Assembly: GCF_002153745.1 (NCBI RefSeq) | Contig: NZ_JOPL01000011.1 | Span: forward strand, 1 to 64,000 | Direction: 5' to 3' | Source: Acetobacter sp. DsW_063 | Lineage (GTDB): Bacteria; Pseudomonadota; Alphaproteobacteria; Acetobacterales; Acetobacteraceae | DNA length: 64,000 nucleotides | Shown: one piece after another, positions 1-64,000 of the stretch | How the letters are laid out: every line of letters begins with the position of its first letter | Position numbering within the stretch: the stretch's first letter is position 1 | Program-made: the position numbers and the translations under genes | Notes under the pieces: generated by a model | The model's database searches: none | The model's input: the letters and a program-made list of their open reading frames with translations, nothing else | What the model was told of the DNA's origin: nothing

Positions 1-41
1 ACAACCTCTCGCTCAATTCAATACATTAATAGGTCCTGAAC

Positions 42-908
42 CTAGGAACCGAGACAATGCTCCACAAAACGGGCCCCCGGAATGCTCAGGGCCTCACGAC
101 GCCAAACAAAATACACCGGACCCGGGTCGAGATCTTCTGGTCTGAACACACGGACATTCCCGCCATCGTTCTCAGATCTCTCGTGCAACATGCTATCCGG
201 AAAACACGAAACGCCAAGGCCCGCCGCCACACACGCCCGCAACACGTCGTACGACTCTATGGTTTGAATCGCTGGCGTCTCCAACCCGCGCGCATTGAGC
301 CATCCCTCAAAACGGTTGCGATAAAAGCAATCCGTATTGAACAGAAAAACGGTGGTCGTGAGCCAATCTATATCATCCACAGCCTTTATGGACCGCGGCG
401 TGACGAGCGACAGGCTTTCGCTGAAGGCAAAACGGCTGTCCAGCAACGGATGCTGGATAGGTCCGTCGGTGAGAACAAGATCCAGCTCGCCATCAGACAG
501 CATGCGCTCAAGGGTGTACGATGGCCGCGTTAAAAGCGTCAGTTCGACGCCTGGATATGCGGCGGCGAACGCAGGCAAACGCTCGGGAAGAAAATGACGC
601 AACGCCACATCCAGAGCCCCTACTTTCAGAATCCCCCTCGGTTTGTCCGCATCGAACAAATGAGGAAGACGTCCAAGCCCCGCAACCAGCGGCGTGACCT
701 CGCGGTATAAAAGTCGCGCAGCCGGGGTGACGATCAGGCGTCCCTTTTCTCGCAGAAACAATTCCTGCCCGAGAATTTGTTCGAGTTCCTTGAGACGCGC
801 CGTGATGTTGGAGGCGACGCAGTGCATCCGGCGCGATGCCGCGACGATCGACCCTTCCTCCATGATCGCACAGAAAAATTGCAACTGGGAAAGCTTCAGG
901 GCGTCCAT
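42..908 (-). CDS. LysR-family transcriptional regulator
   Basis: A 288-residue LysR protein. The N-terminal winged helix-turn-helix spans about residues 5-65, with the typical run SNITARLKELEQILGQELF ending the helix-turn-helix. A periplasmic-binding-like effector domain fills the rest. The wording around the recognition helix (MHCVASNITAR) recalls the PtrR-type subgroup of LysR regulators; that is a memory-based resemblance. The ATG lies close to the edge of the preceding folP gene (93 bases), in the same orientation. The gene ends 41 bases from the window edge, so its target operon cannot be judged. Confidence 0.9.
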   Translation of the reverse strand: MDALKLSQLQFFCAIMEEGSIVAASRRMHCVASNITARLKELEQILGQELFLREKGRLIVTPAARLLYREVTPLVAGLGRLPHLFDADKPRGILKVGALDVALRHFLPERLPAFAAAYPGVELTLLTRPSYTLERMLSDGELDLVLTDGPIQHPLLDSRFAFSESLSLVTPRSIKAVDDIDWLTTTVFLFNTDCFYRNRFEGWLNARGLETPAIQTIESYDVLRACVAAGLGVSCFPDSMLHERSENDGGNVRVFRPEDLDPGPVYFVWRREALSIPGARFVEHCLGS

Positions 909-1000
909 ATCGTCCCCATTTCAGGCATCGAGAAAATAAACGTCAAAGAAAGAAGACTTTCCTTCCCCATAAAGCGTTGAGGTCGCGCCCTGTTTCGCTG

Positions 1001-2032
1001 TCAGGCCGTCGCGCAAAGAGCTTCCCAAACCTTCACCGCCTGCGTCATGGCCTGCGCATCGTGAACACGCAGTATCGCATCGCTGAACACAAGGCCCGGA
1101 ATATTCGCAGCCACAGTCCCGGGGTCACGCAGACGCGCCTCGGCAACGCCAGTTACGTCACCGATCATCCTTTTACGCGACACGCCAACGAGGACCCTGC
1201 AACCCAGATTCGCCAAAATCGGCAGCCGACGGAGCAATTCGTAATTCTGAACGCTCGTTTTCGCGAAACCAAAGCCAGGGTCGACCAGAAGACGAGACCG
1301 GTCGATTCCTGCATTCTCCGCATCACGAACAGCCGCCGCAAGTTCCCTTACGACATCCACGCCGATATCGTGGTAATCCGTCAGCATATTCATTGTCGCG
1401 GGCTCCCCACGCATATGCATCAGCGCCACCGCGCACTCTTTGGTCGCCAACATCGGCGCCGCATCGCGATCATGACGAAGCGCAGAAACATCGTTGACGA
1501 GAGCCGCACCCGCATCCACAGCCGCCCCCATCGTGCGTGCGTTACGTGTGTCGACCGAGATCACGGCGCCCGCCTGTCGCAGACGTTCCACGGCGGGTTT
1601 TAGCCTTCGCCATTCGTCTTCAAGAGAAACGGCTGCTGCGCCCGGACGCGTGCTTTCCGCCCCCACGTCGATGATTCTCGCGCCCCCGTCCTGCAAAACA
1701 CCGATCTGACGTGTTGCGGCTTCTGTACTTTCATAGTCTCCGCCATCGCTGAAACTGTCAGGGGTGACGTTCAAAATCCCCATGACAGTCGTCCCGGCGG
1801 GCAGGCCGCAGGACGGCGGCGCGGTAGTAACCATCCTCATCGCCTCTCGCCACCCGGCCGGGATACGCTCCACCGGGACCGGCCCTGTACGTTGAGCGCC
1901 ATCCCAAAGAAACGCCAATGCGAAAGCGGCGGGCCCGCCAGCAAGAGGCAACGCGACGCCAGCCTTTACCGTTGCGACAGCCTCATTCCCATACAAAAGC
2001 CCCGCGGGCTCAACCAGTTTCACCGCGTCCAT
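1001..2032 (-). CDS. folP: dihydropteroate synthase
   Basis: Condenses 6-hydroxymethyl-dihydropterin diphosphate with p-aminobenzoate in folate synthesis, in the cytoplasm. The pterin-binding signature MGILNVTPDSFSDGG begins near residue 100, followed by the second signature region (DVGAESTRPGA) and a conserved C-terminal SRKRMIG segment. Roughly 95 residues precede the TIM-barrel domain, a longer N-terminus than the compact enterobacterial enzyme. I chose the ATG at 2032 because an AGGAAGGG ribosome-binding site lies just upstream; an in-frame GTG at 2050 would add six residues. It follows ftsH, separated from it by a terminator. Confidence 0.95.
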   Translation of the reverse strand: MDAVKLVEPAGLLYGNEAVATVKAGVALPLAGGPAAFALAFLWDGAQRTGPVPVERIPAGWREAMRMVTTAPPSCGLPAGTTVMGILNVTPDSFSDGGDYESTEAATRQIGVLQDGGARIIDVGAESTRPGAAAVSLEDEWRRLKPAVERLRQAGAVISVDTRNARTMGAAVDAGAALVNDVSALRHDRDAAPMLATKECAVALMHMRGEPATMNMLTDYHDIGVDVVRELAAAVRDAENAGIDRSRLLVDPGFGFAKTSVQNYELLRRLPILANLGCRVLVGVSRKRMIGDVTGVAEARLRDPGTVAANIPGLVFSDAILRVHDAQAMTQAVKVWEALCATA

Positions 2033-2166
2033 CAGTCCCTTCCTGAACACCCCCTACTGGGCCGTTCCTCGTTGCTCCCCCACCGCACCGTATCGAACGT
2101 TGCGGATATCCCTCATCAACAGCGTCTGCCGAGAGGCCTTCGCCACACACCCGGAAGCTCCGCACG

Positions 2167-2198
2167 AAAAAACGCGCCGCCCACAAGGACGGCGCGTT
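2167..2198 (-). terminator. intrinsic terminator after ftsH
   Basis: Read on the minus strand, a 9-bp GC-rich stem (AACGCGCCG paired with CGGCGCGTT) is followed by a run of T. It lies 28 bases past the ftsH stop and would separate ftsH from folP transcription. Confidence 0.8.
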
Positions 2199-2225
2199 TC
2201 CCGAACGCATACTATTCTGGACGGC

Positions 2226-4166
2226 TCAACCCGGCAGAGGCGTCGCGCCTCCCAGCGTCGGCGGCACGGAAACGCCGCCATCATCCTTCCGACCGAGCAC
2301 CGGCGGTACAGATGAGCGCCTGTTTTCCGGCATCGCGTCGTCAATCACCACGCGCTCGATCTTCTCGCCACGCAGAACTTGTCGGATTTCCTCACCGCTC
2401 AGCGTCTCGTATTCGAGCAGGGCTTCCGCGAGACGATGCAGTTCGTCGATATGCTCGATCAGCAGCGTGCGAGCACGGTTGTAAGCCGTGTCGATCAGTT
2501 GCTTGATCTCGGCGTCGATCTCCCGCGCAGTGTCTTCCGACACGTTCTTGCTCTGCGTCACCGAGTGGCCGAGGAACACCTCCTGCCCGTTGTCGCCATA
2601 AGCGATCATGCCGAGCTTCTCGCTCATGCCCCATTCGGTGATCATCCGGCGCGCCTGATCGGTCGCCATCTTGATGTCGCCCGAAGCGCCGCTGCACACG
2701 TTATCCGGCCCGAAGACGATTTCCTCAGCCGCACGGCCGCCCATCGCAAGGTCCAGCTCCGCCAGGCATTTGGCCTTGCTCTTGGAGTAACGATCACCCT
2801 CCGGCAGGCTCATCACCATGCCCAGCGCGCGACCGCGCGGGATGATCGTCGCCTTGTGAACCGGGTCAGTGCCCGGCGTCAGAACGGATACGAGAGCATG
2901 ACCGCCTTCGTGGTAGGCGGTCATACGCTTCTCTTCCTCGCTCATGACGAGCGAGCGGCGCTCGGTGCCCATCAGCACCTTGTCTTTCGCATCCTCGAAC
3001 TCACGCATCGCGACGGTGCGCTTGCCCTGACGCGCCGCGAGCAGAGCGGCCTCGTTCACCAGATTCGCCAGATCGGCACCGGAGAAGCCCGGCGTGCCGC
3101 GCGCGATCACCTTCGGATCGACGTCTGACGCCAGAGGCACCTTGCGCATGTGAACGCGCAGGATTTTCTCGCGGCCGTTCACGTCCGGATTGGGCACCAC
3201 GACCTGACGGTCGAAGCGGCCGGGACGCAGCAGCGCGGGGTCGAGCACGTCCGGGCGATTGGTCGCCGCGATCAGGATCACGCCCTCGTTGCTCTCAAAC
3301 CCGTCCATCTCGACGAGCATCTGGTTCAACGTCTGCTCGCGCTCGTCATTGCCGCCGCCAAGACCGGCGCCACGATGACGGCCGACCGCGTCGATTTCGT
3401 CGATGAAGATAATGCAGGGCGCCGATTTTTTGCCCTGCTCGAACATGTCGCGGACACGCGAGGCGCCGACGCCGACGAACATCTCAACGAAATCGGAACC
3501 CGAGATGGTGAAGAACGGCACGTTTGCTTCGCCTGCGATGGCGCGTGCGAGCAGCGTCTTGCCGGTGCCCGGAGGCCCTACCAGCAGCACGCCCTTGGGA
3601 ATCTTGCCACCCAGACGAGTGAATTTTTGCGGATCCTTCAGGAACTCAACGATTTCCTGCAGTTCACCCTTGGCTTCGTCGATGCCCGCCACGTCCTCAA
3701 AGGTCACGCGGCCGTGCTTTTCGGTCAGCATCCTTGCACGGGATTTGCCGAAGCCCATGGCGCGGCCGCCACCGGACTGCATCTGGCGCATCATGAAAAT
3801 CCACGCACCGATGATCAGCAGCACCGGCGCCCAGTTCAGCAGATAACGCAGGAGCGGGTTGCCCTCGGTCTCAAGCGGCTTCGCAACCACCTCGACGCCC
3901 TTCCCGGTCAGGCGCGAAACCAGACCCGGGTCCTGCGGAGAGTAGGTGTCGAAAGAGGTGCCGTCGGTCAGGGTGCCGGAGATGTTGTGCTCCTGAATCA
4001 CCACCGAACGCACGCGACCGTTGTCGACGTCGGCCACGAAGTCCGAGTAGGCAAGCTGCTGAGCCGAGTGCTGGACCGAGCCGGGCTGGAATATATTAAA
4101 AAGAAGCAATAGCAGGACGATGATGCCGACCCACAGCGCCAAGTTGCGTCCAAAGTTATTGATCAC
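2226..4166 (-). CDS. ftsH: ATP-dependent zinc metalloprotease FtsH
   Basis: Membrane-anchored AAA+ protease that degrades misfolded membrane proteins and regulators such as sigma-32. Two membrane segments (about residues 9-25 and 110-127) flank the periplasmic domain. The Walker A motif GPPGTGKT is at about 197-204, with Walker B and the second region of homology after it, and the zinc-binding HEGGH is at 419-423. The length of 646 is normal. The start is a GTG (MINNFG reading); no better ATG is in frame. A sigma-32-like promoter sits about 100 bases upstream. It lies downstream of tilS, the usual alphaproteobacterial order. Confidence 0.97.
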
Positions 4167-4608
4167 GGCATCCGTTCCATGCTGTTCCCGCAGGCGGCTC
4201 GCCCGTCCGCCCGAACCCTAATCAGAAAGGTTTCGGCCGCCGATTGCAATCCTGCTTGGGTTACATGGTGGTCAGACAGCGCTTTCAAAGTGCGCGGCCG
4301 CTAAATTTAGGGCGGTATGTATCGCGCGCATGCGCCTTCGGCCGTTGACGTGGATTTTCGCGGCTATACCCCGCCGCCGGACCAGCAATCTCATCACCGT
4401 CGGTCGGGGCCTTGCTGGTTCTGGAATTTGGCTCCCGTTCAGCAGAAGGATGGAGCCCTGCCCGCAGCTTTACCCATTCAGGCGAGATCACTTGGATAGA
4501 ACACGTGTAAAAACAGAACCATAGACCCGCGCGAACGCGCCCGATGCGAACAAACCGGGACCTTTCAAACGCCGAAGTTGCACACGCCCCCTCATTGCGC
4601 GTCTGACC
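4167..4608. other. 442-base gap between tilS and ftsH
   Basis: No convincing gene. Open frames of 60-68 codons occur on both strands but have low-complexity, unfamiliar translations and no clear ribosome-binding site. The segment nearest ftsH carries the candidate heat-shock promoter listed separately. I see no tRNA-like arm or strong hairpin. Confidence 0.6.
4263..4289 (-). promoter_or_regulatory. candidate sigma-32 promoter of ftsH
   Basis: Minus-strand TTTGAAA (4283-4289) and CACCATGT (4263-4270) are separated by 12 bases. This resembles the heat-shock consensus CTTGAAA / CCCCATNT. It lies about 97 bases before the ftsH start. ftsH is a known heat-shock gene, which makes the match plausible; it is not proven. 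Confidence 0.4.
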
Positions 4609-5910
4609 TCAGGACCAGCCCCACACGCCGCCCGGCGCAGCGGCGACATTCGGCGCGAACGAAAACTCAGCCCGAACGAGGGCCTCCTCCTCGCATATCC
4701 CCAAATAAGGGATGCACACGCGACGCTCTCCGCGCCATAGCGCCGGCAATGTCTCGCACAACGCGGCCGCCAGGCCTCCTCTGGCGCGCCGGTCGATCCC
4801 CTTTCCGGCCGCGCCCACACGCAGACCAACCATGTCCGCATCGCAATGCAGCACGAAGCGTCGGTCCCACACGACGCCATCGCGCGCTTCGATCCGTCCA
4901 TCCATCGCCACCGGCTCGCGCGCCAGAATCCAGCTCTGCCCTGCGTCAGCAGCGGTTCGCGCCCGCAGCAGCCGCGCCCCGGCGAGCGTCCCGGCGCGAC
5001 CGCGCCGCCGTAACGCCGCCACTGCATCGGCCGGCGGCGGGTAAGCGCCTGCGCCCACACAACGGATCAACGCCGCAAGCGCGGCGTCGCCTGGAAGGTC
5101 ATGACCAAGCGTCGCCCAACCGCCCACGCTCAGCGACGCCGTCAACGCCAGTTCCGTGGCGCACGCATTCTCATGCGCCGCACGAGTGACCGAGCTAATG
5201 CGTCCAAGCGCGAACAGTTCCGCCTTCAACGTTTCGCCTCCCTCCAGAAGGGTACGGCGAACACGCACGCGCTCCGCCCGGAGATCGTCGTTCGAGGGAT
5301 CATCCACCCACGGCACGCCCGCATGGCGCAGCGTCTCGCGAAGCGCCGCACGGGAGACGCCCAGAAGCGGACGCACCAGACGCACGTCCGGCGTTTCTGT
5401 TATCCACGCCATGCCTGAGAGGCCGAAACCCTCGCCTCGCGTACGGCGCATCGCAATCGTCTCGATCTGGTCGTCCGCCTGATGGCCAAGCAGAAGATCG
5501 ACGCATCCGCTTTCGCGACACGCGGCAAACAGTGCGGCGTAGCGTGCATCCCGTGCTCGGTCGGCCACTCCGGGTCCTGCCCGAAGCGTATTCAAGGTCA
5601 GGATTCGTGCGCTGATCCCCATGGCTTCAAGCCGCTCTGCGGCTTCGGCCGCCTCTTGGGCAGAGTCCGGACGCAGGCCGTGGTCGACAATGAACGCCTG
5701 AAGGCCACGACGCCATCGTGACGCCAGCCACGCAAGAGCGAGCGAGTCTCCGCCGCCTGAAACCGCCAGCGCGGCAGGAGGAGCGCCGGAAACATCCGGC
5801 AACCACGGGCCGAGGCGCGCCATAACTGCAGCGAAATACGAGGGCGTCACCGGCCTCGCGCCAGCCTCGTCGAACGGATGCTCCGAAGGCGCGTCGTCAG
5901 GAGGCGTCAC
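4609..5910 (-). CDS. tilS: tRNA(Ile)-lysidine synthetase
   Basis: Modifies the wobble cytidine of the CAU-anticodon tRNA-Ile to lysidine, changing its charging from Met to Ile. The PP-loop ATPase signature SGGGDS is at residues 51-56, followed by a typical HGLRPDS stretch and an HQADDQIET segment near residue 145. The N-terminal ATPase domain is clear and the C-terminal half is divergent, as usual. The start is read as GTG at 5910. It lies 33 bases after cpoB on the same strand and may be co-transcribed with it. Confidence 0.93.
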   Translation of the reverse strand: MTPPDDAPSEHPFDEAGARPVTPSYFAAVMARLGPWLPDVSGAPPAALAVSGGGDSLALAWLASRWRRGLQAFIVDHGLRPDSAQEAAEAAERLEAMGISARILTLNTLRAGPGVADRARDARYAALFAACRESGCVDLLLGHQADDQIETIAMRRTRGEGFGLSGMAWITETPDVRLVRPLLGVSRAALRETLRHAGVPWVDDPSNDDLRAERVRVRRTLLEGGETLKAELFALGRISSVTRAAHENACATELALTASLSVGGWATLGHDLPGDAALAALIRCVGAGAYPPPADAVAALRRRGRAGTLAGARLLRARTAADAGQSWILAREPVAMDGRIEARDGVVWDRRFVLHCDADMVGLRVGAAGKGIDRRARGGLAAALCETLPALWRGERRVCIPYLGICEEEALVRAEFSFAPNVAAAPGGVWGWS

Positions 5911-5943
5911 AATCCGCCTCCCGACGTCATCACCAGGCTGCGC

Positions 5944-6855
5944 TCAGGAACACCCGGCGCGCTGCGTGAAGATCTGGGACGCATGCGACACGCGAGCCGC
6001 CGGAGACGGGAATTCCGCCTTCAGCTTACCCAGGGCCTGACACGCAGCCTTTTTGTCGCCGAGCGCGATCAACGACGCACTCACCCCCAGAAGAGCGTCC
6101 GGCGCACGCGCGCCTTTCGGCGACAGCTTGTAGGCGTCGTAATATGACACGGCGGAGTCACGATACTGCTTCTGTCCCGCGAGCGACTGCCCAAGAAGGA
6201 ACTGCGCGTCGACCTTCGCCCCGCCCTTTGCAGTCTTCAGCGCCGATTCGGCGCTTTGTTGCGCGCTCGAGTAATCACGCTTGAGCAACGCCGCGTTCCC
6301 TGTCTTGAGGTAGGCATCCGGCGTCTGCGCGTGCGGCGCGTCGGAATCTCCACCACCCGAACTCGCCTCGACGGCAGGGGCGCTAGCAGGCGCCGGAACG
6401 CCGCCCCCCTTCCCGTTCTGCATCGCGAAGCCCAGGTCACCGATCTGCTTGGTCAGCGCGTCGTTCTGTTCTTTTAACTGGTTGGTCAATTGCTCGATCT
6501 GACCGCGCATATCCCGCTGCTGGTCCTCTAGCGTATTCACGCGGTCAACCAGTTGCGCGACAAGGTCTCCACTATTCCCCGCCGGGGCTGCGCCCAAAGG
6601 CGTCGGCGGCGGTAGCGAACCAGAGGAAGCGCCTGAAGCTCCGCCCGCAGACTGCATCTGGCTCAATTGCTGGCGCAGTTCCATGATCTGGTTCTGTAGT
6701 TCGATGCCTTCGCGGCTGTTGACCTGCGCCAACGCGGGCGCTGCGCCGATCACGACGGGAGCGCCAGCGCACAACGCTAGAAAGAGCGTTCTCGCCATCC
6801 CGATTGCGCCAGACTTCAATGACTGCCCAGCGATGCGCTTCACGATGCGCGTCAT
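5944..6855 (-). CDS. cpoB: Tol-Pal system cell-division coordinator CpoB (YbgF)
   Basis: Periplasmic partner of TolA and peptidoglycan synthases. A Sec signal peptide (about residues 20-43, ending ALAQ) is followed by a glutamine-rich coiled coil (about 48-70 and again 105-140), a linker rich in Gly, Ser, Ala and Pro, and C-terminal TPR repeats that include the typical YYDAYKLSPKG and APDALL runs. The length of 303 is usual. It is last of the tol-pal genes but is separated from pal by 284 bases containing a strong terminator, so it probably has its own promoter. Confidence 0.9.
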   Translation of the reverse strand: MTRIVKRIAGQSLKSGAIGMARTLFLALCAGAPVVIGAAPALAQVNSREGIELQNQIMELRQQLSQMQSAGGASGASSGSLPPPTPLGAAPAGNSGDLVAQLVDRVNTLEDQQRDMRGQIEQLTNQLKEQNDALTKQIGDLGFAMQNGKGGGVPAPASAPAVEASSGGGDSDAPHAQTPDAYLKTGNAALLKRDYSSAQQSAESALKTAKGGAKVDAQFLLGQSLAGQKQYRDSAVSYYDAYKLSPKGARAPDALLGVSASLIALGDKKAACQALGKLKAEFPSPAARVSHASQIFTQRAGCS

Positions 6856-7060
6856 TCTCGCGGCTCCCTGCCGTTAGCGTTCATGCGTCGCTCGACTCCC
6901 TGCTTCAGGAACAAAGCGTGGCGACGACGTCAATACCATGATGGTCCAGAACGCGAGAGGCCGGAAGGACGCGAAGTATCCTCGCTGTAGCGCGCAGAGG
7001 CGTCCGGGTCCGGACATCTCTGCAATCGCTCGCCTCTGGAGCAATCCGGTTCTGGATATG

Positions 7061-7095
7061 AAAAAGCCGGTCGGACACCAATGGTCCGACCGGCT
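7061..7095 (-). terminator. intrinsic terminator after pal
   Basis: Read on the minus strand, a perfect 12-bp stem (AGCCGGTCGGAC with its complement, 7-base loop) is followed by TTTTT. It lies 45 bases past the pal stop and closes the pal transcript before cpoB. Confidence 0.9.
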
Positions 7096-7139
7096 CTATT
7101 CAACAATTCGACGCGTTTAGAAACGTATCGAGTTGCTTA

Positions 7140-7619
7140 TTACTGCACAGCCGTGATGGCGTTGCGGTTCTGCGCCCATGCATCTTCGCCGTCGCCGGTC
7201 GCCGTCGGGCGATCCTTGCCGTAGGAGATGGTGGACAGACGTGCGCCAGCCGTGCCCTTCGCCGTCAGATAGTCGCGCGCGGCGTTGGCGCGGCGCTGAC
7301 CCAGGGCGAGGTTGTATTCCTCGGTGCCACGGTCGTCGCAGTTACCGGCGATCTGCACGGAAACCTGCGGATACTTCGCAAGCCAGTCAGCCTGCTTGTC
7401 CAGGGTAGCCTTCGCGTCAGCGCTCAGGCTGTTCTGGTTCAGGTCGAAGAACACGCGGTCGCCAACATTGGCCACCAGATCGGCTTCGCTTCCCGGAACG
7501 GGGCCGCTCGGCTGCACCGCCGCCCCCGCGCCCGTGGCGGCGCCCGTGTTGGCTTGATCGTTCGAGCAGGCGGCCAAAAGGGCGGCCACGCCGAGCGCAC
7601 CGATAAACTTCAGTCTCAT
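7140..7619 (-). CDS. pal: peptidoglycan-associated lipoprotein Pal
   Basis: Outer-membrane lipoprotein that binds peptidoglycan and TolB. The start at 7619 gives a lipoprotein signal with lipobox LLAAC (Cys18). The OmpA-type domain carries the usual FDLNQ, CDDRGTEEYN and GQRRAN motifs. An in-frame extension to 7796 was rejected because it would bury the lipoprotein signal inside the protein. The mature length of about 140 residues is typical. Confidence 0.96.
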   Translation of the reverse strand: MRLKFIGALGVAALLAACSNDQANTGAATGAGAAVQPSGPVPGSEADLVANVGDRVFFDLNQNSLSADAKATLDKQADWLAKYPQVSVQIAGNCDDRGTEEYNLALGQRRANAARDYLTAKGTAGARLSTISYGKDRPTATGDGEDAWAQNRNAITAVQ

Positions 7620-7768
7620 TGTCTCGATCCTGAGATCAGTTCCACAGCGGGAACATGTAGAGATTAAGTAAAGGAAATGACGCCGGATTTCTCCGTAAGC
7701 CGAAGCCAACCGAAACCGCGCGAACAGCGTTCGCCGCAGAAAGCAGTTGGCTTTCGAACTACACAGGC

Positions 7769-7797
7769 CATAGCCACAGGTTTTCGCCCCGGTCAAG
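7769..7797 (-). promoter_or_regulatory. candidate sigma-70 promoter of pal
   Basis: Minus-strand TTGACC (7792-7797) and CTATGG (7769-7774) are spaced by 17 bases in the 247-base tolB-pal gap. This would allow pal expression independent of tolB, with a leader of about 145 bases. Confidence 0.4.
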
Positions 7798-7866
7798 CCT
7801 GATAATAGCGTGGCGCCGCCGTTTCCTCGGGGCAGAGTTGCATAAATGAAACGACCGGCGGCACCG

Positions 7867-9249
7867 TCAAACGTTCAGCGGCGACCAGGTCGGGGAGGAC
7901 CCGCCCTCCGGGGTCGGTATCACGCGCTCGTGGAACCCAGTGATGTCGATCGTGCCAATGGTGTCACGACTGCTGGCGCCGCCCGTGCGGCGGCAGAAAG
8001 CGAGAACGCGGCCGTTCGGACAGAAAGTCGGGCTTTCCACCGTATAACCCTGCGTCATGATCCGCTCGCCCGTGCCGTCAGGGTTCATGACGCCGAGAGA
8101 AAACTGCCCACCGGAAATACGGGTGAAGGCGATCAGATCTCCGCGCGGCGACCACACCGAGTCTCCGTAGCTGCCGTTGCCATAGGAGATACGCCGCGCC
8201 GCGCCGCCCGATGCGCTCATCACATAAAGCGCAGGAGATCCGCCGCGGTCGGAGTTGAACACGATCTGCGACCCGTCCGGGCTGAAGCTTGGGCTGACGT
8301 TGATCGCCCCGCCGGAGTTGGTGAGCTGGCGCTTGGCGCCCGACCCCAGTTCGACCGCCACAAGTTCCGAGCCGCTGCCGCGTGCGACCGGCACGATCAC
8401 GGTTCCGCCGTCGGGGGAGAAATGCGGCCCAAGCGGCACACCATTGAATTCGGTCAGGATGCGCTGGCGCCCTGTCGACAGGTCGAACACGTAAACGCGG
8501 GGCGTCGCCGTCGCATACGACAGGAACGCGATCTGATCGCGAACAGGGTTAAAAGCTGGCAGTTTCGTCTGACCGCTGCTCAACACGCGGTAGTTGGCGC
8601 CGTCCTGATCCATGATCGCCAGGCGCATGCGCGGGTTGCGACTGCCGCCTGAGCGGGACACAAAACCGATGCGCGTATCGAAATAACCCTTCTCGCCCAG
8701 CATCCGCTGGTAGATCACGTCGCCGATAATGTGCGCGATGCGGCGCCAGTTGGCGGCGCTGGTCGTGTAGGCCGTACCCTGGATCTGCTGACTGGTCAGA
8801 ACGTCCCACAGGCGGAACTCAACGCGCAGCGAGCCCGCGCCCGTTACGGCGCCAGTCACAGCCGCGCGCGCGCCCATGGCCTTGTAAGGGCCGAAATCCG
8901 GCGTGCCCGTTCCGGTGGAGCCTAAGATGACCTTGAAAAGCCCCGTGTTCGACAGATCGTCAGTCAGAACGCCGGTGATCTGGTCGCCGACGCCGGCGCC
9001 AAAAGAAGGGATAACGATGGGGATCGGCGCCGTCCGCGCCTGATCGACGGTGATCTCCGCCGCAGGCTGATCAGCCGCCCGCGCGGCGAGCGGCGTCGCC
9101 ATCAGGCCCGCGCCGAGAAGGGCGCCGCCGCCCAGCAGGGCGCGACGCCCCAGTCCCTCGCCGCCGAACCCGGCGCGCTGCGCCGAAAACAGTTCGGCGA
9201 AGGCTTCCGCCTCCCGGTCGGACAGATAGCCGCGTTCAGTCGAACCCAT
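7867..9249 (-). CDS. tolB: Tol-Pal beta-propeller protein TolB
   Basis: Periplasmic TolB links Pal to TolA. It has an N-terminal anticodon-binding-like domain followed by repeated propeller blades (FSPDG, SPSFSPDGSQIVF and related repeats). Unlike the Sec-type leader of enterobacterial TolB, the N-terminus has about 34 hydrophilic residues, then twin arginines at 35-36 (GRRALLGGG), a small-residue hydrophobic core and an AARA cleavage region. This reads as a Tat leader. The ATG at 9249 leaves 26 bases to tolA. Confidence 0.96.
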   Translation of the reverse strand: MGSTERGYLSDREAEAFAELFSAQRAGFGGEGLGRRALLGGGALLGAGLMATPLAARAADQPAAEITVDQARTAPIPIVIPSFGAGVGDQITGVLTDDLSNTGLFKVILGSTGTGTPDFGPYKAMGARAAVTGAVTGAGSLRVEFRLWDVLTSQQIQGTAYTTSAANWRRIAHIIGDVIYQRMLGEKGYFDTRIGFVSRSGGSRNPRMRLAIMDQDGANYRVLSSGQTKLPAFNPVRDQIAFLSYATATPRVYVFDLSTGRQRILTEFNGVPLGPHFSPDGGTVIVPVARGSGSELVAVELGSGAKRQLTNSGGAINVSPSFSPDGSQIVFNSDRGGSPALYVMSASGGAARRISYGNGSYGDSVWSPRGDLIAFTRISGGQFSLGVMNPDGTGERIMTQGYTVESPTFCPNGRVLAFCRRTGGASSRDTIGTIDITGFHERVIPTPEGGSSPTWSPLNV

Positions 9250-9275
9250 GGTCAGTGTCTCCTTGCTCTTCCGGA

Positions 9276-10277
9276 TCAGGGCCGGAAGACGAACTTCAGT
9301 TGCCGGGTCTGACCCAGCAGGTTTTTCGGTATCGGCAGCTTCGAACAGGTCGGACTGAGCACCGCCGCCCGAGCACGCTCCGCTAAAGCGCGGTACGACG
9401 GGTCGGCGTTCATTTTCGCCTGCGTTTCTGGCGCAAATGCGACAAGCCGCGCTTCACCGGTAGCGTCGACCGTGACGATCAGATGCGCGACGAAGCTCGC
9501 GTAATCCTTCGCAGCCGTATCCTCGGCGTAGCAGCGCCGCACCTCCCCACCGATCGCACGCTGATCGCCCGCGCTCATCGCGCCAGTGATGTCGCCATCG
9601 GGCGTACCGCCGCCATTTGGCGCGCCGCCCTGCGCGGGATTCGGTTTCGCCTTCGGCGCATGCGTCTGCTTCGTGTCGGATCTGAATGAATCCAGCGTCT
9701 CAAGCAGGGAATGCGTGTCGGCTTCCGCCTTCTTCGCCTTGTTCGGCTGCGTGATATGCGACGGAATCGCAGTGTCCGGCAGAGCATCCGTCGGCTGCGT
9801 TTGCGGAGACGGCGGGGCGACCGCGTGCGTCGGCTGCGGCGGCGCGGGCGGCGACGGCGGCGTTTTCACGGCGTCCGGCGTCGGCTCCTCGGCCTTCGGC
9901 GGCAGAGGTGTATCCGGCAGCGGCGGCGTCTCCTGCTGTGGCGGCGGAGGAACCGGCGGGGGGGGCGGAGGAGGCGGAGGCGTTTCCTCCGTCGGCTGCG
10001 GCTTTGGCGGCGTCGGCGTCGGAGGCTCCGGCGACGGCGTCGGCGCGGGAGCGGGAGCCGGTGCAGGCTGCGGCGCCGGTTTCGCGGCGCGCGCGGGGGC
10101 GCCGCCGCCGGAAGCGCCTTCAAACTGCATCTCGACTGGCGGGGGCTCTTCAGGCTCCGGCGGCTTGGGCGTCGGCAGAGACAGCACAGCCGCAAGCAGG
10201 ATGGCCAGATGCAACAAGCCCGACATGACGGCTGAACGTCGCATCAGGACGGTTTCGGAACGGCGAGGCCGAACCAT
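9276..10277 (-). CDS. tolA: TolA-like energy-transducing envelope protein
   Basis: A 333-residue inner-membrane protein. A single N-terminal transmembrane helix (SGLLHLAILLAAVLSLP) is followed by a long Pro/Ala/Glu-rich linker of nearly 180 residues and a C-terminal TolA/TonB-like domain ending LKFVFRP. Position between tolR and tolB fixes the identity. The linker is proline-rich rather than the Ala/Lys/Glu helix of enterobacterial TolA. I chose the ATG at 10277; an in-frame start at 10352 would add 25 charged residues before the membrane helix. Confidence 0.9.
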   Translation of the reverse strand: MVRPRRSETVLMRRSAVMSGLLHLAILLAAVLSLPTPKPPEPEEPPPVEMQFEGASGGGAPARAAKPAPQPAPAPAPAPTPSPEPPTPTPPKPQPTEETPPPPPPPPPVPPPPQQETPPLPDTPLPPKAEEPTPDAVKTPPSPPAPPQPTHAVAPPSPQTQPTDALPDTAIPSHITQPNKAKKAEADTHSLLETLDSFRSDTKQTHAPKAKPNPAQGGAPNGGGTPDGDITGAMSAGDQRAIGGEVRRCYAEDTAAKDYASFVAHLIVTVDATGEARLVAFAPETQAKMNADPSYRALAERARAAVLSPTCSKLPIPKNLLGQTRQLKFVFRP

Positions 10278-10408
10278 GAGGGTGTCAGCTCCCCTCTTCA
10301 GGCGAACGCAGGACGGGACGCGAAAGCGCGCGAAACGCCCCCGCCCACGCACGCGAAGCCAAACGACAGAACCGGGGCGGTGGAGCGGTCATGCACGGCG
10401 CGAGCCCC

Positions 10409-10846
10409 TCAGTGTCCGCCTGCGGGCTGCTGCGCGAGCAGCGCCACATGCGTAAAGCCGCCTGCGGTGATCTGTCCCATCACCTGCATGACCTTGCCGT
10501 AATCGATATGGGCGTCGCCACGCACGAAAATGCGATGCGTGGGGTCATTTTCAGACGCCGCTTTCAGTTGATCGATCAACTGATCGCTGGAGACCGGGTT
10601 GTCGCCCAGATAGATCGTTCCATCGGACTTGATAGAGACGGTGATCGGCTTCGTGTCGCTGTTCACCGGCTTGGCGTCGGTCTTGGGCAGATCGACGTTC
10701 ACGCCGCTGGTCATCATCGGCGACGTCACCATGAAGATGATGAGCAGCACCAGCATCACGTCGACCAGCGGCGTGACGTTGATGTCCGACATCGGGCGTC
10801 GCTTCCTGCGTGGACCGCGCCCGCTACCTCCGACCGACATGCCCAT
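10409..10846 (-). CDS. tolR: Tol-Pal proton channel subunit TolR
   Basis: ExbD/TolR family inner-membrane protein that couples the proton motive force to TolA. A short cytoplasmic N-terminus is followed by one membrane helix containing the essential aspartate in the conserved NVTPLVDVMLVLLIIFM motif, then the periplasmic domain. The length of 145 is normal. It begins 4 bases after tolQ. Confidence 0.96.
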   Translation of the reverse strand: MGMSVGGSGRGPRRKRRPMSDINVTPLVDVMLVLLIIFMVTSPMMTSGVNVDLPKTDAKPVNSDTKPITVSIKSDGTIYLGDNPVSSDQLIDQLKAASENDPTHRIFVRGDAHIDYGKVMQVMGQITAGGFTHVALLAQQPAGGH

Positions 10847-10850
10847 GAGG

Positions 10851-11570
10851 TCAGGCCCTCTCTTCGGACTGGCGTGAGAGAATTGCGGCGAACTCCGTGC
10901 CGAATCCTTCCATGCGGTCCTGGAAATGGGACAGTGAATTGCTGATCACGTTATAGGCGATCACCGCCGGGATGGCCGTGACAAGGCCGATCGCCGTGGC
11001 GAACAGCGCTTCGGAAATGCCGGGGGCGACCACGCTCAGATTGGTGTTGTGCATCGCCGCGATCGAGCTGAACGAGTGCATGATGCCCCACACCGTGCCG
11101 AACAGGCCGATAAACGGAGCCACCGGACCAATAGTGGCGAGGAAGATCATCCAGCGCTCAAGGCGTTCCATCTCGCGCGTGATGGTGATCGACATCGCCC
11201 TGTCGACGCGCTCCTGCACGCCGCCACGAAGCAGATCGACCCCGGGAATGCGCGCCGAACGCCGCCACTCTCCCATCGCGGCACCGAAAACGGCGGCCAA
11301 GGGATGCGCGGGCTTCGCGCCCTCCGCCTCGTAAAGATCGTCGAGACTGCCGCCCGACCAGAATTTATCTTCGAACGTCGTCGCCTGCTGGTTGATCCGA
11401 CGCAGCGTGACGATCTTGTCGAACACGATGGCCCAGACCCAGACACTGCAGACGATCAACCCGATCATCACCAGTTTGACGACGAGCGAGGCCTGCATGA
11501 ACAGCCCCCAAAGCGACAGATCCCCGGCCGCAGCCACGCCGAGATTTGCCGCGTCTACCGCATGATCCAA
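10851..11570 (-). CDS. tolQ: Tol-Pal proton channel subunit TolQ
   Basis: ExbB/TolQ/MotA family membrane protein with three predicted helices (about residues 28-50, 138-160 and 175-200). The conserved GLFGTVWGIMHSF and ATAIGLVTAIPAVIAYN regions form the channel with TolR. The length of 239 is typical. It lies 138 bases after ybgC and starts the tightly packed tolQR pair. Confidence 0.96.
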   Translation of the reverse strand: MDHAVDAANLGVAAAGDLSLWGLFMQASLVVKLVMIGLIVCSVWVWAIVFDKIVTLRRINQQATTFEDKFWSGGSLDDLYEAEGAKPAHPLAAVFGAAMGEWRRSARIPGVDLLRGGVQERVDRAMSITITREMERLERWMIFLATIGPVAPFIGLFGTVWGIMHSFSSIAAMHNTNLSVVAPGISEALFATAIGLVTAIPAVIAYNVISNSLSHFQDRMEGFGTEFAAILSRQSEERA

Positions 11571-11708
11571 AAACGCCTCCTGCCCTTTCGGCTCTAGGTG
11601 ACCCGGGCGGCCGCGCCGTGATGACGCACGCCGAACCCGCAGCGACTCGGCGGAACGCCGAACCTCGCCGCGATCCTTACTGACTTCCCGCGCAAAGCAG
11701 AAGGCGCC

Positions 11709-12125
11709 TCACTGACCAGTATCGGCCAGTCCCAGCAACAAAGCACGCCAAGACGGCGGAAATCGGGCAGCCCGGGCATCGGCGACGCGAATGCAGGCCA
11801 GCCGCACGTCGAGCTGCGCGCAAACGTCCGCGCCACGAAAAAAAATCTGCTCCAGCCGACAACTCGCGGCGCCTTGCTCCAGCAGGCGCGTCCTGACCGT
11901 GGCGACGTCATCCAGCCGAAGCGGCATGAGGTAGTCGAGGGAGGCCGAACGAATCACGAAAGCCAGACCGTAATCCCGCAGCAAATCGATCGCGGCCATA
12001 CCCTGGGCCCGAATCGCCTCTGTCCTCGCACGCTCGGCGAACGCAAGGTAGCGGGCGTGATAGACCACTCCGCCCGCGTCCGTGTCCTCGTAATAAATCC
12101 GGAAATCGATGCTGTGGGTCGTCAT
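11709..12125 (-). CDS. ybgC: YbgC-type acyl-CoA thioesterase
   Basis: Hot-dog-fold thioesterase of the YbgC/4-hydroxybenzoyl-CoA thioesterase family, 138 residues. The family motif YYEDTDAGGVVYHARYL is at residues 10-26 and includes the catalytic Asp. It is the first gene of tol-pal clusters in many proteobacteria. It starts 8 bases after ruvB, so it may be read through from the ruv operon. Confidence 0.94.
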   Translation of the reverse strand: MTTHSIDFRIYYEDTDAGGVVYHARYLAFAERARTEAIRAQGMAAIDLLRDYGLAFVIRSASLDYLMPLRLDDVATVRTRLLEQGAASCRLEQIFFRGADVCAQLDVRLACIRVADARAARFPPSWRALLLGLADTGQ

Positions 12126-12133
12126 GACGCCTC

Positions 12134-13204
12134 CTATCCGATCCCGTCATCCGCCAGCAGATCGAACTGCCCTGCCGACGCCGGCGGCGTCAGCCCGAGA
12201 TGCCGCCAGCCGCGCTCTCCGAGAACCCGGCCTCGGCTGGTGCGCAGCACGAGCCCTTCCTGAATCAGGTAGGGCTCCACCACATCTTCCAACGTATCGC
12301 GCGCTTCGGCCAGAGCCGCAGCCAGCGTCTCGACGCCGACCGGGCCGCCGTGATGGTGCTCGGCGATGCGCCGCAGATACCGTCGGTCCATGCCGTCCAG
12401 GCCGAGACTGTCCACCTCGAGCCGGGTCAGCGCCGCATCCGCGACCTCCGCGCCGACCGGCTCCCCCGCCTCGACGCCGGACGCCGCTCCGACAGACGCA
12501 AAATCACGTACACGGCGCAACAGACGCCCGGCGATGCGCGGCGTGCCGCGCGACCGACGGGCGATTTCCGCAGCGCCATCACGCGTCAGCGCGAAACCCA
12601 GCTTTCTGGCGCCTCGGCTTACAATAAGTTGCAATTCTTCAGGGGTGTAGAACACCAGACGCAGCGGAATTCCGAACCGGTCACGCAGCGGGGTCGCCAG
12701 CAACCCGGCGCGGGTCGTCGCTGCGACCAGCGTAAACGGCGCCAAATCGATTCGCACGGAGCGCGCCGCCGGGCCTTCGCCAATGATCAGATCGAGCTGA
12801 AAATCCTCCATCGCGGGGTAGAGAATTTCCTCGATCGCCGGCTGCAGACGATGAATTTCGTCGATGAACAGCACGTCGCGCGGCTGCAGGTTTGTCAGGA
12901 TCGCCGCCAGATCGCCCGCCCGCTGGATGACCGGCCCTGACGTCGCGCGAAAACCGACGCCAAGCTCCCGCGACACGATCTGCGCCAGCGTGGTCTTGCC
13001 AAGGCCCGGGGGGCCGTGGAGCAGCACATGGTCCAGAGCCTCGTCTCGGGCGCGGGCGGCCTCGATGAAGATGGCTAGGTTCTCGCGACTGGCCTTCTGC
13101 CCCGTGAAATCCGCCAGCGTCTGCGGGCGCAGCGATCCTTCGCCCAGATCCTCCTCGCCGCGCGCGGGATCGACCGCACGCTCGGCTTCAGGGCGTCCCT
13201 TCAT
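12134..13204 (-). CDS. ruvB: Holliday junction branch-migration helicase RuvB
   Basis: AAA+ motor that drives branch migration with RuvA. The Walker A motif GPPGLGKT is at 64-71, Walker B is FIDEIHRL, and the C-terminal winged helix is intact ([13 protein letters not shown] and [16 protein letters not shown]). The length of 356 is normal. Its ATG overlaps the ruvA stop (ATGA). Confidence 0.98.
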
Positions 13205-13818
13205 CGCGCCAGCTCCTTCAGGGCGTCACGAATGATGGCGTCCAGAGCCGCATTATCGCCCGCTTCCGCGATCAGCTTGCCGACGACAGGCCATGCCTCC
13301 GCCCGACGGAACCCAAGCCCCGCCAGCGCAAGCAGCGCATCGCTCTCGATCGTGTTTTCAGCCCCGCGTTGCGCCACGATCGAGGCTGTCGCCGTGCCCG
13401 AGCCGCCGCCGGGCATTTTCGACGCCTTGTCGCGCAATTCCGTCAACAGTCGCTCCGCGAGCTTGCCGCCGACGCCCGGCGCGCGTGTCAGGCTCGCCTT
13501 ATCCGCGCTGCTGATCGCTGCGATCAGTTCGGACGGCGACATGGTGGACAGCAGCCCGAGCGCGACTTTGGCGCCGACGCCCTGGATGGCGGTCAGCACG
13601 CGAAACCAGTCGCGCTCGGCGGCGTCAGCGAATCCGTAAAGCAGGATCGCGTCCTCGCGCACCACGGTCTCCACCAGCACGCGCGCCCGCTCCGGCGGCT
13701 GCGGCAGGGCGGAGAGCGTGCGCGTCGAGGCGAAGACCAGATAGCCGACGCCGTTGACGTCGATCACGCAGCGATCCGCATCGACCTGCGCGAGCAGGCC
13801 CGCGAGTGAAGCGATCAT
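13201..13818 (-). CDS. ruvA: Holliday junction DNA-binding protein RuvA
   Basis: A tetrameric junction-binding protein of 205 residues. The N-terminal OB fold starts [20 protein letters not shown]. The helix-hairpin-helix pairs ([22 protein letters not shown]) and the C-terminal RuvB-binding three-helix domain follow. The start at 13818 overlaps the ruvC stop by ATGA; an in-frame extension to 13905 lies wholly within ruvC and is rejected. Confidence 0.97.
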
Positions 13819-14360
13819 CGCCCGACGCTCGACGCCGCGCGCTTCTCGGCCGACGCCCGCCCCACCGCCACCCGCTGGGCGCTGGCGCGCAGATGCGCGT
13901 GGCAAATGGCGACAGCCAGAGCGTCAGACGCGTCGGCGCGACTGATTTTCGCGGTGGGCAACAGGCGACGCACCATCATCTCGACCTGATCCTTGCTGGC
14001 GGCCCCCGTCCCCACGACGGCTCGCTTGACTGTCATCGCGCCGTATTCCGACACGCTGAGTCCCTCCAGCGCCGGAGCAAGCAGGGCGACGCCGCGCGCA
14101 TAGCCGAGCTTCAGGGTCGATGAGCCGTTGCGGTTCACGTAAGTCTCCTCGACCGCCGCCTCCTGCGGCTTGTGCGTCTGAATCAACGCGGTCAGCGCGT
14201 CGTACAGAGCGCGCAGGCGATCCGGCACGGCCTCGTCCCCATCAGTGGCGATAACGCCGTCGGCCACGTGCATCAGACGATTGCCCTCCACGTCGATAAC
14301 GCCCCAGCCGGTGAAGCGCAGGCCGGGGTCTATGCCAATGAGTCGGGTGCGCGTGATCAT
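13815..14360 (-). CDS. ruvC: Holliday junction resolvase RuvC
   Basis: RNase H-fold endonuclease that cleaves Holliday junctions bound by RuvAB. It opens with the signature IGIDPGLRFTGWGVI carrying the first catalytic Asp; EETYVN provides the catalytic Glu, and the DASDALAVAICHAH region gives the C-terminal acids. The length of 181 is typical. It is the first gene of ruvCAB. Confidence 0.97.
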   Translation of the reverse strand: MITRTRLIGIDPGLRFTGWGVIDVEGNRLMHVADGVIATDGDEAVPDRLRALYDALTALIQTHKPQEAAVEETYVNRNGSSTLKLGYARGVALLAPALEGLSVSEYGAMTVKRAVVGTGAASKDQVEMMVRRLLPTAKISRADASDALAVAICHAHLRASAQRVAVGRASAEKRAASSVGR

Positions 14361-14423
14361 GTTTCGTTCTTAGCTGGCGCGGGCCACGGAGACCAGAGCG
14401 TGCACCACTCAGCTCAGCCTGCC

Positions 14424-14450
14424 GCCAGAGCGGCGCATGCCCGCTCTGGC
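14424..14450. terminator. inverted repeat, possible terminator
   Basis: A perfect 10-bp stem GCCAGAGCGG/CCGCTCTGGC with a 7-base loop lies 14 bases past the GNAT stop, between that gene and ruvC. There is no T-run on either side, so termination is uncertain. Confidence 0.4.
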
Positions 14451-14463
14451 CGGGCAGCCCCGG

Positions 14464-15174
14464 TCAGCCGGTAGAATCAGTTCCCTCGAAACGGGATGCC
14501 GCAGAAGCGGGACGTGGAAAAACCAGTTCGTATTCGTCGCTCCACTCCCCCTTGAAGAAGTCGGCATGTTCGACGAGCCGGTCGAAAACGAAACCTACGC
14601 TTCTGGCCAGTTCCAGAGACGCAATATTGCGCGTGCAGATAGCCACACGCGCGCAGTGAATGGCGGGGTCTTCGAAAGAGCGGGCGAGCGCAAGAGTGAG
14701 CGCCGCTTTTCCCACGCCCCTCCGCCAGTATCGAGGAAAGACGTGGTAGCCCAGCAACGCCTCGCCCCCGCCCACCGTCGCTTGCGCATAACCGAGCGGG
14801 GCGCCGTCCGAAGCGCGCCGGACGATCCAGTTGATCCACGCCTCGCCCTCGCCGACGGGCGCTTCCTCGATTTGGCGAATGTAATGCGCCCGCAACGCCT
14901 CGACCGAAACGGGAGGGTCTTCCCTGATGTAGCTATAGGCCGCAGGGTCGGAGAGTCCTTCGAACATGATCTCCGCATGCTCGGGTCCCAATCCCTCAAG
15001 TCGCACGTCGGAGATCGCATAGATTGCGGAAGACGACGCCGCGATGGATTGGTCGATGGCGGCGAGCGACGACTGGCTGGAGATCGTCACGCCCCGCCGT
15101 CTCCCCAAAGCGACGCCCCGACAAAAATCCCGACCGACACGACCCGTGATGTGAGACCAATCCCGAACACGCAT
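14464..15174 (-). CDS. GNAT-family N-acetyltransferase
   Basis: The GNAT fold occupies about residues 55-225 of the 236-residue product. It starts with VRLEGLGPEHAEIMFEGLSD and has the acetyl-CoA motif RYWRRGVGKAAL followed by the NIASLELARSVGF motif B. It resembles the RimJ/RimL-like subgroup that acetylates proteins or small molecules; the substrate is unknown. I chose the ATG at 15174, just after GGGGAAGG. The frame is open further upstream to 15396 but that part has no GNAT similarity. Confidence 0.75.
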   Translation of the reverse strand: MRVRDWSHITGRVGRDFCRGVALGRRRGVTISSQSSLAAIDQSIAASSSAIYAISDVRLEGLGPEHAEIMFEGLSDPAAYSYIREDPPVSVEALRAHYIRQIEEAPVGEGEAWINWIVRRASDGAPLGYAQATVGGGEALLGYHVFPRYWRRGVGKAALTLALARSFEDPAIHCARVAICTRNIASLELARSVGFVFDRLVEHADFFKGEWSDEYELVFPRPASAASRFEGTDSTG

Positions 15175-15558
15175 CACCTTCCCCGCAGTGCGCCTCCTCC
15201 AAGTCAGGGAGCCACTATACCGCAGCCCTTGCGCCCAGCGGCAAGGGCTCCATAACCTGTCGGCGACCTTGTTACTGCGCCGTTCAAGCGTATTCGACCA
15301 GAGGAGTCGGCAGGATCGCGCTTTGGCGAGAATGGGCACGCCCACTGGATCGGCAGTCAGAAACTCGATCACTGCTGTGGGGGCATGGCTTTTCATGCTG
15401 TAGCACTCCGCATTCGCGGAGAAACATCGGCAACGGAATTTTCATATAATGAAGCGTATCGATCTTGCCCCGCCGAGCGCCTCCACAGCGCCGAAAGCGC
15501 ACGCTCCGGCCCGGGTCTTCCTCAATCCACAAGAACGTCTCTGTTGACGGGAGCGGCC

Positions 15559-15792
15559 TTGAAAGACAGCCCTGACGCCAATACTCTGGCCGAAACACTG
15601 TTACGCGAACACGGCCTTTCCGCCCCCGATATCGCAGAACGGCAGGCGCGTCATGAACTGCATGTCAGCAACGTCCCTGCAGCGGAACTCTGGGTCGCCA
15701 CACTGCGCATTCTTTGTCAGGATACGCGAGCGCTGAAAATCGTATCGAACGGGCGAGAAAAGCCGAAACCCCCGCCGTCAGAAAACGACTGA
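15559..15792 (+). CDS. small conserved-looking hypothetical protein
   Basis: Not recognised. From a TTG preceded by GGGAGCGG it encodes 77 residues, hydrophilic and mostly helical (LAETLLREHGLSAPDIAERQ), ending in a Lys/Pro-rich tail. The frame is open further upstream to 15385, but that part looks non-coding. Its 3' end overlaps the end of the convergent IclR gene by 15 bases. No membrane segment or signal peptide is seen. Confidence 0.5.
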   Translation: MKDSPDANTLAETLLREHGLSAPDIAERQARHELHVSNVPAAELWVATLRILCQDTRALKIVSNGREKPKPPPSEND

Positions 15793-16539
15793 GGACGCAA
15801 CCTCCCGCATCCTGAGGCCGAGCGTCTCGACCGAACCGACGCTGTGTTCGTTGGTGTAAAACGCCGCCCCCAGAGCAAGACCAAAACCCGGCGTTCCGGT
15901 CGGCACCGAGACGGCGACGCCGCCGACCCCCGCGATCCAGGTCCCCATGTCCATCACGTAACCGTCGCGACGCGCCGTCTCGACCTCGCGCCTGACGGCT
16001 CCCCGAGCCGGCGCATTGAAATTGCGCGACACGATGGCCTCCACCGCCTGATCCTCGCACAACGACAGCAATATCGTGGCGCCGGACCCGACGCCTAAAG
16101 GCACATGGCCGCCGATGCCGCGGGTCAGTGACGGAATCACCCTGCGACCGAAGCATGCGTCCACGCAAACCGCACGATCGTCCGCATGAACAAGCAGGAA
16201 AAACGCGTCGTGCTCGCGAACCGGAAGCGACGCGACCGCCGAACGCCACCATCGGCTTTGAGCCAGACGTTCCGCCGGATGAAAGGCGCCGATCGTCTCG
16301 TGACGCGGCGCGCGCCAGACATGGCTGTACCGTCGCGTTCTCGGCACGCGCGCCGCCAGCCCTTCGTCACATAGCGCGCCCAACAGTCGGTGAGTGGTGG
16401 ATTTCGGCAACCCGCAAGCCTGCCCGATATCTTTCAACTCCATACCCTGCGGTCCGGCGTCTGAAAGCGCCGCGAGAAGCCGCGCAGCCTTGCGCACCGC
16501 GTTCGCCGTCCCGCCCCCCTCCGTCCCGCGTTCCACCAT
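15778..16539 (-). CDS. IclR-family transcriptional regulator
   Basis: A 253-residue regulator. The N-terminal winged helix-turn-helix (about residues 12-65, with LKDIGQACGLPKSTTHRLLGAL) is followed by the IclR effector-binding domain, including the SLTRGIGGHVPLGVGSGATILL stretch and a late conserved Cys-free pocket. The ATG at 16539 follows GGAGA; an in-frame extension to 16737 would run into the divergent receptor gene. It is transcribed away from the receptor/oxidase/ABC operon, the usual arrangement for a local regulator of catabolic genes. Confidence 0.9.
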   Translation of the reverse strand: MVERGTEGGGTANAVRKAARLLAALSDAGPQGMELKDIGQACGLPKSTTHRLLGALCDEGLAARVPRTRRYSHVWRAPRHETIGAFHPAERLAQSRWWRSAVASLPVREHDAFFLLVHADDRAVCVDACFGRRVIPSLTRGIGGHVPLGVGSGATILLSLCEDQAVEAIVSRNFNAPARGAVRREVETARRDGYVMDMGTWIAGVGGVAVSVPTGTPGFGLALGAAFYTNEHSVGSVETLGLRMREVASSVVF

Positions 16540-16603
16540 ATGGAATTCTCCGGATACCAGTTCGATCCCGTATTGACCTGACGCTCCAGCTCTAACACGG
16601 TTC

Positions 16604-16613
16604 GTATCGATAC
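16604..16613. promoter_or_regulatory. palindrome in the IclR-receptor divergent promoter
   Basis: A perfect 10-base palindrome GTATCGATAC in the 138-base space between the divergent IclR and TonB-receptor genes. Its position makes it a candidate operator for the IclR protein; the sequence alone cannot prove binding. Confidence 0.35.
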
Positions 16614-16677
16614 CGCCACAAATTCCCGGCGCAACAGCGGCCACGCCGCCGTCCAGAGCCATTTCTAGGAGCGACGT

Positions 16678-19206
16678 ATGGAGCTTTATGCGCGCAGACA
16701 TGCATCCAGACGCCATCGTGGCGTCAAGGTCGGTCATGCCGCCCTGTTGCTTCCCCTGCTGCAGTCAACGGTCGCACTCGCCGCGCCAGCGACCGGAAGC
16801 AGTTCCACCTTGCAACAAAACACCAAACAGGTTGCCCTAACGGGCGCTCGCTCATCTCATTTGGCGACGCGAACAACAACAGCAGCCCCCACGACTGCAG
16901 CAACACCCCGCAAGCGAGAGACCGCCCAGGCGCTGCAGCAGGACGACGAGCAGGTGATCGTCACCGGCACGCGCGACCCTCACCAGACCGCACGCAAGAG
17001 CACCAGCCCCGTTCTCGTCGTCTCGTCACGCCAGTTGCAGCAAACCGGACAGGCCGACCTGCGCGACGCGTTGACTCAGCTTGCGCCGTCACTGACGCGA
17101 TCGACGATGAACATCGGCAACTCCAACATGACCGACGCGCTGCAGCTGCGCGGTCTGACGCCAAACCAGACTCTGGTTCTGGTGAACGGAAAACGTCGTC
17201 ACACTACGTCCGTCATGACCGACTACACCGGCCCGCAACAAGGCTCCATTCCCGTCGACATCGACATGATCCCGGTATCCGCCGTGGATCACGTGGAAAT
17301 TCTGCAGGACGGCGCGGCTGCTCAGTACGGCTCCGACGCGATCGCAGGCGTCATCAACATCATTCTCAAGCACTCAGCCAACGAATTGACGATGCAGGCG
17401 GTCAACGGCGGTTACTACGCCGGAGACGGCTTCACATCGGGCGAGTCCGTAAACTGGGGCACCGATCTTGGCGGTCGCGGCTTCTTCGATCTGAGCGCCG
17501 AATACAAATACATGGACCACACAGACCGGGGCGGCATAGACAACCGCACGGGACAATTTGACAATCATGTTTTGGGAAATCCACGCATCCAGCGGGAGAC
17601 AATTTCCTACAATATGGGTTACCGGATTACGGACGCGATCGAGTTCTACTCGTTCGCATCATACGGCCACGTGAATGGCGAGAGTTACCAGAACTACCGC
17701 CTGCCTTCGATCCTGCCCCAAGTTTATCCTCAAGGATTTTCACCACAAATTTCCGTTTCTCAAAATGACTACAGTTTTACGGCCGGGTTCAGAGGAAAAA
17801 AATTCGGTTGGGACTGGGACCTCAGCACCACCTATGGCGGCAACGTCGCAGACGTGGGCATGTTCGATACCGTGAATCCCGATCTTTACGCGGCGACAGG
17901 ACACACGCCCACGCGCTTTTCTCCAATGATGACATTCAACGATACGCAATGGACGACCGATGCGGGCGTCAGACGCAGTTTCGATGTGCCCGTTCTTGCG
18001 GGACCGCTCAATTTCGCTCTGGGCGCGCAGTATCGCTACGACACGTATCAGGTCGGAGCAGGCGAACCCGCGTCTTACTATGGAGGAGGGCCATCGGCGG
18101 ACGACGGACTTTCACCGATGTCTGCGTCGAAAAACTACCGTGACGTCACAGCGGGATACGTCGACGTCTCGACGCATCTTCTCAAAAACTGGCAGATCGA
18201 TCTGGCTGGCCGCTTCGAACATTACACCGACGCAGGCAACACCGAGACCGGCAAAGCCTCGACACGCTACGACTTCAACAAACGTGTTGGCGTTCGCGGC
18301 ACCATCAGCAATGGTTTTCGCGCGCCCACCCTTGCGGAAGAACATTATTCCAACCTCAGCGTGTCTCCGACCGGGGCTTCCGGAATTCTTCCCGTAGATT
18401 CGAAGTCGGCCATTCTGCTCGGCTCAAAGCCCCTGCGCCCTGAACGTTCGATGAACTACTCTGCAGGCATCGTCCTAAACCCTATCGACCCGTTGCATAT
18501 TTCCATAGATGTCTACCAAATTTCCCTGAAACACCGCATCACTCTGGGCGGCATTTATAATGGCGACCAGGCGATCGACGCGCTGCAGGCAGGCGGGTTT
18601 GGGCTGCCGAGCGGCCTGATCGCCGAAGATGTGACCGCGCAATATTTCGCCAACACATCCAACACCCGCACACGCGGCATGGACATCACCGCGAACTATC
18701 TGACCCATTTCGGAAAGTTCGGCGACGTCGCGTGGGATCTGGCGATCAATTTAAACAAAACCACCATCACTCATGTCGACGACGACCAAAACGGGCAACC
18801 GCTGCTCAACGCTCTGTATCGCGGCTTCCTGACGACTTACACGCCGAAGAATAAGGAGATTGTCGGCTTCACCTGGAGCAAGGGCGCCTGGTCTGTTGGC
18901 GTGCATGAAATCCGCTACGGGAAAGTGACGTCGCAACAGCAATATGTCACCGGACCATACGCCTACTCGAATACGGTCTATCTGCCCTTCAACAACCGTC
19001 CGAAAGAGGCTACAAACATTCTGGTGTCGTATCAGATAACGCCGTCATGGCGGGTCGGGCTGGGAGCAAACAACCTGTTCAATTCCAAACAGCGCAGGGT
19101 TCCATACAGCACGAACTACCTTGGCGTGCAGCGCTATAATTTCGACGTGCAGCAAATCGGCTTCAACGGGGGATACTACTACTTCCAGATCAATTACCGC
19201 AGATAA
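16678..19206 (+). CDS. TonB-dependent outer-membrane receptor
   Basis: An 842-residue receptor. A signal peptide (about residues 18-36) is followed by a low-complexity region, a TonB-box-like EQVIVTG segment (91-97), the plug domain (about 110-235, with LQLRGLTPNQTLVLVNGKRR and AQYGSDAIAGVINIIL) and a 22-strand-type barrel. The N-terminal extension looks like a diverged duplicate of the TonB-box region. The ATG follows AGGAGCGAC. It is the first gene of an apparent eight-gene operon, which implies that the ABC-transported substrate first needs active uptake across the outer membrane. Confidence 0.93.
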   Translation: MELYARRHASRRHRGVKVGHAALLLPLLQSTVALAAPATGSSSTLQQNTKQVALTGARSSHLATRTTTAAPTTAATPRKRETAQALQQDDEQVIVTGTRDPHQTARKSTSPVLVVSSRQLQQTGQADLRDALTQLAPSLTRSTMNIGNSNMTDALQLRGLTPNQTLVLVNGKRRHTTSVMTDYTGPQQGSIPVDIDMIPVSAVDHVEILQDGAAAQYGSDAIAGVINIILKHSANELTMQAVNGGYYAGDGFTSGESVNWGTDLGGRGFFDLSAEYKYMDHTDRGGIDNRTGQFDNHVLGNPRIQRETISYNMGYRITDAIEFYSFASYGHVNGESYQNYRLPSILPQVYPQGFSPQISVSQNDYSFTAGFRGKKFGWDWDLSTTYGGNVADVGMFDTVNPDLYAATGHTPTRFSPMMTFNDTQWTTDAGVRRSFDVPVLAGPLNFALGAQYRYDTYQVGAGEPASYYGGGPSADDGLSPMSASKNYRDVTAGYVDVSTHLLKNWQIDLAGRFEHYTDAGNTETGKASTRYDFNKRVGVRGTISNGFRAPTLAEEHYSNLSVSPTGASGILPVDSKSAILLGSKPLRPERSMNYSAGIVLNPIDPLHISIDVYQISLKHRITLGGIYNGDQAIDALQAGGFGLPSGLIAEDVTAQYFANTSNTRTRGMDITANYLTHFGKFGDVAWDLAINLNKTTITHVDDDQNGQPLLNALYRGFLTTYTPKNKEIVGFTWSKGAWSVGVHEIRYGKVTSQQQYVTGPYAYSNTVYLPFNNRPKEATNILVSYQITPSWRVGLGANNLFNSKQRRVPYSTNYLGVQRYNFDVQQIGFNGGYYYFQINYRR

Positions 19207-19232
19207 CGCCTGAGCCGGAAGGGAGAAAAACC

Positions 19233-20408
19233 ATGACGGATGTCGTCGTCATCGGATGTGGCGTGAGCGGAGCCGCAACCGCGTGGGAACTGGCTCGCTC
19301 GGGCCTTTCCGTCACTATCGTCGACCGCTATGGGCCGGCGGCGATGGCCAGTGGCTGGACACTCGCGGGAGTCCGCCAGTCGGGCCGCGATCCTGCCGAA
19401 ATTCCTCTGGCGATCGCCGCGGTAAAGCTCTGGGAGGATCTGGCCGAAACGCTGGACGCGCCAACCGGCTACACACAGGACGGGAATCTCCGAATTGGCA
19501 TGGGCGCGGGTGATCTTCTGGCCCTGAAGGACATCGCTGAAACGGGCGCTGCCTTCGGGCTGCCCATTTTCTTTCTGGATAGCGCGGCCGCCGTTAGAGA
19601 CATCGCGCCCGCCATTGCGCCCCTCGTCGCGGGGGCGACCTTCTGTTCGACAGACGGACATGCCGACCCCGACGCCACCGTCAGCGCCTACATCGCCGCC
19701 GCGCGCCGGGCCGGGGCGACAACCCTATTCGGTGAATCTGTCATCGCTATCGAAACCTCTTCCGGTAAAGTCACGGCTGTGCGAACTGCATCGCACCGCA
19801 TCGCGACGGGCGCTGTCGTGCTGGCCAGTGGCGTCATGGGCAACGACCTGCTCGCACCTTTTGGCGCCGACGTGCCGCTCGACGTCAAATACGTCACCGT
19901 CGTTCGCACGAAACCGGTCGCCCCTGCCCTCAAACAGGTCATTTCCGTCGCCGACGTCCGCAACGCGGAAGCCGCCTGCGCGGGACGACAGCAACTGGAC
20001 GGAGCTTTTCGCTTCACCAGCGGCATCGAGCCGTGGAACGGCGCCATGCAGGAGCAAAACGGACGTCCGGTAATCGCGCCGCCAATTCGCGCACTGGCGG
20101 AAACAATCGAGAGTTTCGGGACCGTTGTGCCCGCTGCGCTGGACGCCGAGATCGACGCCTATTGGTGTGGTCTGATCGACCAGACGCCGGACTCGCTTCC
20201 GGTGCTCGATCGTGTCGAAGCCGCCACAGGAGTTTTCGTCGCTCGCGGCTTTTCGGGACACGGGTTCTGTCTCGGTCCCATCACCGGAAAAATCATGGCG
20301 GCGCTCGTCAAGGAAGAACAACCACCAGTCGATATTTCCGCTTTTTCCTTATCTCGTTTCGAAAAAATAAACGCGAGCGCGTTCGAACCGGCCACACTGC
20401 ATGGCTGA
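19233..20408 (+). CDS. DAO-type FAD-dependent oxidoreductase 1
   Basis: A 391-residue flavoprotein of the D-amino acid oxidase/glycine oxidase fold. An N-terminal dinucleotide-binding motif VVVIGCGVSG is at 4-13, and a C-terminal GFSGHGFCLGP motif closes the FAD site. Family members oxidise the C-N bond of amino acids, N-methyl amino acids or opines. The stretch GVRQSGRDPAEIPLA is matched by a similar one in the second oxidase of this cluster (24202-25527), so the two are paralogs. It overlaps the next permease gene by 8 bases. The substrate is unknown. Confidence 0.88.
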   Translation: MTDVVVIGCGVSGAATAWELARSGLSVTIVDRYGPAAMASGWTLAGVRQSGRDPAEIPLAIAAVKLWEDLAETLDAPTGYTQDGNLRIGMGAGDLLALKDIAETGAAFGLPIFFLDSAAAVRDIAPAIAPLVAGATFCSTDGHADPDATVSAYIAAARRAGATTLFGESVIAIETSSGKVTAVRTASHRIATGAVVLASGVMGNDLLAPFGADVPLDVKYVTVVRTKPVAPALKQVISVADVRNAEAACAGRQQLDGAFRFTSGIEPWNGAMQEQNGRPVIAPPIRALAETIESFGTVVPAALDAEIDAYWCGLIDQTPDSLPVLDRVEAATGVFVARGFSGHGFCLGPITGKIMAALVKEEQPPVDISAFSLSRFEKINASAFEPATLHG

Positions 20409-21360
20409 AGGCATGTTGGCCTTCGCGGCGCGCCGGGCCGGCGTGAACGTGCTGCTGCTGCTGCTGGTGTCGCTGACAGGCTTTATGCTTCTGCATGCGA
20501 CACCCGGCGGCCCGCTCGCCCAATTTTCACTGTCGCCGGGCATGACCAGCGAGCGACTGAATCAGATCGCCCATTCTATGGGGCTCGATCAACCCCTGTG
20601 GCTGCAATATGTGGAGTGGCTCGGGGGTTTGCTGAAGGGCGACTGGGGCCATTCCTATCGCGACCACGCTCCGGTGCTTTCGATCATCGTCGCGCATCTT
20701 GGCGCCACGGTCGAACTTGGCCTCGCTTCGCTGGTGATTTCCTTCCTCGGAGGTCTGGCGATGGGGTTGGTCGGCGCGCTGCGCGCCGGACAGGCCATCG
20801 ACTCGCTTTGCTCTCTCGTCGGCGTCATCCTGCTGTCTCTTCCGACTTTCTGGCTTGGTCTTGTCTTCATCTACTTTCTGTCGGTCCGTACAGGGTGGTT
20901 TCCGGCAGGCGGCCTGATGTCGCCGGGCAACGCCTCGCCCGTTGATCGCCTGCGCCATCTGGCGCTTCCTGCGCTGACGCTTGGTCTGGTTTCCATACCA
21001 GTCTGGGGGGCATACGTGCGCTCTTTTGCAGGCGACACGCTGAATCAGGACCACATTCGCACCGCCCGTGCGCTCGGTGTTCCCGGCTGGAGGATCGTGC
21101 TGCGGCGAGTTCTTCCTGCGTCCCTCCTCCCGCTGATTCCGATAGCGGGCGTCTATCTCCCGACCCTGCTGAGCGGGGCGCTCGTCACGGAGACTGTCTT
21201 CACCTGGCCCGGCGTGGGGCGTCTGTTTCTCGACAGCCTGCAGTACCGCGACTATCCGGTGGCGCTGGGCGTTCTTATGTTCAGCGCCGTTCTCGTGCTG
21301 ATATGCAGCCTTGCCGCGGAATTGCTGCACCACGCTGCCGACCCAAGACTGCGCGCATGA
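20401..21360 (+). CDS. dipeptide/opine-type ABC transporter permease (DppB-like)
   Basis: A 319-residue inner-membrane permease. The N-terminal helix and conserved HATPGGPLAQF segment are typical of the DppB/OppB family. Five more helices follow, with the cytoplasmic EAA-type loop around ARALGVPGWRIVLRRVLPASLLPL and a C-terminal TETVFTWPGVGRL motif. It pairs with the DppC-like gene, which starts with an ATGA overlap. Confidence 0.93.
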   Translation: MAEGMLAFAARRAGVNVLLLLLVSLTGFMLLHATPGGPLAQFSLSPGMTSERLNQIAHSMGLDQPLWLQYVEWLGGLLKGDWGHSYRDHAPVLSIIVAHLGATVELGLASLVISFLGGLAMGLVGALRAGQAIDSLCSLVGVILLSLPTFWLGLVFIYFLSVRTGWFPAGGLMSPGNASPVDRLRHLALPALTLGLVSIPVWGAYVRSFAGDTLNQDHIRTARALGVPGWRIVLRRVLPASLLPLIPIAGVYLPTLLSGALVTETVFTWPGVGRLFLDSLQYRDYPVALGVLMFSAVLVLICSLAAELLHHAADPRLRA

Positions 21361-22226
21361 GCGGCGCCGACGCCATCCTGTCGGTCAGGACGCATCTGCA
21401 CGGTCTGCGCCCGCGTGGCCGGATCGCCGCTTACTACATCGTTTTCGTCGTCATCGCATGTGTCGCAGGCCCGTGGATTTTGCCATACGGCCACGCACAT
21501 ATCGATCTGCATCACCGCTTTCTCTCTCCGATCAGCGCCGGGCATCCACTCGGCACTGACGAAATTGGACGCGATCTGCTGACGCGCGTGCTGATGGGCG
21601 GGCGCGTCTCCCTGCTGGTGGGGCTGGCGTCCACCATTCTGAGCACCGTGATCGGCACGGCGCTCGGCCTTGTCGCGGGGTACAACAGCGGGACGGCGCG
21701 GTTTCTGATTACGACAATCATCGACGCCACGTTGTGTTTTCCGGTCGTGTTCCTGATGCTGACGCTCGCCGCCGTGCTCAGCCCCGGCGTAGGGACGATC
21801 ATCGGCATCGTGACGCTGGTCAGCTGGATGGAGGCCGCCCGCGTCGTGCAGGCGCAAACGCGCGTGATCCGAAAAATGGATTACGTGACCGCAGTTGTCG
21901 CCATGGGGGCGAGTGACCGTTATGTGCTCCTGCGCGAGGTTCTGCCGAATGTCGCTCCCGCGGTGATCGTCAGCGCGACGCTGACCATCGCGCGGGCGAT
22001 CCTTCTCGAATCATATGTGAGCTATCTTGGTTACGGCGTGCAGCCGCCGGACGCCAGTTGGGGAAATCTTCTCAACAATGCGCAGGAATATCTTGAATCC
22101 GATCCTTGGCTCGCCATCATTCCCGGCGTCGCCATTGCGCTGACCGTGACGATGTTCAACCTGCTGGGGGAAAGCCTGCGAGACGCCATCGATCCCTCCC
22201 TCCGGGCCAGAGGGCGCAGGTCATGA
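21357..22226 (+). CDS. dipeptide/opine-type ABC transporter permease (DppC-like)
   Basis: A 289-residue second permease of the importer. The conserved HPLGTDEIGRDLLTRVLMGG motif of the DppC/OppC family comes after the first helix, and the EAA loop reads VAMGASDRYVLLREVLPN. The start at 21357 overlaps the DppB stop (ATGA); an earlier in-frame start at 21303 lies inside the previous gene. Confidence 0.93.
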   Translation: MSGADAILSVRTHLHGLRPRGRIAAYYIVFVVIACVAGPWILPYGHAHIDLHHRFLSPISAGHPLGTDEIGRDLLTRVLMGGRVSLLVGLASTILSTVIGTALGLVAGYNSGTARFLITTIIDATLCFPVVFLMLTLAAVLSPGVGTIIGIVTLVSWMEAARVVQAQTRVIRKMDYVTAVVAMGASDRYVLLREVLPNVAPAVIVSATLTIARAILLESYVSYLGYGVQPPDASWGNLLNNAQEYLESDPWLAIIPGVAIALTVTMFNLLGESLRDAIDPSLRARGRRS

Positions 22227-23212
22227 CGCTGCTGTCCGTTCGCGATCTGGGCGTCGATTTTGGCGGGCCGCCGATTGTTGACGGCGTTTCTTTCTCGATG
22301 AAAAGAGGAGAAATCGTAGCGCTTGTCGGAGAAAGCGGTTCGGGCAAGAGCGTCGCCTCGCTCGCCCTGATGGGGCTTTTGGGACGAGGCAACGTCACTG
22401 GCTCCGCCATGCTGCGCCTGAATGACGGACGTGAGACCGACCTCGCGCGGATCAGCTCGCGCGAGCGGCGCGGCGTGCTGGGGCGGCACGTGTCGATGAT
22501 TTTTCAGGACCCGTTGAGCAGCCTTGATCCGATTCAGACTATCGGCGCACAGATGCGCGAGGTGCTGGCGCTGCATTGCGGCCTGCTAGGCCGAAAAGCC
22601 GAAGCCCGCGCTGTCGAGTTGCTGCATGAAGTAGGGATCGTCGATCCGCAGGCGTGCCTGAAACTGATCCCGCAACGCCTGTCCGGTGGAATGCGGCAGC
22701 GCGTGCTCATCGCCATGGCGATCGCAGGAGAGCCCGAACTGCTGTTGGCCGACGAGCCTACGACGGCGCTGGACGTGACCGTGCAGGCGCAAGTGCTGCG
22801 CCTGCTGCTCTCACTCCGCGCTCGGTCCGGCATGGGGATGATCTTCATCACGCATAACCTCGCCGTCGCCTCCTCTATCACAGATCGCGTGATCGTCCTC
22901 TACGCCGGACAGGTTGTGGAAGATGCCCCGGCCGACGCGTTCTTCGCCGCACCCGCCATGCCATACAGCAAGGCCCTCCTCGGAGCCGCGCCGGGGATAG
23001 ACAGCGTGTTTGGCGCGCGGCGCCTGCCCACCCTTCGCGGACAGGTTCCCGCCCCCGGCGAACGCGGCGTCGGGTGCCGCTTCGCGCCACGCTGCGACGC
23101 CATGCGTCCGACGCCTTGCCAGACACAGATGCCTGATCTTCAGAATATCGCCGATGGCGAAAACGAAGTTCACGCCGTACGTTGCGGTCGATGGGAGGAA
23201 CTCGCCCGATGA
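22223..23212 (+). CDS. peptide-type ABC transporter ATPase (DppD-like)
   Basis: A 329-residue ATPase. The Walker A motif is GESGSGKS, the signature LSGGMRQRVLIAMA and the Walker B LLLADEPTTALD. The C-terminal oligopeptide/dipeptide transporter domain has the usual cysteine cluster (GCRFAPRCDAM...CQTQMP). The start at 22223 overlaps the permease stop (ATGA). Confidence 0.94.
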   Translation: MTLLSVRDLGVDFGGPPIVDGVSFSMKRGEIVALVGESGSGKSVASLALMGLLGRGNVTGSAMLRLNDGRETDLARISSRERRGVLGRHVSMIFQDPLSSLDPIQTIGAQMREVLALHCGLLGRKAEARAVELLHEVGIVDPQACLKLIPQRLSGGMRQRVLIAMAIAGEPELLLADEPTTALDVTVQAQVLRLLLSLRARSGMGMIFITHNLAVASSITDRVIVLYAGQVVEDAPADAFFAAPAMPYSKALLGAAPGIDSVFGARRLPTLRGQVPAPGERGVGCRFAPRCDAMRPTPCQTQMPDLQNIADGENEVHAVRCGRWEELAR

Positions 23213-24180
23213 CTGCGCCGGTTCTGAGCGTTCAGGGCGTATCCAAGACCTACACGCAACGCGCAGGTTTATTCGGTCGGCCGTCCCAAACCTACGCCCT
23301 ACGGGAGGTATCGTTCGACCTGCGCACAGGCGAAATCCTGGGGCTGGTAGGAGAATCTGGCTCCGGCAAGACCACAGCAGGGCGTATCGCCATGCGTCTT
23401 GTCGAGCCGAGCGATGGCAAAATTCATCTGGCCGGCCAGGATGTCACCGGCCTGTCCGGCGCGGCGTTAAGACCGATGCGACGCCGGATACAACTGATCT
23501 TTCAGGACCCCTCGGCGTCGCTCAACCCGCGCCAGACCATTCGGCAAATCCTCAGAACGCCGCTTCGACTGCGCGGAATTACGGACGATGCGGAAATTGT
23601 GCGTATGCTGGCGATTATCGGCATGGGCGCGGAAGCGCTGGACCGTACGCCCGCCATGTTTTCCGGTGGGCAACGACAGCGCCTGAGCATCGCGCGGGCG
23701 CTGCTGATGAACCCGGACATCATCGTCGCAGACGAAGCCGTGTCGGCTCTCGACGTCTGCGTTCAGGCGCAGGTGGTCAATCTTCTTCTGGATCTGCGCG
23801 ATCAGTTCGGCCTGTCGATCCTGTTCATTGGCCATGATCTCGGCGTCGTCGGGCTGATATCCGACCGTGTCGGCGTCATGTTTCGCGGAAGCCTGGTCGA
23901 AATCGCCCCCTCCCGCGAACTGTTCGAGCGCCCCCGCCACCCCTACACCGCGCGCCTGCTCGCCGCCGCCCCGCGTCAGGGCGGCAAGCTTACGCCCCAC
24001 GCCGAAGTCGATACGGGACGCTTTTCTCCCACCTCGGTTGAGGGTTGCGCCTTCGCGGCGCTTTGTCCACACGCAATCACCGAATGCAGAACGACCAGAC
24101 CCGTCATGCGCGAAATTGCGCCGGATCACTGGACGGCCTGTCGGCGCGCCGATCTCGACCTTCGCCCGGCGCACTGTTGA
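23209..24180 (+). CDS. peptide-type ABC transporter ATPase (DppF-like)
   Basis: A 323-residue second ATPase. The Walker A motif is GESGSGKT, the signature FSGGQRQRLSIARAL and the Walker B IIVADEAVSALD. The C-terminal cysteine region is GCAFAALCPHAITEC. The start at 23209 overlaps the DppD stop (ATGA). The Q-loop run LIFQDPSASLNPRQTI is typical of the family. DppB, C, D and F are all present, so the importer is complete together with the binding protein at 25532. Confidence 0.94.
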   Translation: MTAPVLSVQGVSKTYTQRAGLFGRPSQTYALREVSFDLRTGEILGLVGESGSGKTTAGRIAMRLVEPSDGKIHLAGQDVTGLSGAALRPMRRRIQLIFQDPSASLNPRQTIRQILRTPLRLRGITDDAEIVRMLAIIGMGAEALDRTPAMFSGGQRQRLSIARALLMNPDIIVADEAVSALDVCVQAQVVNLLLDLRDQFGLSILFIGHDLGVVGLISDRVGVMFRGSLVEIAPSRELFERPRHPYTARLLAAAPRQGGKLTPHAEVDTGRFSPTSVEGCAFAALCPHAITECRTTRPVMREIAPDHWTACRRADLDLRPAHC

Positions 24181-24201
24181 AAAGAAGCAGAGGAAGACAT
24201 C

Positions 24202-25527
24202 ATGGGTCCTGAGGTCAAAGCGATACAAACCGACGCCAAGCCGTCCGCAAGCGCCGACGTCGTTGTCATCGGCGGCGGCATCGTCGGGGTAAGCACGGCG
24301 TACACGCTGGCGCAGCGGGGCGTATCGGTCATCCTGTGTGAGAAGGGCCATATCGCAGGCGAACAATCGAGCCGAAACTGGGGCTGGGTTCGACGCAACG
24401 GCCGCGATCCGCGCGAACTCCCGCTCATGATGGAGAGCTTCAGGGCGTGGAACGAGTTTGCTTCGAAGAAACTCGACACCGGATTTACGGTCTGCGGCGT
24501 TGTCTCGATCGCGAAGACCGACGCCGACCGCGCCCGACACAAACAGTTTGTTGAGGATGCGCGTGCTTTCCAGATCGGCAGCCGCGTCATCACGTCGAAC
24601 GAGATCAGGGAAATACTGCCTGGATACGCAGGAGACGGTCGCTCCGCGCTCTATAACCCGACCGACGCCCGCGCGGAACCTCAGCGCGCCGCCCCTGCCG
24701 TGGCGCTCGCCGCCCGGGATCTCGGGGCGGAGATCGTGCAGAATTGCGCCGTGCGCGGCGTAGAACTACAGGCCGGTCGAATCTGCGGTGTCGTAACCGA
24801 ACTGGGCTATATTCGTACGAGTCAGGTCGTGGTTGCGGGCGGCGCCTGGTCGCGTCTTTTCTGCGGCAATCTCGGCGTCGATCTGCCGCAGATGAAAGTG
24901 TTGTCGTCCGTCTGCCGCACCGCGCCGCTGAGCGGCCTTCCCGAAACATCAGCGTATTTCGGCGGCGTTGCTTACCGCAAACGCGACGACGGCGGCTACA
25001 ACATAGCGCCAAGCGTTGGCCTGAACGTACCCATCGTCCCCGACATGCTCAGACTTGCGCGCATGTATCTGCCCGCGTTCATGGCGGAGCGAAAATCTGT
25101 AAAGCCACGCCTCGACAGCCGTTTCCTGACAGAACTGCTGACCCCCCGCAGCTGGGATCTCGATATGCCGACTGTCTTCGAAAAGACGCGCGTGCTTGAT
25201 CCAAAACCCAACATCGCGCTGACGCGCAGTAAAGTCGCTGATTTGCAAAAACTATTTCCTACGGCAGGTCCGATCCATATTCTGCAGCACTGGGGCGGGC
25301 TTATCGACGTCATGCCGGATGCAGTGCCAGTCATCGACACGGTGGCGAAGATACCCGGCCTCACCATTTCCACAGGTTACTCCGGTCATGGTTTCGGCAT
25401 TGGCCCAGGCGCAGGCGTCCTAACCGCCGACCTTGCGACCGGCAAGACGCCCTGCGTCGATCCCTCGCCCTTCCGTCTGTCGCGTTTCACTGACGGCACG
25501 CCAATGCGTTTGATCGGCGGATTTTGA
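24202..25527 (+). CDS. DAO-type FAD-dependent oxidoreductase 2
   Basis: A 441-residue flavoprotein of the DadA/DAO family. The dinucleotide-binding motif VVVIGGGIVGVSTAY is near residue 17, followed by the strongly conserved SSRNWGWVRRNGRDPRELPL region and a C-terminal GYSGHGFGIGPGAG FAD contact. It is paralogous to the oxidase at 19233. Its ATG follows AGAGGAAGA, and the gene is 21 bases after the DppF-like ATPase. Two such oxidases in one transport operon suggests opine or N-substituted amino acid breakdown; the exact substrate is not readable. Confidence 0.88.
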   Translation: MGPEVKAIQTDAKPSASADVVVIGGGIVGVSTAYTLAQRGVSVILCEKGHIAGEQSSRNWGWVRRNGRDPRELPLMMESFRAWNEFASKKLDTGFTVCGVVSIAKTDADRARHKQFVEDARAFQIGSRVITSNEIREILPGYAGDGRSALYNPTDARAEPQRAAPAVALAARDLGAEIVQNCAVRGVELQAGRICGVVTELGYIRTSQVVVAGGAWSRLFCGNLGVDLPQMKVLSSVCRTAPLSGLPETSAYFGGVAYRKRDDGGYNIAPSVGLNVPIVPDMLRLARMYLPAFMAERKSVKPRLDSRFLTELLTPRSWDLDMPTVFEKTRVLDPKPNIALTRSKVADLQKLFPTAGPIHILQHWGGLIDVMPDAVPVIDTVAKIPGLTISTGYSGHGFGIGPGAGVLTADLATGKTPCVDPSPFRLSRFTDGTPMRLIGGF

Positions 25528-25531
25528 CGCT

Positions 25532-27154
25532 TTGAAGCTCCACCTGCCACGGCGACGTTTCCTTGGGGCGGCTGGCTGTGTCGCAGTCGCCGCACCCCGA
25601 TGGCCCGCCTTCGCTGACGCGCCAAGCCAGATCATCGTCGGCCTGGCGCAGGAGCCTACCGTTTTTCATCCGCTGTTGCCGCATATCGAGGTCGATGACG
25701 GCGTTCATATGAACCTGTTCAGCCCCCTCTGGTCCATCGACGCCAAGGGTGCGTTCGTACCAGATCTGGCCGAAAATGTGCCCGATCAGAACAACGGCGG
25801 TCTGAGCGCAGGCGGGCTGACATGGCGCGTGAAATTACGGGGCAATGCGTTCTGGCATGACGGACGCCCGGTCACGGCCGCCGACGTTGTCTTCACATTT
25901 CAAACGCTTCTCGATCCATCCTTTCCGGCATACAGCAGGAAAGGTTTTGAATTTATCGAGCATGTTGAGCAGACCGGTCCGCTTGAACTAACCTGGCGCA
26001 TGCGCAAACCTTACGCGCCGTTTCACGCCATTCTGGCCAGCGCCATGATCGTCCCGGCGCATCTTCTCAAAGGCGTTTCTGACACAACGGCTTTTACATC
26101 CAAACCAGTGGGAAGCGGTCCCTTTATATGGGACGAGCGCGTTCCCTCTGACCACATACGCCTGCGCGCCAACCCACACTGGCATTTGGGGCGAGCCGGC
26201 GTCGATTACGCGATCATTCGCTACATTCCCGACGTGACAGTCATGTTCACACAGTTCGAAACGGGAGAAATCGACTACCTCGGCATGCCGGGCATTCCGC
26301 CCAACAGATATCGTCAGGCGCTGACGTTGCCAGGACGGCAGGTCTTTCGAGCTCCGCAGCCATTTGTCGAAAGCATAGCCATCAATCTGGCTCGACCTCA
26401 ATTCCACGACATTGTGGTAAGGCAGGCAATCTACACAGCGATTGACAAGCTAGGCATACTGGAGACTCTTTTTGAAAATATAGAATCTGATACGGAGTCT
26501 TTTCTTCCATCACAGTCTTCTTACTATAACCCCGATCTGCCAAAGCAGACATTTGACCCACAAGCCGCCGCAGAAAGCCTCGACCGCGCCGGGTGGCGAC
26601 GCAGACTTGGCGGCGTGCGCGCCCGCGACGGCGTCAAGCTGGAATTCGTAAACGCCACGACCTCCGGCAACGCGTTACGCCAGCAGGTTCAGGAAGTCAT
26701 TCAGCAAAATCTCGCTGATATCGGCATCATTATGCGTATCGAAAATCGACCCGCCGCCGTGATGTGGGGGGGGTACTGGTCGCAGTCGCGCTTCGACACC
26801 GCGCTGGTGTCCGTCGACTTCATGACAGGGTCGGACCCGGACGCCTCAAGCTATTTCACATCCGACGCATCGCCTGCACGGGGCGGCGCAGGGCAGAACG
26901 TGTTTCAGCTTGCCGACAGCCGGATAGACTCCCTGTTTTTGAAAGCGAACGCCAGCTTCGATCACGAAACGCGTCTGTCTTATTATCGGACGATCCAGAG
27001 CCTTGTGCGCGCCGATTTACCGTTTCTGCCGTTATATCAACAAAGCAATGTCGAAGGCGTACGCACGGGCCTCACCGGATTTGAAAGCAACGTCAACGTG
27101 CGCTCCAACCTATGGAATCTCGCACGCTGGCGCTGGACTTCTTCGGCTCAGTAA
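25532..27154 (+). CDS. ABC transporter substrate-binding protein, family 5 (Tat-exported)
   Basis: A 540-residue periplasmic binding protein of the DppA/OppA family (SBP_bac_5). The N-terminus has a Tat leader: PRRRFLGAAG at 6-15, a short hydrophobic core and an AFADA cleavage region. The body has the family's VKLRGNAFWHDGRPVTAADVVF motif. It starts with TTG only 4 bases after the preceding stop. The 3' end overlaps the convergent SDR gene by 7 bases. Confidence 0.92.
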   Translation: MKLHLPRRRFLGAAGCVAVAAPRWPAFADAPSQIIVGLAQEPTVFHPLLPHIEVDDGVHMNLFSPLWSIDAKGAFVPDLAENVPDQNNGGLSAGGLTWRVKLRGNAFWHDGRPVTAADVVFTFQTLLDPSFPAYSRKGFEFIEHVEQTGPLELTWRMRKPYAPFHAILASAMIVPAHLLKGVSDTTAFTSKPVGSGPFIWDERVPSDHIRLRANPHWHLGRAGVDYAIIRYIPDVTVMFTQFETGEIDYLGMPGIPPNRYRQALTLPGRQVFRAPQPFVESIAINLARPQFHDIVVRQAIYTAIDKLGILETLFENIESDTESFLPSQSSYYNPDLPKQTFDPQAAAESLDRAGWRRRLGGVRARDGVKLEFVNATTSGNALRQQVQEVIQQNLADIGIIMRIENRPAAVMWGGYWSQSRFDTALVSVDFMTGSDPDASSYFTSDASPARGGAGQNVFQLADSRIDSLFLKANASFDHETRLSYYRTIQSLVRADLPFLPLYQQSNVEGVRTGLTGFESNVNVRSNLWNLARWRWTSSAQ

Positions 27155-27846
27155 AGGTCTTCTTCCGAGCAACTCACCGCCAGTTCGGCGACGTTCGCCG
27201 TGTTCGGCAGGTCGAGCACCATGCCAACCATACGCGCCAGGTCAGCAGGTTGCGTCATCTCCGCATCTTCACGCGAAGTGATGCTGCGCGCCATGTCGGT
27301 CGCAACGAACCCGGGACATATGGCGGTGGCGCGAATTCCGTCGTTCCAGCCCGTACGCTTGATGCTGTGCGTAAGAGCAACAGCTGCATGCTTCGTGATT
27401 GCATAGGGACCGGAATCGGCAGATTTGACGCGCTTTCCTGAAAGCGAAGCGACGATGATCACGCGCCCCTTTCCACATTCCCTGAGATGCGGCCACGCCG
27501 CGCGAACAAGACGAATCGGTGATTTGAGATTGACGTTCAGCATTGCGTCCATCTCGTCGTTTTCAATCGTGAGGATCGATTTCGGAATCATGATCCCGGC
27601 ATTGGCGATAACCGCATCGATACGCCCGAACGCAGTGACCGTCGACGACACCCAGTCCTCTTCCCCTCCTGCACTGGCGTCGAACGCGTGCGTATGCAGT
27701 GTGGGGGACGCCTCCAAAGTGGCGGGATCGCGCACACCCGCACTAATGGACCACCCCGAAGACTGCAGATGCTCCGAAATCGTGCGGCCGATTCCTCTGT
27801 TTGCTCCAGAAATCATGGCGACGCGACGCGTATGCAGGTTGTTCAT
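27148..27846 (-). CDS. short-chain dehydrogenase/reductase
   Basis: A 232-residue classical SDR. The NAD(P)-binding motif SGANRGIG is at about 13-20, NAGIM near residue 84, the catalytic Ser in the VASLSGKR stretch, and the catalytic YAITK (YxxxK) after it. The ATG at 27846 has GAAGGAAG upstream; a TTG at 27861 would add five residues. It converges on the ABC cluster and diverges from the MFS transporter. The substrate is unknown. Confidence 0.88.
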   Translation of the reverse strand: MNNLHTRRVAMISGANRGIGRTISEHLQSSGWSISAGVRDPATLEASPTLHTHAFDASAGGEEDWVSSTVTAFGRIDAVIANAGIMIPKSILTIENDEMDAMLNVNLKSPIRLVRAAWPHLRECGKGRVIIVASLSGKRVKSADSGPYAITKHAAVALTHSIKRTGWNDGIRATAICPGFVATDMARSITSREDAEMTQPADLARMVGMVLDLPNTANVAELAVSCSEEDLY

Positions 27847-27948
27847 GGCCGCTTCCTTCAATACGTTACAGAAAAGAAATCGCCCGAGGCGATTTACGCA
27901 CCCTAAACCACGATGTCACGAAATGGAATTTCTCATGACGACCGCTCC

Positions 27949-29235
27949 ATGACGATTTCGTCCATCGCTGCAAAGAAGTTTCAACGTCGTGTTCTCTTCG
28001 CCGGCGCAAGCGGTCTTTTTACGGACGGCTATATGCTCGGCTCAATCAGCCCGGCGTTGCCGGGCGCCATCGCCACGCTCGGGCTGGGATCGACTGGCGC
28101 AGGAGCCGTCGCCGCTGCGCCGTTTCTCGGGCTCCTGCTGGGCAGCCTGTTCGGAGGCCCCGTGATCGACCGCTACGGTCGACGCCTTCCGTTCGTGTGG
28201 GACATGTGGCTGTTCCTTCTCTTCGCCATCGGACATATTTTCGTCCATGGACTGGCGGACCTCGTCGCCCTTCGCTTTCTGACCGGACTGCTGCTCGGCG
28301 TAGATTACGTCGCAGGCAAGGTTTATGTTTCGGAATGCGTCGCGAACGAGCGTCGTGGCGCGATGATGAGCTGGCTCAGCGTTTCGTGGATCGCCGGGTA
28401 CACCACTGCGTTCGTCGCAGGCTCCGGGCTCCGACAAATTTTTGGCGCTGACGACTGGCGACTGATTTTCGCCAGCGCCAGCGTCCCTGTACTCGTCGCC
28501 ATCACCTTTCGTAGAAATCTCCCCGAAACCGCGCCATGGCTCGCCCATCACGGACGAATAAAAGCGGCGCTGGCTGTCGGCAGACGCTGCTTCGGGGCGC
28601 ACTGGACGCCGACTGCCGCCGCAGCTTCCCCGGTTCCACATTCGTCCGGCTGGAAAGCCCTTGTCAGACCTCCGCAACATCGCGTCACCTTTGGCGTTGT
28701 TGCGTTCTATTCGTTGCACAACGTTCCTTATCTCGTACTGAACACCTTCCTGCCCGGCGTTCTCGCGGGAGTCGGCGTGCGGAACCCGTTCACTGCGGGC
28801 ATTCTCTACGACGCCCTGATCCTGGCGGGCGCATTGGTCGGCCTGAAACTGATTGACGTTGTGGGGCGCAGAACGCTCGCGATTGGCAGCCTCTGCATTC
28901 AGGCCGCACTGCTTTTCGGTGTGATCGCCTGCTCCACGTCGCCCCAGATTACGCTGATCCTGCTCGCCCTGTTCGGCGCGGTGCTGGCGTCCGCGGACAG
29001 TCTCACCTACGCCTATCCACCAGAATGTTTTCCCACCGCATTACGCGCTCTGGGCATCGGCCTGACGGTCGCAGCCAGCCGGGCGCTGGCGACAATCGCG
29101 ACCTTTATCTTCCCGCAGTTGGTTACAGCCTATGGCATGCAGTGGGTGATCGCTGGACTCGGACTCGTCCTTGCTGTCGGAGCCGCGATTTGCGCGGCGA
29201 CCCTGCAGGAAACGCGTGACGCCCATATTACATGA
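27949..29235 (+). CDS. MFS transporter, sugar/aromatic-acid-type
   Basis: A 428-residue major facilitator with about 12 helices. The motif A-like GGPVIDRYGRRLPF follows helix 2, and RFLTGLLLGVDYVAGKVYVSE is typical of the metabolite:H+ symporter and sugar porter groups. In the second half, GLKLIDVVGRRTLA gives the repeated motif. I chose the ATG at 27949; an in-frame ATG at 27913 would add 12 hydrophilic residues. It is divergent from the SDR. The substrate is unknown; it may belong functionally to the preceding cluster. Confidence 0.85.
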   Translation: MTISSIAAKKFQRRVLFAGASGLFTDGYMLGSISPALPGAIATLGLGSTGAGAVAAAPFLGLLLGSLFGGPVIDRYGRRLPFVWDMWLFLLFAIGHIFVHGLADLVALRFLTGLLLGVDYVAGKVYVSECVANERRGAMMSWLSVSWIAGYTTAFVAGSGLRQIFGADDWRLIFASASVPVLVAITFRRNLPETAPWLAHHGRIKAALAVGRRCFGAHWTPTAAAASPVPHSSGWKALVRPPQHRVTFGVVAFYSLHNVPYLVLNTFLPGVLAGVGVRNPFTAGILYDALILAGALVGLKLIDVVGRRTLAIGSLCIQAALLFGVIACSTSPQITLILLALFGAVLASADSLTYAYPPECFPTALRALGIGLTVAASRALATIATFIFPQLVTAYGMQWVIAGLGLVLAVGAAICAATLQETRDAHIT

Positions 29236-29253
29236 GAGCGCGCCTGCGATGCG

Positions 29254-29514
29254 TCAGCGGTGAACCTGTAACAACCTTGAAGGCGAGACAACCGCAGAAG
29301 CCTTCGGCGAAAACGCCACGCCAATCGCTTTGCCGGTTGGCCGCTGCGCCGCAGCACGAGGCGAGAGCGTCGGGCCGGCCACCGGAAGCGCCCGCTCCAT
29401 TACAGGTGATCGGGCCTCGTCCCACGGACGCCAGTTCGTCAGTTGCGCGCGCGCATCAAGCCCTGCGACGGCGAGGGCCGAAAGCGCAAGAAGCGTCAGA
29501 ACAATGGTTTTCAT
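29254..29514 (-). CDS. small exported hypothetical protein
   Basis: Not recognised. It encodes 86 residues with a clear Sec signal peptide (MKTIVLTLLALSALAVAGLDARA) and a short Pro/Ala-rich mature part of about 63 residues. The ATG follows GAGGAGAC, a good ribosome-binding site. It is convergent with the MFS gene, 18 bases away. Confidence 0.6.
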   Translation of the reverse strand: MKTIVLTLLALSALAVAGLDARAQLTNWRPWDEARSPVMERALPVAGPTLSPRAAAQRPTGKAIGVAFSPKASAVVSPSRLLQVHR

Positions 29515-29592
29515 GCCGTCTCCTCAAGCGCTCACCACCACCGCACCACGCCCTTCGGCGCAGCGTCACGCCCAACCAATAGCTGCATTGCC

Positions 29593-29621
29593 TGTAGCGA
29601 ATACGGCGAACGTGTAGCGAA
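29593..29621. repeat. 9-bp direct repeat upstream of cysH
   Basis: TGTAGCGAA occurs at 29593-29601 and 29613-29621, start to start 20 bases, about two helical turns. Such spacing suits a protein binding one face of the DNA. Confidence 0.5.
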
Positions 29622-29744
29622 AAGTAACAGGCCACAGTTGCGCCGGACCGTTGATCTCGTGGATAGCGGTGTGTTGTCGCCGACGTTCAATTTACACCAT
29701 TAAAAATAGTGATTTCCTCCATCAAGAGCGACCGGGGTTTATCA

Positions 29745-29756
29745 CTTGATATCAAG
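29745..29756. promoter_or_regulatory. 12-base palindrome upstream of cysH
   Basis: CTTGATATCAAG is a perfect palindrome about 70 bases before the cysH start. It is a candidate operator for sulfate-assimilation control, inferred from position only. Confidence 0.35.
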
Positions 29757-29824
29757 CGCCCCCCCCACTAAATGGAAGCCACAAATTACGACCACAATTC
29801 GTGCAACACGGGCTTACCGCGATA

Positions 29825-30514
29825 ATGTCCCTGACTTCCGACAAGATATCGACCATCGAACGGGCCGGCGACGACGCCAGAGCGGTCTTGCGCAGCGCGC
29901 TGGAAACGCTGCACGGCGACGTCGCCGTGCTTTCGTCCTTTGGTGCGGAATCGGCGGCGTTGCTGTCTCTGGTCGCAGACATCGCGCCCGCGACGCCGGT
30001 CCTGTTTCTGGAGACGGGACAGCACTTCCCGGAGACCCTGGCCTATCGCCGGGCATTGGCGACGCAGTTGGGTCTGACCGACGTACGCGACATCCGACCG
30101 AACCCGGACGCACTGAGAAACCGCGACCCGGAAGGACATCTCTGGGCGTTCGATCCGGACGCCTGCTGCCAGCTACGCAAGGTCGAGCCCCTCGATCTGG
30201 CGACATTGCCATTTCACGCGCTGATCACCGGACGCAAACGATCACAGGCGAGCACGCGGCAACGCATGGAAATCGTCGAACCCAACGGCGAGGGTCGTAT
30301 CAAGATCAACCCGCTGGCGACGTGGTCCGCCGCAGACCTCGACGAAGAGATCGAGCGGCGTTCCCTGCCTCGACATCCGTTGAGCCTTCACGGCTACCCC
30401 TCCATCGGTTGCGCGCCCTGCACACGGGCAGTGGGCGAAGACGAAGACCCGCGCGCCGGACGCTGGTCTGGCCTCAACAAGACCGAATGCGGCATTCATC
30501 GCCCGACTTTATAA
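29825..30514 (+). CDS. cysH: assimilatory adenylyl-sulfate (APS) reductase, CysH family
   Basis: Reduces activated sulfate to sulfite in the cytoplasm. The protein has 229 residues. It has CC at 114-115 and CAPC at 196-199, the four cysteines that bind the 4Fe-4S cluster in APS-type enzymes, and a C-terminal ECGIH with the catalytic Cys. This points to APS rather than PAPS as substrate. The ATG at 29825 was chosen; a GTG at 29801 is also in frame. It is the first gene of cysH-cysD-cysNC. Confidence 0.9.
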   Translation: MSLTSDKISTIERAGDDARAVLRSALETLHGDVAVLSSFGAESAALLSLVADIAPATPVLFLETGQHFPETLAYRRALATQLGLTDVRDIRPNPDALRNRDPEGHLWAFDPDACCQLRKVEPLDLATLPFHALITGRKRSQASTRQRMEIVEPNGEGRIKINPLATWSAADLDEEIERRSLPRHPLSLHGYPSIGCAPCTRAVGEDEDPRAGRWSGLNKTECGIHRPTL

Positions 30515-30532
30515 GAGAAGGTTACCCCGATC

Positions 30533-31327
30533 ATGGATCACCTCGACCAACTGGAAGCCCAGAGCGTCTTCATTTTGCGCGAGGCGTACCGGAAGCTGAA
30601 GCCGCTGGCGATGCTCTGGTCGCTGGGCAAGGACTCGAACGTCATGGTCTGGCTGGCGCGCAAGGCCTTCCTTGGCCGCGTGCCGTTCCCGGTGATGCAT
30701 GTCGATACGGAAAAGAAATTTCCGGAGATGTACCAGTTCCGAGACGAATACACGAAGAAGTGGAATCTGGACCTCCTGCTGGGCTACTGCCCGCCGGTCG
30801 AGGAAATGGACCCCACCCTGCCGCCCGCAGCCCGTTCGGCCGCGCGCAAGACGGCTGGTCTCGCCAACATGATCGAGACGCATAAGCTGCAGGGCGTCAT
30901 CGCGGGCATTCGCCGCGACGAACAGGGCACCCGCGCCAAGGAGCGCGTGTTCAGCCCGCGCGGCGCCTCGCACAAGTGGGACATCCGCAACCAGCCGCCG
31001 GAGTTCTGGGACCAGTACGCGACGCCACATGAAGAGGGCATGCATATCCGCGTGCACCCGCTGCTCGCGTGGCGGGAAATCGACATCTGGCGCTACATCG
31101 AGCGTGAAGGCATTCCGCTCGTGGACCTCTATTTCGCCAAGAACGGCAAGCGTTATCGCTCGCTGGGCGACAAGGACATCACCAACCCCATCGAGAGCAA
31201 CGCCTCGACGCTCGCCGAGGTCATCGCCGAGCTTGAGACGACCCGGACTTCCGAGCGCGCAGGGCGCGCCATGGATCATGAGTCGGAAGACGCGTTCGAG
31301 CGACTGCGCGTCGCGGGCTATCTGTGA
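30533..31327 (+). CDS. cysD: sulfate adenylyltransferase subunit 2
   Basis: The catalytic ATP-PPase subunit of ATP sulfurylase, which makes APS from sulfate and ATP together with CysN. The protein has 264 residues. The PP-loop-like SLGKDSNVM lies near residue 31, with conserved [31 protein letters not shown] and C-terminal [20 protein letters not shown]. It starts 18 bases after cysH and ends overlapping a possible GTG of cysNC. Confidence 0.96.
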
Positions 31328-31344
31328 GCGGCGGAGAAAAGAGC

Positions 31345-33237
31345 ATGAGCGAGACACTGACCGCCACGACCGTCATCGACCCGATCGATCGCGACGTCGC
31401 CCTCGAAGCCGCAACGCCGATCGTCATCGTCGGCCATGTCGATCACGGCAAGTCCACCCTCATCGGGCGCCTGCTCTACGACACCGATAACCTTGAAGAC
31501 GGCAAGGTCGCGCAGATCATCGAGTCCTCGAAGAAGCGCGGTCTGGCCATTGAGTGGAGTTTCCTGCTCGACAGCCTGCAGATTGAACGCGATCAGGGCG
31601 TGACGGTCGATTCCACCCGCCTGCCCTTCCGTCTGGGCGATCGACAGTTCGTCATCGTCGACGCGCCCGGCCACAGGCAGTTCCTGCGCAACATGATCAC
31701 CGGCGCCGCCGACGCGGACGCCGCCGTGCTGGTCGTGGACGCCAACGAGGGTGCGCAGGAGCAGACCCGCCGCCACGCGATGCTGCTGCGCCTGATCGGC
31801 ATCCGCCACATCATCGTGCTGCTGAACAAGGTCGACCTGCTGGACTTCGACGAGCAGCGCGTGGCTGCCGTCCGCCGCTCGGTCACCGACCTGCTCGGTC
31901 AGCTCGGGCTTGAGCCTGCTCTCTTTGTCCCTGCCTCGGCGCGCGACGGCGACAACATCGCCAGCCGTTCCGACCGGTCCCCTTGGTACACGGGGCCGAT
32001 CCTGACCGAGGCGCTGGCCGCCGTCCCCGGCGCCGACTCCCGCGCCGGACTGCCGCTGCGCCTGCCGGTGCAGGACGTCTACCGCTTTGACGACAAGCGC
32101 TATGTGGCGGGTCGTATCGAACGCGGCGAAATCCGCGTCGGCGACTCCCTGACGATCGGCGCCCAAGGTAGCGTCGCGCGCGTCGCCTCTATCGAACGTT
32201 GGCAGGCTCCGCAGCGCGATTTCGCGCTGGCGGGCGAGTCCGTCGCCATCACGCTTGAGCCGGACGTCATTCCCGATCGCGGCGACATGCTGTTCCCCCC
32301 CTCCGCCAAGCCCGTGAAGGCGGCGCGCATCCGCGCGCGTCTGTTCTGGCTGCGCCAGGAGCCGCTGCGCGTGGGCGAGACCTTCCGCTTGCGCCTCGCC
32401 ACCGCCGAACATCAGGTGACGGTGGCGTCGATTGACTCGGTCGTACGTCTCGACGACCTGACCGAGCAAGCCGCAAGTGAGGTCCCGCCGGAAGGATTCG
32501 CCGAGATCACCCTGGCCGCCGCCGAAGCGATCCAGTTCGACGTGTTCGCCCCGGGCACAGCCGACGGACGCGGCGTGCTGGTCGATCGTAACCAGCGCAT
32601 CGTCGGCGGCGCTCCCCTTCTGGGCCCCGCTGATGTTGCTGGCGAGCATAATGCGATCCATCCGTCCGGCGGCGTCGTCGACGCGGCGGAGCGTCGGCGC
32701 GTCAAGGGTCACAGCGCTCGCGTAGTTTGGCTCACCGGCCTGTCTGGCGCGGGCAAAAGCACCATCGCGCGTCAGGCGGAGCAGCTTCTGTTCTCGCAGG
32801 GCGTCGACGTGTCAGTTCTGGACGGCGACACATTGCGCATGGGCTTGTGCAGCGACCTCGGCTTCAGCGAGGCCGACCGCCATGAGAACGTCCGCCGCGC
32901 AGCTGAAGTGGCGCGTATCCTCGCCGAGACCGGACAGGTCGTCGTCGTCGCGCTTATCTCCCCTCTGGCCGCCGACCGCGCCCTTGCGCGTCGCATTATT
33001 GGCGACAGCTTTGATGAGGTGTTCGTCGACACCAGCCTGAGCGTCTGTGAGGGCCGAGACTCCAAAGGGCTCTACGCGGCGGCGCGCGAAGGCAAGATCG
33101 CCAACTTCACTGGCGTCAGCGCGCCATACGAAGCGCCGGAGAAGCCGGAACTGCGCATCGCCGCCGATGCAGGGTCCGCCGAAGCGCACGCGCGCGAGTT
33201 GACCGAGTTCGTTCTCGGGAAAACAGGACGCGGTTAG
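31345..33237 (+). CDS. cysNC: bifunctional sulfate adenylyltransferase subunit 1 / APS kinase
   Basis: A fusion of the CysN GTPase (about residues 24-445) and CysC APS kinase (about 455-628). The G1 motif GHVDHGKS is at 30-37, then DAPGH and NKVD. The APS kinase P-loop GLSGAGKS is at about 465-472, with [10 protein letters not shown] and [15 protein letters not shown] after it. I chose the ATG at 31345 because GGAG lies 8 bases upstream; a GTG at 31324 overlapping the cysD stop is also possible. Fused CysNC is common in alphaproteobacteria. Confidence 0.95.
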
Positions 33238-33259
33238 CACCGGTCCTTCGATCTTTCAG

Positions 33260-33291
33260 AAAAACGCGGGCTCAGGTCCGCGTTTTTTGTT
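33260..33291 (+). terminator. intrinsic terminator of the cys operon
   Basis: A 10-bp stem AAAAACGCGG/CCGCGTTTTT with an 8-base loop runs into a T-rich tail, 22 bases after the cysNC stop. Confidence 0.9.
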
Positions 33292-33473
33292 TGTTCTGGC
33301 CTGCGCGAGTGATGGGCGGCTATGGGCAGCGCGTGCCCGCTCCGGATGGCGCCCGTCAGCGGCGGCAATTCCATTTGCATTTCATTCGTAGATAGATGTT
33401 GCAAATGCGACTGGATCGCAATTAGAGTGAGGGCATCACATTGGAGGCCGGCGCGGCGGCGTCGGATTTGCCC

Positions 33474-34178
33474 ATGAATGCGACCATGACCTGCTCCCTC
33501 GCCCTGAACGACCTCTCCACCAGCGAGCGCCTGACGATATGGACTGTGCGCCGACTTAACAGGCCGCTCCAGCCATCTCTCCGACACCGCACAACACTGG
33601 CGATGCCCTGCTTCCGTCAGGACTTCGAAGCCGTATCCGCAGCTTTCCGCCGCGCCGCCTCCCGTCTTGCCCGACGTAACATGCGCCTCGGCGATATCGG
33701 ATTGCCGGCGGCGGAAGGCGTGACGCAAACCGAAGCGCGCTTCCTCGCGGCGACCTCCGCCGCGCAGAATGGCGAACGGACGCGCGCGCGGGACATTCTG
33801 CGCCCCCTGTTCCCTCATCATGCGGTATTGGGACCAATCGTCACGGCCATTACGCTTCTTGGGGCCTGCATGGCCGGAGCCGGACATTGGCTGCCCCGCT
33901 CGGCGCGCACCGGGCTTCCTTCCGGAGCCGTCGTCGCGCAGCAGGCAGATACGGAGCCCACCATATCCGCACGCGTCATACGCCTTGAAACGCGTCGTGC
34001 CATGACCGAAAAAAAGGGAGAAGACACGACCGCCGCCCGCGACGCCCGCCCTCAGAGCTTTATCGGAGGAGCCGCGCTCACGACTCTGGCACGGTGGCAT
34101 GAACTGGATCTTGATGCGACGCCGGTACTTTGGGCGCGCACCGACCACGCTGCGCCGCATCCTGAGATACAACGATAG
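33474..34178 (+). CDS. hypothetical protein
   Basis: Not recognised. It encodes 234 residues. The N-terminal half is basic and helical (LSTSERLTIWTVRRLNRP; FRRAASRLARRNMRLGDIG), a TPR-like stretch follows around residues 87-105, and one hydrophobic segment (GPIVTAITLLGACMAGAG, about 113-130) may cross or touch the membrane. The C-terminal third is charged. An overlapping minus-strand frame of 346 codons exists, but this strand gives the more protein-like composition. It stands alone between the cys terminator and the phospholipase gene. Confidence 0.6.
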   Translation: MNATMTCSLALNDLSTSERLTIWTVRRLNRPLQPSLRHRTTLAMPCFRQDFEAVSAAFRRAASRLARRNMRLGDIGLPAAEGVTQTEARFLAATSAAQNGERTRARDILRPLFPHHAVLGPIVTAITLLGACMAGAGHWLPRSARTGLPSGAVVAQQADTEPTISARVIRLETRRAMTEKKGEDTTAARDARPQSFIGGAALTTLARWHELDLDATPVLWARTDHAAPHPEIQR

Positions 34179-34237
34179 CAGACCGCATCGCGGCGTGTCC
34201 CTGCTGAAGGACGCACGCGGCGATAAAGCAACGACCA

Positions 34238-34265
34238 CGAGCCTGCGGCGTTTGCCGCAGGCTCG
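34238..34265. terminator. bidirectional hairpin between convergent genes
   Basis: A perfect 12-bp stem around GAGCCTGCGGC with a 4-base GTTT loop sits between the hypothetical protein (plus) and the phospholipase (minus). No long T-run follows on either side, but position and stability suggest a shared terminator. Confidence 0.6.
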
Positions 34266-34278
34266 CTTACGCAAAAGT

Positions 34279-36411
34279 TCAGGCTGGATAATCTGAATTA
34301 TGAGGATGACCCGGCTCGGGCAGATGGTCAGCCACGCCGCCCATCAGCGGGTCGGTAATGCTGTCGCGTCCGTTTTCAATGTGTCCGGCCAACTGCATGC
34401 GGAAGCTGCTGTCGCCCTCAATTTCCACGGTCAGATCATACCAGCCGCCACAGGCGCCAGCCTCCAGACGCAACATGTGAGATTCCATCGGGCGTAACCA
34501 GTGCCCCGACAGCTTCTGTCCGGTATAGGCGTCCGTGAGCAACAGTCTCACGCTATTGAAACCGTGATTGATCAGATCAACATGCAGGGTCTGCTCTCCA
34601 TGGTCGGCCCGCGTGTCCATCCCCAATCGCGTGACGTTCGCCGATTCAAAATTCCCCTTGCAGGAACGGAAAAATCCGTTCGGTCCATAAACGCTCAGGT
34701 CATACGCACCCGCCGTGGAGGCATCCCACACGTCGCTCAACCGCTTGCGCGCCTCAACCGTGTAATAACGCATCTCCGACGTCGCGGTCGCGTCACGCAC
34801 ATGGAGCACTGCGCCCGCGTCTCCCGAGTTGCGGAAACCGAGGACGAGTTTTCCTGACTCATGATGCGGCGTCATATGGACGTGCAGATTATACGGCAGC
34901 GCACGGGCACGACGGATTCCCGTTTCCTGAACAGGCGTCGCCTGCTCAGAAGGAACCGCCGGCACATAGCTGCTGTGTCGTTTGGAATCCTTTGGCGCGT
35001 AGCTGCTGGTCGCTGGAAGCGCTTCCAGCCTTCCGTTCGGATTGCTGAAATCAAAGGCGGATGTCAGATCGCCGGAAACCGCGCGGCGCCACGGAGTGAT
35101 GTTGCTTTCGATCAAACCCGGGTAATGCGGCGCAAAACGCGTTTCGAGGAAACGTATCAAGGAGGTGTGGTCAAAAACCTCGGAATTGACCCACCCTCCC
35201 CGGCTCCATGGCGAAACCACGATCATCGGGACGCGTGGGCCAAATCCATACGGGCCAGCTGCGTAGCTGCCGCTCCCGGGAAACAATTCGTTCTCAATGG
35301 AAACCGTGGACTTTCCATGACGGTCGTCGGCTGGCGGAGAAGGAGGCACAATATGGTCAAAGAAACCGTCATTTTCGTCGAACATGACGAGCAGGGCAGT
35401 TTTGCTCCAGACCTCCGGATCTTCCGTCAAAATGTCGAGAACCTGCGAAACATACCATGCTCCGTAATTCGCAGGCCAATTCGGGTGCTCGGAATAAGCC
35501 TCCGGAGCTACGACCCATGAAACTTGAGGAAGATTTCCTGACTTCACGTCGGCGCGCAGGATGTCAAAAAATCCGCCCGACTCAGCAACGTTCGTGCCGG
35601 TCCGCGCCTTAAGCGCCAACGAAGACGATGACGGCGCGTTTCGGTACTGGTTGAAATACAGCAAAGAAGAATCACCGTAGTTTCCGATATAGGGATTGCT
35701 GGTCCACCCCCAGGATCCGGCGGCCGTCAGCCCCGTGCCAATGTCCTGATACACTTTCCAGGACACTCCTGCTTTTTCGAGTCGCTCCGGATATGTGGAC
35801 CAGCCGTACCCCGCTTCAGCGTTATCGACGACTGGGCCACCGCCGCTGCCGTCATTTCCTACCCAGCCCGACCACATGTAATAGCGGTTAGGATCGGTGG
35901 CTCCCATGATGGAGCAATGATACGCATCGCAAATCGTAAATGCGTCGGCCAGAGCATAGTGAAACGGAACGTCGTTACGCGTCATATGGGCCATGCATGT
36001 CGTGGACTTCGCCGCGATCCAGCCGTCCCATTTTCCGTCGTTCCACGCCTCGTGCGTCGTTTTCCAGTCATGCGGCAGGTCGGCGAGGAACTGCATGCCC
36101 ATATCGGGCGCGTCCGGATGGAAAGGCATCACCACGGAACTGCCGTGGGGCTGCTTCCAGACGCTGTCTCCTGAGGGCAAACGCACGGCGCGTGGATCAT
36201 TATAGCCACGGACGCCCTGAAGCATTCCAAAATAGTGATCGAAAGATCTGTTTTCCTGCATCAGGAAAATGACATGCTCGACATCATCAATGGAACGCGT
36301 GCGGTTGTTGGCTGGCAGAGCCATCGCCTTGCCAATGCTCGCCTGCATGGACCCGGCCATGGCGCCGGAACCGAGAAGTTTCAGGAAGTTTCGACGATCC
36401 GTCTGGTTCAT
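34279..36411 (-). CDS. phospholipase C, phosphocholine-specific type
   Basis: A 710-residue secreted phosphoesterase that cleaves phospholipid head groups. A Tat leader (TDRRNFLKLLGSG, twin Arg at 6-7) is followed by the phosphoesterase domain with VEHVIFLMQENRSFDHYFG near residue 43 and a DENDGFFDH metal-binding motif. Two C-terminal repeat domains of the PLC type (DUF756-like, about 515-600 and 605-690) complete the fold. Tat export of folded enzymes of this family is well established. It is monocistronic, with an AT-rich upstream region. Confidence 0.92.
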   Translation of the reverse strand: MNQTDRRNFLKLLGSGAMAGSMQASIGKAMALPANNRTRSIDDVEHVIFLMQENRSFDHYFGMLQGVRGYNDPRAVRLPSGDSVWKQPHGSSVVMPFHPDAPDMGMQFLADLPHDWKTTHEAWNDGKWDGWIAAKSTTCMAHMTRNDVPFHYALADAFTICDAYHCSIMGATDPNRYYMWSGWVGNDGSGGGPVVDNAEAGYGWSTYPERLEKAGVSWKVYQDIGTGLTAAGSWGWTSNPYIGNYGDSSLLYFNQYRNAPSSSSLALKARTGTNVAESGGFFDILRADVKSGNLPQVSWVVAPEAYSEHPNWPANYGAWYVSQVLDILTEDPEVWSKTALLVMFDENDGFFDHIVPPSPPADDRHGKSTVSIENELFPGSGSYAAGPYGFGPRVPMIVVSPWSRGGWVNSEVFDHTSLIRFLETRFAPHYPGLIESNITPWRRAVSGDLTSAFDFSNPNGRLEALPATSSYAPKDSKRHSSYVPAVPSEQATPVQETGIRRARALPYNLHVHMTPHHESGKLVLGFRNSGDAGAVLHVRDATATSEMRYYTVEARKRLSDVWDASTAGAYDLSVYGPNGFFRSCKGNFESANVTRLGMDTRADHGEQTLHVDLINHGFNSVRLLLTDAYTGQKLSGHWLRPMESHMLRLEAGACGGWYDLTVEIEGDSSFRMQLAGHIENGRDSITDPLMGGVADHLPEPGHPHNSDYPA

Positions 36412-36706
36412 TGGGGCGTATTTTCACTTCTCGTTAAAAACGCGCGCAACATATCAACGGGATTATTGCCATTGGTGACAGATTTGTGAATATCCTATGA
36501 AAAGTCGGGAGACAATCCAAAGGCTTTAAACTTGGACGCCTCTAAAAAACACAACACGTAAATTTCAAGACAAATGGCGTCGCCTGACATGATCTGAGTG
36601 ATTTCTCTATGCCCAATAGGGGCAACGCCATTACAGGCCCAACGACGCTCGCAAAAAAAGCCCTATATTTTAGGAAAAATTTCCAACCAGAAACTATCGT
36701 ACTGCC

Positions 36707-36973
36707 TCACCCCGAGCGGGTTTCGATTCCGTGACGCTTCAGCCACACCGTCGCAAAAGAACAATGTGAAACGATCGAACGTTTTTCTGCACGCGCAGCG
36801 TCCACGGCGGCGCTCACCAAAGCTGAGCCCACGCCTCGGCCGCCAAGCGCGTCGGGCACCAACGTATGCTGGATGACCAGCGCGTCGCCGCTACGCTCAT
36901 AAATCAGCGTGGCCAGATGGCCTTCCATGGTCGTTTCAAAACGATTCTGGCTTACATTATCGACGATCGTCAT
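36707..36973 (-). CDS. small GNAT-like acetyltransferase (YjdJ type)
   Basis: An 88-residue mini-GNAT protein: LATLIYERSGDALVIQHTLV, then the acetyl-CoA loop GGRGVGSALVSAAVDAARAE and a short CSFATVWLKRH end. It matches the small YjdJ-like group that retains only the core of the GNAT fold. GGTGAG precedes the ATG. The function is unknown. Confidence 0.8.
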   Translation of the reverse strand: MTIVDNVSQNRFETTMEGHLATLIYERSGDALVIQHTLVPDALGGRGVGSALVSAAVDAARAEKRSIVSHCSFATVWLKRHGIETRSG

Positions 36974-37083
36974 CGACGCTCACCTTCCCAGCCGCACCTT
37001 GCGACACGAACCTGATCCGCTCGCGTCGGCGCTTAAGTAAAGGGCCCATCCAATCAGTCGATATCTACCGACAGGAGGACGCC

Positions 37084-38529
37084 CTAGGCGCGCCCACGCC
37101 GACTCAACATCGTCAATGGAGCACCCACGAGAAAGGTGACACAAACGCCGAGCGGAACCAACCACGGGAACGCTATGGTCGCGCCACCGGGACGTACGAA
37201 CCCGATGATCATCGCCATCACGACGATCGTCGCAAGAAACGCCGCCATCGCCGCTCGCTCCTGCGCGCCGCGCACGACCAGCCCCAGAAGAAATGCGCCC
37301 AGCAACGCCCCGTAAGAATACCCGGCGATCTGCAATCCGAACACCAGCGCCGAATGCGACGATCCGGCGAACGCCAGCGCCGCCGCGATCAGCGCCACCG
37401 CCCAGAACGCCGTCACAGCGCGCGCAAGAAACCTGCTTTCGTCGCGACGTCCCAACAGGTCCGACAGAGTAGAGCCTGTCATGGCGTTGAGCGCCGACGA
37501 CAGGGACCCCATCGTCGCGCTGATGACGCCCGCGACCAGCAGACCCGACAGCCCCGGCGGCAGATCCTGCACGATGAAGCGCGGAAACAGTTCGTCCGGC
37601 GACCGGAAGCCCATATCGGCCAAGGCGCGCCCACCCTCACGCGCCCACAACAACACACCACAGAGCGACAGCAGCGCGAACAGCGCGGTCACGACGACCG
37701 CACTGGCGACCATCGCCCGCTGCGCGTCGCGCAGCGACCGCGCCGCCATCGCGCGTTGCACCATAAGTTGATCGGCTCCGTGCGAGGCCATAGCCAGCAG
37801 CGCTCCGCCAACGATGGCCGTGACCGGCGCGTAAGGGCTGGTCAGCACGGCGTCATGAAATCCAAAAACCGCGAGCCGCCCCGAGTTCCAGATAGCCCCC
37901 TGCTGCGTTGCATCCAGCCCGCGCCACAACAGCCACGCGGATATCGCCGCGCCGAACGCGTAAAGCGTGAACTGCGCCGTGTCCGACCAGACCACCGCGC
38001 GCAACCCGCCGATGGCGGTGTACACGGCCGTCAGCGCCGTCATACCGACCAGCACCGTAAGCGGCGAAAGGGGGAGCCCTCGTGCAGCAAGAAGCGCGCA
38101 AACCGGCAGAGTGGCGGCGAAAAGCCGGACGCCTTCGGCGAGAAGCCGGGTGAGAAGAAACGTGACCGAGGCCAGACGCTGCATAGCGGGACCAAAACGC
38201 AGCCCCAGGTAATCATACGCGCTCGCCAGATCTCCGCGCATATAAAGCGGCAGCATCACGCGCGCGACAGCGAAACGACCGAGCAAGTATCCCGCCCCCA
38301 GCCCGACGAAGACGAAACCGTGCCCATAGGCGATGCCGGGGATGCTGATCACCGTCAGCGTCGAGGTTTCGGTGGCGACAATCGACAGACAGATCGCCCA
38401 GGCGGGAAGATCGTGGTGCGCCTCGACGAGATCCGCCCCGGTCCGTGAAGCGCGCGACATCCACAGCGAGCCTGCGGTCAGGGCGACAAGCCAGGCGAGG
38501 ATCACCACGGGATCGAGCAGTCCCGTCAT
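37084..38529 (-). CDS. sodium:solute symporter family protein
   Basis: A 481-residue membrane protein with about 13 hydrophobic helices. Family features are the N-terminal LSIVATETSTLTVISIPG region, AVYTAIGGLRAVVWSDTAQF and SGLLVAGVISATMGSLSSALNAM. These place it in the SSS family (proline, pantothenate, sugar and similar Na+ symporters). The start at 38529 was chosen because it is close to the first helix; a start at 38565 is also possible. The solute cannot be named. Confidence 0.88.
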   Translation of the reverse strand: MTGLLDPVVILAWLVALTAGSLWMSRASRTGADLVEAHHDLPAWAICLSIVATETSTLTVISIPGIAYGHGFVFVGLGAGYLLGRFAVARVMLPLYMRGDLASAYDYLGLRFGPAMQRLASVTFLLTRLLAEGVRLFAATLPVCALLAARGLPLSPLTVLVGMTALTAVYTAIGGLRAVVWSDTAQFTLYAFGAAISAWLLWRGLDATQQGAIWNSGRLAVFGFHDAVLTSPYAPVTAIVGGALLAMASHGADQLMVQRAMAARSLRDAQRAMVASAVVVTALFALLSLCGVLLWAREGGRALADMGFRSPDELFPRFIVQDLPPGLSGLLVAGVISATMGSLSSALNAMTGSTLSDLLGRRDESRFLARAVTAFWAVALIAAALAFAGSSHSALVFGLQIAGYSYGALLGAFLLGLVVRGAQERAAMAAFLATIVVMAMIIGFVRPGGATIAFPWLVPLGVCVTFLVGAPLTMLSRRGRA

Positions 38530-38991
38530 GCGCGCCGCCCAAGCGCTACCAAAAAGCAGTCGCACTCTTTTCTGGGGTGACCGGCCGACGGCTCTCCGTC
38601 AATCCGGCGTATTTTCGCCGCGCGCGCTGGCGCCGCCTCTTGTCCGTTCAATGAATCCGCTCTGTCTGGTTGTTGTGATTTTAGACTTCACCGTCCGGCG
38701 CAATGAGCGCGAAACCGGTTACGCGGCGCATACTTGGCCCCGGTCGGCGGCCAAAGGCAAATCCTTGCGATAGCGAATCGGCGCAGCCCCCGCCGCAACC
38801 CACACATCCGGTTTGCGGCTCAATCCGATTCATCTTAGAAATCGCATGGAAGCGGTCGCGCGTGCGTGATTCAGGCGCGCCGCGCCGGGTAAGGCGGTTG
38901 CGAAATCGCAAGCCAGTCATCTCGTGCGCTCTGCCGAAATCGAACATGGCGCCGACGGCCAACGCCGCCGCCGAACACAGTCTGCGAGACC
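38530..38991. other. 462-base gap before a small membrane protein
   Basis: No supported gene. A minus-strand frame (38681-39019) includes a Cys/Gly cluster CVGCGGGC, but it has no ribosome-binding site and the rest looks like antisense noise. No repeats or hairpins stand out. Confidence 0.5.
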
Positions 38992-39279
38992 ATGCCACCC
39001 ATCCGGCGTTTTCAACCACCTCCCGACCTGCCGAAAATGCGCAAGCCCAAGGGGATGAAGCTTGCCGTAATGGCTGTGCTCGCCGTCGTCTACGTCGTCG
39101 GCATCTGGGCGCTCAGCCACCGACCGGCACGTAAGACCGTCATGTCGATCGTCGACATTCCGGTCGATGTCGTGAAGACACACAAAACCTTCCCGCCGCC
39201 GCCGCCAATCGCCGTGACTTTGGTCGAGCCGACGCCGGTCGTCATCCCGCCGCCCCGGCTCGTCATTCGGGGCCGCTAA
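38992..39279 (+). CDS. small membrane-anchored proline-rich protein, TonB-N-terminus-like
   Basis: It encodes 95 residues. A basic N-terminus is followed by one membrane helix (KLAVMAVLAVVYVVGIWAL, about 23-41) and a proline/valine-rich tail (PPPPPIAVTLVEPTPVVIPPP). This is the design of the N-terminal third of TonB-type energy transducers, but the C-terminal TonB domain is absent and the frame stops at 39279. It could be a truncated tonB or an independent small envelope protein. There is no strong ribosome-binding site. Confidence 0.45.
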   Translation: MPPIRRFQPPPDLPKMRKPKGMKLAVMAVLAVVYVVGIWALSHRPARKTVMSIVDIPVDVVKTHKTFPPPPPIAVTLVEPTPVVIPPPRLVIRGR

Positions 39280-39474
39280 GCCCCCGTCCACGATCCGCAT
39301 CACGGTGCCGCGACGCTGATATTCCGACGCCGGGCCTTGCCTTCGACGACCGGGCGCCACATCTGGAAAGCCATACAGGACTGTTTCCGTCCTTAATTAA
39401 ACGACCCGGACTTTACCGACCCTGACGTTCCAGCCGTTCTGACCGAGGCGCACGGGTCGACACAGGAGCCATCA

Positions 39475-40038
39475 ATGTTCATCGAGACCGAAGGCACGCC
39501 CAATCCCGCCACCCTGAAATTCCTCCCGGGACGCGACGTCACCGGCGACGCGGGAACCGTCGATTTCATTGACGCTGATGCCGTTTCGGGCCGCTCGCCC
39601 CTCGCCGAAGCCCTGTTCGCGCTTCCTGGCGTCTCCCGCGTGTTCATGGGTTCGGATTTCGTATCGGTCACGAAGAGCGACGATGAAGACTGGAGCACAC
39701 TGAAGCCGCTGGTCCTGACCGCGCTGGTCGATCATTTCGTATCCGGGCGCCCGGCCGTCGAAAACGACGCCGCGACGATCGAGGACCCGATCGCGCCCGG
39801 CGACGAGGAGATCGTGCAGCAGATCAAGGAACTGCTCGACACGCGCGTCCGGCCGGCGGTCGCCAGCGACGGCGGCGACATCGTGTTTCGCGGCTATCGT
39901 GATGGCGTCGTTCGGCTCAGCATGCAGGGCGCCTGTTCGGGCTGCCCGTCCTCGGGCGCGACCCTGAAGCACGGCGTGGAGAACATGCTGCGCCATTACG
40001 TTCCGGAAATCGTCTCCGTCGAACAGGTCATGGGCTGA
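39475..40038 (+). CDS. Nfu-type iron-sulfur cluster scaffold (NifU family)
   Basis: A 187-residue protein with two domains. The N-terminal Nfu domain starts MFIETEGTPNPATLKFLPG. The C-terminal NifU-like domain has RPAVASDGGDIVF and the cluster-binding CSGC at 154-157. It carries Fe-S clusters to target enzymes. GGAG lies 9 bases before the ATG. This two-domain form is the usual alphaproteobacterial and mitochondrial Nfu1 type. Confidence 0.95.
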   Translation: MFIETEGTPNPATLKFLPGRDVTGDAGTVDFIDADAVSGRSPLAEALFALPGVSRVFMGSDFVSVTKSDDEDWSTLKPLVLTALVDHFVSGRPAVENDAATIEDPIAPGDEEIVQQIKELLDTRVRPAVASDGGDIVFRGYRDGVVRLSMQGACSGCPSSGATLKHGVENMLRHYVPEIVSVEQVMG

Positions 40039-40151
40039 CCTCTCGCGCCTCGCTTTGGAAAGCGCCCTCTGGCACGCGCTTTCCTGCGGGGGTATTGAGC
40101 GTTCCGCAGGCCGCCTCATCCGGCGCGGCCCCGATCGCCAGGGACAGCCTT

Positions 40152-40733
40152 ATGCCAGTGGATGACAGCGCTCTCGATCTCCTCTTCCGGGACGCCAGAA
40201 CGCCTGCGCGCTGGACCGGAGAACCCGTCAGCGAAGAGACGCTGCGGGCGCTTTACGACCTGCTGAAGATGGCCCCGACCTCGGGCAATTGCTCGCCGGG
40301 GCGCTTCGTCTTCCTTACGACGCAGGACGCGAAAGAGCGCCTGCGTCCCGCACTTTCCGAAGGCAATGTCGAGAAAGCCCTCGCGGCGCCAGTGGTCGTC
40401 ATCGTCGCGCACGACCCGCTGTTCTTCGATCAGTTGTCCCACCTGAACCCGGAACCGGATCTGCGGAGCTGGTTCGCGGCCGATGTCGGCCTTTCTGAAG
40501 AAACCGCATTCCGCAACGGATCGCTGCAGGGCGCCTATCTCATCCTCGCTGCGCGCGCGCTCGGCCTCGACGCACTGCCCATGTCGGGCTTTGACGGGGC
40601 GTTGGTCGAAGACACGTTTCTTGCAAGCGACGGCTGGCGCGCCAATTTCCTTATCTGCCTCGGTCACGGCGAACCGCTGGACACGTCCCGCGCGGCGCGC
40701 CTGCAGTTCGACGAGGCCTGTCGCCTGCTGTGA
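40152..40733 (+). CDS. nitroreductase-family protein (RutE-like)
   Basis: A 193-residue FMN-dependent oxidoreductase. The N-terminus (DSALDLLFRDARTPARW) and LLKMAPTSGNCSPGRFVFL match the RutE/HadB group, whose characterised member reduces malonic semialdehyde. The rest has the family's AAMSGF-like DALPMSGFDGALV motif. No other pyrimidine-degradation (rut) genes are nearby, so the specific reaction is open. The start at 40152 was chosen over a TTG at 40095. The gene ends overlapping the tsaB GTG. Confidence 0.85.
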   Translation: MPVDDSALDLLFRDARTPARWTGEPVSEETLRALYDLLKMAPTSGNCSPGRFVFLTTQDAKERLRPALSEGNVEKALAAPVVVIVAHDPLFFDQLSHLNPEPDLRSWFAADVGLSEETAFRNGSLQGAYLILAARALGLDALPMSGFDGALVEDTFLASDGWRANFLICLGHGEPLDTSRAARLQFDEACRLL

Positions 40734-41446
40734 CCGCCCCTGCCGCTCTAACCGTCATTGTTCTAGACGCCTCTCCCGCAGGCGCGCAGGTCGGCGCACG
40801 CGTGGCCGCAGTGCGAATCGCCGATAACCGTGAGGCGACGCCCCTTCACGACGAGGTACGCGCAGGTCACGACGGAATTGCCGCCATGGCCGACATGCTA
40901 CGGACATGTCTCCGCGCAGTGGAGCCGCACGCTCCCGATCTGATCGCCGTGTGCGTCGGCCCCGGCTCCTTCACTGGCTTGCGGACATCCTGCGCATTGG
41001 CGTCGGGTCTGGGGTTGGGCGTCGGCGTACCCGTAATCGGCGTCACGAGAGGCGAGGCGCTGTCTGAGGTGCTGAACGCCGCTGTAACCGCCGAACGCCT
41101 TGATGGCTGGATTGCTCTCTATGGCGCACGGAGCGGCCGCTGGTTCGTTGAGCAGTGCGAGGCCAATAACCAGATCAGCGAAGCCCGAGCGGTTGAGAGC
41201 GCCGGGTGGGTGCCCCCTCAAGGCCAGTGGCTTCTGGCGGGAGACGCCGCAGCAGACGTAATCGGCGCATTCGACGCCAATGCCCTGTCGCTCGCCGTGC
41301 AAACCGGCACGGATTGTGTGCAGATCGCACGCGCCGCGGTCGCACAGTTCCAGAATTCGTCGCCATTTCGCGCGCCGCTGCCGCTCTACGTCGACCAACC
41401 TGAAGCCAGCAAACCTGCAGGCGGCTTGAGGTCTATGCCGGTTTGA
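40730..41446 (+). CDS. tsaB: tRNA threonylcarbamoyladenosine synthesis protein TsaB
   Basis: ASKHA-fold partner of TsaD in t6A37 tRNA modification. The N-terminus has the VIVLDASPAG nucleotide-fold segment, followed by VCVGPGSFTGLRTSCALASGL, the most conserved family motif. The 238-residue length is typical. It starts with GTG overlapping the previous stop (GTGA) and overlaps rimI at its end. The tsaB-rimI pairing is common in bacteria. Confidence 0.95.
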   Translation: MTAPAALTVIVLDASPAGAQVGARVAAVRIADNREATPLHDEVRAGHDGIAAMADMLRTCLRAVEPHAPDLIAVCVGPGSFTGLRTSCALASGLGLGVGVPVIGVTRGEALSEVLNAAVTAERLDGWIALYGARSGRWFVEQCEANNQISEARAVESAGWVPPQGQWLLAGDAAADVIGAFDANALSLAVQTGTDCVQIARAAVAQFQNSSPFRAPLPLYVDQPEASKPAGGLRSMPV

Positions 41447-41916
41447 CGACTCCGGCCAACCAACCCCCAATCGTCCAGGAGGTCGGGCCTCCATTCGCCG
41501 AAATCCTGTCGACGCTGCATGCGGATGGCTTCAGCGGGCGGGAGCACTGGTCGACGTCGGATTTCACCACGCTTCTCAGCCTGCGCGGCGCATTTTGCCT
41601 GCTGGCGTCAGTTGGCGGAGAACCTGCAGGCCTCCTCGTGGCGCGCTGCATCGCCGACGAAGCCGAAATTCTCACGATCGCCGTTGCTCGTTCCTCCCGT
41701 CGGCGCGGCGTTGCGCGTGGGCTTGTTCAGGCGCTGCAAGAGCATGCGCAAAACAATGGCGTCGCCAGAATTTTCCTTGAAGTCTCCATTCTCAACGACG
41801 CCGCCAAGCGCCTTTATCTCGATACGGGCTTCGTCGCGACAGGTCTACGACGCCACTATTACGAAGACGGGTCAGACGCCGAGACGATGACATACGAGAC
41901 GCGAACGCCCCCTTAA
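41443..41916 (+). CDS. rimI: ribosomal-protein alanine acetyltransferase RimI
   Basis: A GNAT enzyme that acetylates the N-terminal Ala of ribosomal protein S18. The protein has 157 residues and contains LTIAVARSSRRRGVARGL (acetyl-CoA loop) and IFLEVSILNDAAKRLYLDTGF (motif B), typical of RimI. It starts with TTG overlapping the tsaB stop. It converges on ddpX with a 15-base gap. Confidence 0.9.
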   Translation: MTTPANQPPIVQEVGPPFAEILSTLHADGFSGREHWSTSDFTTLLSLRGAFCLLASVGGEPAGLLVARCIADEAEILTIAVARSSRRRGVARGLVQALQEHAQNNGVARIFLEVSILNDAAKRLYLDTGFVATGLRRHYYEDGSDAETMTYETRTPP

Positions 41917-41931
41917 CCGAGGAAAAATTAT

Positions 41932-42669
41932 TTATTTAGCTGGGATATCCTCGAAACGGATATTCTGCACCGGGTAGAGCCGCCAGTCGCGGTAGTCGAA
42001 ATGCCACCATTCCTCGGGAAGCTGCGTGAAGCCCTCTCGCGCCATGGCGTCACGCAACAGCGCTCGCGCAGCATTTTGCGCCTCCGTACCGCCCGCGTAA
42101 TCCGCATAAGCGCGACGCGTCATCTCGTCGTATCCGCTGGGCATTTCAACAGGCTGACCAGTTTTCAGATCATACAGCGAAAGATCGACGGCGCAGCCGC
42201 GATTGTGCATCGATCCCAGCGCCGGATCTGCGACGAACATGTGCTTGTCGGAAGGAGTGGCGTCCCAGAACAGTTTCGTTACATACCATGGTCTGTAACC
42301 GTCGAAGATCAACAGCCCATACCCTTGCGCCTTGAGGGCTTTCAGCACGCGAGCGAGCGCTTCCGCCGCCGGGCGTTCGAGAAAAGCCCGCGCCTGCGAA
42401 TAGAGCGGCTCGCCCAGAAAATTGCGCGACGTCGCGTAGCGAATATCGAGATGAAAGTCTGGATCGAGCGTCGTCAATTCCACGAGATCCGGCTCCCGCT
42501 CGTCGCCACGCGGCGCAGGCGGGGTGGCTCGCAGCGCCTCGGGAAGCAGCGTCGAGAGCGGTTTCAGGGGCTGTATTTGAAAAACGGGCATAGCCTCGGC
42601 GCATGCTACGGCGGTCATCATCGTCATCGCCGTCACTCCGGTTACGATTTTCAAAATAATGTTCCGCAT
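41932..42669 (-). CDS. D-alanyl-D-alanine dipeptidase (VanX/DdpX family, M15D)
   Basis: A 245-residue exported zinc dipeptidase. A signal peptide (about residues 1-25, ending ACAEA) precedes the catalytic domain. The family motifs are all present: FDGYRPWYV, SMHNRGCAVD (zinc His and Asp) and EEWWHFDYRDW (catalytic Glu and zinc His). Such enzymes hydrolyse D-Ala-D-Ala in cell-wall recycling. There are no VanA, VanH or D-Ala ABC genes beside it. The ATG at 42669 was chosen over a start at 42690. Confidence 0.92.
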   Translation of the reverse strand: MRNIILKIVTGVTAMTMMTAVACAEAMPVFQIQPLKPLSTLLPEALRATPPAPRGDEREPDLVELTTLDPDFHLDIRYATSRNFLGEPLYSQARAFLERPAAEALARVLKALKAQGYGLLIFDGYRPWYVTKLFWDATPSDKHMFVADPALGSMHNRGCAVDLSLYDLKTGQPVEMPSGYDEMTRRAYADYAGGTEAQNAARALLRDAMAREGFTQLPEEWWHFDYRDWRLYPVQNIRFEDIPAK

Positions 42670-43088
42670 ACAAACTTTCCAGACAATCACGGCCGAACGC
42701 CGTTCGATTTGGCCCAGACGCGTCGAACCACTTGGTCACATAAAAACGGTTTCGAAACAATACTCCCAAAAACGTCGTGGCGCACGCGAATTACCGCCGT
42801 CTGAAAACCTTTTGCGCGCAAACCCACGATAAAAGATCGCCCTTATTCGAACGGCTTGCCGCGCTTTGGGAAAAGGTCGTGCGACGCCGACCGGAATCCG
42901 CCGACGCCAAGGTTGCACTGCAGCGAGGGCAATGAAAGCGACTGAATAAGCCGCGCCATGACCAGCGATTCTGCCGCAGCACACCGACAGAGATTTTTTA
43001 CATGAAATGAATCGCCCGAACGAATCACTGCATCCGCGAGAGAACGTCACAGAGCATTGGCGATCATCATACGGCTTGCGGAAACAGT
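42670..43088. other. 419-base gap between ddpX and the response regulator
   Basis: A possible 52-codon plus-strand ORF at 42777-42935 is listed separately. A 104-codon minus-strand frame (42736-43050) is considered spurious. No hairpin or repeat stands out. Confidence 0.5.
42777..42935 (+). CDS. possible small ORF or gene remnant
   Basis: A GTG-started 52-codon frame whose second half reads like a real helical protein end (SPLFERLAALWEKVVRRRPE). The start has no clear ribosome-binding site. It may be a remnant of a larger gene. Low certainty. Confidence 0.2.
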   Translation: MAHANYRRLKTFCAQTHDKRSPLFERLAALWEKVVRRRPESADAKVALQRGQ

Positions 43089-43910
43089 TTAATCGGCCTC
43101 GACCGGAATCGTAAAAACATAACCGGCGCCCCGCTCTGTTCGGATGATGCTGCGCCCGTCCTGCCCGGCGGCGCCGCCGCCATTGTCGAACCGACGGCGT
43201 AACCGGAGAATCTGAACGTCTATGCTCCTGTCGAACACGTCTTCGTGCACCCGCGTCGCGTTCAGGAGATATTCACGAGACAACGTCTTTCCAGCCGCAT
43301 CGAGGAACGCGACAAGAAGATTGAAATCTCCCTTGGTCAGACTGACCACGTTGCCAGACGGATCCGTCATCTGGCGGCCACGCCGATCCAGCCTCCATCC
43401 GCCGAAACGATAGACGCGCGGCGGCTCGGGCTCCACGCGCTTCTCTGCGCCGCGCCCGGCATGCTCGTCACGCGCCATTCGCAATGTGTCATGCCGACGT
43501 CCAACGACCCGAATGCGAGCCAGCAACTCACGCGGGCTGAAGGGCTTGATCAGATAATCGTCGGCCCCCAGTTCCAACCCGACTACCCTGTCGATCTCAG
43601 CCTTGCGATGCCCTGTCATAAGAATGATCGGCGCATCGGTGACGTCGCGGAATCTACGCATCACGTCGAGGCCATCGGCATCGCCAAGCTGCATATCCAG
43701 GACGATGACACACTGGGAAAGATCCAGTTCCCGAGCGGTTATATCGGCGACACCCGCCATCGCGACGATATTAACGCCGTTCGATTCCAGATAGTCGCCT
43801 ATGGCCTTGCGAAATTCATGGTCGTCGTCGATCAGGATCACGGTCGCCGCAGTTATCCCGTTGTCGGGGGTGACGTCCGCCCCCTCGGAGACCTGCGGCG
43901 CCACGGTCAC
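43089..43910 (-). CDS. OmpR/PhoB-type response regulator
   Basis: A 273-residue two-component regulator. The receiver has the acidic pocket IDDD (27-30), phosphoacceptor Asp72 (VLDMQLGDADG) and Lys122 in LIKPFSPREL. The C-terminal winged helix ends RTERGAGYVFTIP. It is intact. The GTG at 43910 overlaps the phosphatase stop (GTGA), making it the last gene of the kinase/FHA/phosphatase operon. A longer frame to 44057 lies inside the phosphatase gene. The histidine kinase at 49568 is the nearest candidate partner. Confidence 0.93.
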   Translation of the reverse strand: MTVAPQVSEGADVTPDNGITAATVILIDDDHEFRKAIGDYLESNGVNIVAMAGVADITARELDLSQCVIVLDMQLGDADGLDVMRRFRDVTDAPIILMTGHRKAEIDRVVGLELGADDYLIKPFSPRELLARIRVVGRRHDTLRMARDEHAGRGAEKRVEPEPPRVYRFGGWRLDRRGRQMTDPSGNVVSLTKGDFNLLVAFLDAAGKTLSREYLLNATRVHEDVFDRSIDVQILRLRRRFDNGGGAAGQDGRSIIRTERGAGYVFTIPVEAD

Positions 43911-44629
43911 GGACGCACCACCACAACGGCCGATACATTGTCCCGCGCTCGCCTGCGCAACGCGGTCGCCACCATCGCCCCGGCGACATCCCCGTCCTGC
44001 CCCAGAGCGTGACAAATCTCGTCGTCGTCCATGGTTTTCAGAAGACCGTCGCTGCATAACAGGAAGCGGTCACCGGGAAGAACTGTGCCGGTACGCTTGT
44101 CGATGGCCAGTTCCGGATCAGAACTGCCGACCGCCCGAGTTATGACGTTAGCGTGCGGGTGATTACGTCCTTCGCGCGACATAATGGCGCCCGAATCCAC
44201 CATCTGCTGGACCAGCGTATGATCGTGCGTGAGCTGGATCAGTTCACCGTCACGCAGGAGATAGACGCGTGAGTCACCCACCCACAGCACCACGAAATAA
44301 TCGCCTTCCAGCAGCAGCACAGCGACGGTAGTCGCCGCCGCGCCTCGAGGGTCCTCGCATTCCCCGGCCGCCTGACGCAACGTGTCATGCGCGTGCGCGA
44401 TGCTCTGACGAATTGCAGAAAGACGCTGCGACGGCGGCAAACCTTCCGGAATGGCTGCAATCGCGTCGATAACGGTGTTGGCCGCCCACCGTCCGTCCCG
44501 ATGCCCGCCAGCGCCGTCCGCGACTGCGTAAACCCCAAGCGAGGGCCGACTGATCAACGCGTCCTGATTCTCGCTCCTGAACGCGCCCGGATCGGTCGCG
44601 TGGTAGCTGTACTCAGCAATCGGATTCAT
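43907..44629 (-). CDS. PP2C-type protein phosphatase (PppA-like)
   Basis: A 240-residue metal-dependent Ser/Thr phosphatase. The motifs are in order: RSENQDALI, VADGAGGHRDG, VGDSRVYLL, CSDGLLKTM and RARDNVSAVVV. All the metal-binding Asp positions are present. In T6SS loci the PppA phosphatase reverses PpkA kinase action on the FHA protein. It sits directly after the FHA gene. The ATG at 44629 was chosen; one at 44653 would add eight residues. Confidence 0.93.
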   Translation of the reverse strand: MNPIAEYSYHATDPGAFRSENQDALISRPSLGVYAVADGAGGHRDGRWAANTVIDAIAAIPEGLPPSQRLSAIRQSIAHAHDTLRQAAGECEDPRGAAATTVAVLLLEGDYFVVLWVGDSRVYLLRDGELIQLTHDHTLVQQMVDSGAIMSREGRNHPHANVITRAVGSSDPELAIDKRTGTVLPGDRFLLCSDGLLKTMDDDEICHALGQDGDVAGAMVATALRRRARDNVSAVVVVRP

Positions 44630-44675
44630 GGGCGCAGCCCCCGTGCGCCGCAAAAGCAGCTCTGGTCGCGCCTTC

Positions 44676-45767
44676 TCACCGCGGTGTCATCCTCTCCCAC
44701 TCTTCCTGATAAGCGCGTGTGAACTCGGCGTCGAACAGCGCGTCGAAATTCGAACGCAACCGCCGGTGACGCTTGCGCAACAAGGCCGTAGCTCTCAGAC
44801 GTCTCCACGGCGTCAGCATATCTGCGGCCTGAGCCGTATCCTGACCAGGCAGGTAATCAGGATCGAGCACCTCGATCACACCGCGCGCGCAGCGACGATA
44901 GGCCCGGTCAACGCACACCAGATGGCGCTGCATTTCGTCAAACGCATCCGCTATCGCCAGTTCCGGCGCTTCGGCCCGGCCATTCCGCAAACCCGCAATC
45001 CAGCGAAGAACCTGCCCGTCGTCAGCATCTTCAGCCAGCGGCGATTTCCGCCATGTCGACAACGCGCGACGACGGCGGTCCGTCTCAATTCCATCCAGAC
45101 TGGACCGGGTCAGACGCCGCAACCCCCTGACGAACGCCTCCATCGACGCACTCAGCCTGTACAGAATTACCGAACGCCGCACGTCGGTGACGTTCGTTCC
45201 GTCAAGGCCAAGTATCTCCAGCAACGCGTCCGGACTGGCAGGAGCTTCAGGCGCAGGAGCCCGCCTCGGGGAAGCCGTGATGCGCGGCAATTCCACCGTG
45301 TCGTCCTGTACGTCCTTGCCACCGGCGCGTCTGGGCGCGCGCGGCGGCGGCATGGCGGCCGCAGTGGCCGTAGCGCTCGCCCGCAACCCCTTGATGGCGT
45401 CAGCGACGAAACCGGGCAATGGCATGATTCTGAAGGAGCTTTCGTCCTCCTGCAGATCGACGACCAGTTCATAGCCGCCAGCTTTTATGCGATCCCCACG
45501 ACCCAACCTGCGCGGCGTAGCGCCGACACGGGAGGAGCCGCCGCCCTGATCAAACGAAATGCCGTTACGGCTCATATCCGACAACGACCAGCCGTCCTCG
45601 TCCTGCTGGAAGAGGCAATGTCGCCGAGAAAGCTGGCGGTGAGGGTCGGCCAATACCCAGTCGTTCGTAGCGTCGCGGCCAATGGAGAAATATCCGCTGG
45701 AAACGCAACGAGTTTCAAGCTGTACCCCTTTTGGAGCGCTCGTCATGGACAGGACAAGCATCGTCAT
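44676..45767 (-). CDS. T6SS-associated FHA domain protein (TagH-like, second copy)
   Basis: A 363-residue protein. The N-terminal FHA domain has IGRDATNDWVL, SRRHC and SRNGISFD, the phosphothreonine-binding strands. The C-terminal region resembles the C-terminal domain of the TagH protein at 58712 (GLRRLTRSSL and DADDGQVLRWIAG aligned with GLRRAMIARAE and DDDDAIAALLG). It probably relays phosphorylation by the adjacent kinase. Its ATG overlaps the kinase stop. Confidence 0.88.
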   Translation of the reverse strand: MTMLVLSMTSAPKGVQLETRCVSSGYFSIGRDATNDWVLADPHRQLSRRHCLFQQDEDGWSLSDMSRNGISFDQGGGSSRVGATPRRLGRGDRIKAGGYELVVDLQEDESSFRIMPLPGFVADAIKGLRASATATAAAMPPPRAPRRAGGKDVQDDTVELPRITASPRRAPAPEAPASPDALLEILGLDGTNVTDVRRSVILYRLSASMEAFVRGLRRLTRSSLDGIETDRRRRALSTWRKSPLAEDADDGQVLRWIAGLRNGRAEAPELAIADAFDEMQRHLVCVDRAYRRCARGVIEVLDPDYLPGQDTAQAADMLTPWRRLRATALLRKRHRRLRSNFDALFDAEFTRAYQEEWERMTPR

Positions 45768-47368
45768 GACGCCTCCCTCCGACCACCGGTCGGCGCTTGT
45801 CCGATCGTCCGACGCACATCGGCCGGTCCTTTCCCGATCAGACGCAGAAACTCGTCCCGCTCATTTTGATGGCGGATAAACCCGGCGCACTCACTGACCA
45901 GCGTCAGCGGCGAGTTGCTTCGCGCAGCCATGCGCGCGACGACAGTGGGTCCGATGGGGCCGAGCACGTAGGTCAAGCAGCGGGCAGTCCACTCGCAGCA
46001 CCGTTGCCATCCAGCCTCATCAAAACTCTCCGCTGGCGTCGGAGGTTCGGAGACCTGCTCGACGGCAGGCTCGACAACGATCGGCGTCTCTGCAACCGAC
46101 TCAGAGGCGTAATCCACGATATCGTCAGTCGTATGGATTACCTGATCCTGCACAACGGAAGTGTGCGTCTCCGACACATGCGCCGAAGCCTCTGCATCGC
46201 CCTCCCACGCAGACCAGTCGGATACACCTTGTTCGCTCTCGAACACCGCCTCAGACGGCTCGGATTCGGGAGCCGCTTCATAGGCTGGCGTTTCGGCAGG
46301 CTCGACTGTCTCGTGGTGCGTGTAGTGCTGGTATTCCTCAGGCGCACTGACGGCCGGCCTGTAGTCGCCAGAGCTATACGCGCCAGAAGTCCCTCCAGAA
46401 GTTCCCAATGTCGGATCAAGAGGCGGCGCGACGATAGTTTCGTCCGAATCATGCCCCAAGCCGGACGTATGCCCGGCAACGACGCTTTTCAGCGTCTGCG
46501 CTAGAGGCGGCGGGCTTGGAGAGCGGATGTTGCTCGCATCATGCAGCGCCTGTGAGAAGGCGTCGGCGTCCGCGAAGCGGTCTTCCGGGCGCTTGGCCAG
46601 CGCGCGGTCTATCGCCTCGCTCAAGCCTTGCGGCAAATCGTCTCGCAGGGAGGACAGAGGCACATGCGGCTTGTTGATGATGCTCAGGATCGTGTCGGTG
46701 TAATTCGAGCCCGTGAATGGCCTCTGCCCGGCGAGCAGTTCGTAGACGACACACCCTAGAGAAAACAGATCCGAACGGCCGTCGAGTGCGGAGCCCATGC
46801 ACTGCTCGGGCGACATGTAGCTCGGCGTGCCGATCAACAACGGCGTCAGCGTCATCTCCGCGCTGGTCAGGCGCGAAATTCCGAAATCGGTGATTTTCAA
46901 CTTCGACTGCGGCGTCAGCAGAATGTTCGCAGGCTTGATATCGCGGTGAACAATGCCGCGCTCGTGTGCGTATTGCAGCGCGTCGAGCACCTGCAGCGCT
47001 ATCGGCATCACCTCTTCGACAGGGCGCTGCGAGCCGCGTGGAATGGCCTGTTGCAGACCAACCCCGTTGACGTACTCCATGACGAGGTAAGGGTTGTTCT
47101 CGTGAAGCGAGAAATCGTACAAACCGACGATGTTCGCGTGAACGCATCGTCCGGCGATCTTCGCTTCATTACGAAAGCGCTTGAAATAGCTTTCACGTTC
47201 CGCGCTATCGAGAAGATCGGCGCGTATCAGCTTGATCGCGACCGGACGGTCGATTTCCTCGTCATGCCCCTTGTAGACGACGCCCATGGCGCCGCGGCCC
47301 AGCATGGACTGTAGCCGGAAACGCCCGATGCGTTCCGGCATATGCGTCGTCGTCGCGGTCGCAGTCAT
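45764..47368 (-). CDS. Ser/Thr protein kinase (PpkA-like, soluble)
   Basis: A 534-residue Hanks-type kinase. The Gly-rich loop is LGRGAMGVVY (23-32), Lys46, HRD at 141-143, DFG at 161-163 and a GTPSYMSPEQ activation-loop end, all intact. An acidic, Pro/Ser/Thr-rich linker (about 275-440) leads to a helical C-terminal region (LGPIGPTVVARMAA) that resembles one I recall at the C-termini of other bacterial kinases. Unlike canonical PpkA it has no membrane helix. The ATG overlaps the stop of the upstream membrane protein. Confidence 0.92.
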   Translation of the reverse strand: MTATATTTHMPERIGRFRLQSMLGRGAMGVVYKGHDEEIDRPVAIKLIRADLLDSAERESYFKRFRNEAKIAGRCVHANIVGLYDFSLHENNPYLVMEYVNGVGLQQAIPRGSQRPVEEVMPIALQVLDALQYAHERGIVHRDIKPANILLTPQSKLKITDFGISRLTSAEMTLTPLLIGTPSYMSPEQCMGSALDGRSDLFSLGCVVYELLAGQRPFTGSNYTDTILSIINKPHVPLSSLRDDLPQGLSEAIDRALAKRPEDRFADADAFSQALHDASNIRSPSPPPLAQTLKSVVAGHTSGLGHDSDETIVAPPLDPTLGTSGGTSGAYSSGDYRPAVSAPEEYQHYTHHETVEPAETPAYEAAPESEPSEAVFESEQGVSDWSAWEGDAEASAHVSETHTSVVQDQVIHTTDDIVDYASESVAETPIVVEPAVEQVSEPPTPAESFDEAGWQRCCEWTARCLTYVLGPIGPTVVARMAARSNSPLTLVSECAGFIRHQNERDEFLRLIGKGPADVRRTIGQAPTGGRREAS

Positions 47369-48222
47369 GATTCGAGCAGAGCCATGGCGCTCTCCATGCT
47401 GCGCCGCAAGCGATTGAACGACGCAGTCAGAATGCTCAACTCGCCCGTCTTCGGAACATCGAACTCAACGACGCCCGCACGGCCAAGAGAGACGCTTTCA
47501 GCAATGGCCGAAACCCGCGCGATCGGGCGAAGCACAAGCAACTCCAGAACGACGTTCGCGGCGACCCACAGAGCGAGAATGATGCAGGCGACAGCGCCGA
47601 AAGTCCAATAGAAAGCAGATGACGTTGGCGGGAGCGACACGGTGGCGATCGTGGCGCCGACGATTTCGCCAGGCTGCCGATTGAACCCCTTGGCTCCGCC
47701 AAAAGCGTCGCGCACGCCAGCCGGAGCGGCGTCCAGCGAAGAATAACACGTCGCACATGCGCCGGGCCGCATCTTTAGAGGCGTGACGAGAGCAATGCTT
47801 CCGTCCGGAGTGACCTCGGTGAATTGCTGGCCGTCACGCGGGCCGCGCAATTCGGAGATCGCATCACGCTCCCACTCGTCAGGAGTGTCGTCCGCATTGG
47901 TCGGGTCAAGCACGACCCGGCGAAGACGCACGCCCGGCGCCAGCTTCTCAAGGAGCTTCGCGTTCGCCTCAACAGCGTAGAACGACGCCGCTGGCGGGAG
48001 AAAAAGCGCGCCGCCCCGATCTGCGCCACTCAGAAGCGGTGCGACTTCCTTGTCCGTATATTGGGCGATCGCGTCAGCCTGCGCCGTCAATATACGCGCT
48101 TCACGCGTGGCCTCCGTGATGCGGTCTCCGCTCAGGCTATACCCGAGCACAAACCACAAAAGGACCAGTCCTGCCGCCGCAACGGCGGCGAATGCGATGT
48201 TAACCTTGAGACGCAGGGTCAT
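47365..48222 (-). CDS. membrane sensor-like protein with Tll0287-like domain and HAMP
   Basis: A 285-residue protein with two membrane helices (about 7-29 and 205-226) enclosing a periplasmic Tll0287-like (DUF3365) domain. A cytoplasmic HAMP region (LRPIARVSAIAESVSLG) ends the protein. In the family the periplasmic domain carries a CxxCH haem site; here it reads CATCYS, so the His is replaced by Tyr. No output domain follows HAMP. It is 4 bases after the caspase-like gene and overlaps the kinase, so it may provide the kinase's missing membrane sensor. Confidence 0.85.
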   Translation of the reverse strand: MTLRLKVNIAFAAVAAAGLVLLWFVLGYSLSGDRITEATREARILTAQADAIAQYTDKEVAPLLSGADRGGALFLPPAASFYAVEANAKLLEKLAPGVRLRRVVLDPTNADDTPDEWERDAISELRGPRDGQQFTEVTPDGSIALVTPLKMRPGACATCYSSLDAAPAGVRDAFGGAKGFNRQPGEIVGATIATVSLPPTSSAFYWTFGAVACIILALWVAANVVLELLVLRPIARVSAIAESVSLGRAGVVEFDVPKTGELSILTASFNRLRRSMESAMALLES

Positions 48223-48226
48223 TATG

Positions 48227-49423
48227 TCACTCGCCCATCAGTTGCTGGGACTCTTCGGGCGAGAGCTTTCCTGTCACGGGGTGCCCGAGCACGGCTTGCA
48301 GCCGCTTGATCGCAGCGTGCGTCGCAGCGCTGTCGTAACCGGTCACCTGACCGGAATAGAAACCCTTGGCGAGCAGCGCTAATTGCGCATTACGCACAGC
48401 CGGATCCGTCTTCGGCGGCACGACGCGTTTCGGCGGCGAGGCTACCGGCGCAGCAGCTGCAACCGAGGGCGCGCTTGCTGCAGAACCTTCTGCTGCAGCC
48501 GCTGGTTTTTCTTCAGCCGCTGCAACAGGGACTGGCGAAGGCGCTGGAGCTGGCGGCGGAGTAATGACCGCCGGCTTCGTAGCGCCCGCGACCGCCTCAG
48601 GTGATGACGTTACGGGAGGCGGCGCGACGACAGGCGTCGTCGGTTTAGCCGGGGCTGGAGCACCCGATGGCGCAACTTGCGAAGGCGTTGTCGCGCCCTG
48701 CGAAGTAACCGCCGCAGCGGCAGGCGCACCGGCAAGAGCGCCACCTGCTGCGGAACTATCCGCAGCGTACGGCTGGGGGGAGGCCACAGCCGGGAGGAAC
48801 ACGCCCGGGAAGAATGCGTCGGCGCCGCGCAGTGCCGTGGTGATGAGGGTATCTATGACGCTAGCGCCGTTGGCGTCTTCGTCAACGCCCCCGAGCTTCC
48901 GCCCCCCGATCGCAGGATCGGAGCGCCACTGGGCGACGGCGTTTCCTAGCGGCGGGTCAGCCGAAAGCGGGTGTAGATCCAGAATGACGCCGCCGTTCGG
49001 CTGAACGATTCTGGAAAACGCTGTAGCGCTCATCGCGCCGCGAGACAGGTCTTCGGTAGCGATCGGCGTGCCGCTCGGAAGCAGAAACAGGCGGCCGCCG
49101 CGGACGGCCCCGTATCCACAAACCACCAGCAGTTGCGGCGTGCGGCTCGCATCAAGGGACGCGGCCATCATCGCGGCGCGGACCCCGTTCGCATCGGGCG
49201 ATTCAAGAAGGCGAGTCGGCACCCCGGCGGCTTTTAAGCTCGCTTGCAGCAGTGGCATTTTTGCAGCGCAACCGCTGAGTTTCGGCAGAGTTTCAACAGT
49301 AGGCAGGTTGATCAACGTGGCGGAGACGGGCTCGGCGTAAGCGGAACCTCCCAAAGCCGCACCCAGCAGAAGCGCTGCAAAAGACGCCCGGCGAGGGAGG
49401 CGCGAAAGGGGACGAAACATCAT
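48227..49423 (-). CDS. exported degenerate caspase-like protein with peptidoglycan-binding domain
   Basis: About 398 residues. A Sec signal peptide (ending SAYAEP) leads to a domain shaped like the bacterial caspase fold (C14). The YSGHG catalytic-His strand reads VCGYGAVRGGRLFLLP and the LDACR catalytic-Cys strand reads LDLHPLS, so both catalytic residues appear lost. A long Ala/Pro linker follows, then a C-terminal peptidoglycan-binding domain (GFYSGQVTGYDSAATHAAIKRLQ). The two ATGs at 49423/49420 follow GGAGG; a GTG at 49459 is less likely. It heads the regulatory operon. Confidence 0.8.
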   Translation of the reverse strand: MMFRPLSRLPRRASFAALLLGAALGGSAYAEPVSATLINLPTVETLPKLSGCAAKMPLLQASLKAAGVPTRLLESPDANGVRAAMMAASLDASRTPQLLVVCGYGAVRGGRLFLLPSGTPIATEDLSRGAMSATAFSRIVQPNGGVILDLHPLSADPPLGNAVAQWRSDPAIGGRKLGGVDEDANGASVIDTLITTALRGADAFFPGVFLPAVASPQPYAADSSAAGGALAGAPAAAAVTSQGATTPSQVAPSGAPAPAKPTTPVVAPPPVTSSPEAVAGATKPAVITPPPAPAPSPVPVAAAEEKPAAAAEGSAASAPSVAAAAPVASPPKRVVPPKTDPAVRNAQLALLAKGFYSGQVTGYDSAATHAAIKRLQAVLGHPVTGKLSPEESQQLMGE

Positions 49424-49567
49424 GAGTCGAAAAGCCTCCGTCAAACCTGTGCGAACCACGCAATAAATAAATCGAAGCTCACGCCCGCCGGAGACAAAAA
49501 TCGTCCAGCTCCTGAGTATAGGTTTTCAGTATCACGCAAACAACCGTTCACTCGCGTATGAAACACC

Positions 49568-51268
49568 TCACTCACGCCCTGCCCCTCTCGATCCATCGCC
49601 CGAGCCGAACATCAATCGCAGCGCCGCGGCAATTGAGGTGCTGCTGTCCAATCCGGCGAGCCAAACCTGCCGCCCGGACACGCCGCCCAGCAACGTTGGC
49701 GGCGTCCGGCCAGGCGTCAGTATAGTCAGCGGCAGTGTCGGGCATACGGAGTGAAAGCGTTCCGCAAGAAAAAAATAATCATCCAGCTCTATAAGGTCGG
49801 TGCAAAGGAACACGGCGTGATAGTTATCGGGATCCCCCTCGATGACCCTCAGCGCCTCTCGCGGATGCGACAGGCCCAGAGGCTCGTAACCCAGCGCAGC
49901 AACGACATCCTCGATTCTTTCACGGACTGCACGTTCGGCGACGACGAGGACCGGCTCCCCCTCCCCCCTTGGCAGGAAGACAGTCCGGGCAGCCTCGTCA
50001 TGCGTCAGAAACCACACTTCGAACACGCTACCGCCGCCTGGCGCATCCAGCACGCGCAGGGCTCCTCCATGCTCCGAGACAATGTCCGCCACAGTGGAGA
50101 GGCCGAGCCCCGTGCCGGCGGGGCGCGTCGTATAGAATGGTCGGAAAATTTCGAGGCGAGCGACCGCGTCTATCCCGATCCCTGAATCCCGAACTTCCAG
50201 CACGACATATTCGCGCGAAGCCAAGGCCCCTATCTGCATGGCGAGCGAAGGGTTGCCGCTGCGCGTCTCCAGCGTCAATACGACTTCGCCCTCGTTCGCA
50301 ATCGCCTGCGCCGCATTTCGGATGAGATTGAACAGGACCTGCTGGATCTCCTCGACCCGACCTATCGTTTCCGCTCCGTCACTACGTTCGCGAAGTTCGA
50401 GACGGATGCGGGTTGGAATCGACGGCCGCACGAGGAGAATCGTCTCCTCGCACAGTGACCCAAGCTGAACCACCTTCTCGACGAAATCCCGTCGACCAAC
50501 ACCGAGAAGATTCTCAATTAACTCGCCAGCCCGCTCGCCGGCGTTCTTGATCGACAGCACAGCGTTGTAGACCGGTGCGTTCCCCCGCGACGCCTCCAGC
50601 GCCGTTTCCGTATGTCCCAACATCGCCGCAAGCACATTGTTCAGATTATGCGCCATACCAGCCGCCGTGGCGCCGGCAATTTCGAGACGCTGCGACTGCC
50701 GCAGGCGGCGCTTTACCTCACCCCGCTCTTCCGAAAGTCGGTTGCGCTCCAGCGCAAGTCCGATCAGCTCGGCGATCTGCCGCGCTTCGGTCGGCGCATG
50801 CGGACCGCCAGGCCCGAAACGATCTCGCCATGGCCGCGACGACCGGCACAGCAACAAAAGACCCGCTACATCGTGTCGACCGCGAACGGGAACCAGATGC
50901 ACGTAAAGAAGCCCCAGCCGCGCAAGCCTCCGCTCTCCTTCCCCCTTCGCTTCCGGGTCCAGAACCAGCGCACGCTCCGCGACCGCGTCCTTCGCGCGCT
51001 CCGCCGCGAACGCACGCAGAGCCTCTCCAAGCTCGGCTGGCGCCGGTGTTTCCGGCGCCAGCCATGCTTTTCGTATCGGGCGTCCCGGAGAGGTCAAAGC
51101 GACGCTTCGTGCGGAGCAGCACGCCCCGAGCACACAAAGCGCGTCGTCAATAGCGTCGGCGAGTTCGGCTGAATGCGCAGCCGCCAGACTGGCCGCCACA
51201 CTCTGATAAGCGCCACGACCACCCTTGGCCGCAATCAGTCCTGAAGGAATTCGGGTCGACATTCTCAA
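49568..51268 (-). CDS. sensor histidine kinase with C-terminal receiver-like domain
   Basis: A 566-residue cytosolic kinase with no membrane helix. A GAF-like region (about 25-180) is followed by HisKA with His207 in GMAHNLNNVLAAMLGHTE. The ATPase domain has N-box FNLIRNAAQA, RDSGIGID and TGLGLSTVADIV. The C-terminal receiver-like domain (about 440-560) keeps an Asp in LCTDL, but the acidic pair is VVAER instead of VVDDE. It is a candidate partner of the response regulator at 43089. Confidence 0.88.
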   Translation of the reverse strand: MRMSTRIPSGLIAAKGGRGAYQSVAASLAAAHSAELADAIDDALCVLGACCSARSVALTSPGRPIRKAWLAPETPAPAELGEALRAFAAERAKDAVAERALVLDPEAKGEGERRLARLGLLYVHLVPVRGRHDVAGLLLLCRSSRPWRDRFGPGGPHAPTEARQIAELIGLALERNRLSEERGEVKRRLRQSQRLEIAGATAAGMAHNLNNVLAAMLGHTETALEASRGNAPVYNAVLSIKNAGERAGELIENLLGVGRRDFVEKVVQLGSLCEETILLVRPSIPTRIRLELRERSDGAETIGRVEEIQQVLFNLIRNAAQAIANEGEVVLTLETRSGNPSLAMQIGALASREYVVLEVRDSGIGIDAVARLEIFRPFYTTRPAGTGLGLSTVADIVSEHGGALRVLDAPGGGSVFEVWFLTHDEAARTVFLPRGEGEPVLVVAERAVRERIEDVVAALGYEPLGLSHPREALRVIEGDPDNYHAVFLCTDLIELDDYFFLAERFHSVCPTLPLTILTPGRTPPTLLGGVSGRQVWLAGLDSSTSIAAALRLMFGSGDGSRGAGRE

Positions 51269-51430
51269 TTCATGGCACGGGCTTCACAGCCCGCCCATCC
51301 GCTTACACGTCCAATATTCAGATATAACGAAAAATTCTTGAAACTGAGCACTCATTACCGGCCAATTGACCGCAATATTTCCTTGTGTCATCTCTCCCGA
51401 GTATTCATCGTCCTTGAGGCCAATACAATC

Positions 51431-52051
51431 ATGACAACGTCCAGTCGTTCCAATCATCTGGTCCATAACGGCTGCTGGTCCGGAGCGCTGCTTCTGGCCC
51501 TGTCTCTCGCCGGATGCGCGGATGACGCGAGCAAGTCTGCTCACCAAGAGAAAACACCGCAGACTTGGCGCGTCGCCGTTACCGGCGCCAGCGACGCAGA
51601 CGCCGCGGCCATTGCCGGTCCGCTGAGCGCGGCGCTGGTGTCCAGCGGCGTCGCCGCCTCCGTTGTGACGGACGCCTCGCCTGTCGATCACGTGCTCGAG
51701 GCCGAAGTGCAAAGCGTGCATCACTCGCAGATTTCGACCCGTCTTCGTAACGGCAAGCGCCATTGGACGCCGGGACCGGCGACTGCCGTCATTGCGCATG
51801 AAACAGTAAGGAACGGGCACGCGACGGATCTCTCGATCGAAAAATCCTTCGACGTTTCCGTCTCCGCCACGCCGCCGAAAACGAAGCCCAAGAACGCCTC
51901 GGACGCCAGTCAGACGACCGAACCCTCGGTTTTCGATCTTTTCGCGCAACGGACTGTCGAACACCTTCAGGACGCCCCTGCCGACGCGACTGCTGCTGCG
52001 GCTCCGGGCGAGACCGCGTCTGGAAACGCCCCTGCTTCCGGCGCGCAGTAA
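51431..52051 (+). CDS. predicted lipoprotein beside the T6SS structural genes
   Basis: A 206-residue lipoprotein: signal peptide with lipobox LSLAGC (Cys29). The mature part (about 177 residues) has an alpha/beta character (TWRVAVTGASDADAAAIAGP) and an Ala-rich tail. I do not recognise the fold; it lacks obvious TssJ features. The start at 51431 keeps the lipobox near the N-terminus. It is divergent from the histidine kinase and convergent with tagF. Confidence 0.75.
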   Translation: MTTSSRSNHLVHNGCWSGALLLALSLAGCADDASKSAHQEKTPQTWRVAVTGASDADAAAIAGPLSAALVSSGVAASVVTDASPVDHVLEAEVQSVHHSQISTRLRNGKRHWTPGPATAVIAHETVRNGHATDLSIEKSFDVSVSATPPKTKPKNASDASQTTEPSVFDLFAQRTVEHLQDAPADATAAAAPGETASGNAPASGAQ

Positions 52052-52079
52052 TACGACCACCAACGCTCGACGCTCACGA

Positions 52080-52631
52080 TCACCGCCCTCTGTCGGGGGT
52101 CGTGAGCAACCAGTCGAACGCCTGATCGACCGGAAGCGCGCAACGCAGCGTGACCGGTGGTCCGGAATGCGTCTCCAGCCACCAGATATCTCTCTCAGGC
52201 GGAGCCGACGGCCAAGGGTAACCGCACAGCCGAGTTATCTCCTGATCGACGACATCGGGGTCTTTCCCTGAAGCAATCGCATCCCTTACGACGTCGCTGA
52301 ACGGCGCCAGCGCGCGATACAGCACGTCTCGCGGATCATGAACGATCGCCAGAACGAACGGGAAGCAACGACCGACCTTGTCGACGCTAGGGGCCCATAC
52401 GCCAGTCACGGCGCAATTCGGACTCAGTTGCCCCGACATGATCGTAAAATGCCAGAACGGCGCGGCGTGCCAGACTTCTTCGAACGCGTCCCCCAGCCGC
52501 TCACGAGATCCGGCAATCTGGTGGGTAATCCAGTCATGCAGCCGGTCGTTCATGTCGTCCGGCAGGCCGCCCCGCAAAAAATCGCCTCTGGAAGGCAGCT
52601 TTCCGTAATATCCGACATAAGGCGCAATCAT
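52080..52631 (-). CDS. tagF: T6SS-associated protein TagF
   Basis: A 183-residue T6SS accessory protein (BMA_A0400/TagF family). It begins YVGYYGKLPSRGDFLRGGLP, with CFPFVLAI later. TagF is a post-translational repressor of T6SS in Pseudomonas and others, fused to PppA in some species. The ATG overlaps the tssM stop (TAATG). The longer frame to 52883 lies inside tssM. Confidence 0.93.
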   Translation of the reverse strand: MIAPYVGYYGKLPSRGDFLRGGLPDDMNDRLHDWITHQIAGSRERLGDAFEEVWHAAPFWHFTIMSGQLSPNCAVTGVWAPSVDKVGRCFPFVLAIVHDPRDVLYRALAPFSDVVRDAIASGKDPDVVDQEITRLCGYPWPSAPPERDIWWLETHSGPPVTLRCALPVDQAFDWLLTTPDRGR

Positions 52632-55600
52632 TACGGAACCGCCGGGCAGGAGAATCCACGCAGAAGATCGAAAACGAAGGCCCCATCCGACGGAACGGTA
52701 ACGTGCACTTCCTCGCCGTCCGGGAACAGGAACACTCGCTGACCGCCTTCGGCGGGTTGCTGAAAGCCCTGCTGCAGAAGACGAAACGGCGCCCACGGGC
52801 CCTGCGCCTGCGCCAAAGTCTGCGCGCCGTCCTTTCGCGTGCGCGTGATGGTCGCCGGCGAGAGACCGTCGGACCCAGGCCACGTCAGATGCGCCGTAGC
52901 GTCAGGATGTACCGTCGCCGCGCCGAGCGAGAGAGAAAATTCGGGCGAACTTTTCAGACTTATCGGGAACGATACGAACGGCGCGCCTCCCGCCGGGAAA
53001 AACGCCTTGCGGATCGCGGCGGTACGCTGGAAAGCGGCGAGTTGCTGCGCCGTGAACGGCGGCGTGACGCCGCCTGTCGGATGGAGCCGCCAAGTGGTGC
53101 CGCTCTGGTCCGTGTAAGGAGCGACAGACGTCTGAAAATACTGGTCGAGCAGACCTCCCGGCGCGAATACCCGCACGAAACCATCCAGCGGCGCGTCCGT
53201 CGTAGCTTCCACGTCGAACGGAAAGTGGTTCTTAACCAACGCGGTGCATGCCTTTCCCGGACCCTCGGCGCCGTTAAATGCCCCGGACGCCGATTGCCGC
53301 GCCGCCTGACCAAGCGCCGAGCCGCCGGATTCGGCGATCTGCTGCAACCATGTCGCGACAGGTTCGGGCTGGCGCGACGCCTCTGTACGCAGCCGCTGCG
53401 CAGGATCCAAAGACGCGCCCGCCGTCATCGGCAGGGCGCCGGGCGAAGCGACGCCCCGCGACAATTCATCGCTGAGCTGCCCGATAAGCCTGAGAAGCGT
53501 TTCGATCGCCGGGGCTCCCGATCCCTCAGGATGAATCAGTGAAAAAAGTGGCTTGTTGCTGTCATTCCATGACGCGGCGACAACATCCATCGGATCAAGC
53601 GGACCCTGCTGGGCCACCGCCGCACCAGCGCCCTGCTCCTTACTCTGGGGCGGCTTCGGCATCGGTACGGTCTGTGCATCGGCAATGGACGCCACCATAT
53701 CGCGCAAGGGCGATTGCGGCGAAGACAGCATATACAAGCTGCTTTCCACCTGTGAACGGTCCCCCGTCAGCCGCAGCGAAAGATCGTTGAGGACGCGATC
53801 CCAATGCTTGCGCGCGTCGTCGACCCAAAGCTGCGCGACTTCGGACTCCAATCCTCCGACAGCCGATCCGTTGACGGTCACGTCCGGATCGCGACCGACC
53901 ACCCAGGACTCATCCGCTACCGCACGGGCCGCAGACGGCAGGTCCTTTCTGACCGCGACCGCGAAACCCTGACCGGTATAGAAAGCGGGCACGCCGTCCG
54001 TCATCGGCGCGCCGCTACGCCGGGAGAAAACAGTATCAGCCACTGCGCCCAGCACGCCTGCGGGCGACCACGCGTGAATATCGGCAGGCAGCGCGCCCGC
54101 GCGGAGACGTCCGTAGATTCTTTCCGCAGGCGTCACGTGACCGAAGGCGATGCGCGCCTGACGGATAAGATCCCCGTCGAGATGCGCCTCCGCTGGCGGC
54201 GGCAGCGCCAAAAGCGCGTCCAGATGATGGTCGAGCCGCTCACGTAACGCGACATTGAGGGAACCCGGGAAAAGTCCGCCCCATGCCTGGCGGAACCAAT
54301 CCTCGACGATACCTGGCTCGCGCGGACCAAGGCCACCGAGCAGCAGATAGACACGCGTCGCTTCGTAAAGCACGCCAGGGTCGTGCATGTGCTGGCGCAT
54401 CTCGTGCTCTACCCGCCAGACCAGTCGCGGATAGAACTGACGCCGCAAGGCGTTCTCGTACGCCGACCTGCCCGCGTCGTCGATCGCGCCGCGCGGCGCC
54501 AGATGAAAAAATCGGGCCAGACGATCCGGTTGCGGCTGCTGCGCCGCTGAGATTTTATCGAGTACGTCGCAGACCTGCACCAGATCCGCGTCGCTATCCA
54601 CCGCCTTACCCGCGAGCGGCGTCACCGCGTCGCGATAAGCCGCAAATATCTCAAGACGCTGCTGCACCATGGCGCGCGCCTCCATCTCTGCGCGCCAGAT
54701 CAGCACAAGACCGACGACCGTGCAAAAAACGAGCGCCGCGAGAGCCGACGACCGCACCATTCGCCTGAGCCTGTAGCGATCCGGCGCCTGCGAGACGAGC
54801 AGCGCCTCACCGAGCACCACTTCGCGAATAAGCCGGGTGAGGAAGTAGGCTCTGCCCCGGTTACCTTCGGGCGCACCCACACGTTTCTGGTCGATCCCAA
54901 ACGACTTGACGAGCGCGCCTGCAAGCCGGTCGAGCGGAGCGCCGACCTGCGTCGCTGACGTGAAATAGACGCCGCGCACCAAAGGGGCCTGATCGACGCG
55001 ACTGCCGCTGAAGCCGATCTGAAGAAACGACGACAGCGGCTCGAGAAGGCTTGCGACTTGTAGCGGAAAGCCGCTGATCAACGCGCGCCTGTCGGCGCCG
55101 CGCTCGGCCTGCAGACGCTCGATCAGACGCGCCTCCAGCCTTCCGAGCAACAATCGAAACTCCTCGAGAAACGCGTCCTGCCCCTGCTCCAGCCGGAAGG
55201 TCATGCCCCAGACCTGCTCGCGGGATTTGCTGTCGAGATCATCGAAAAACGCGTCGAAACCCGCGAGGCGATCCGCCTTGTTGAACATGAGATAGACCGG
55301 AATCCTCATGCCTAGCCGTTCGGTCACCTCGTTGATTCGAAGCCGAATCTGGCGCGCATGGGCCTCAAGCGTCTCAGGCGTCGCCTCGATGATCTCGACG
55401 AGCGAAATCATCACCAGCAACCCGTTGACCGGCTGACGCGGACGCGCCTTGCGCAGAGCGTCGAGAAAGCCGAGCCAACCCGCGCGATCGACGGCGCGAT
55501 CAGAATCCTGCGTGGTATAGCGACCGGCGGTGTCGATCAGCACCGCCTCCTCGGCGAACCACCAGTCGCACAGACGCGTGCCGCCAACGCCGCGAAGCGC

Positions 55601-56059
55601 CTCGTCCCCATCCTTCTCAAGCGGGAAATGCAGGCCCGAGTGACGCAGCGATGTGGTTTTGCCGGATCCCGGCGGTCCGATCAGGATATACCATGGCAGT
55701 TCGTAGAGGCGACGCACGCCGCGCCGACGCAGAGCGACGATCGCCTCCTGAAGTTTCTTCCGCAGGGCCCGGACTTCGTCGTTCGCCGCCTGCTCGTCCT
55801 GCTGCCCTTCCTTCTTGTCGATCAGGGCGTCCCGGACCTTGCTCTCCTCTGTACGGCGGCGGCGATGAAGCACATACGTCACCGCTGCAACGATCAGACA
55901 AGCGGCCGCGACGGCTATCGCACGACGCAATGTCGGCGCGAAAAATGGCACGAACGGCAGATAGAACCACAGCATCGTGCCGATCATCACGGCTATGCCG
56001 AAGGCGGTGGACCAGCGGTTGCGAAACAGCATCCGCAGCAACGACAAAACCTGACTCAT
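52631..56059 (-). CDS. tssM: T6SS inner-membrane ATPase-like protein TssM (IcmF)
   Basis: A 1142-residue core membrane-complex protein that spans the envelope and anchors the machine with TssL (and TssJ where present). Two N-terminal membrane helices (about 20-37 and 46-64) are followed by a cytoplasmic domain with Walker A GPPGSGKT (128-135) and VLIDTAGRY, a third helix near 440, and a large periplasmic region to the C-terminus. The nucleotide-binding site is intact. It overlaps tssL by ATGA. Confidence 0.97.
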   Translation of the reverse strand: MSQVLSLLRMLFRNRWSTAFGIAVMIGTMLWFYLPFVPFFAPTLRRAIAVAAACLIVAAVTYVLHRRRRTEESKVRDALIDKKEGQQDEQAANDEVRALRKKLQEAIVALRRRGVRRLYELPWYILIGPPGSGKTTSLRHSGLHFPLEKDGDEALRGVGGTRLCDWWFAEEAVLIDTAGRYTTQDSDRAVDRAGWLGFLDALRKARPRQPVNGLLVMISLVEIIEATPETLEAHARQIRLRINEVTERLGMRIPVYLMFNKADRLAGFDAFFDDLDSKSREQVWGMTFRLEQGQDAFLEEFRLLLGRLEARLIERLQAERGADRRALISGFPLQVASLLEPLSSFLQIGFSGSRVDQAPLVRGVYFTSATQVGAPLDRLAGALVKSFGIDQKRVGAPEGNRGRAYFLTRLIREVVLGEALLVSQAPDRYRLRRMVRSSALAALVFCTVVGLVLIWRAEMEARAMVQQRLEIFAAYRDAVTPLAGKAVDSDADLVQVCDVLDKISAAQQPQPDRLARFFHLAPRGAIDDAGRSAYENALRRQFYPRLVWRVEHEMRQHMHDPGVLYEATRVYLLLGGLGPREPGIVEDWFRQAWGGLFPGSLNVALRERLDHHLDALLALPPPAEAHLDGDLIRQARIAFGHVTPAERIYGRLRAGALPADIHAWSPAGVLGAVADTVFSRRSGAPMTDGVPAFYTGQGFAVAVRKDLPSAARAVADESWVVGRDPDVTVNGSAVGGLESEVAQLWVDDARKHWDRVLNDLSLRLTGDRSQVESSLYMLSSPQSPLRDMVASIADAQTVPMPKPPQSKEQGAGAAVAQQGPLDPMDVVAASWNDSNKPLFSLIHPEGSGAPAIETLLRLIGQLSDELSRGVASPGALPMTAGASLDPAQRLRTEASRQPEPVATWLQQIAESGGSALGQAARQSASGAFNGAEGPGKACTALVKNHFPFDVEATTDAPLDGFVRVFAPGGLLDQYFQTSVAPYTDQSGTTWRLHPTGGVTPPFTAQQLAAFQRTAAIRKAFFPAGGAPFVSFPISLKSSPEFSLSLGAATVHPDATAHLTWPGSDGLSPATITRTRKDGAQTLAQAQGPWAPFRLLQQGFQQPAEGGQRVFLFPDGEEVHVTVPSDGAFVFDLLRGFSCPAVP

Positions 56060-57393
56060 TGACCGGAAGTTCCGTCCACCGTGATCTCGACGCGACGGTT
56101 CGCCCGTCGTCCTTGTTCGTTGCTGTTGTCGCCTATTGGCGACTGATCGCCCATGCCAATCGCCGTAACGCGATCTCCGCCGATATACGGCGAGAGAATT
56201 TCCGCCGCAGCCCGCGCGCGCGCCAGAGCGAGATCATAGTTGGACGGGAAGACAAGCGAATGGATCGGTTGGGTGTCGGTGTAGCCTTCGACCCGCGTCT
56301 TACCTTCGTTGCGCCCAATTGCATCGCCGATACGCCGCAGCACAGCGACATATTGCGGCAGAACCGTCGCCTGCCCGGATGCGAACATTCCCTGACTTTG
56401 CAGGCGAACAATCGGAACTGACTCTGTTCCTTCGACTGACAGATGCCCCTGTTGGATGTCACCCTGCAGCGCCGCGATCAGGCGGGAGCGCAGACCCGGA
56501 CGCTGAGGCGTCGGCGGAGGCGGAGTCTCCGGCCCGGCGCGGGTGATCGTCGCCATCGTCGCTGGCGGCAGATGCGCGGCGGCCGAAAGCAGGTCGTCGG
56601 AGGAACTGCCTATTCCAAAGGACGCGAAGGCGTAGACAACGCTGAGCAACCCGACGCCCACAATCCCGGCCAGCCATAGCGGCGTCTCGAACCGCGGCGC
56701 GCGGAACGGACGAGCGAGCCCCATCCAGTGCGGAGACAAGTCCCGGGGCGCCGAGCCCTTCAGGCGCATGATCGTCGCGTAGGTCTCCTCCCGCGCCTGA
56801 TCCAGCTCGGCAGGACCACGTGGCGAAAGGCGGTATTGGCCCTGCATGCCCAGCGACATGCAAAGATACATCAACTCCAGCAACGGCAGAAACGCGTTGG
56901 GGCTACCAAGAAGCTTTCGAAGAATCTGAAAGAACCGCTCACCGCCTTTAACATCACGGTGGAATGCCGAGGTAAGCGACAGGTCGGCCCACGGCCCACG
57001 GCTGCCCCAGGGCGTGCATTGCACGACATCGTCCAGGCTGGCGCAAAGCACGTAATGAGCGATCCGGATCATATCAGGATCGATCCGCTCCTCGCGCAAC
57101 GCGGCCTCGTAGCTCCGGATTTCACCGACCGTGCGTTCCCGCAGGGTGCCGGGATCAGGAACGGTCAGCGTATTGCGCAGCCGCGCGATCAGCGAAAGCA
57201 ACGGACCTGCGAAGGAGATGACCGGCGATTCTCCCGTGCCTGCGAGAGACGCGAAATCGGCTTCCGGCATGGACGCCGCCGTCTGCGCCGGCGCGTTCGC
57301 GCGTTGCGCAAGCGCAGATATGGCGGAGCGAGGCATGATGACCGTGCGATCGTCGTCCTCGGGCTCGGCGAAGGGATTTGCGTATTCACTCAT
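56056..57393 (-). CDS. tssL: T6SS membrane protein TssL with OmpA-like domain
   Basis: A 445-residue protein. The DotU-type cytoplasmic domain (about 75-220, with CTPWGSRGPWADLSLTSAFH) leads to one membrane helix (about 238-256). A C-terminal OmpA/peptidoglycan-binding domain then has GYTDTQP and NEQGRRANRRVEI. Extended TssL proteins anchor the complex to the cell wall. The ATG overlaps the tssK stop. Confidence 0.96.
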   Translation of the reverse strand: MSEYANPFAEPEDDDRTVIMPRSAISALAQRANAPAQTAASMPEADFASLAGTGESPVISFAGPLLSLIARLRNTLTVPDPGTLRERTVGEIRSYEAALREERIDPDMIRIAHYVLCASLDDVVQCTPWGSRGPWADLSLTSAFHRDVKGGERFFQILRKLLGSPNAFLPLLELMYLCMSLGMQGQYRLSPRGPAELDQAREETYATIMRLKGSAPRDLSPHWMGLARPFRAPRFETPLWLAGIVGVGLLSVVYAFASFGIGSSSDDLLSAAAHLPPATMATITRAGPETPPPPTPQRPGLRSRLIAALQGDIQQGHLSVEGTESVPIVRLQSQGMFASGQATVLPQYVAVLRRIGDAIGRNEGKTRVEGYTDTQPIHSLVFPSNYDLALARARAAAEILSPYIGGDRVTAIGMGDQSPIGDNSNEQGRRANRRVEITVDGTSGQ

Positions 57394-58715
57394 GCGCGGA
57401 TGGCCCAGAGTTCAAGCATCAGATTCGGGAAATCATTGGAAACGTGAATGGCGAAGCCGCCTGAGTGCTTCATCGCCTCCCAGTGAGGCGAATGACGCTC
57501 GAGTTCGAAATACTGCGCGCCGGGAATATACGGCATCTGCCGCGGCGCCACTGGCAGCAGACGCAACTCGATGCCCGGCAACGCGACATTGACCAGTTCA
57601 CGAATATGCTCGACGGCGCCGATTTTCGCGGTTTTCGGGAAATCCCGACGGAGCGTCTCGCTTGGCACGTCGGCGTGGGCCACGAGCACGATGGAGCCGC
57701 CGACAAGGATCGTACGGTCGGTGATCGTTCCGACCCTGACGCCATGCCGATGCTCGCGCAACGGAATTTGCACCGCCGTCTGCTCCAGCACGCTCGACAG
57801 CGAGCGACGGATGGCGGCGGTCACCGGGGCGAAACTACGCTGCAGATCGTCGTGGCGATATGTCTCGAAACTCTCCGGACGGCGGGACGACTCTGTGAAC
57901 GTCGCCAATTCCCCGGCCATTTCCAGGAACTTCCGATACAGCTCTTCGGGATGAATGCGCCCTGTATCCGCCAGGTGGGATAGCAGCGACTGCCAGCCGT
58001 TGATGCGTTGCAGCAACATGAAGTCAGTGACCTCGCTGTTGCTTTTCGCGCCTATCGCCGTCAGACGCGCGGCGATCGCTTCGCGACGCTGATGCAGCAC
58101 CCCCACGAGTTCGACGAGCAGGTTCGCGAGCACCGACGACACGTGGCAGGAGATGACCGGCGGAATCCAGTTCGGATCCAGAATGACACGCCGGTCGGCC
58201 GTCACCTCGACAATGCGCGCGACGGGCAGGCAGAGAAACCCGGCCCGGTCGTCCGTATCGAGCATCAGACGCGGCGCCAGACGTCCGATCTGAATCGTCG
58301 CCTGCGCTGTCGCCCCGGAATGGGTGTCGTCGATATCCATTTCCCGGGCCTGAAACCGGACGGGCCGACCTGCGTCCCCAAACTCCGCCCGGCCGGGACC
58401 CGCAATGGGAACCGCAAGATGCACCAGCACGTCACGCGCCGAGTCCGGCGCAAGGAGAGGCTGAGGCAATTCGGACTCATCCGGCGCGAAGAACTGGGTG
58501 CCGTCCTCGAAAAGCCCCGCAGCGGAGGCGAGGCCGAAACGGCCTGATGAGAGCAGATCCCGCGCGATGACGAGTTCGGTGAACCCCCACGAGTAGGGCC
58601 GCAGCATCGTCAGGCCCCGACCGAGAGCCTGGCTGCTCCAGCGGTCCTGCTGCTGAAAATGCTGCGCGCGGAGGAACATGCCCTCCTGCCACACAACGCG
58701 ATTGGCCCAACTCAC
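57390..58715 (-). CDS. tssK: T6SS baseplate protein TssK
   Basis: A 441-residue baseplate subunit connecting the baseplate to TssL/TssM. The N-terminus has NRVVWQEGMFLRAQHFQQQD, the family signature, and the C-terminus VALPGIELRLLPVAPRQMPY with HSPHWEAM. It starts with GTG overlapping the tagH stop (GTGA). Confidence 0.97.
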   Translation of the reverse strand: MSWANRVVWQEGMFLRAQHFQQQDRWSSQALGRGLTMLRPYSWGFTELVIARDLLSSGRFGLASAAGLFEDGTQFFAPDESELPQPLLAPDSARDVLVHLAVPIAGPGRAEFGDAGRPVRFQAREMDIDDTHSGATAQATIQIGRLAPRLMLDTDDRAGFLCLPVARIVEVTADRRVILDPNWIPPVISCHVSSVLANLLVELVGVLHQRREAIAARLTAIGAKSNSEVTDFMLLQRINGWQSLLSHLADTGRIHPEELYRKFLEMAGELATFTESSRRPESFETYRHDDLQRSFAPVTAAIRRSLSSVLEQTAVQIPLREHRHGVRVGTITDRTILVGGSIVLVAHADVPSETLRRDFPKTAKIGAVEHIRELVNVALPGIELRLLPVAPRQMPYIPGAQYFELERHSPHWEAMKHSGGFAIHVSNDFPNLMLELWAIRA

Positions 58716-60235
58716 GATCTTTTATCCTTCGCGTCTCGTAGAACCCGCTGGTCGGAGGCTCCAATGTCGCGCAAGGCCGCCTCATAAGCCCTGCCGAAAG
58801 CCCGCCCGAACACCCCGTCCATATTTTCCTCGAGTGAACGCGCGACCTCCCCATGGGATTGCACGTAGGCGTTCCAGGCTTTCGCCCGCCGAAGAAGCGA
58901 CAACGGTTTGCCGGGTTCGTAGGCCAGACGCCCGAGCACGGCTTCAGGTCCGTTGCTGCGCAGCAACTCCTCGGCGGCGGCCTCCATCGCTCGCGTCACG
59001 GCGATTTCGTGCTTGCGAATGTCGTCCATCGTGTCGGCGATCGCGCCTGACGGACTGACGCCGGTGCGGCGGCCGACCCCGAGCAGAGCTGCTATCGCGT
59101 CGTCGTCGTCAATTGCGAATTTGAGCGGGTTATTACCGTGCGGCTGGATCATGGTCCGGTCTATGCGAAATTCGCCCTTGATCTCGGCGCGCGCGATCAT
59201 CGCCCGTCGAAGACCCGTCACCATCGCGCGAAACGCCCGTCCCATTTCCTCCATCAACTGCGCGGGCTGTTCGACCGACGCGCCGTCAATTCCGGCTCCA
59301 CGAAAGAAAGCGGCGACCACACTCTCATTTTCGCCAGATTGTGGCGAAGGCGCATACCCTGATAGCTGCTGCGGCGCATGAGGTGACGACGGATGCGGCG
59401 CGGGTGCGTGATGCGGGAGCGGCGCCTCGAACGGCGACGCCGCCGAGGGGGCGGCTGCCGGAAGTGGCCCGGACGGCAAAGTAGGGTCGAGCGCCGGATG
59501 CGGCGGCAGCGCCCCGGGCTCCGTCGGGGCGGATGATTGCCGCTCACTTGCCGGAGGCCCTTCGCTCAGCGGGACTTCCCAATCATCGGGTAGCAGCAGC
59601 GAGGTCGGCCTAGGCGGCGTAAACGAAGCCTCCAGATCCGACACCGCATCACTTGGAGTGAAAGAGTCGCCTTTCGTCCGGGGCACGGGCGGTGTTTCAA
59701 TCTCACCCAAGGCGATATCGAAAGGATTAACGATCGACAGCGTCCGCGGCTTGTCTGATCGGATGCCTGAGCCTGTCAGGTCGAAGAAAGCGCCCGGCCC
59801 GGCCTCCTGCTCAAACACACTTTCGAACGTGGTTTCGCGGTTCTGAGTCATCGGCTTCGGCGGGTACCGTCCGCCCGCGGCTTTGCCCCCGAGCGTCGCC
59901 TCGTCACCTGAAGGGTTCGCTGCCTCGACCAGCTTCGCGTCGATTTCGTAACTACCAAAACCTATACGGTCTCCGTCGCGGAGTTCGCACGGCACGCCCG
60001 GCGGTAACAACCGACCATTGACTGTCATGCCGTTGCTGCTGAGATCGGTCACCATCCAGCGTGCTTGCTGACGCACGATCTCGCAATGACGTTTGGACAA
60101 CAGGCGTTGAGGATCCACCAGCACCCAGTCGCACCCGGCGCCGCGCCCGAGCGTGACCCTGTCGCTCTGAACGTTGAAATCCTGAAGGCTCACACCGGTC
60201 GGGACGCGATGCACCGCGAGAATCAGGCTTTTCAT
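58712..60235 (-). CDS. tagH: T6SS-associated FHA domain protein TagH
   Basis: A 507-residue FHA protein that, where studied, receives phosphorylation from the PpkA kinase to control T6SS assembly. The N-terminal FHA domain has LGRGAGCDWVL, SKRHC and SSNGMTVNG. A long Pro/Ala/Glu linker leads to the C-terminal TagH domain (about 315-505) with LEENMDGVFGRAFGRAYE. The ATG overlaps the stop of a 55-codon ORF. Confidence 0.93.
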   Translation of the reverse strand: MKSLILAVHRVPTGVSLQDFNVQSDRVTLGRGAGCDWVLVDPQRLLSKRHCEIVRQQARWMVTDLSSNGMTVNGRLLPPGVPCELRDGDRIGFGSYEIDAKLVEAANPSGDEATLGGKAAGGRYPPKPMTQNRETTFESVFEQEAGPGAFFDLTGSGIRSDKPRTLSIVNPFDIALGEIETPPVPRTKGDSFTPSDAVSDLEASFTPPRPTSLLLPDDWEVPLSEGPPASERQSSAPTEPGALPPHPALDPTLPSGPLPAAAPSAASPFEAPLPHHAPAPHPSSPHAPQQLSGYAPSPQSGENESVVAAFFRGAGIDGASVEQPAQLMEEMGRAFRAMVTGLRRAMIARAEIKGEFRIDRTMIQPHGNNPLKFAIDDDDAIAALLGVGRRTGVSPSGAIADTMDDIRKHEIAVTRAMEAAAEELLRSNGPEAVLGRLAYEPGKPLSLLRRAKAWNAYVQSHGEVARSLEENMDGVFGRAFGRAYEAALRDIGASDQRVLRDAKDKRS

Positions 60236-60399
60236 GTGCGATCTCCTCCCATTGCTCCGTGTGAAGAACGAATCGCCTGATACACGTCGCTTGCCGTCAG
60301 CCGGGCTACTCCCTCTTCCAGAACGCGCCGACCGAGAGGTTGGCGCTTCAGGGCGTCAGGAACGTTCGCCGCACCATGCGGCGATCTAAGAACACTCAC
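60232..60399 (-). CDS. 55-residue unknown protein in the T6SS operon
   Basis: Not recognised. A GTG-started frame of 55 codons sits exactly between vgrG (5-base gap) and tagH (ATGA overlap). It encodes a basic, helical, soluble peptide (LKRQPLGRRVLEEGVARLT, SDVYQAIRSSHG). No membrane segment or cysteine is seen. The fit with gene spacing and the overlap argue that it is translated; there is no strong ribosome-binding site before the GTG. Confidence 0.6.
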   Translation of the reverse strand: MSVLRSPHGAANVPDALKRQPLGRRVLEEGVARLTASDVYQAIRSSHGAMGGDRT

Positions 60400-60403
60400 C
60401 CGA

Positions 60404-62218
60404 TTACGGCTGAATCAACACCATACCACCTGAAATCGTCACAGTCGCCGTTCCGTTTATCGTGATTTCGGGCGCTTCGACAGTGATGCCCGCCGGAGTC
60501 ATGGTAATAATCGACTCTCCGCATTGCAGCTTGATGCTTGTTTCAGCCTGCATGAGAATGCTGCCCATCTCCGCCGTGGCGCTTATGTTGCCGGTCCGAC
60601 TGGTGAGCGAATCGTCGTCATGGACGACAGTGTCGCGTTCGCCCCCTATGCTGTCGCTCTGGTTGCGCTCGACCTCCATAAGGTGGTCCTTCTGCGCGTG
60701 CATGAAGAACACTTCCTGCCCAAGGCGGTCGTCGAACGAGAGCTCGTTGTAATCCTGCGTCCCGCCGCCATGCGTCGAGCGACTGCGAAAACCCATCTTC
60801 GTTTTTTCGGACGGGATATCGAAAACGGGCGGGTTTTGCTCATGGTAGAAACACCCCATGACGACGGGGTTGTCGCAGTCGCCGCTCATGAACGAGATAC
60901 CGACCTCGGTACCCACGCGCGGCAGATGTTGCCACCCCCACTTATTGCCGGACCAAGGGTGGAGTACACGCGCCCAGATCGCCATACTCGCCACCGTCTC
61001 CTTACGGTGATCAAACAGCGGTCGCACCTTGATGCGCCCAAGACGATCCGCGTGGATTTCCTCCCCACCATCGCCCAGCACGATCGCCGAGTAGATGCCT
61101 GTCATCACCGGTCGATGACAAACCAGCGGCTCACGCCACGGCGTCTTGACCAGAAACGCGGAAAACTGCGCTACGTAATCCGCCGGGGCAGTTCCACCCA
61201 CCCACGTGTCGTCCTGGGCGCTGTGGAAGACTTCCTCCACGACATATTCGTTATCCGCGCCACCATCCGTCGGATCGCCCAGCAACATAAAGCGGAAACC
61301 GGGGCAGAGGTTCGGATCGTAACCACGGCCGCCGCACAATGTCGAACGAACGTCGGACGCCTCTGTCGCGAACCGCGCGCGATCGCCCGCAATACTGTGC
61401 TCTGTGGTCATCGACGGCCAGCGGTAAACGTCGCGCTTGCTGGAATCGGGACCAGCCAGTTGCGCCACGCCACGTCCAGAAACCGGCGTCGTTGGCTGCG
61501 TCGGGTCGTAATCCTGCGTCTTTACGACGCCAAAGCCGGTAGCGGCGCTGGTGCGCCAGTCGTTAAAAATATCGACGTTATCGCCCAATTCGATCACGCG
61601 GTGATCGGGCTGCTCCATCTTCTGGAACCCCTGATTGGAATCCGTCACAATCAGGGTGTGCTGGTCCTTCGTATGTTCGAAGTAATAGAAGAGGCCGCTT
61701 TCCTGCATGATGCGATGACAGAAAGTCAGGTCGTCTTCATTGAATTGCGTCGTGTATTCGCGAGGCGTCTGCGCGCCAGTCACCTGGAACTTGACCTTGG
61801 TGACACCATGATCGCTGAAAACCTGACGCAGAATCTGGACCGCCGTCTTTTTCTGAAAGATACGGCAATCGACGCTCTGACTTAGAAACCAGAGCGAGGG
61901 CACAGCCTCAATACGATAATGCCAGCGTCCGCGCTGCTCTATGCCGAGCGCCACGAACTGCCTGACGACGCCGTGAAAAAATCGGTCGATTCCATTCTTG
62001 CGGCGAACGGTGATCGACACCGGCTGCCCCAGAAACGCATCAGCGTCGAGGCCCCGCTCCGTGCAGACGGCCTCGATCGACATGACGTAAGGAGCAGAAA
62101 GACGCTCGTGAGCACGGAGGCCAACCGCGTGGAGCGTCCCTTCCTCAAACGGTTGAGTGTCGTCGCCCATAGGCGACTTCATCAACAGAAGACTAGGGAA
62201 CGCCCCCCCCATGCTCAT
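60404..62218 (-). CDS. vgrG: T6SS spike protein VgrG (TssI)
   Basis: A 604-residue spike protein. The N-terminal gp27-like part carries TQFNEDDLTFCHRIMQESGLFYYFEHT, the gp5-like OB fold has GRIKVRPLFD and GNKWGWQHLPRVG, and the C-terminal part forms the beta-helix needle. There is no C-terminal effector extension. The start is either 62218 or 62212; GTGAGG lies 7 bases before the second ATG. A run of eight G follows immediately. Confidence 0.96.
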   Translation of the reverse strand: MSMGGAFPSLLLMKSPMGDDTQPFEEGTLHAVGLRAHERLSAPYVMSIEAVCTERGLDADAFLGQPVSITVRRKNGIDRFFHGVVRQFVALGIEQRGRWHYRIEAVPSLWFLSQSVDCRIFQKKTAVQILRQVFSDHGVTKVKFQVTGAQTPREYTTQFNEDDLTFCHRIMQESGLFYYFEHTKDQHTLIVTDSNQGFQKMEQPDHRVIELGDNVDIFNDWRTSAATGFGVVKTQDYDPTQPTTPVSGRGVAQLAGPDSSKRDVYRWPSMTTEHSIAGDRARFATEASDVRSTLCGGRGYDPNLCPGFRFMLLGDPTDGGADNEYVVEEVFHSAQDDTWVGGTAPADYVAQFSAFLVKTPWREPLVCHRPVMTGIYSAIVLGDGGEEIHADRLGRIKVRPLFDHRKETVASMAIWARVLHPWSGNKWGWQHLPRVGTEVGISFMSGDCDNPVVMGCFYHEQNPPVFDIPSEKTKMGFRSRSTHGGGTQDYNELSFDDRLGQEVFFMHAQKDHLMEVERNQSDSIGGERDTVVHDDDSLTSRTGNISATAEMGSILMQAETSIKLQCGESIITMTPAGITVEAPEITINGTATVTISGGMVLIQP

Positions 62219-62312
62219 ACCTCACTAAAATAACAACACAGGAGTAAACCTGAGAACATGTCAGCAACGTCAATATGCGCAGACAGCCCCCAGCCCCCCC
62301 CTATTACAGACT

Positions 62313-62795
62313 TCAGGTCACTTTCGACAGACCAAGATCAAACGTGACAGTCTTGTTGTTTACCGGCGTACCCGCATCGTCTTCAGTGGTGTCGGTAACG
62401 GCAATCTGCGTAAAGTTGAACGACAGAGTCTCCGTCGGACGATCCTGATTGTGACCAGAATTCACCAGACTGGAAATAATCACGTCCGTCATGACAATTT
62501 TACGGAAAGTCAGCTCACCTTCCTGGTTCGTACGAGTGAAGTCGACTTCCACGTTCTTCACCGCCGCACCCGTCATGGCGGAAGTCGTCAATTCGTGGCT
62601 GGACTTATCAACATACTTGGTAATGGTGAATTCGCTCACGTAGGCAGAGGACGATTCACGGTTCGTGCTGGCGCCTACGGCACTGCGGATGCTTCGCGAC
62701 GTGCTCCACTGCGCATCAAGAACCTCAATCCAACCGGTGTGCTCTTTCTCAGTGACATCGCCCTGAACATTGTTGAAATTCAGATAAATACCCAT
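62313..62795 (-). CDS. hcp: T6SS tube protein Hcp (TssD)
   Basis: A 160-residue tube-forming protein. The N-terminus (GIYLNFNNVQGDVTEKEHTG) and the later FTITKYVDKSS and GAAVKNVEVDF segments are typical of the Hcp1 family. It stacks as hexamers inside the sheath. A 265-base gap separates it from clpV, so it probably starts a transcript; AAGGAG lies before the ATG. Confidence 0.95.
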   Translation of the reverse strand: MGIYLNFNNVQGDVTEKEHTGWIEVLDAQWSTSRSIRSAVGASTNRESSSAYVSEFTITKYVDKSSHELTTSAMTGAAVKNVEVDFTRTNQEGELTFRKIVMTDVIISSLVNSGHNQDRPTETLSFNFTQIAVTDTTEDDAGTPVNNKTVTFDLGLSKVT

Positions 62796-62907
62796 GACTT
62801 TCTACACTCCTTGCAAATGCTCGCCTCGCCGCGCGGTTGCCGTTTCCTGCGGTCCTTTACACTTAGCAACAGAATTGAGACCACGTCGCCCCAATTCAGG
62901 TTACCGA

Positions 62908-62919
62908 TGTAAAATTACA
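62908..62919. promoter_or_regulatory. inverted repeat upstream of hcp
   Basis: TGTAA and TTACA with a 2-base spacer lie about 113 bases before the hcp start in an AT-rich stretch of the clpV-hcp gap. It is a candidate operator, from position and symmetry only. Confidence 0.3.
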
Positions 62920-63060
62920 ACCAAAAAAATACAGGAAACTGGTAGAATCTGGGGAGCGCCGCAACTGTACTCTTCGAATTTCTCACCACCCCCATGGCGT
63001 TCAGTTCGCCGACCCCGCCAAAATCGCGCACGCGTCAATTAATTTACTGAAAAGTCAAAA

Positions 63061-64000
63061 TTATCTGGAAACGTCAAGCTCCGCGACATACTCCCCGCCT
63101 CGCCAGTCAAGCGTCGCACGAGACGCAACGTCATCGCGCGCGCGAACGAGCAGAAGACGCGACAGCGTCGGCAGAATGCGCCCAGCGATCGTCTGCTCGA
63201 TCGCACGCGCGCCACTGGCCGAAACACCAGACTGACGCAACAGTTCTTCGCGCACGGCCTCCGAAATCGTAAGCGTCACGCCATGGACCTGCGCCACACG
63301 GCGCACGACCTTGTCAAGCTGCAACGTCACGATTTTCGTCAGCGTATCGGGGCCAAGCGGCAGATACGGAACCATCGTCACTCGCCCGAGGAACGCAGCC
63401 TTGAAGTGCTTGAGCATTTCCTCGCGCAGCGCCTCCGCAAGCCCAGCGGCGTCCGGCGCAGTATCAGGATCCGAGAATAGCGTGTCTATCAAACCGGTCC
63501 CGGCGTTCGTCGTCATGATGATGATGGTGTTGCGGAAATCGATGTCCCGCCCCTCCCCGTCCTTCATCGCGCCCTTGTCGAACACCTGAAAAAACACGTC
63601 CTGCACGCCGGGGTGCGCTTTTTCCAGCTCATCGAGCAGCAGCACCGAATGCGGACGCCGCCGCACGGCCTCCGTCAACACGCCACCCTCGCCATACCCG
63701 ACATAGCCGGGCGGGCTGCCCATCAGCAGGCTGACCTTATGTTCTTCCTTGAACTCGGTCATGTTGATCGTCGTCAGGCTTTGCGACCCGCCATACAGCA
63801 GATCAGCAAGAGCCGTCGCCGTCTCCGTTTTACCCACGCCGGACGTGCCGACCATCAGGAACACGCCGACAGGTTTGCGCGGATCGGTGAGGCCGGCGCG
63901 CGAAACGCGGATCGCCTCGGCGACCGCGTGCAACGCGTGATCCTGTCCGACGACACGTTCCTGCAGCCGCTCCTCAAGATGCAGGATCGCCTCGACCTCA
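63061..64000 (-). CDS. clpV: T6SS sheath-recycling ATPase ClpV (TssH), C-terminal part
   Basis: The C-terminal third of ClpV; the gene continues beyond the right edge of the window. The second AAA+ domain has Walker A GTSGVGKT, LYGGSQSLTTINMTEF, Walker B LLLDELEKAHPGV and a ClpB-type C-terminal lid. The frame continues open to base 64000 through LEERLQERVVGQDHAL. It disassembles contracted TssBC sheath. Confidence 0.95.
   Translation of the reverse strand, partial: EVEAILHLEERLQERVVGQDHALHAVAEAIRVSRAGLTDPRKPVGVFLMVGTSGVGKTETATALADLLYGGSQSLTTINMTEFKEEHKVSLLMGSPPGYVGYGEGGVLTEAVRRRPHSVLLLDELEKAHPGVQDVFFQVFDKGAMKDGEGRDIDFRNTIIIMTTNAGTGLIDTLFSDPDTAPDAAGLAEALREEMLKHFKAAFLGRVTMVPYLPLGPDTLTKIVTLQLDKVVRRVAQVHGVTLTISEAVREELLRQSGVSASGARAIEQTIAGRILPTLSRLLLVRARDDVASRATLDWRGGEYVAELDVSR

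Follow-up and report, generated by a model that had tools for sequence, protein, structure and literature searches.

A Ser/Thr kinase encoded beside T6SS genes in Acetobacter is paired with a separate, predicted envelope sensor

How could a Ser/Thr kinase of a T6SS read the cell envelope if it has no membrane part of its own? The usual PpkA is a one-piece membrane kinase, made of a kinase domain, a transmembrane (TM) segment and a periplasmic domain, and to our knowledge the signal that fires a T6SS kinase is known for few systems. The window (the whole stretch of 64,000 nucleotides analysed here, from Acetobacter sp. DsW_063) encodes a Ser/Thr kinase beside T6SS genes, and a simple hydropathy scan found no TM-like segment in this protein. 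From the sequence we propose a variant of the PpkA-Fha-PppA pathway in which the sensor would be supplied in trans, a functional reading to which we give a probability of roughly 0.6.

An earlier note on this DNA had described an operon of six closely spaced genes, and these were recovered at the positions and with the spacing it gave, all on the minus strand. They encode an exported pseudo-caspase with a C-terminal peptidoglycan-binding domain (PG_binding_1; 48227..49423); a sensor composed of a TM segment, a Tll0287-type Cache domain, a second TM segment and a HAMP domain, with no output domain (47365..48222, domain profile and hydropathy); the Ser/Thr kinase, with a C-terminal GPIG motif domain (45764..47368; Pkinase 185 bits, motifs intact); FHA2, a second FHA protein with a T6SS_FHA_C domain (44676..45767); a PP2C phosphatase with its motifs (43907..44629; PP2C_2 67 bits); and an OmpR/VirG-like response regulator (43089..43910), whose GTG start overlaps the PP2C stop. 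The T6SS_FHA_C and PP2C_2 matches are both above cut-off. However, a seventh minus-strand gene had been overlooked, that of a VirA-like histidine kinase (49568..51268; HATPase_c match, HisKA just under cut-off). Further along the same strand lie tagF (52080..52637; TagF_N 100 bits), tssM, tssL and tssK (52631..58715, profile matches) and a canonical TagH, also an FHA protein (58712..60235; TIGR03354 260 bits, above cut-off). Catalytic motifs of the block enzymes are intact on inspection, all block genes are under purifying selection, and an assembly artefact was ruled out because G649 is collinear with the locus.

Between tagF and the control block stands a plus-strand gene (51431..52051) that is lipoprotein-like and diverges from the VirA-like gene. 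A minus-strand gene had been considered here and was rejected after profile scans gave no family match. Substitutions relative to G649 fall mostly at third positions of a long open plus-strand frame (32, versus 11 and 10 at the other two), so we placed the gene on the plus strand; a Pfam search of its translation returned 0 matches.

What part of the block is constant? Across genomes, the core is a TM-Tll0287-HAMP protein without an output domain, followed by a Ser/Thr kinase that lacks a TM segment. The earlier note would have fallen if the first two genes lay apart in other genomes, with no link to a kinase or to the T6SS; instead, the kinase gene directly follows the sensor gene in 32/32 Acetobacteraceae loci (30 under the automatic rule, its two misses being resolved as adjacent) and follows it in 73 of 80 loci of the named scan, and T6SS genes lie near such loci in several lineages. 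In the phylum sample, three of five strong sensor loci show direct adjacency. Two further genera have the whole block next to T6SS genes, and two more have parts of it there; in Variovorax, genes for an exported protein, the sensor, the kinase, a T6SS-type FHA and PP2C again follow one another in this order. Other members vary: the first-position gene is exchangeable among loci, FHA2 is absent from one relative (G009) that has two other Pkinase matches, and a profile scan of locus L041 found neither a VirA nor a VirG match. These counts have a defined scope. The named-scan alignment was built from kinase-linked sensors, which is a bias, and nine named-scan loci repeating family genomes were excluded from the final adjacency tally, the tree, the residue comparison and the motif check. 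The residue comparison also omitted the weak sensor rows, L066-L072 and L037. Five of seven plasmid matches were examined, two Caballeronia records being left out.

Is the pair tied to the T6SS? Within the family, T6SS genes are present in all 33 genomes with a strong sensor (TssK in 32, VipB in the 33rd), TssK overall occurs in 92 of 200 sampled genomes, and strong sensor and T6SS co-occur by genus in 26/26 cases; the strong sensor is absent from 60 of the 92 genomes with TssK. It is unlikely, in our view, that sensor and kinase form a general phosphorylation module that merely adjoins T6SS genes and has its main targets elsewhere. Such a module would fit the named scan, where a TssK check covering 49 of the 80 loci found the pair with TssK in 28/49 genomes and without it in 21/49, including all five Accumulibacter genomes, and it would fit G421, which carries the pair and in whose genome searches found neither TssK nor VipB. 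TssK alone undercounts T6SS, since Variovorax J22P240 (G627) scored none, yet tagF, tssM and tssL adjoin its pair. Most family loci are also not beside T6SS genes: at least two such genes were found in the fetched stretch at 7/32 family and 8/80 named loci, the stretches being at most 20 kb and many of them cut by contig ends. Against this, FHA domains found in the window lineage are those of TagH and FHA2 only, both encoded in the locus, and the one Pkinase match in the recovered window genome is the operon kinase (profile scan, genome 69% complete); G037 and G056 likewise have a single Pkinase and FHA only at the locus, and G025 nearly so. Moreover, a T6SS_FHA_C protein follows the kinase both here and in Variovorax KK3, and the genus-level co-occurrence argues in the same direction. 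Exclusive T6SS use of the pair was ruled out by its presence in genomes outside the family without T6SS genes; because the pair is found without TssK, its ancestral target need not be the T6SS. Two limits apply to the link claimed earlier: sensor and kinase are not specific to the T6SS across bacteria, and the first gene can be exchanged.

What does the sensor sense? The protein matches the Tll0287-like domain profile at 72.1 bits (cut-off 24.1); we take its ancestor to be a sensor of gases or redox state that carried haem. In the window and four relatives, CATCY (residues 156-160; 47743..47757, minus strand) replaces the haem motif CxxCH found in the remaining 40 of 45 alignment rows. One of the two named-scan search patterns spans the stretch altered in this clade, so that scan could hardly find it. 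Attachment of c-type haem normally needs the histidine of the motif. Because this histidine is a tyrosine here, the window-lineage sensor has probably ceased to take a haem ligand as its input. We doubt that an unusual mode of haem binding (e.g., non-covalent or through a Tyr ligand) lets the CATCY protein go on sensing NO or redox state. In 5/5 CATCY sensors, the two cysteines and a further 21 near-invariant positions are retained, which, together with purifying selection on the sensor gene (dN/dS 0.046), would agree with a retained haem; replacement of His160, Tyr174, Trp182, Asn106 and Leu157 in all five, on a long stem branch of the sensor tree, speaks against it, as does the need for the histidine.

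The first protein has a caspase fold, as judged from homologues, a profile and a VIA-align comparison of its structure model, which is confident only in parts. By eye, the catalytic His-Cys pair of caspases is missing at the aligned positions in 6/6 sequences; the L054 sequence has the His and lacks the Cys.

Do the envelope proteins also feed transcription, as had been claimed? This claim is unsupported because the regulator has a full VirA-like kinase in the same block, which accompanies it in two other genera as well (L038 and L039; L040 is cut at a contig edge). The histidine kinase H, N and G motifs are intact and receiver motifs are present in the regulator; the best NCBIfam matches of both proteins are below equivalog cut-off (kinase, PRK13837, 316 of 647 bits required; regulator, 188.5 of 344 bits), and hydropathy found no TM segment in the VirA-like kinase. 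This kinase is a likelier partner of the regulator than the envelope proteins are. That the envelope proteins drive the regulator as well through the Ser/Thr kinase, one input with two outputs, would suit a tight same-strand block in which regulator and phosphatase genes overlap, but is quite improbable with a motif-intact histidine kinase heading the block and kept with it in L038 and L039.

How would the trans-sensor pathway work? The pseudo-caspase and the periplasmic Tll0287-derived Cache domain would read the envelope, and the HAMP domain would carry this reading through the inner membrane to the kinase, a separate protein. By analogy with known systems, this kinase would phosphorylate T6SS components read by TagH and FHA2, so licensing assembly, while the PP2C enzyme would reverse phosphorylation and TagF would hold assembly back. 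The VirA-like kinase and VirG-like regulator, which bracket the block, would set transcription separately. A broader and tentative reading, which we regard as possible and no stronger, is that of a widespread trans Ser/Thr-kinase system with HAMP-only haem-Cache receptors as its sensor halves; it would carry NO or redox signals from the periplasm to a TM-less kinase, and proteobacteria would have repeatedly wired it to license T6SS firing; one Acetobacteraceae lineage would have lost the haem histidine once, kept the cysteines and become haem-free, perhaps as a thiol-disulphide switch or ligand sensor, working with the peptidoglycan-bound pseudo-caspase. A literature search, reaching few subscription papers, found no paper joining T6SS to Tll0287 or DUF3365, or the threonine phosphorylation pathway to HAMP. 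The module offers a defined candidate receptor for a T6SS kinase. Conversely, it supplies a candidate output to a class of HAMP proteins that bind NO but have no output domain of their own, and the natural CxxCH-to-CxxCY switch allows a haem form to be readily compared with one that probably lacks haem.

How does the locus compare with known systems? A 2026 preprint (PMC12889525), in which the word "secretion" is absent, reports that a TM-Cache-TM-HAMP protein of the sensor family carries haem c and binds NO. As described there, P. azotoformans WP_033902098 (sCache_heme, Tll0287/DUF3365) resembles the window sensor in its two TM segments, Tll0287 domain, HAMP and lack of an output domain; it differs in having CXXCH where the window sensor has CATCY, and the sections of that paper considered here name no partner, whereas the window sensor has a neighbouring candidate kinase. 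Burkholderia T6SS-1 is under VirAG two-component control (PMC3795662), likewise a VirA/VirG-named pair at a T6SS cluster, likened by name and not by sequence; in the window a kinase-FHA-phosphatase set lies between the two genes. The pseudo-caspase shares its fold with caspase-like proteins (Peptidase_C14; MALT1 fold), but is exported, has a peptidoglycan-binding C-terminus and lacks the catalytic pair. A non-systematic look at window genes scanned by profile noticed neither TagQRST nor RtkS, and the earlier view was borne out that the front end differs from TagQRST and is linked to the kinase-FHA-phosphatase set of a T6SS. As in the PpkA-Fha-PppA pathway of Pseudomonas, Serratia, Agrobacterium and Acidovorax, a Ser/Thr kinase, FHA, PP2C and TagF are encoded with the T6SS; in contrast to that pathway, the window locus has two FHA proteins and a kinase without TM or periplasmic part, with a separate TM-Cache-HAMP protein in the sensor's place.

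The six genes that the earlier note placed at 43089..49423, from an exported protein to a regulator, are all present with exactly the spacing it described. On the same strand, 144 bp upstream of them, lies a histidine kinase gene (49568-51268) whose product has no transmembrane segment by hydropathy; its top NCBIfam match is a VirA-like model and that of the regulator is VirG, each under the model cut-off. Between the VirA-like gene and tagF, we recognised a lipoprotein-like gene on the plus strand (open frame 51272-52051, likely start 51431) by its third-position substitution excess against the same-genus genome G649; it has no Pfam match. Because this plus-strand gene separates the VirA-like kinase from tagF, the VirA-to-VirG block is probably its own transcription unit. 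The same gene is divergent from the VirA-like gene and is not present between tagF and VirA in the relatives L038 and L039. In the window proteins, the motifs expected of a Ser/Thr kinase, a PP2C phosphatase, a histidine kinase, a response regulator and an FHA domain are all intact. Some 400 bp beyond the regulator, on its downstream side, comes a D-Ala-D-Ala dipeptidase-family gene (Peptidase_M15, 41932-42690, minus strand).

How is the block conserved in relatives? Four loci from four genera compare as follows: (i) L038 (G037) and L039 (G025) have the identical order tssK-tssL-tssM-tagF-VirA-exported protein-sensor-kinase-FHA2-PP2C-VirG; (ii) L040 (G009), a stretch beginning at a contig edge, retains the exported protein, sensor, kinase, PP2C and VirG, with no FHA2 match; and (iii) L041 (G056) retains the exported protein through PP2C next to tssC/tssF, with no VirA or VirG match within the fetched stretch. 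Window positions 16072-64000 are collinear with G649 at ~91% DNA identity, with dN/dS values of 0.018 (PP2C), 0.030 (FHA2), 0.046 (sensor), 0.050 (VirA), 0.066 (VirG), 0.077 (kinase, 388/534 aa aligned) and 0.20 (exported protein). When those four relatives, more distant than G649, are aligned by BLAST, identity is 70-78% for the kinase and 46-52% for the sensor: the input side evolves faster. The Hcp protein (62313-62795) is only 62% identical to that of G649, against 93-99% for neighbouring T6SS proteins. On the same contig, C37, outside the window, two tandem VipB/TssC matches lie on one strand (67872-68795 and 69442-70374), and paired tssC-like frames also occur in L041, L062 and L085.

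Within the Acetobacteraceae, the sensor query has matches in 49 of 200 genomes: 33 with E <1e-34 (including the window), 7 weaker but long, and 9 covering the HAMP part alone. TssK is present in 92 of the 200 genomes and in 32 of the 33 with a strong sensor (Fisher 1e-11, relatedness ignored); counted by genus, it occurs in 26/26 with a strong sensor versus 33/76, p-values again ignoring relatedness. The sole strong-sensor genome without TssK, G147, carries VipB. None of the seven genomes with weaker long matches has TssK, and the neighbourhoods of those matches contain no kinase match and, in one case, a peptidoglycan-binding neighbour. Applied to the 32 family loci that were fetched, an automatic rule places the kinase next to the sensor and on its strand in 30, and both misses are overlapping-frame artefacts: in G056 the kinase match starts ~40 bases past the sensor, and likewise in L052.

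In a broader search, which is biased towards kinase-linked sensors, the kinase adjoins the sensor in 73 of 80 loci. Outside the family, T6SS genes adjoin the pair on plasmids of Skermanella, Caballeronia and Paraburkholderia; the same holds for Arenibaculum, Arboricoccus, Rhodospirillaceae SYSU D60014 and Variovorax J22P240. Three Variovorax loci combine a FecR-like protein, sensor, kinase, T6SS-type FHA and PP2C; these domains were verified in strain KK3, FecR being slightly under cut-off. In a 397-genome phylum sample, two genomes (G333, G423) carry the pair ~6-7 kb from tssK; G421 has the pair with neither TssK nor VipB found, and in G510 and G259, where TssK and VipB were not found either, the sensor match has no adjacent kinase match. 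A Rhodovulum plasmid has the pair and no annotated T6SS gene within the 30 kb examined. TssK is found in 28/49 genomes of the broad search versus 98/397 of the phylum sample, and five of five Accumulibacter genomes (L092, L095, L097, L102, L108) carry the pair without a TssK match. Thus, the pair is a frequent but not constant T6SS companion.

The upstream partner is exchangeable; what stays constant is the sensor-kinase pair. By hand count, 19 of 33 family genomes have a recognisable peptidoglycan-binding gene upstream; in Betaproteobacteria its position is occupied by a FecR-like protein and in Gammaproteobacteria by another protein, without a Pfam match, and in Skermanella tagF immediately precedes the sensor. 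Homologues of the exported protein exceed the Peptidase_C14 cut-off, and a profile of its family hits MALT1 as well as peptidoglycan-binding domains. A structure model also matches MALT1 (mean pLDDT 54.9, 70-84 across most of residues 30-100); the catalytic pair is missing in all six aligned sequences.

According to the preprint PMC12889525, the DUF3365/Tll0287 domain belongs to the Cache type and carries c-type haem, its CXXCH conserved in 99%, and a Pseudomonas azotoformans protein with two transmembrane segments and HAMP, the same architecture as the sensor here, bound NO with slow release and did not form a stable complex with oxygen. Nowhere does its text use the word 'secretion'. A profile of sensor relatives matches the solved structures of Tll0287 (5B82) and the AF1503 HAMP. 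CxxCH is present in 40 of 45 sensor rows; the remaining five (the window, L038-L041) have CATCY, as does the G649 sensor. All 80 loci of the broad search have CxxCH, in a scan that could hardly have detected sensors of the CATCY type. Together these five make up a single clade (100/100, from a bootstrap that had not converged), on a stem of 2.67 changes per column: the window and L038-L041. His160, Tyr174, Trp182, Asn106 and Leu157 are replaced in 5/5, and both cysteines plus 21 others of 51 near-invariant positions are retained in 5/5. The likeliest reading is that this lineage has lost covalent haem; its retained cysteines would leave room for a thiol switch.

What does the kinase act on? 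The recovered window genome (3.03 Mb, 69% complete) has a single Pkinase match and two FHA matches, every one of them inside this locus. G037 and G056 (each listed 100% complete) show the same counts, a single Pkinase with two FHA; G025 (99% complete) has one Pkinase over cut-off, one under, and two FHA, and in G009 there are three Pkinase matches and a single FHA. Since there are so few players, the simplest wiring in the window lineage would run from the kinase to TagH/FHA2. The kinases of the window (45764-47368) and 102 relatives share an unannotated C-terminal motif, GPIAxxLVxR. By pattern search of the 102 kinase rows, some cut by contig ends, two copies occur in 61, one in 36 (the window kinase among them) and none in 5; in the window kinase no Pfam or NCBIfam match covers the region. 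This part may be a docking region for the HAMP protein.

No paper in the literature that we searched connects Tll0287/DUF3365 to T6SS, which does not disprove that one exists. In known systems, as described in PMC10482370 and PMC12607579, PpkA kinases are membrane-bound, phosphorylate Fha or TssL, are activated through TagQRST or RtkS, and have their phosphorylation undone by PppA. VirAG control of a T6SS is known in Burkholderia (PMC3795662). In contrast to PpkA systems, whose kinases are themselves membrane-bound, the sensor here is a separate protein. Because of this separation, and because VirAG-T6SS control is already known, we regard the system, judging from its genes, as a variant of the phosphorylation pathway already described, one whose receptor would act in trans and whose genes lie between those of an ordinary two-component system.
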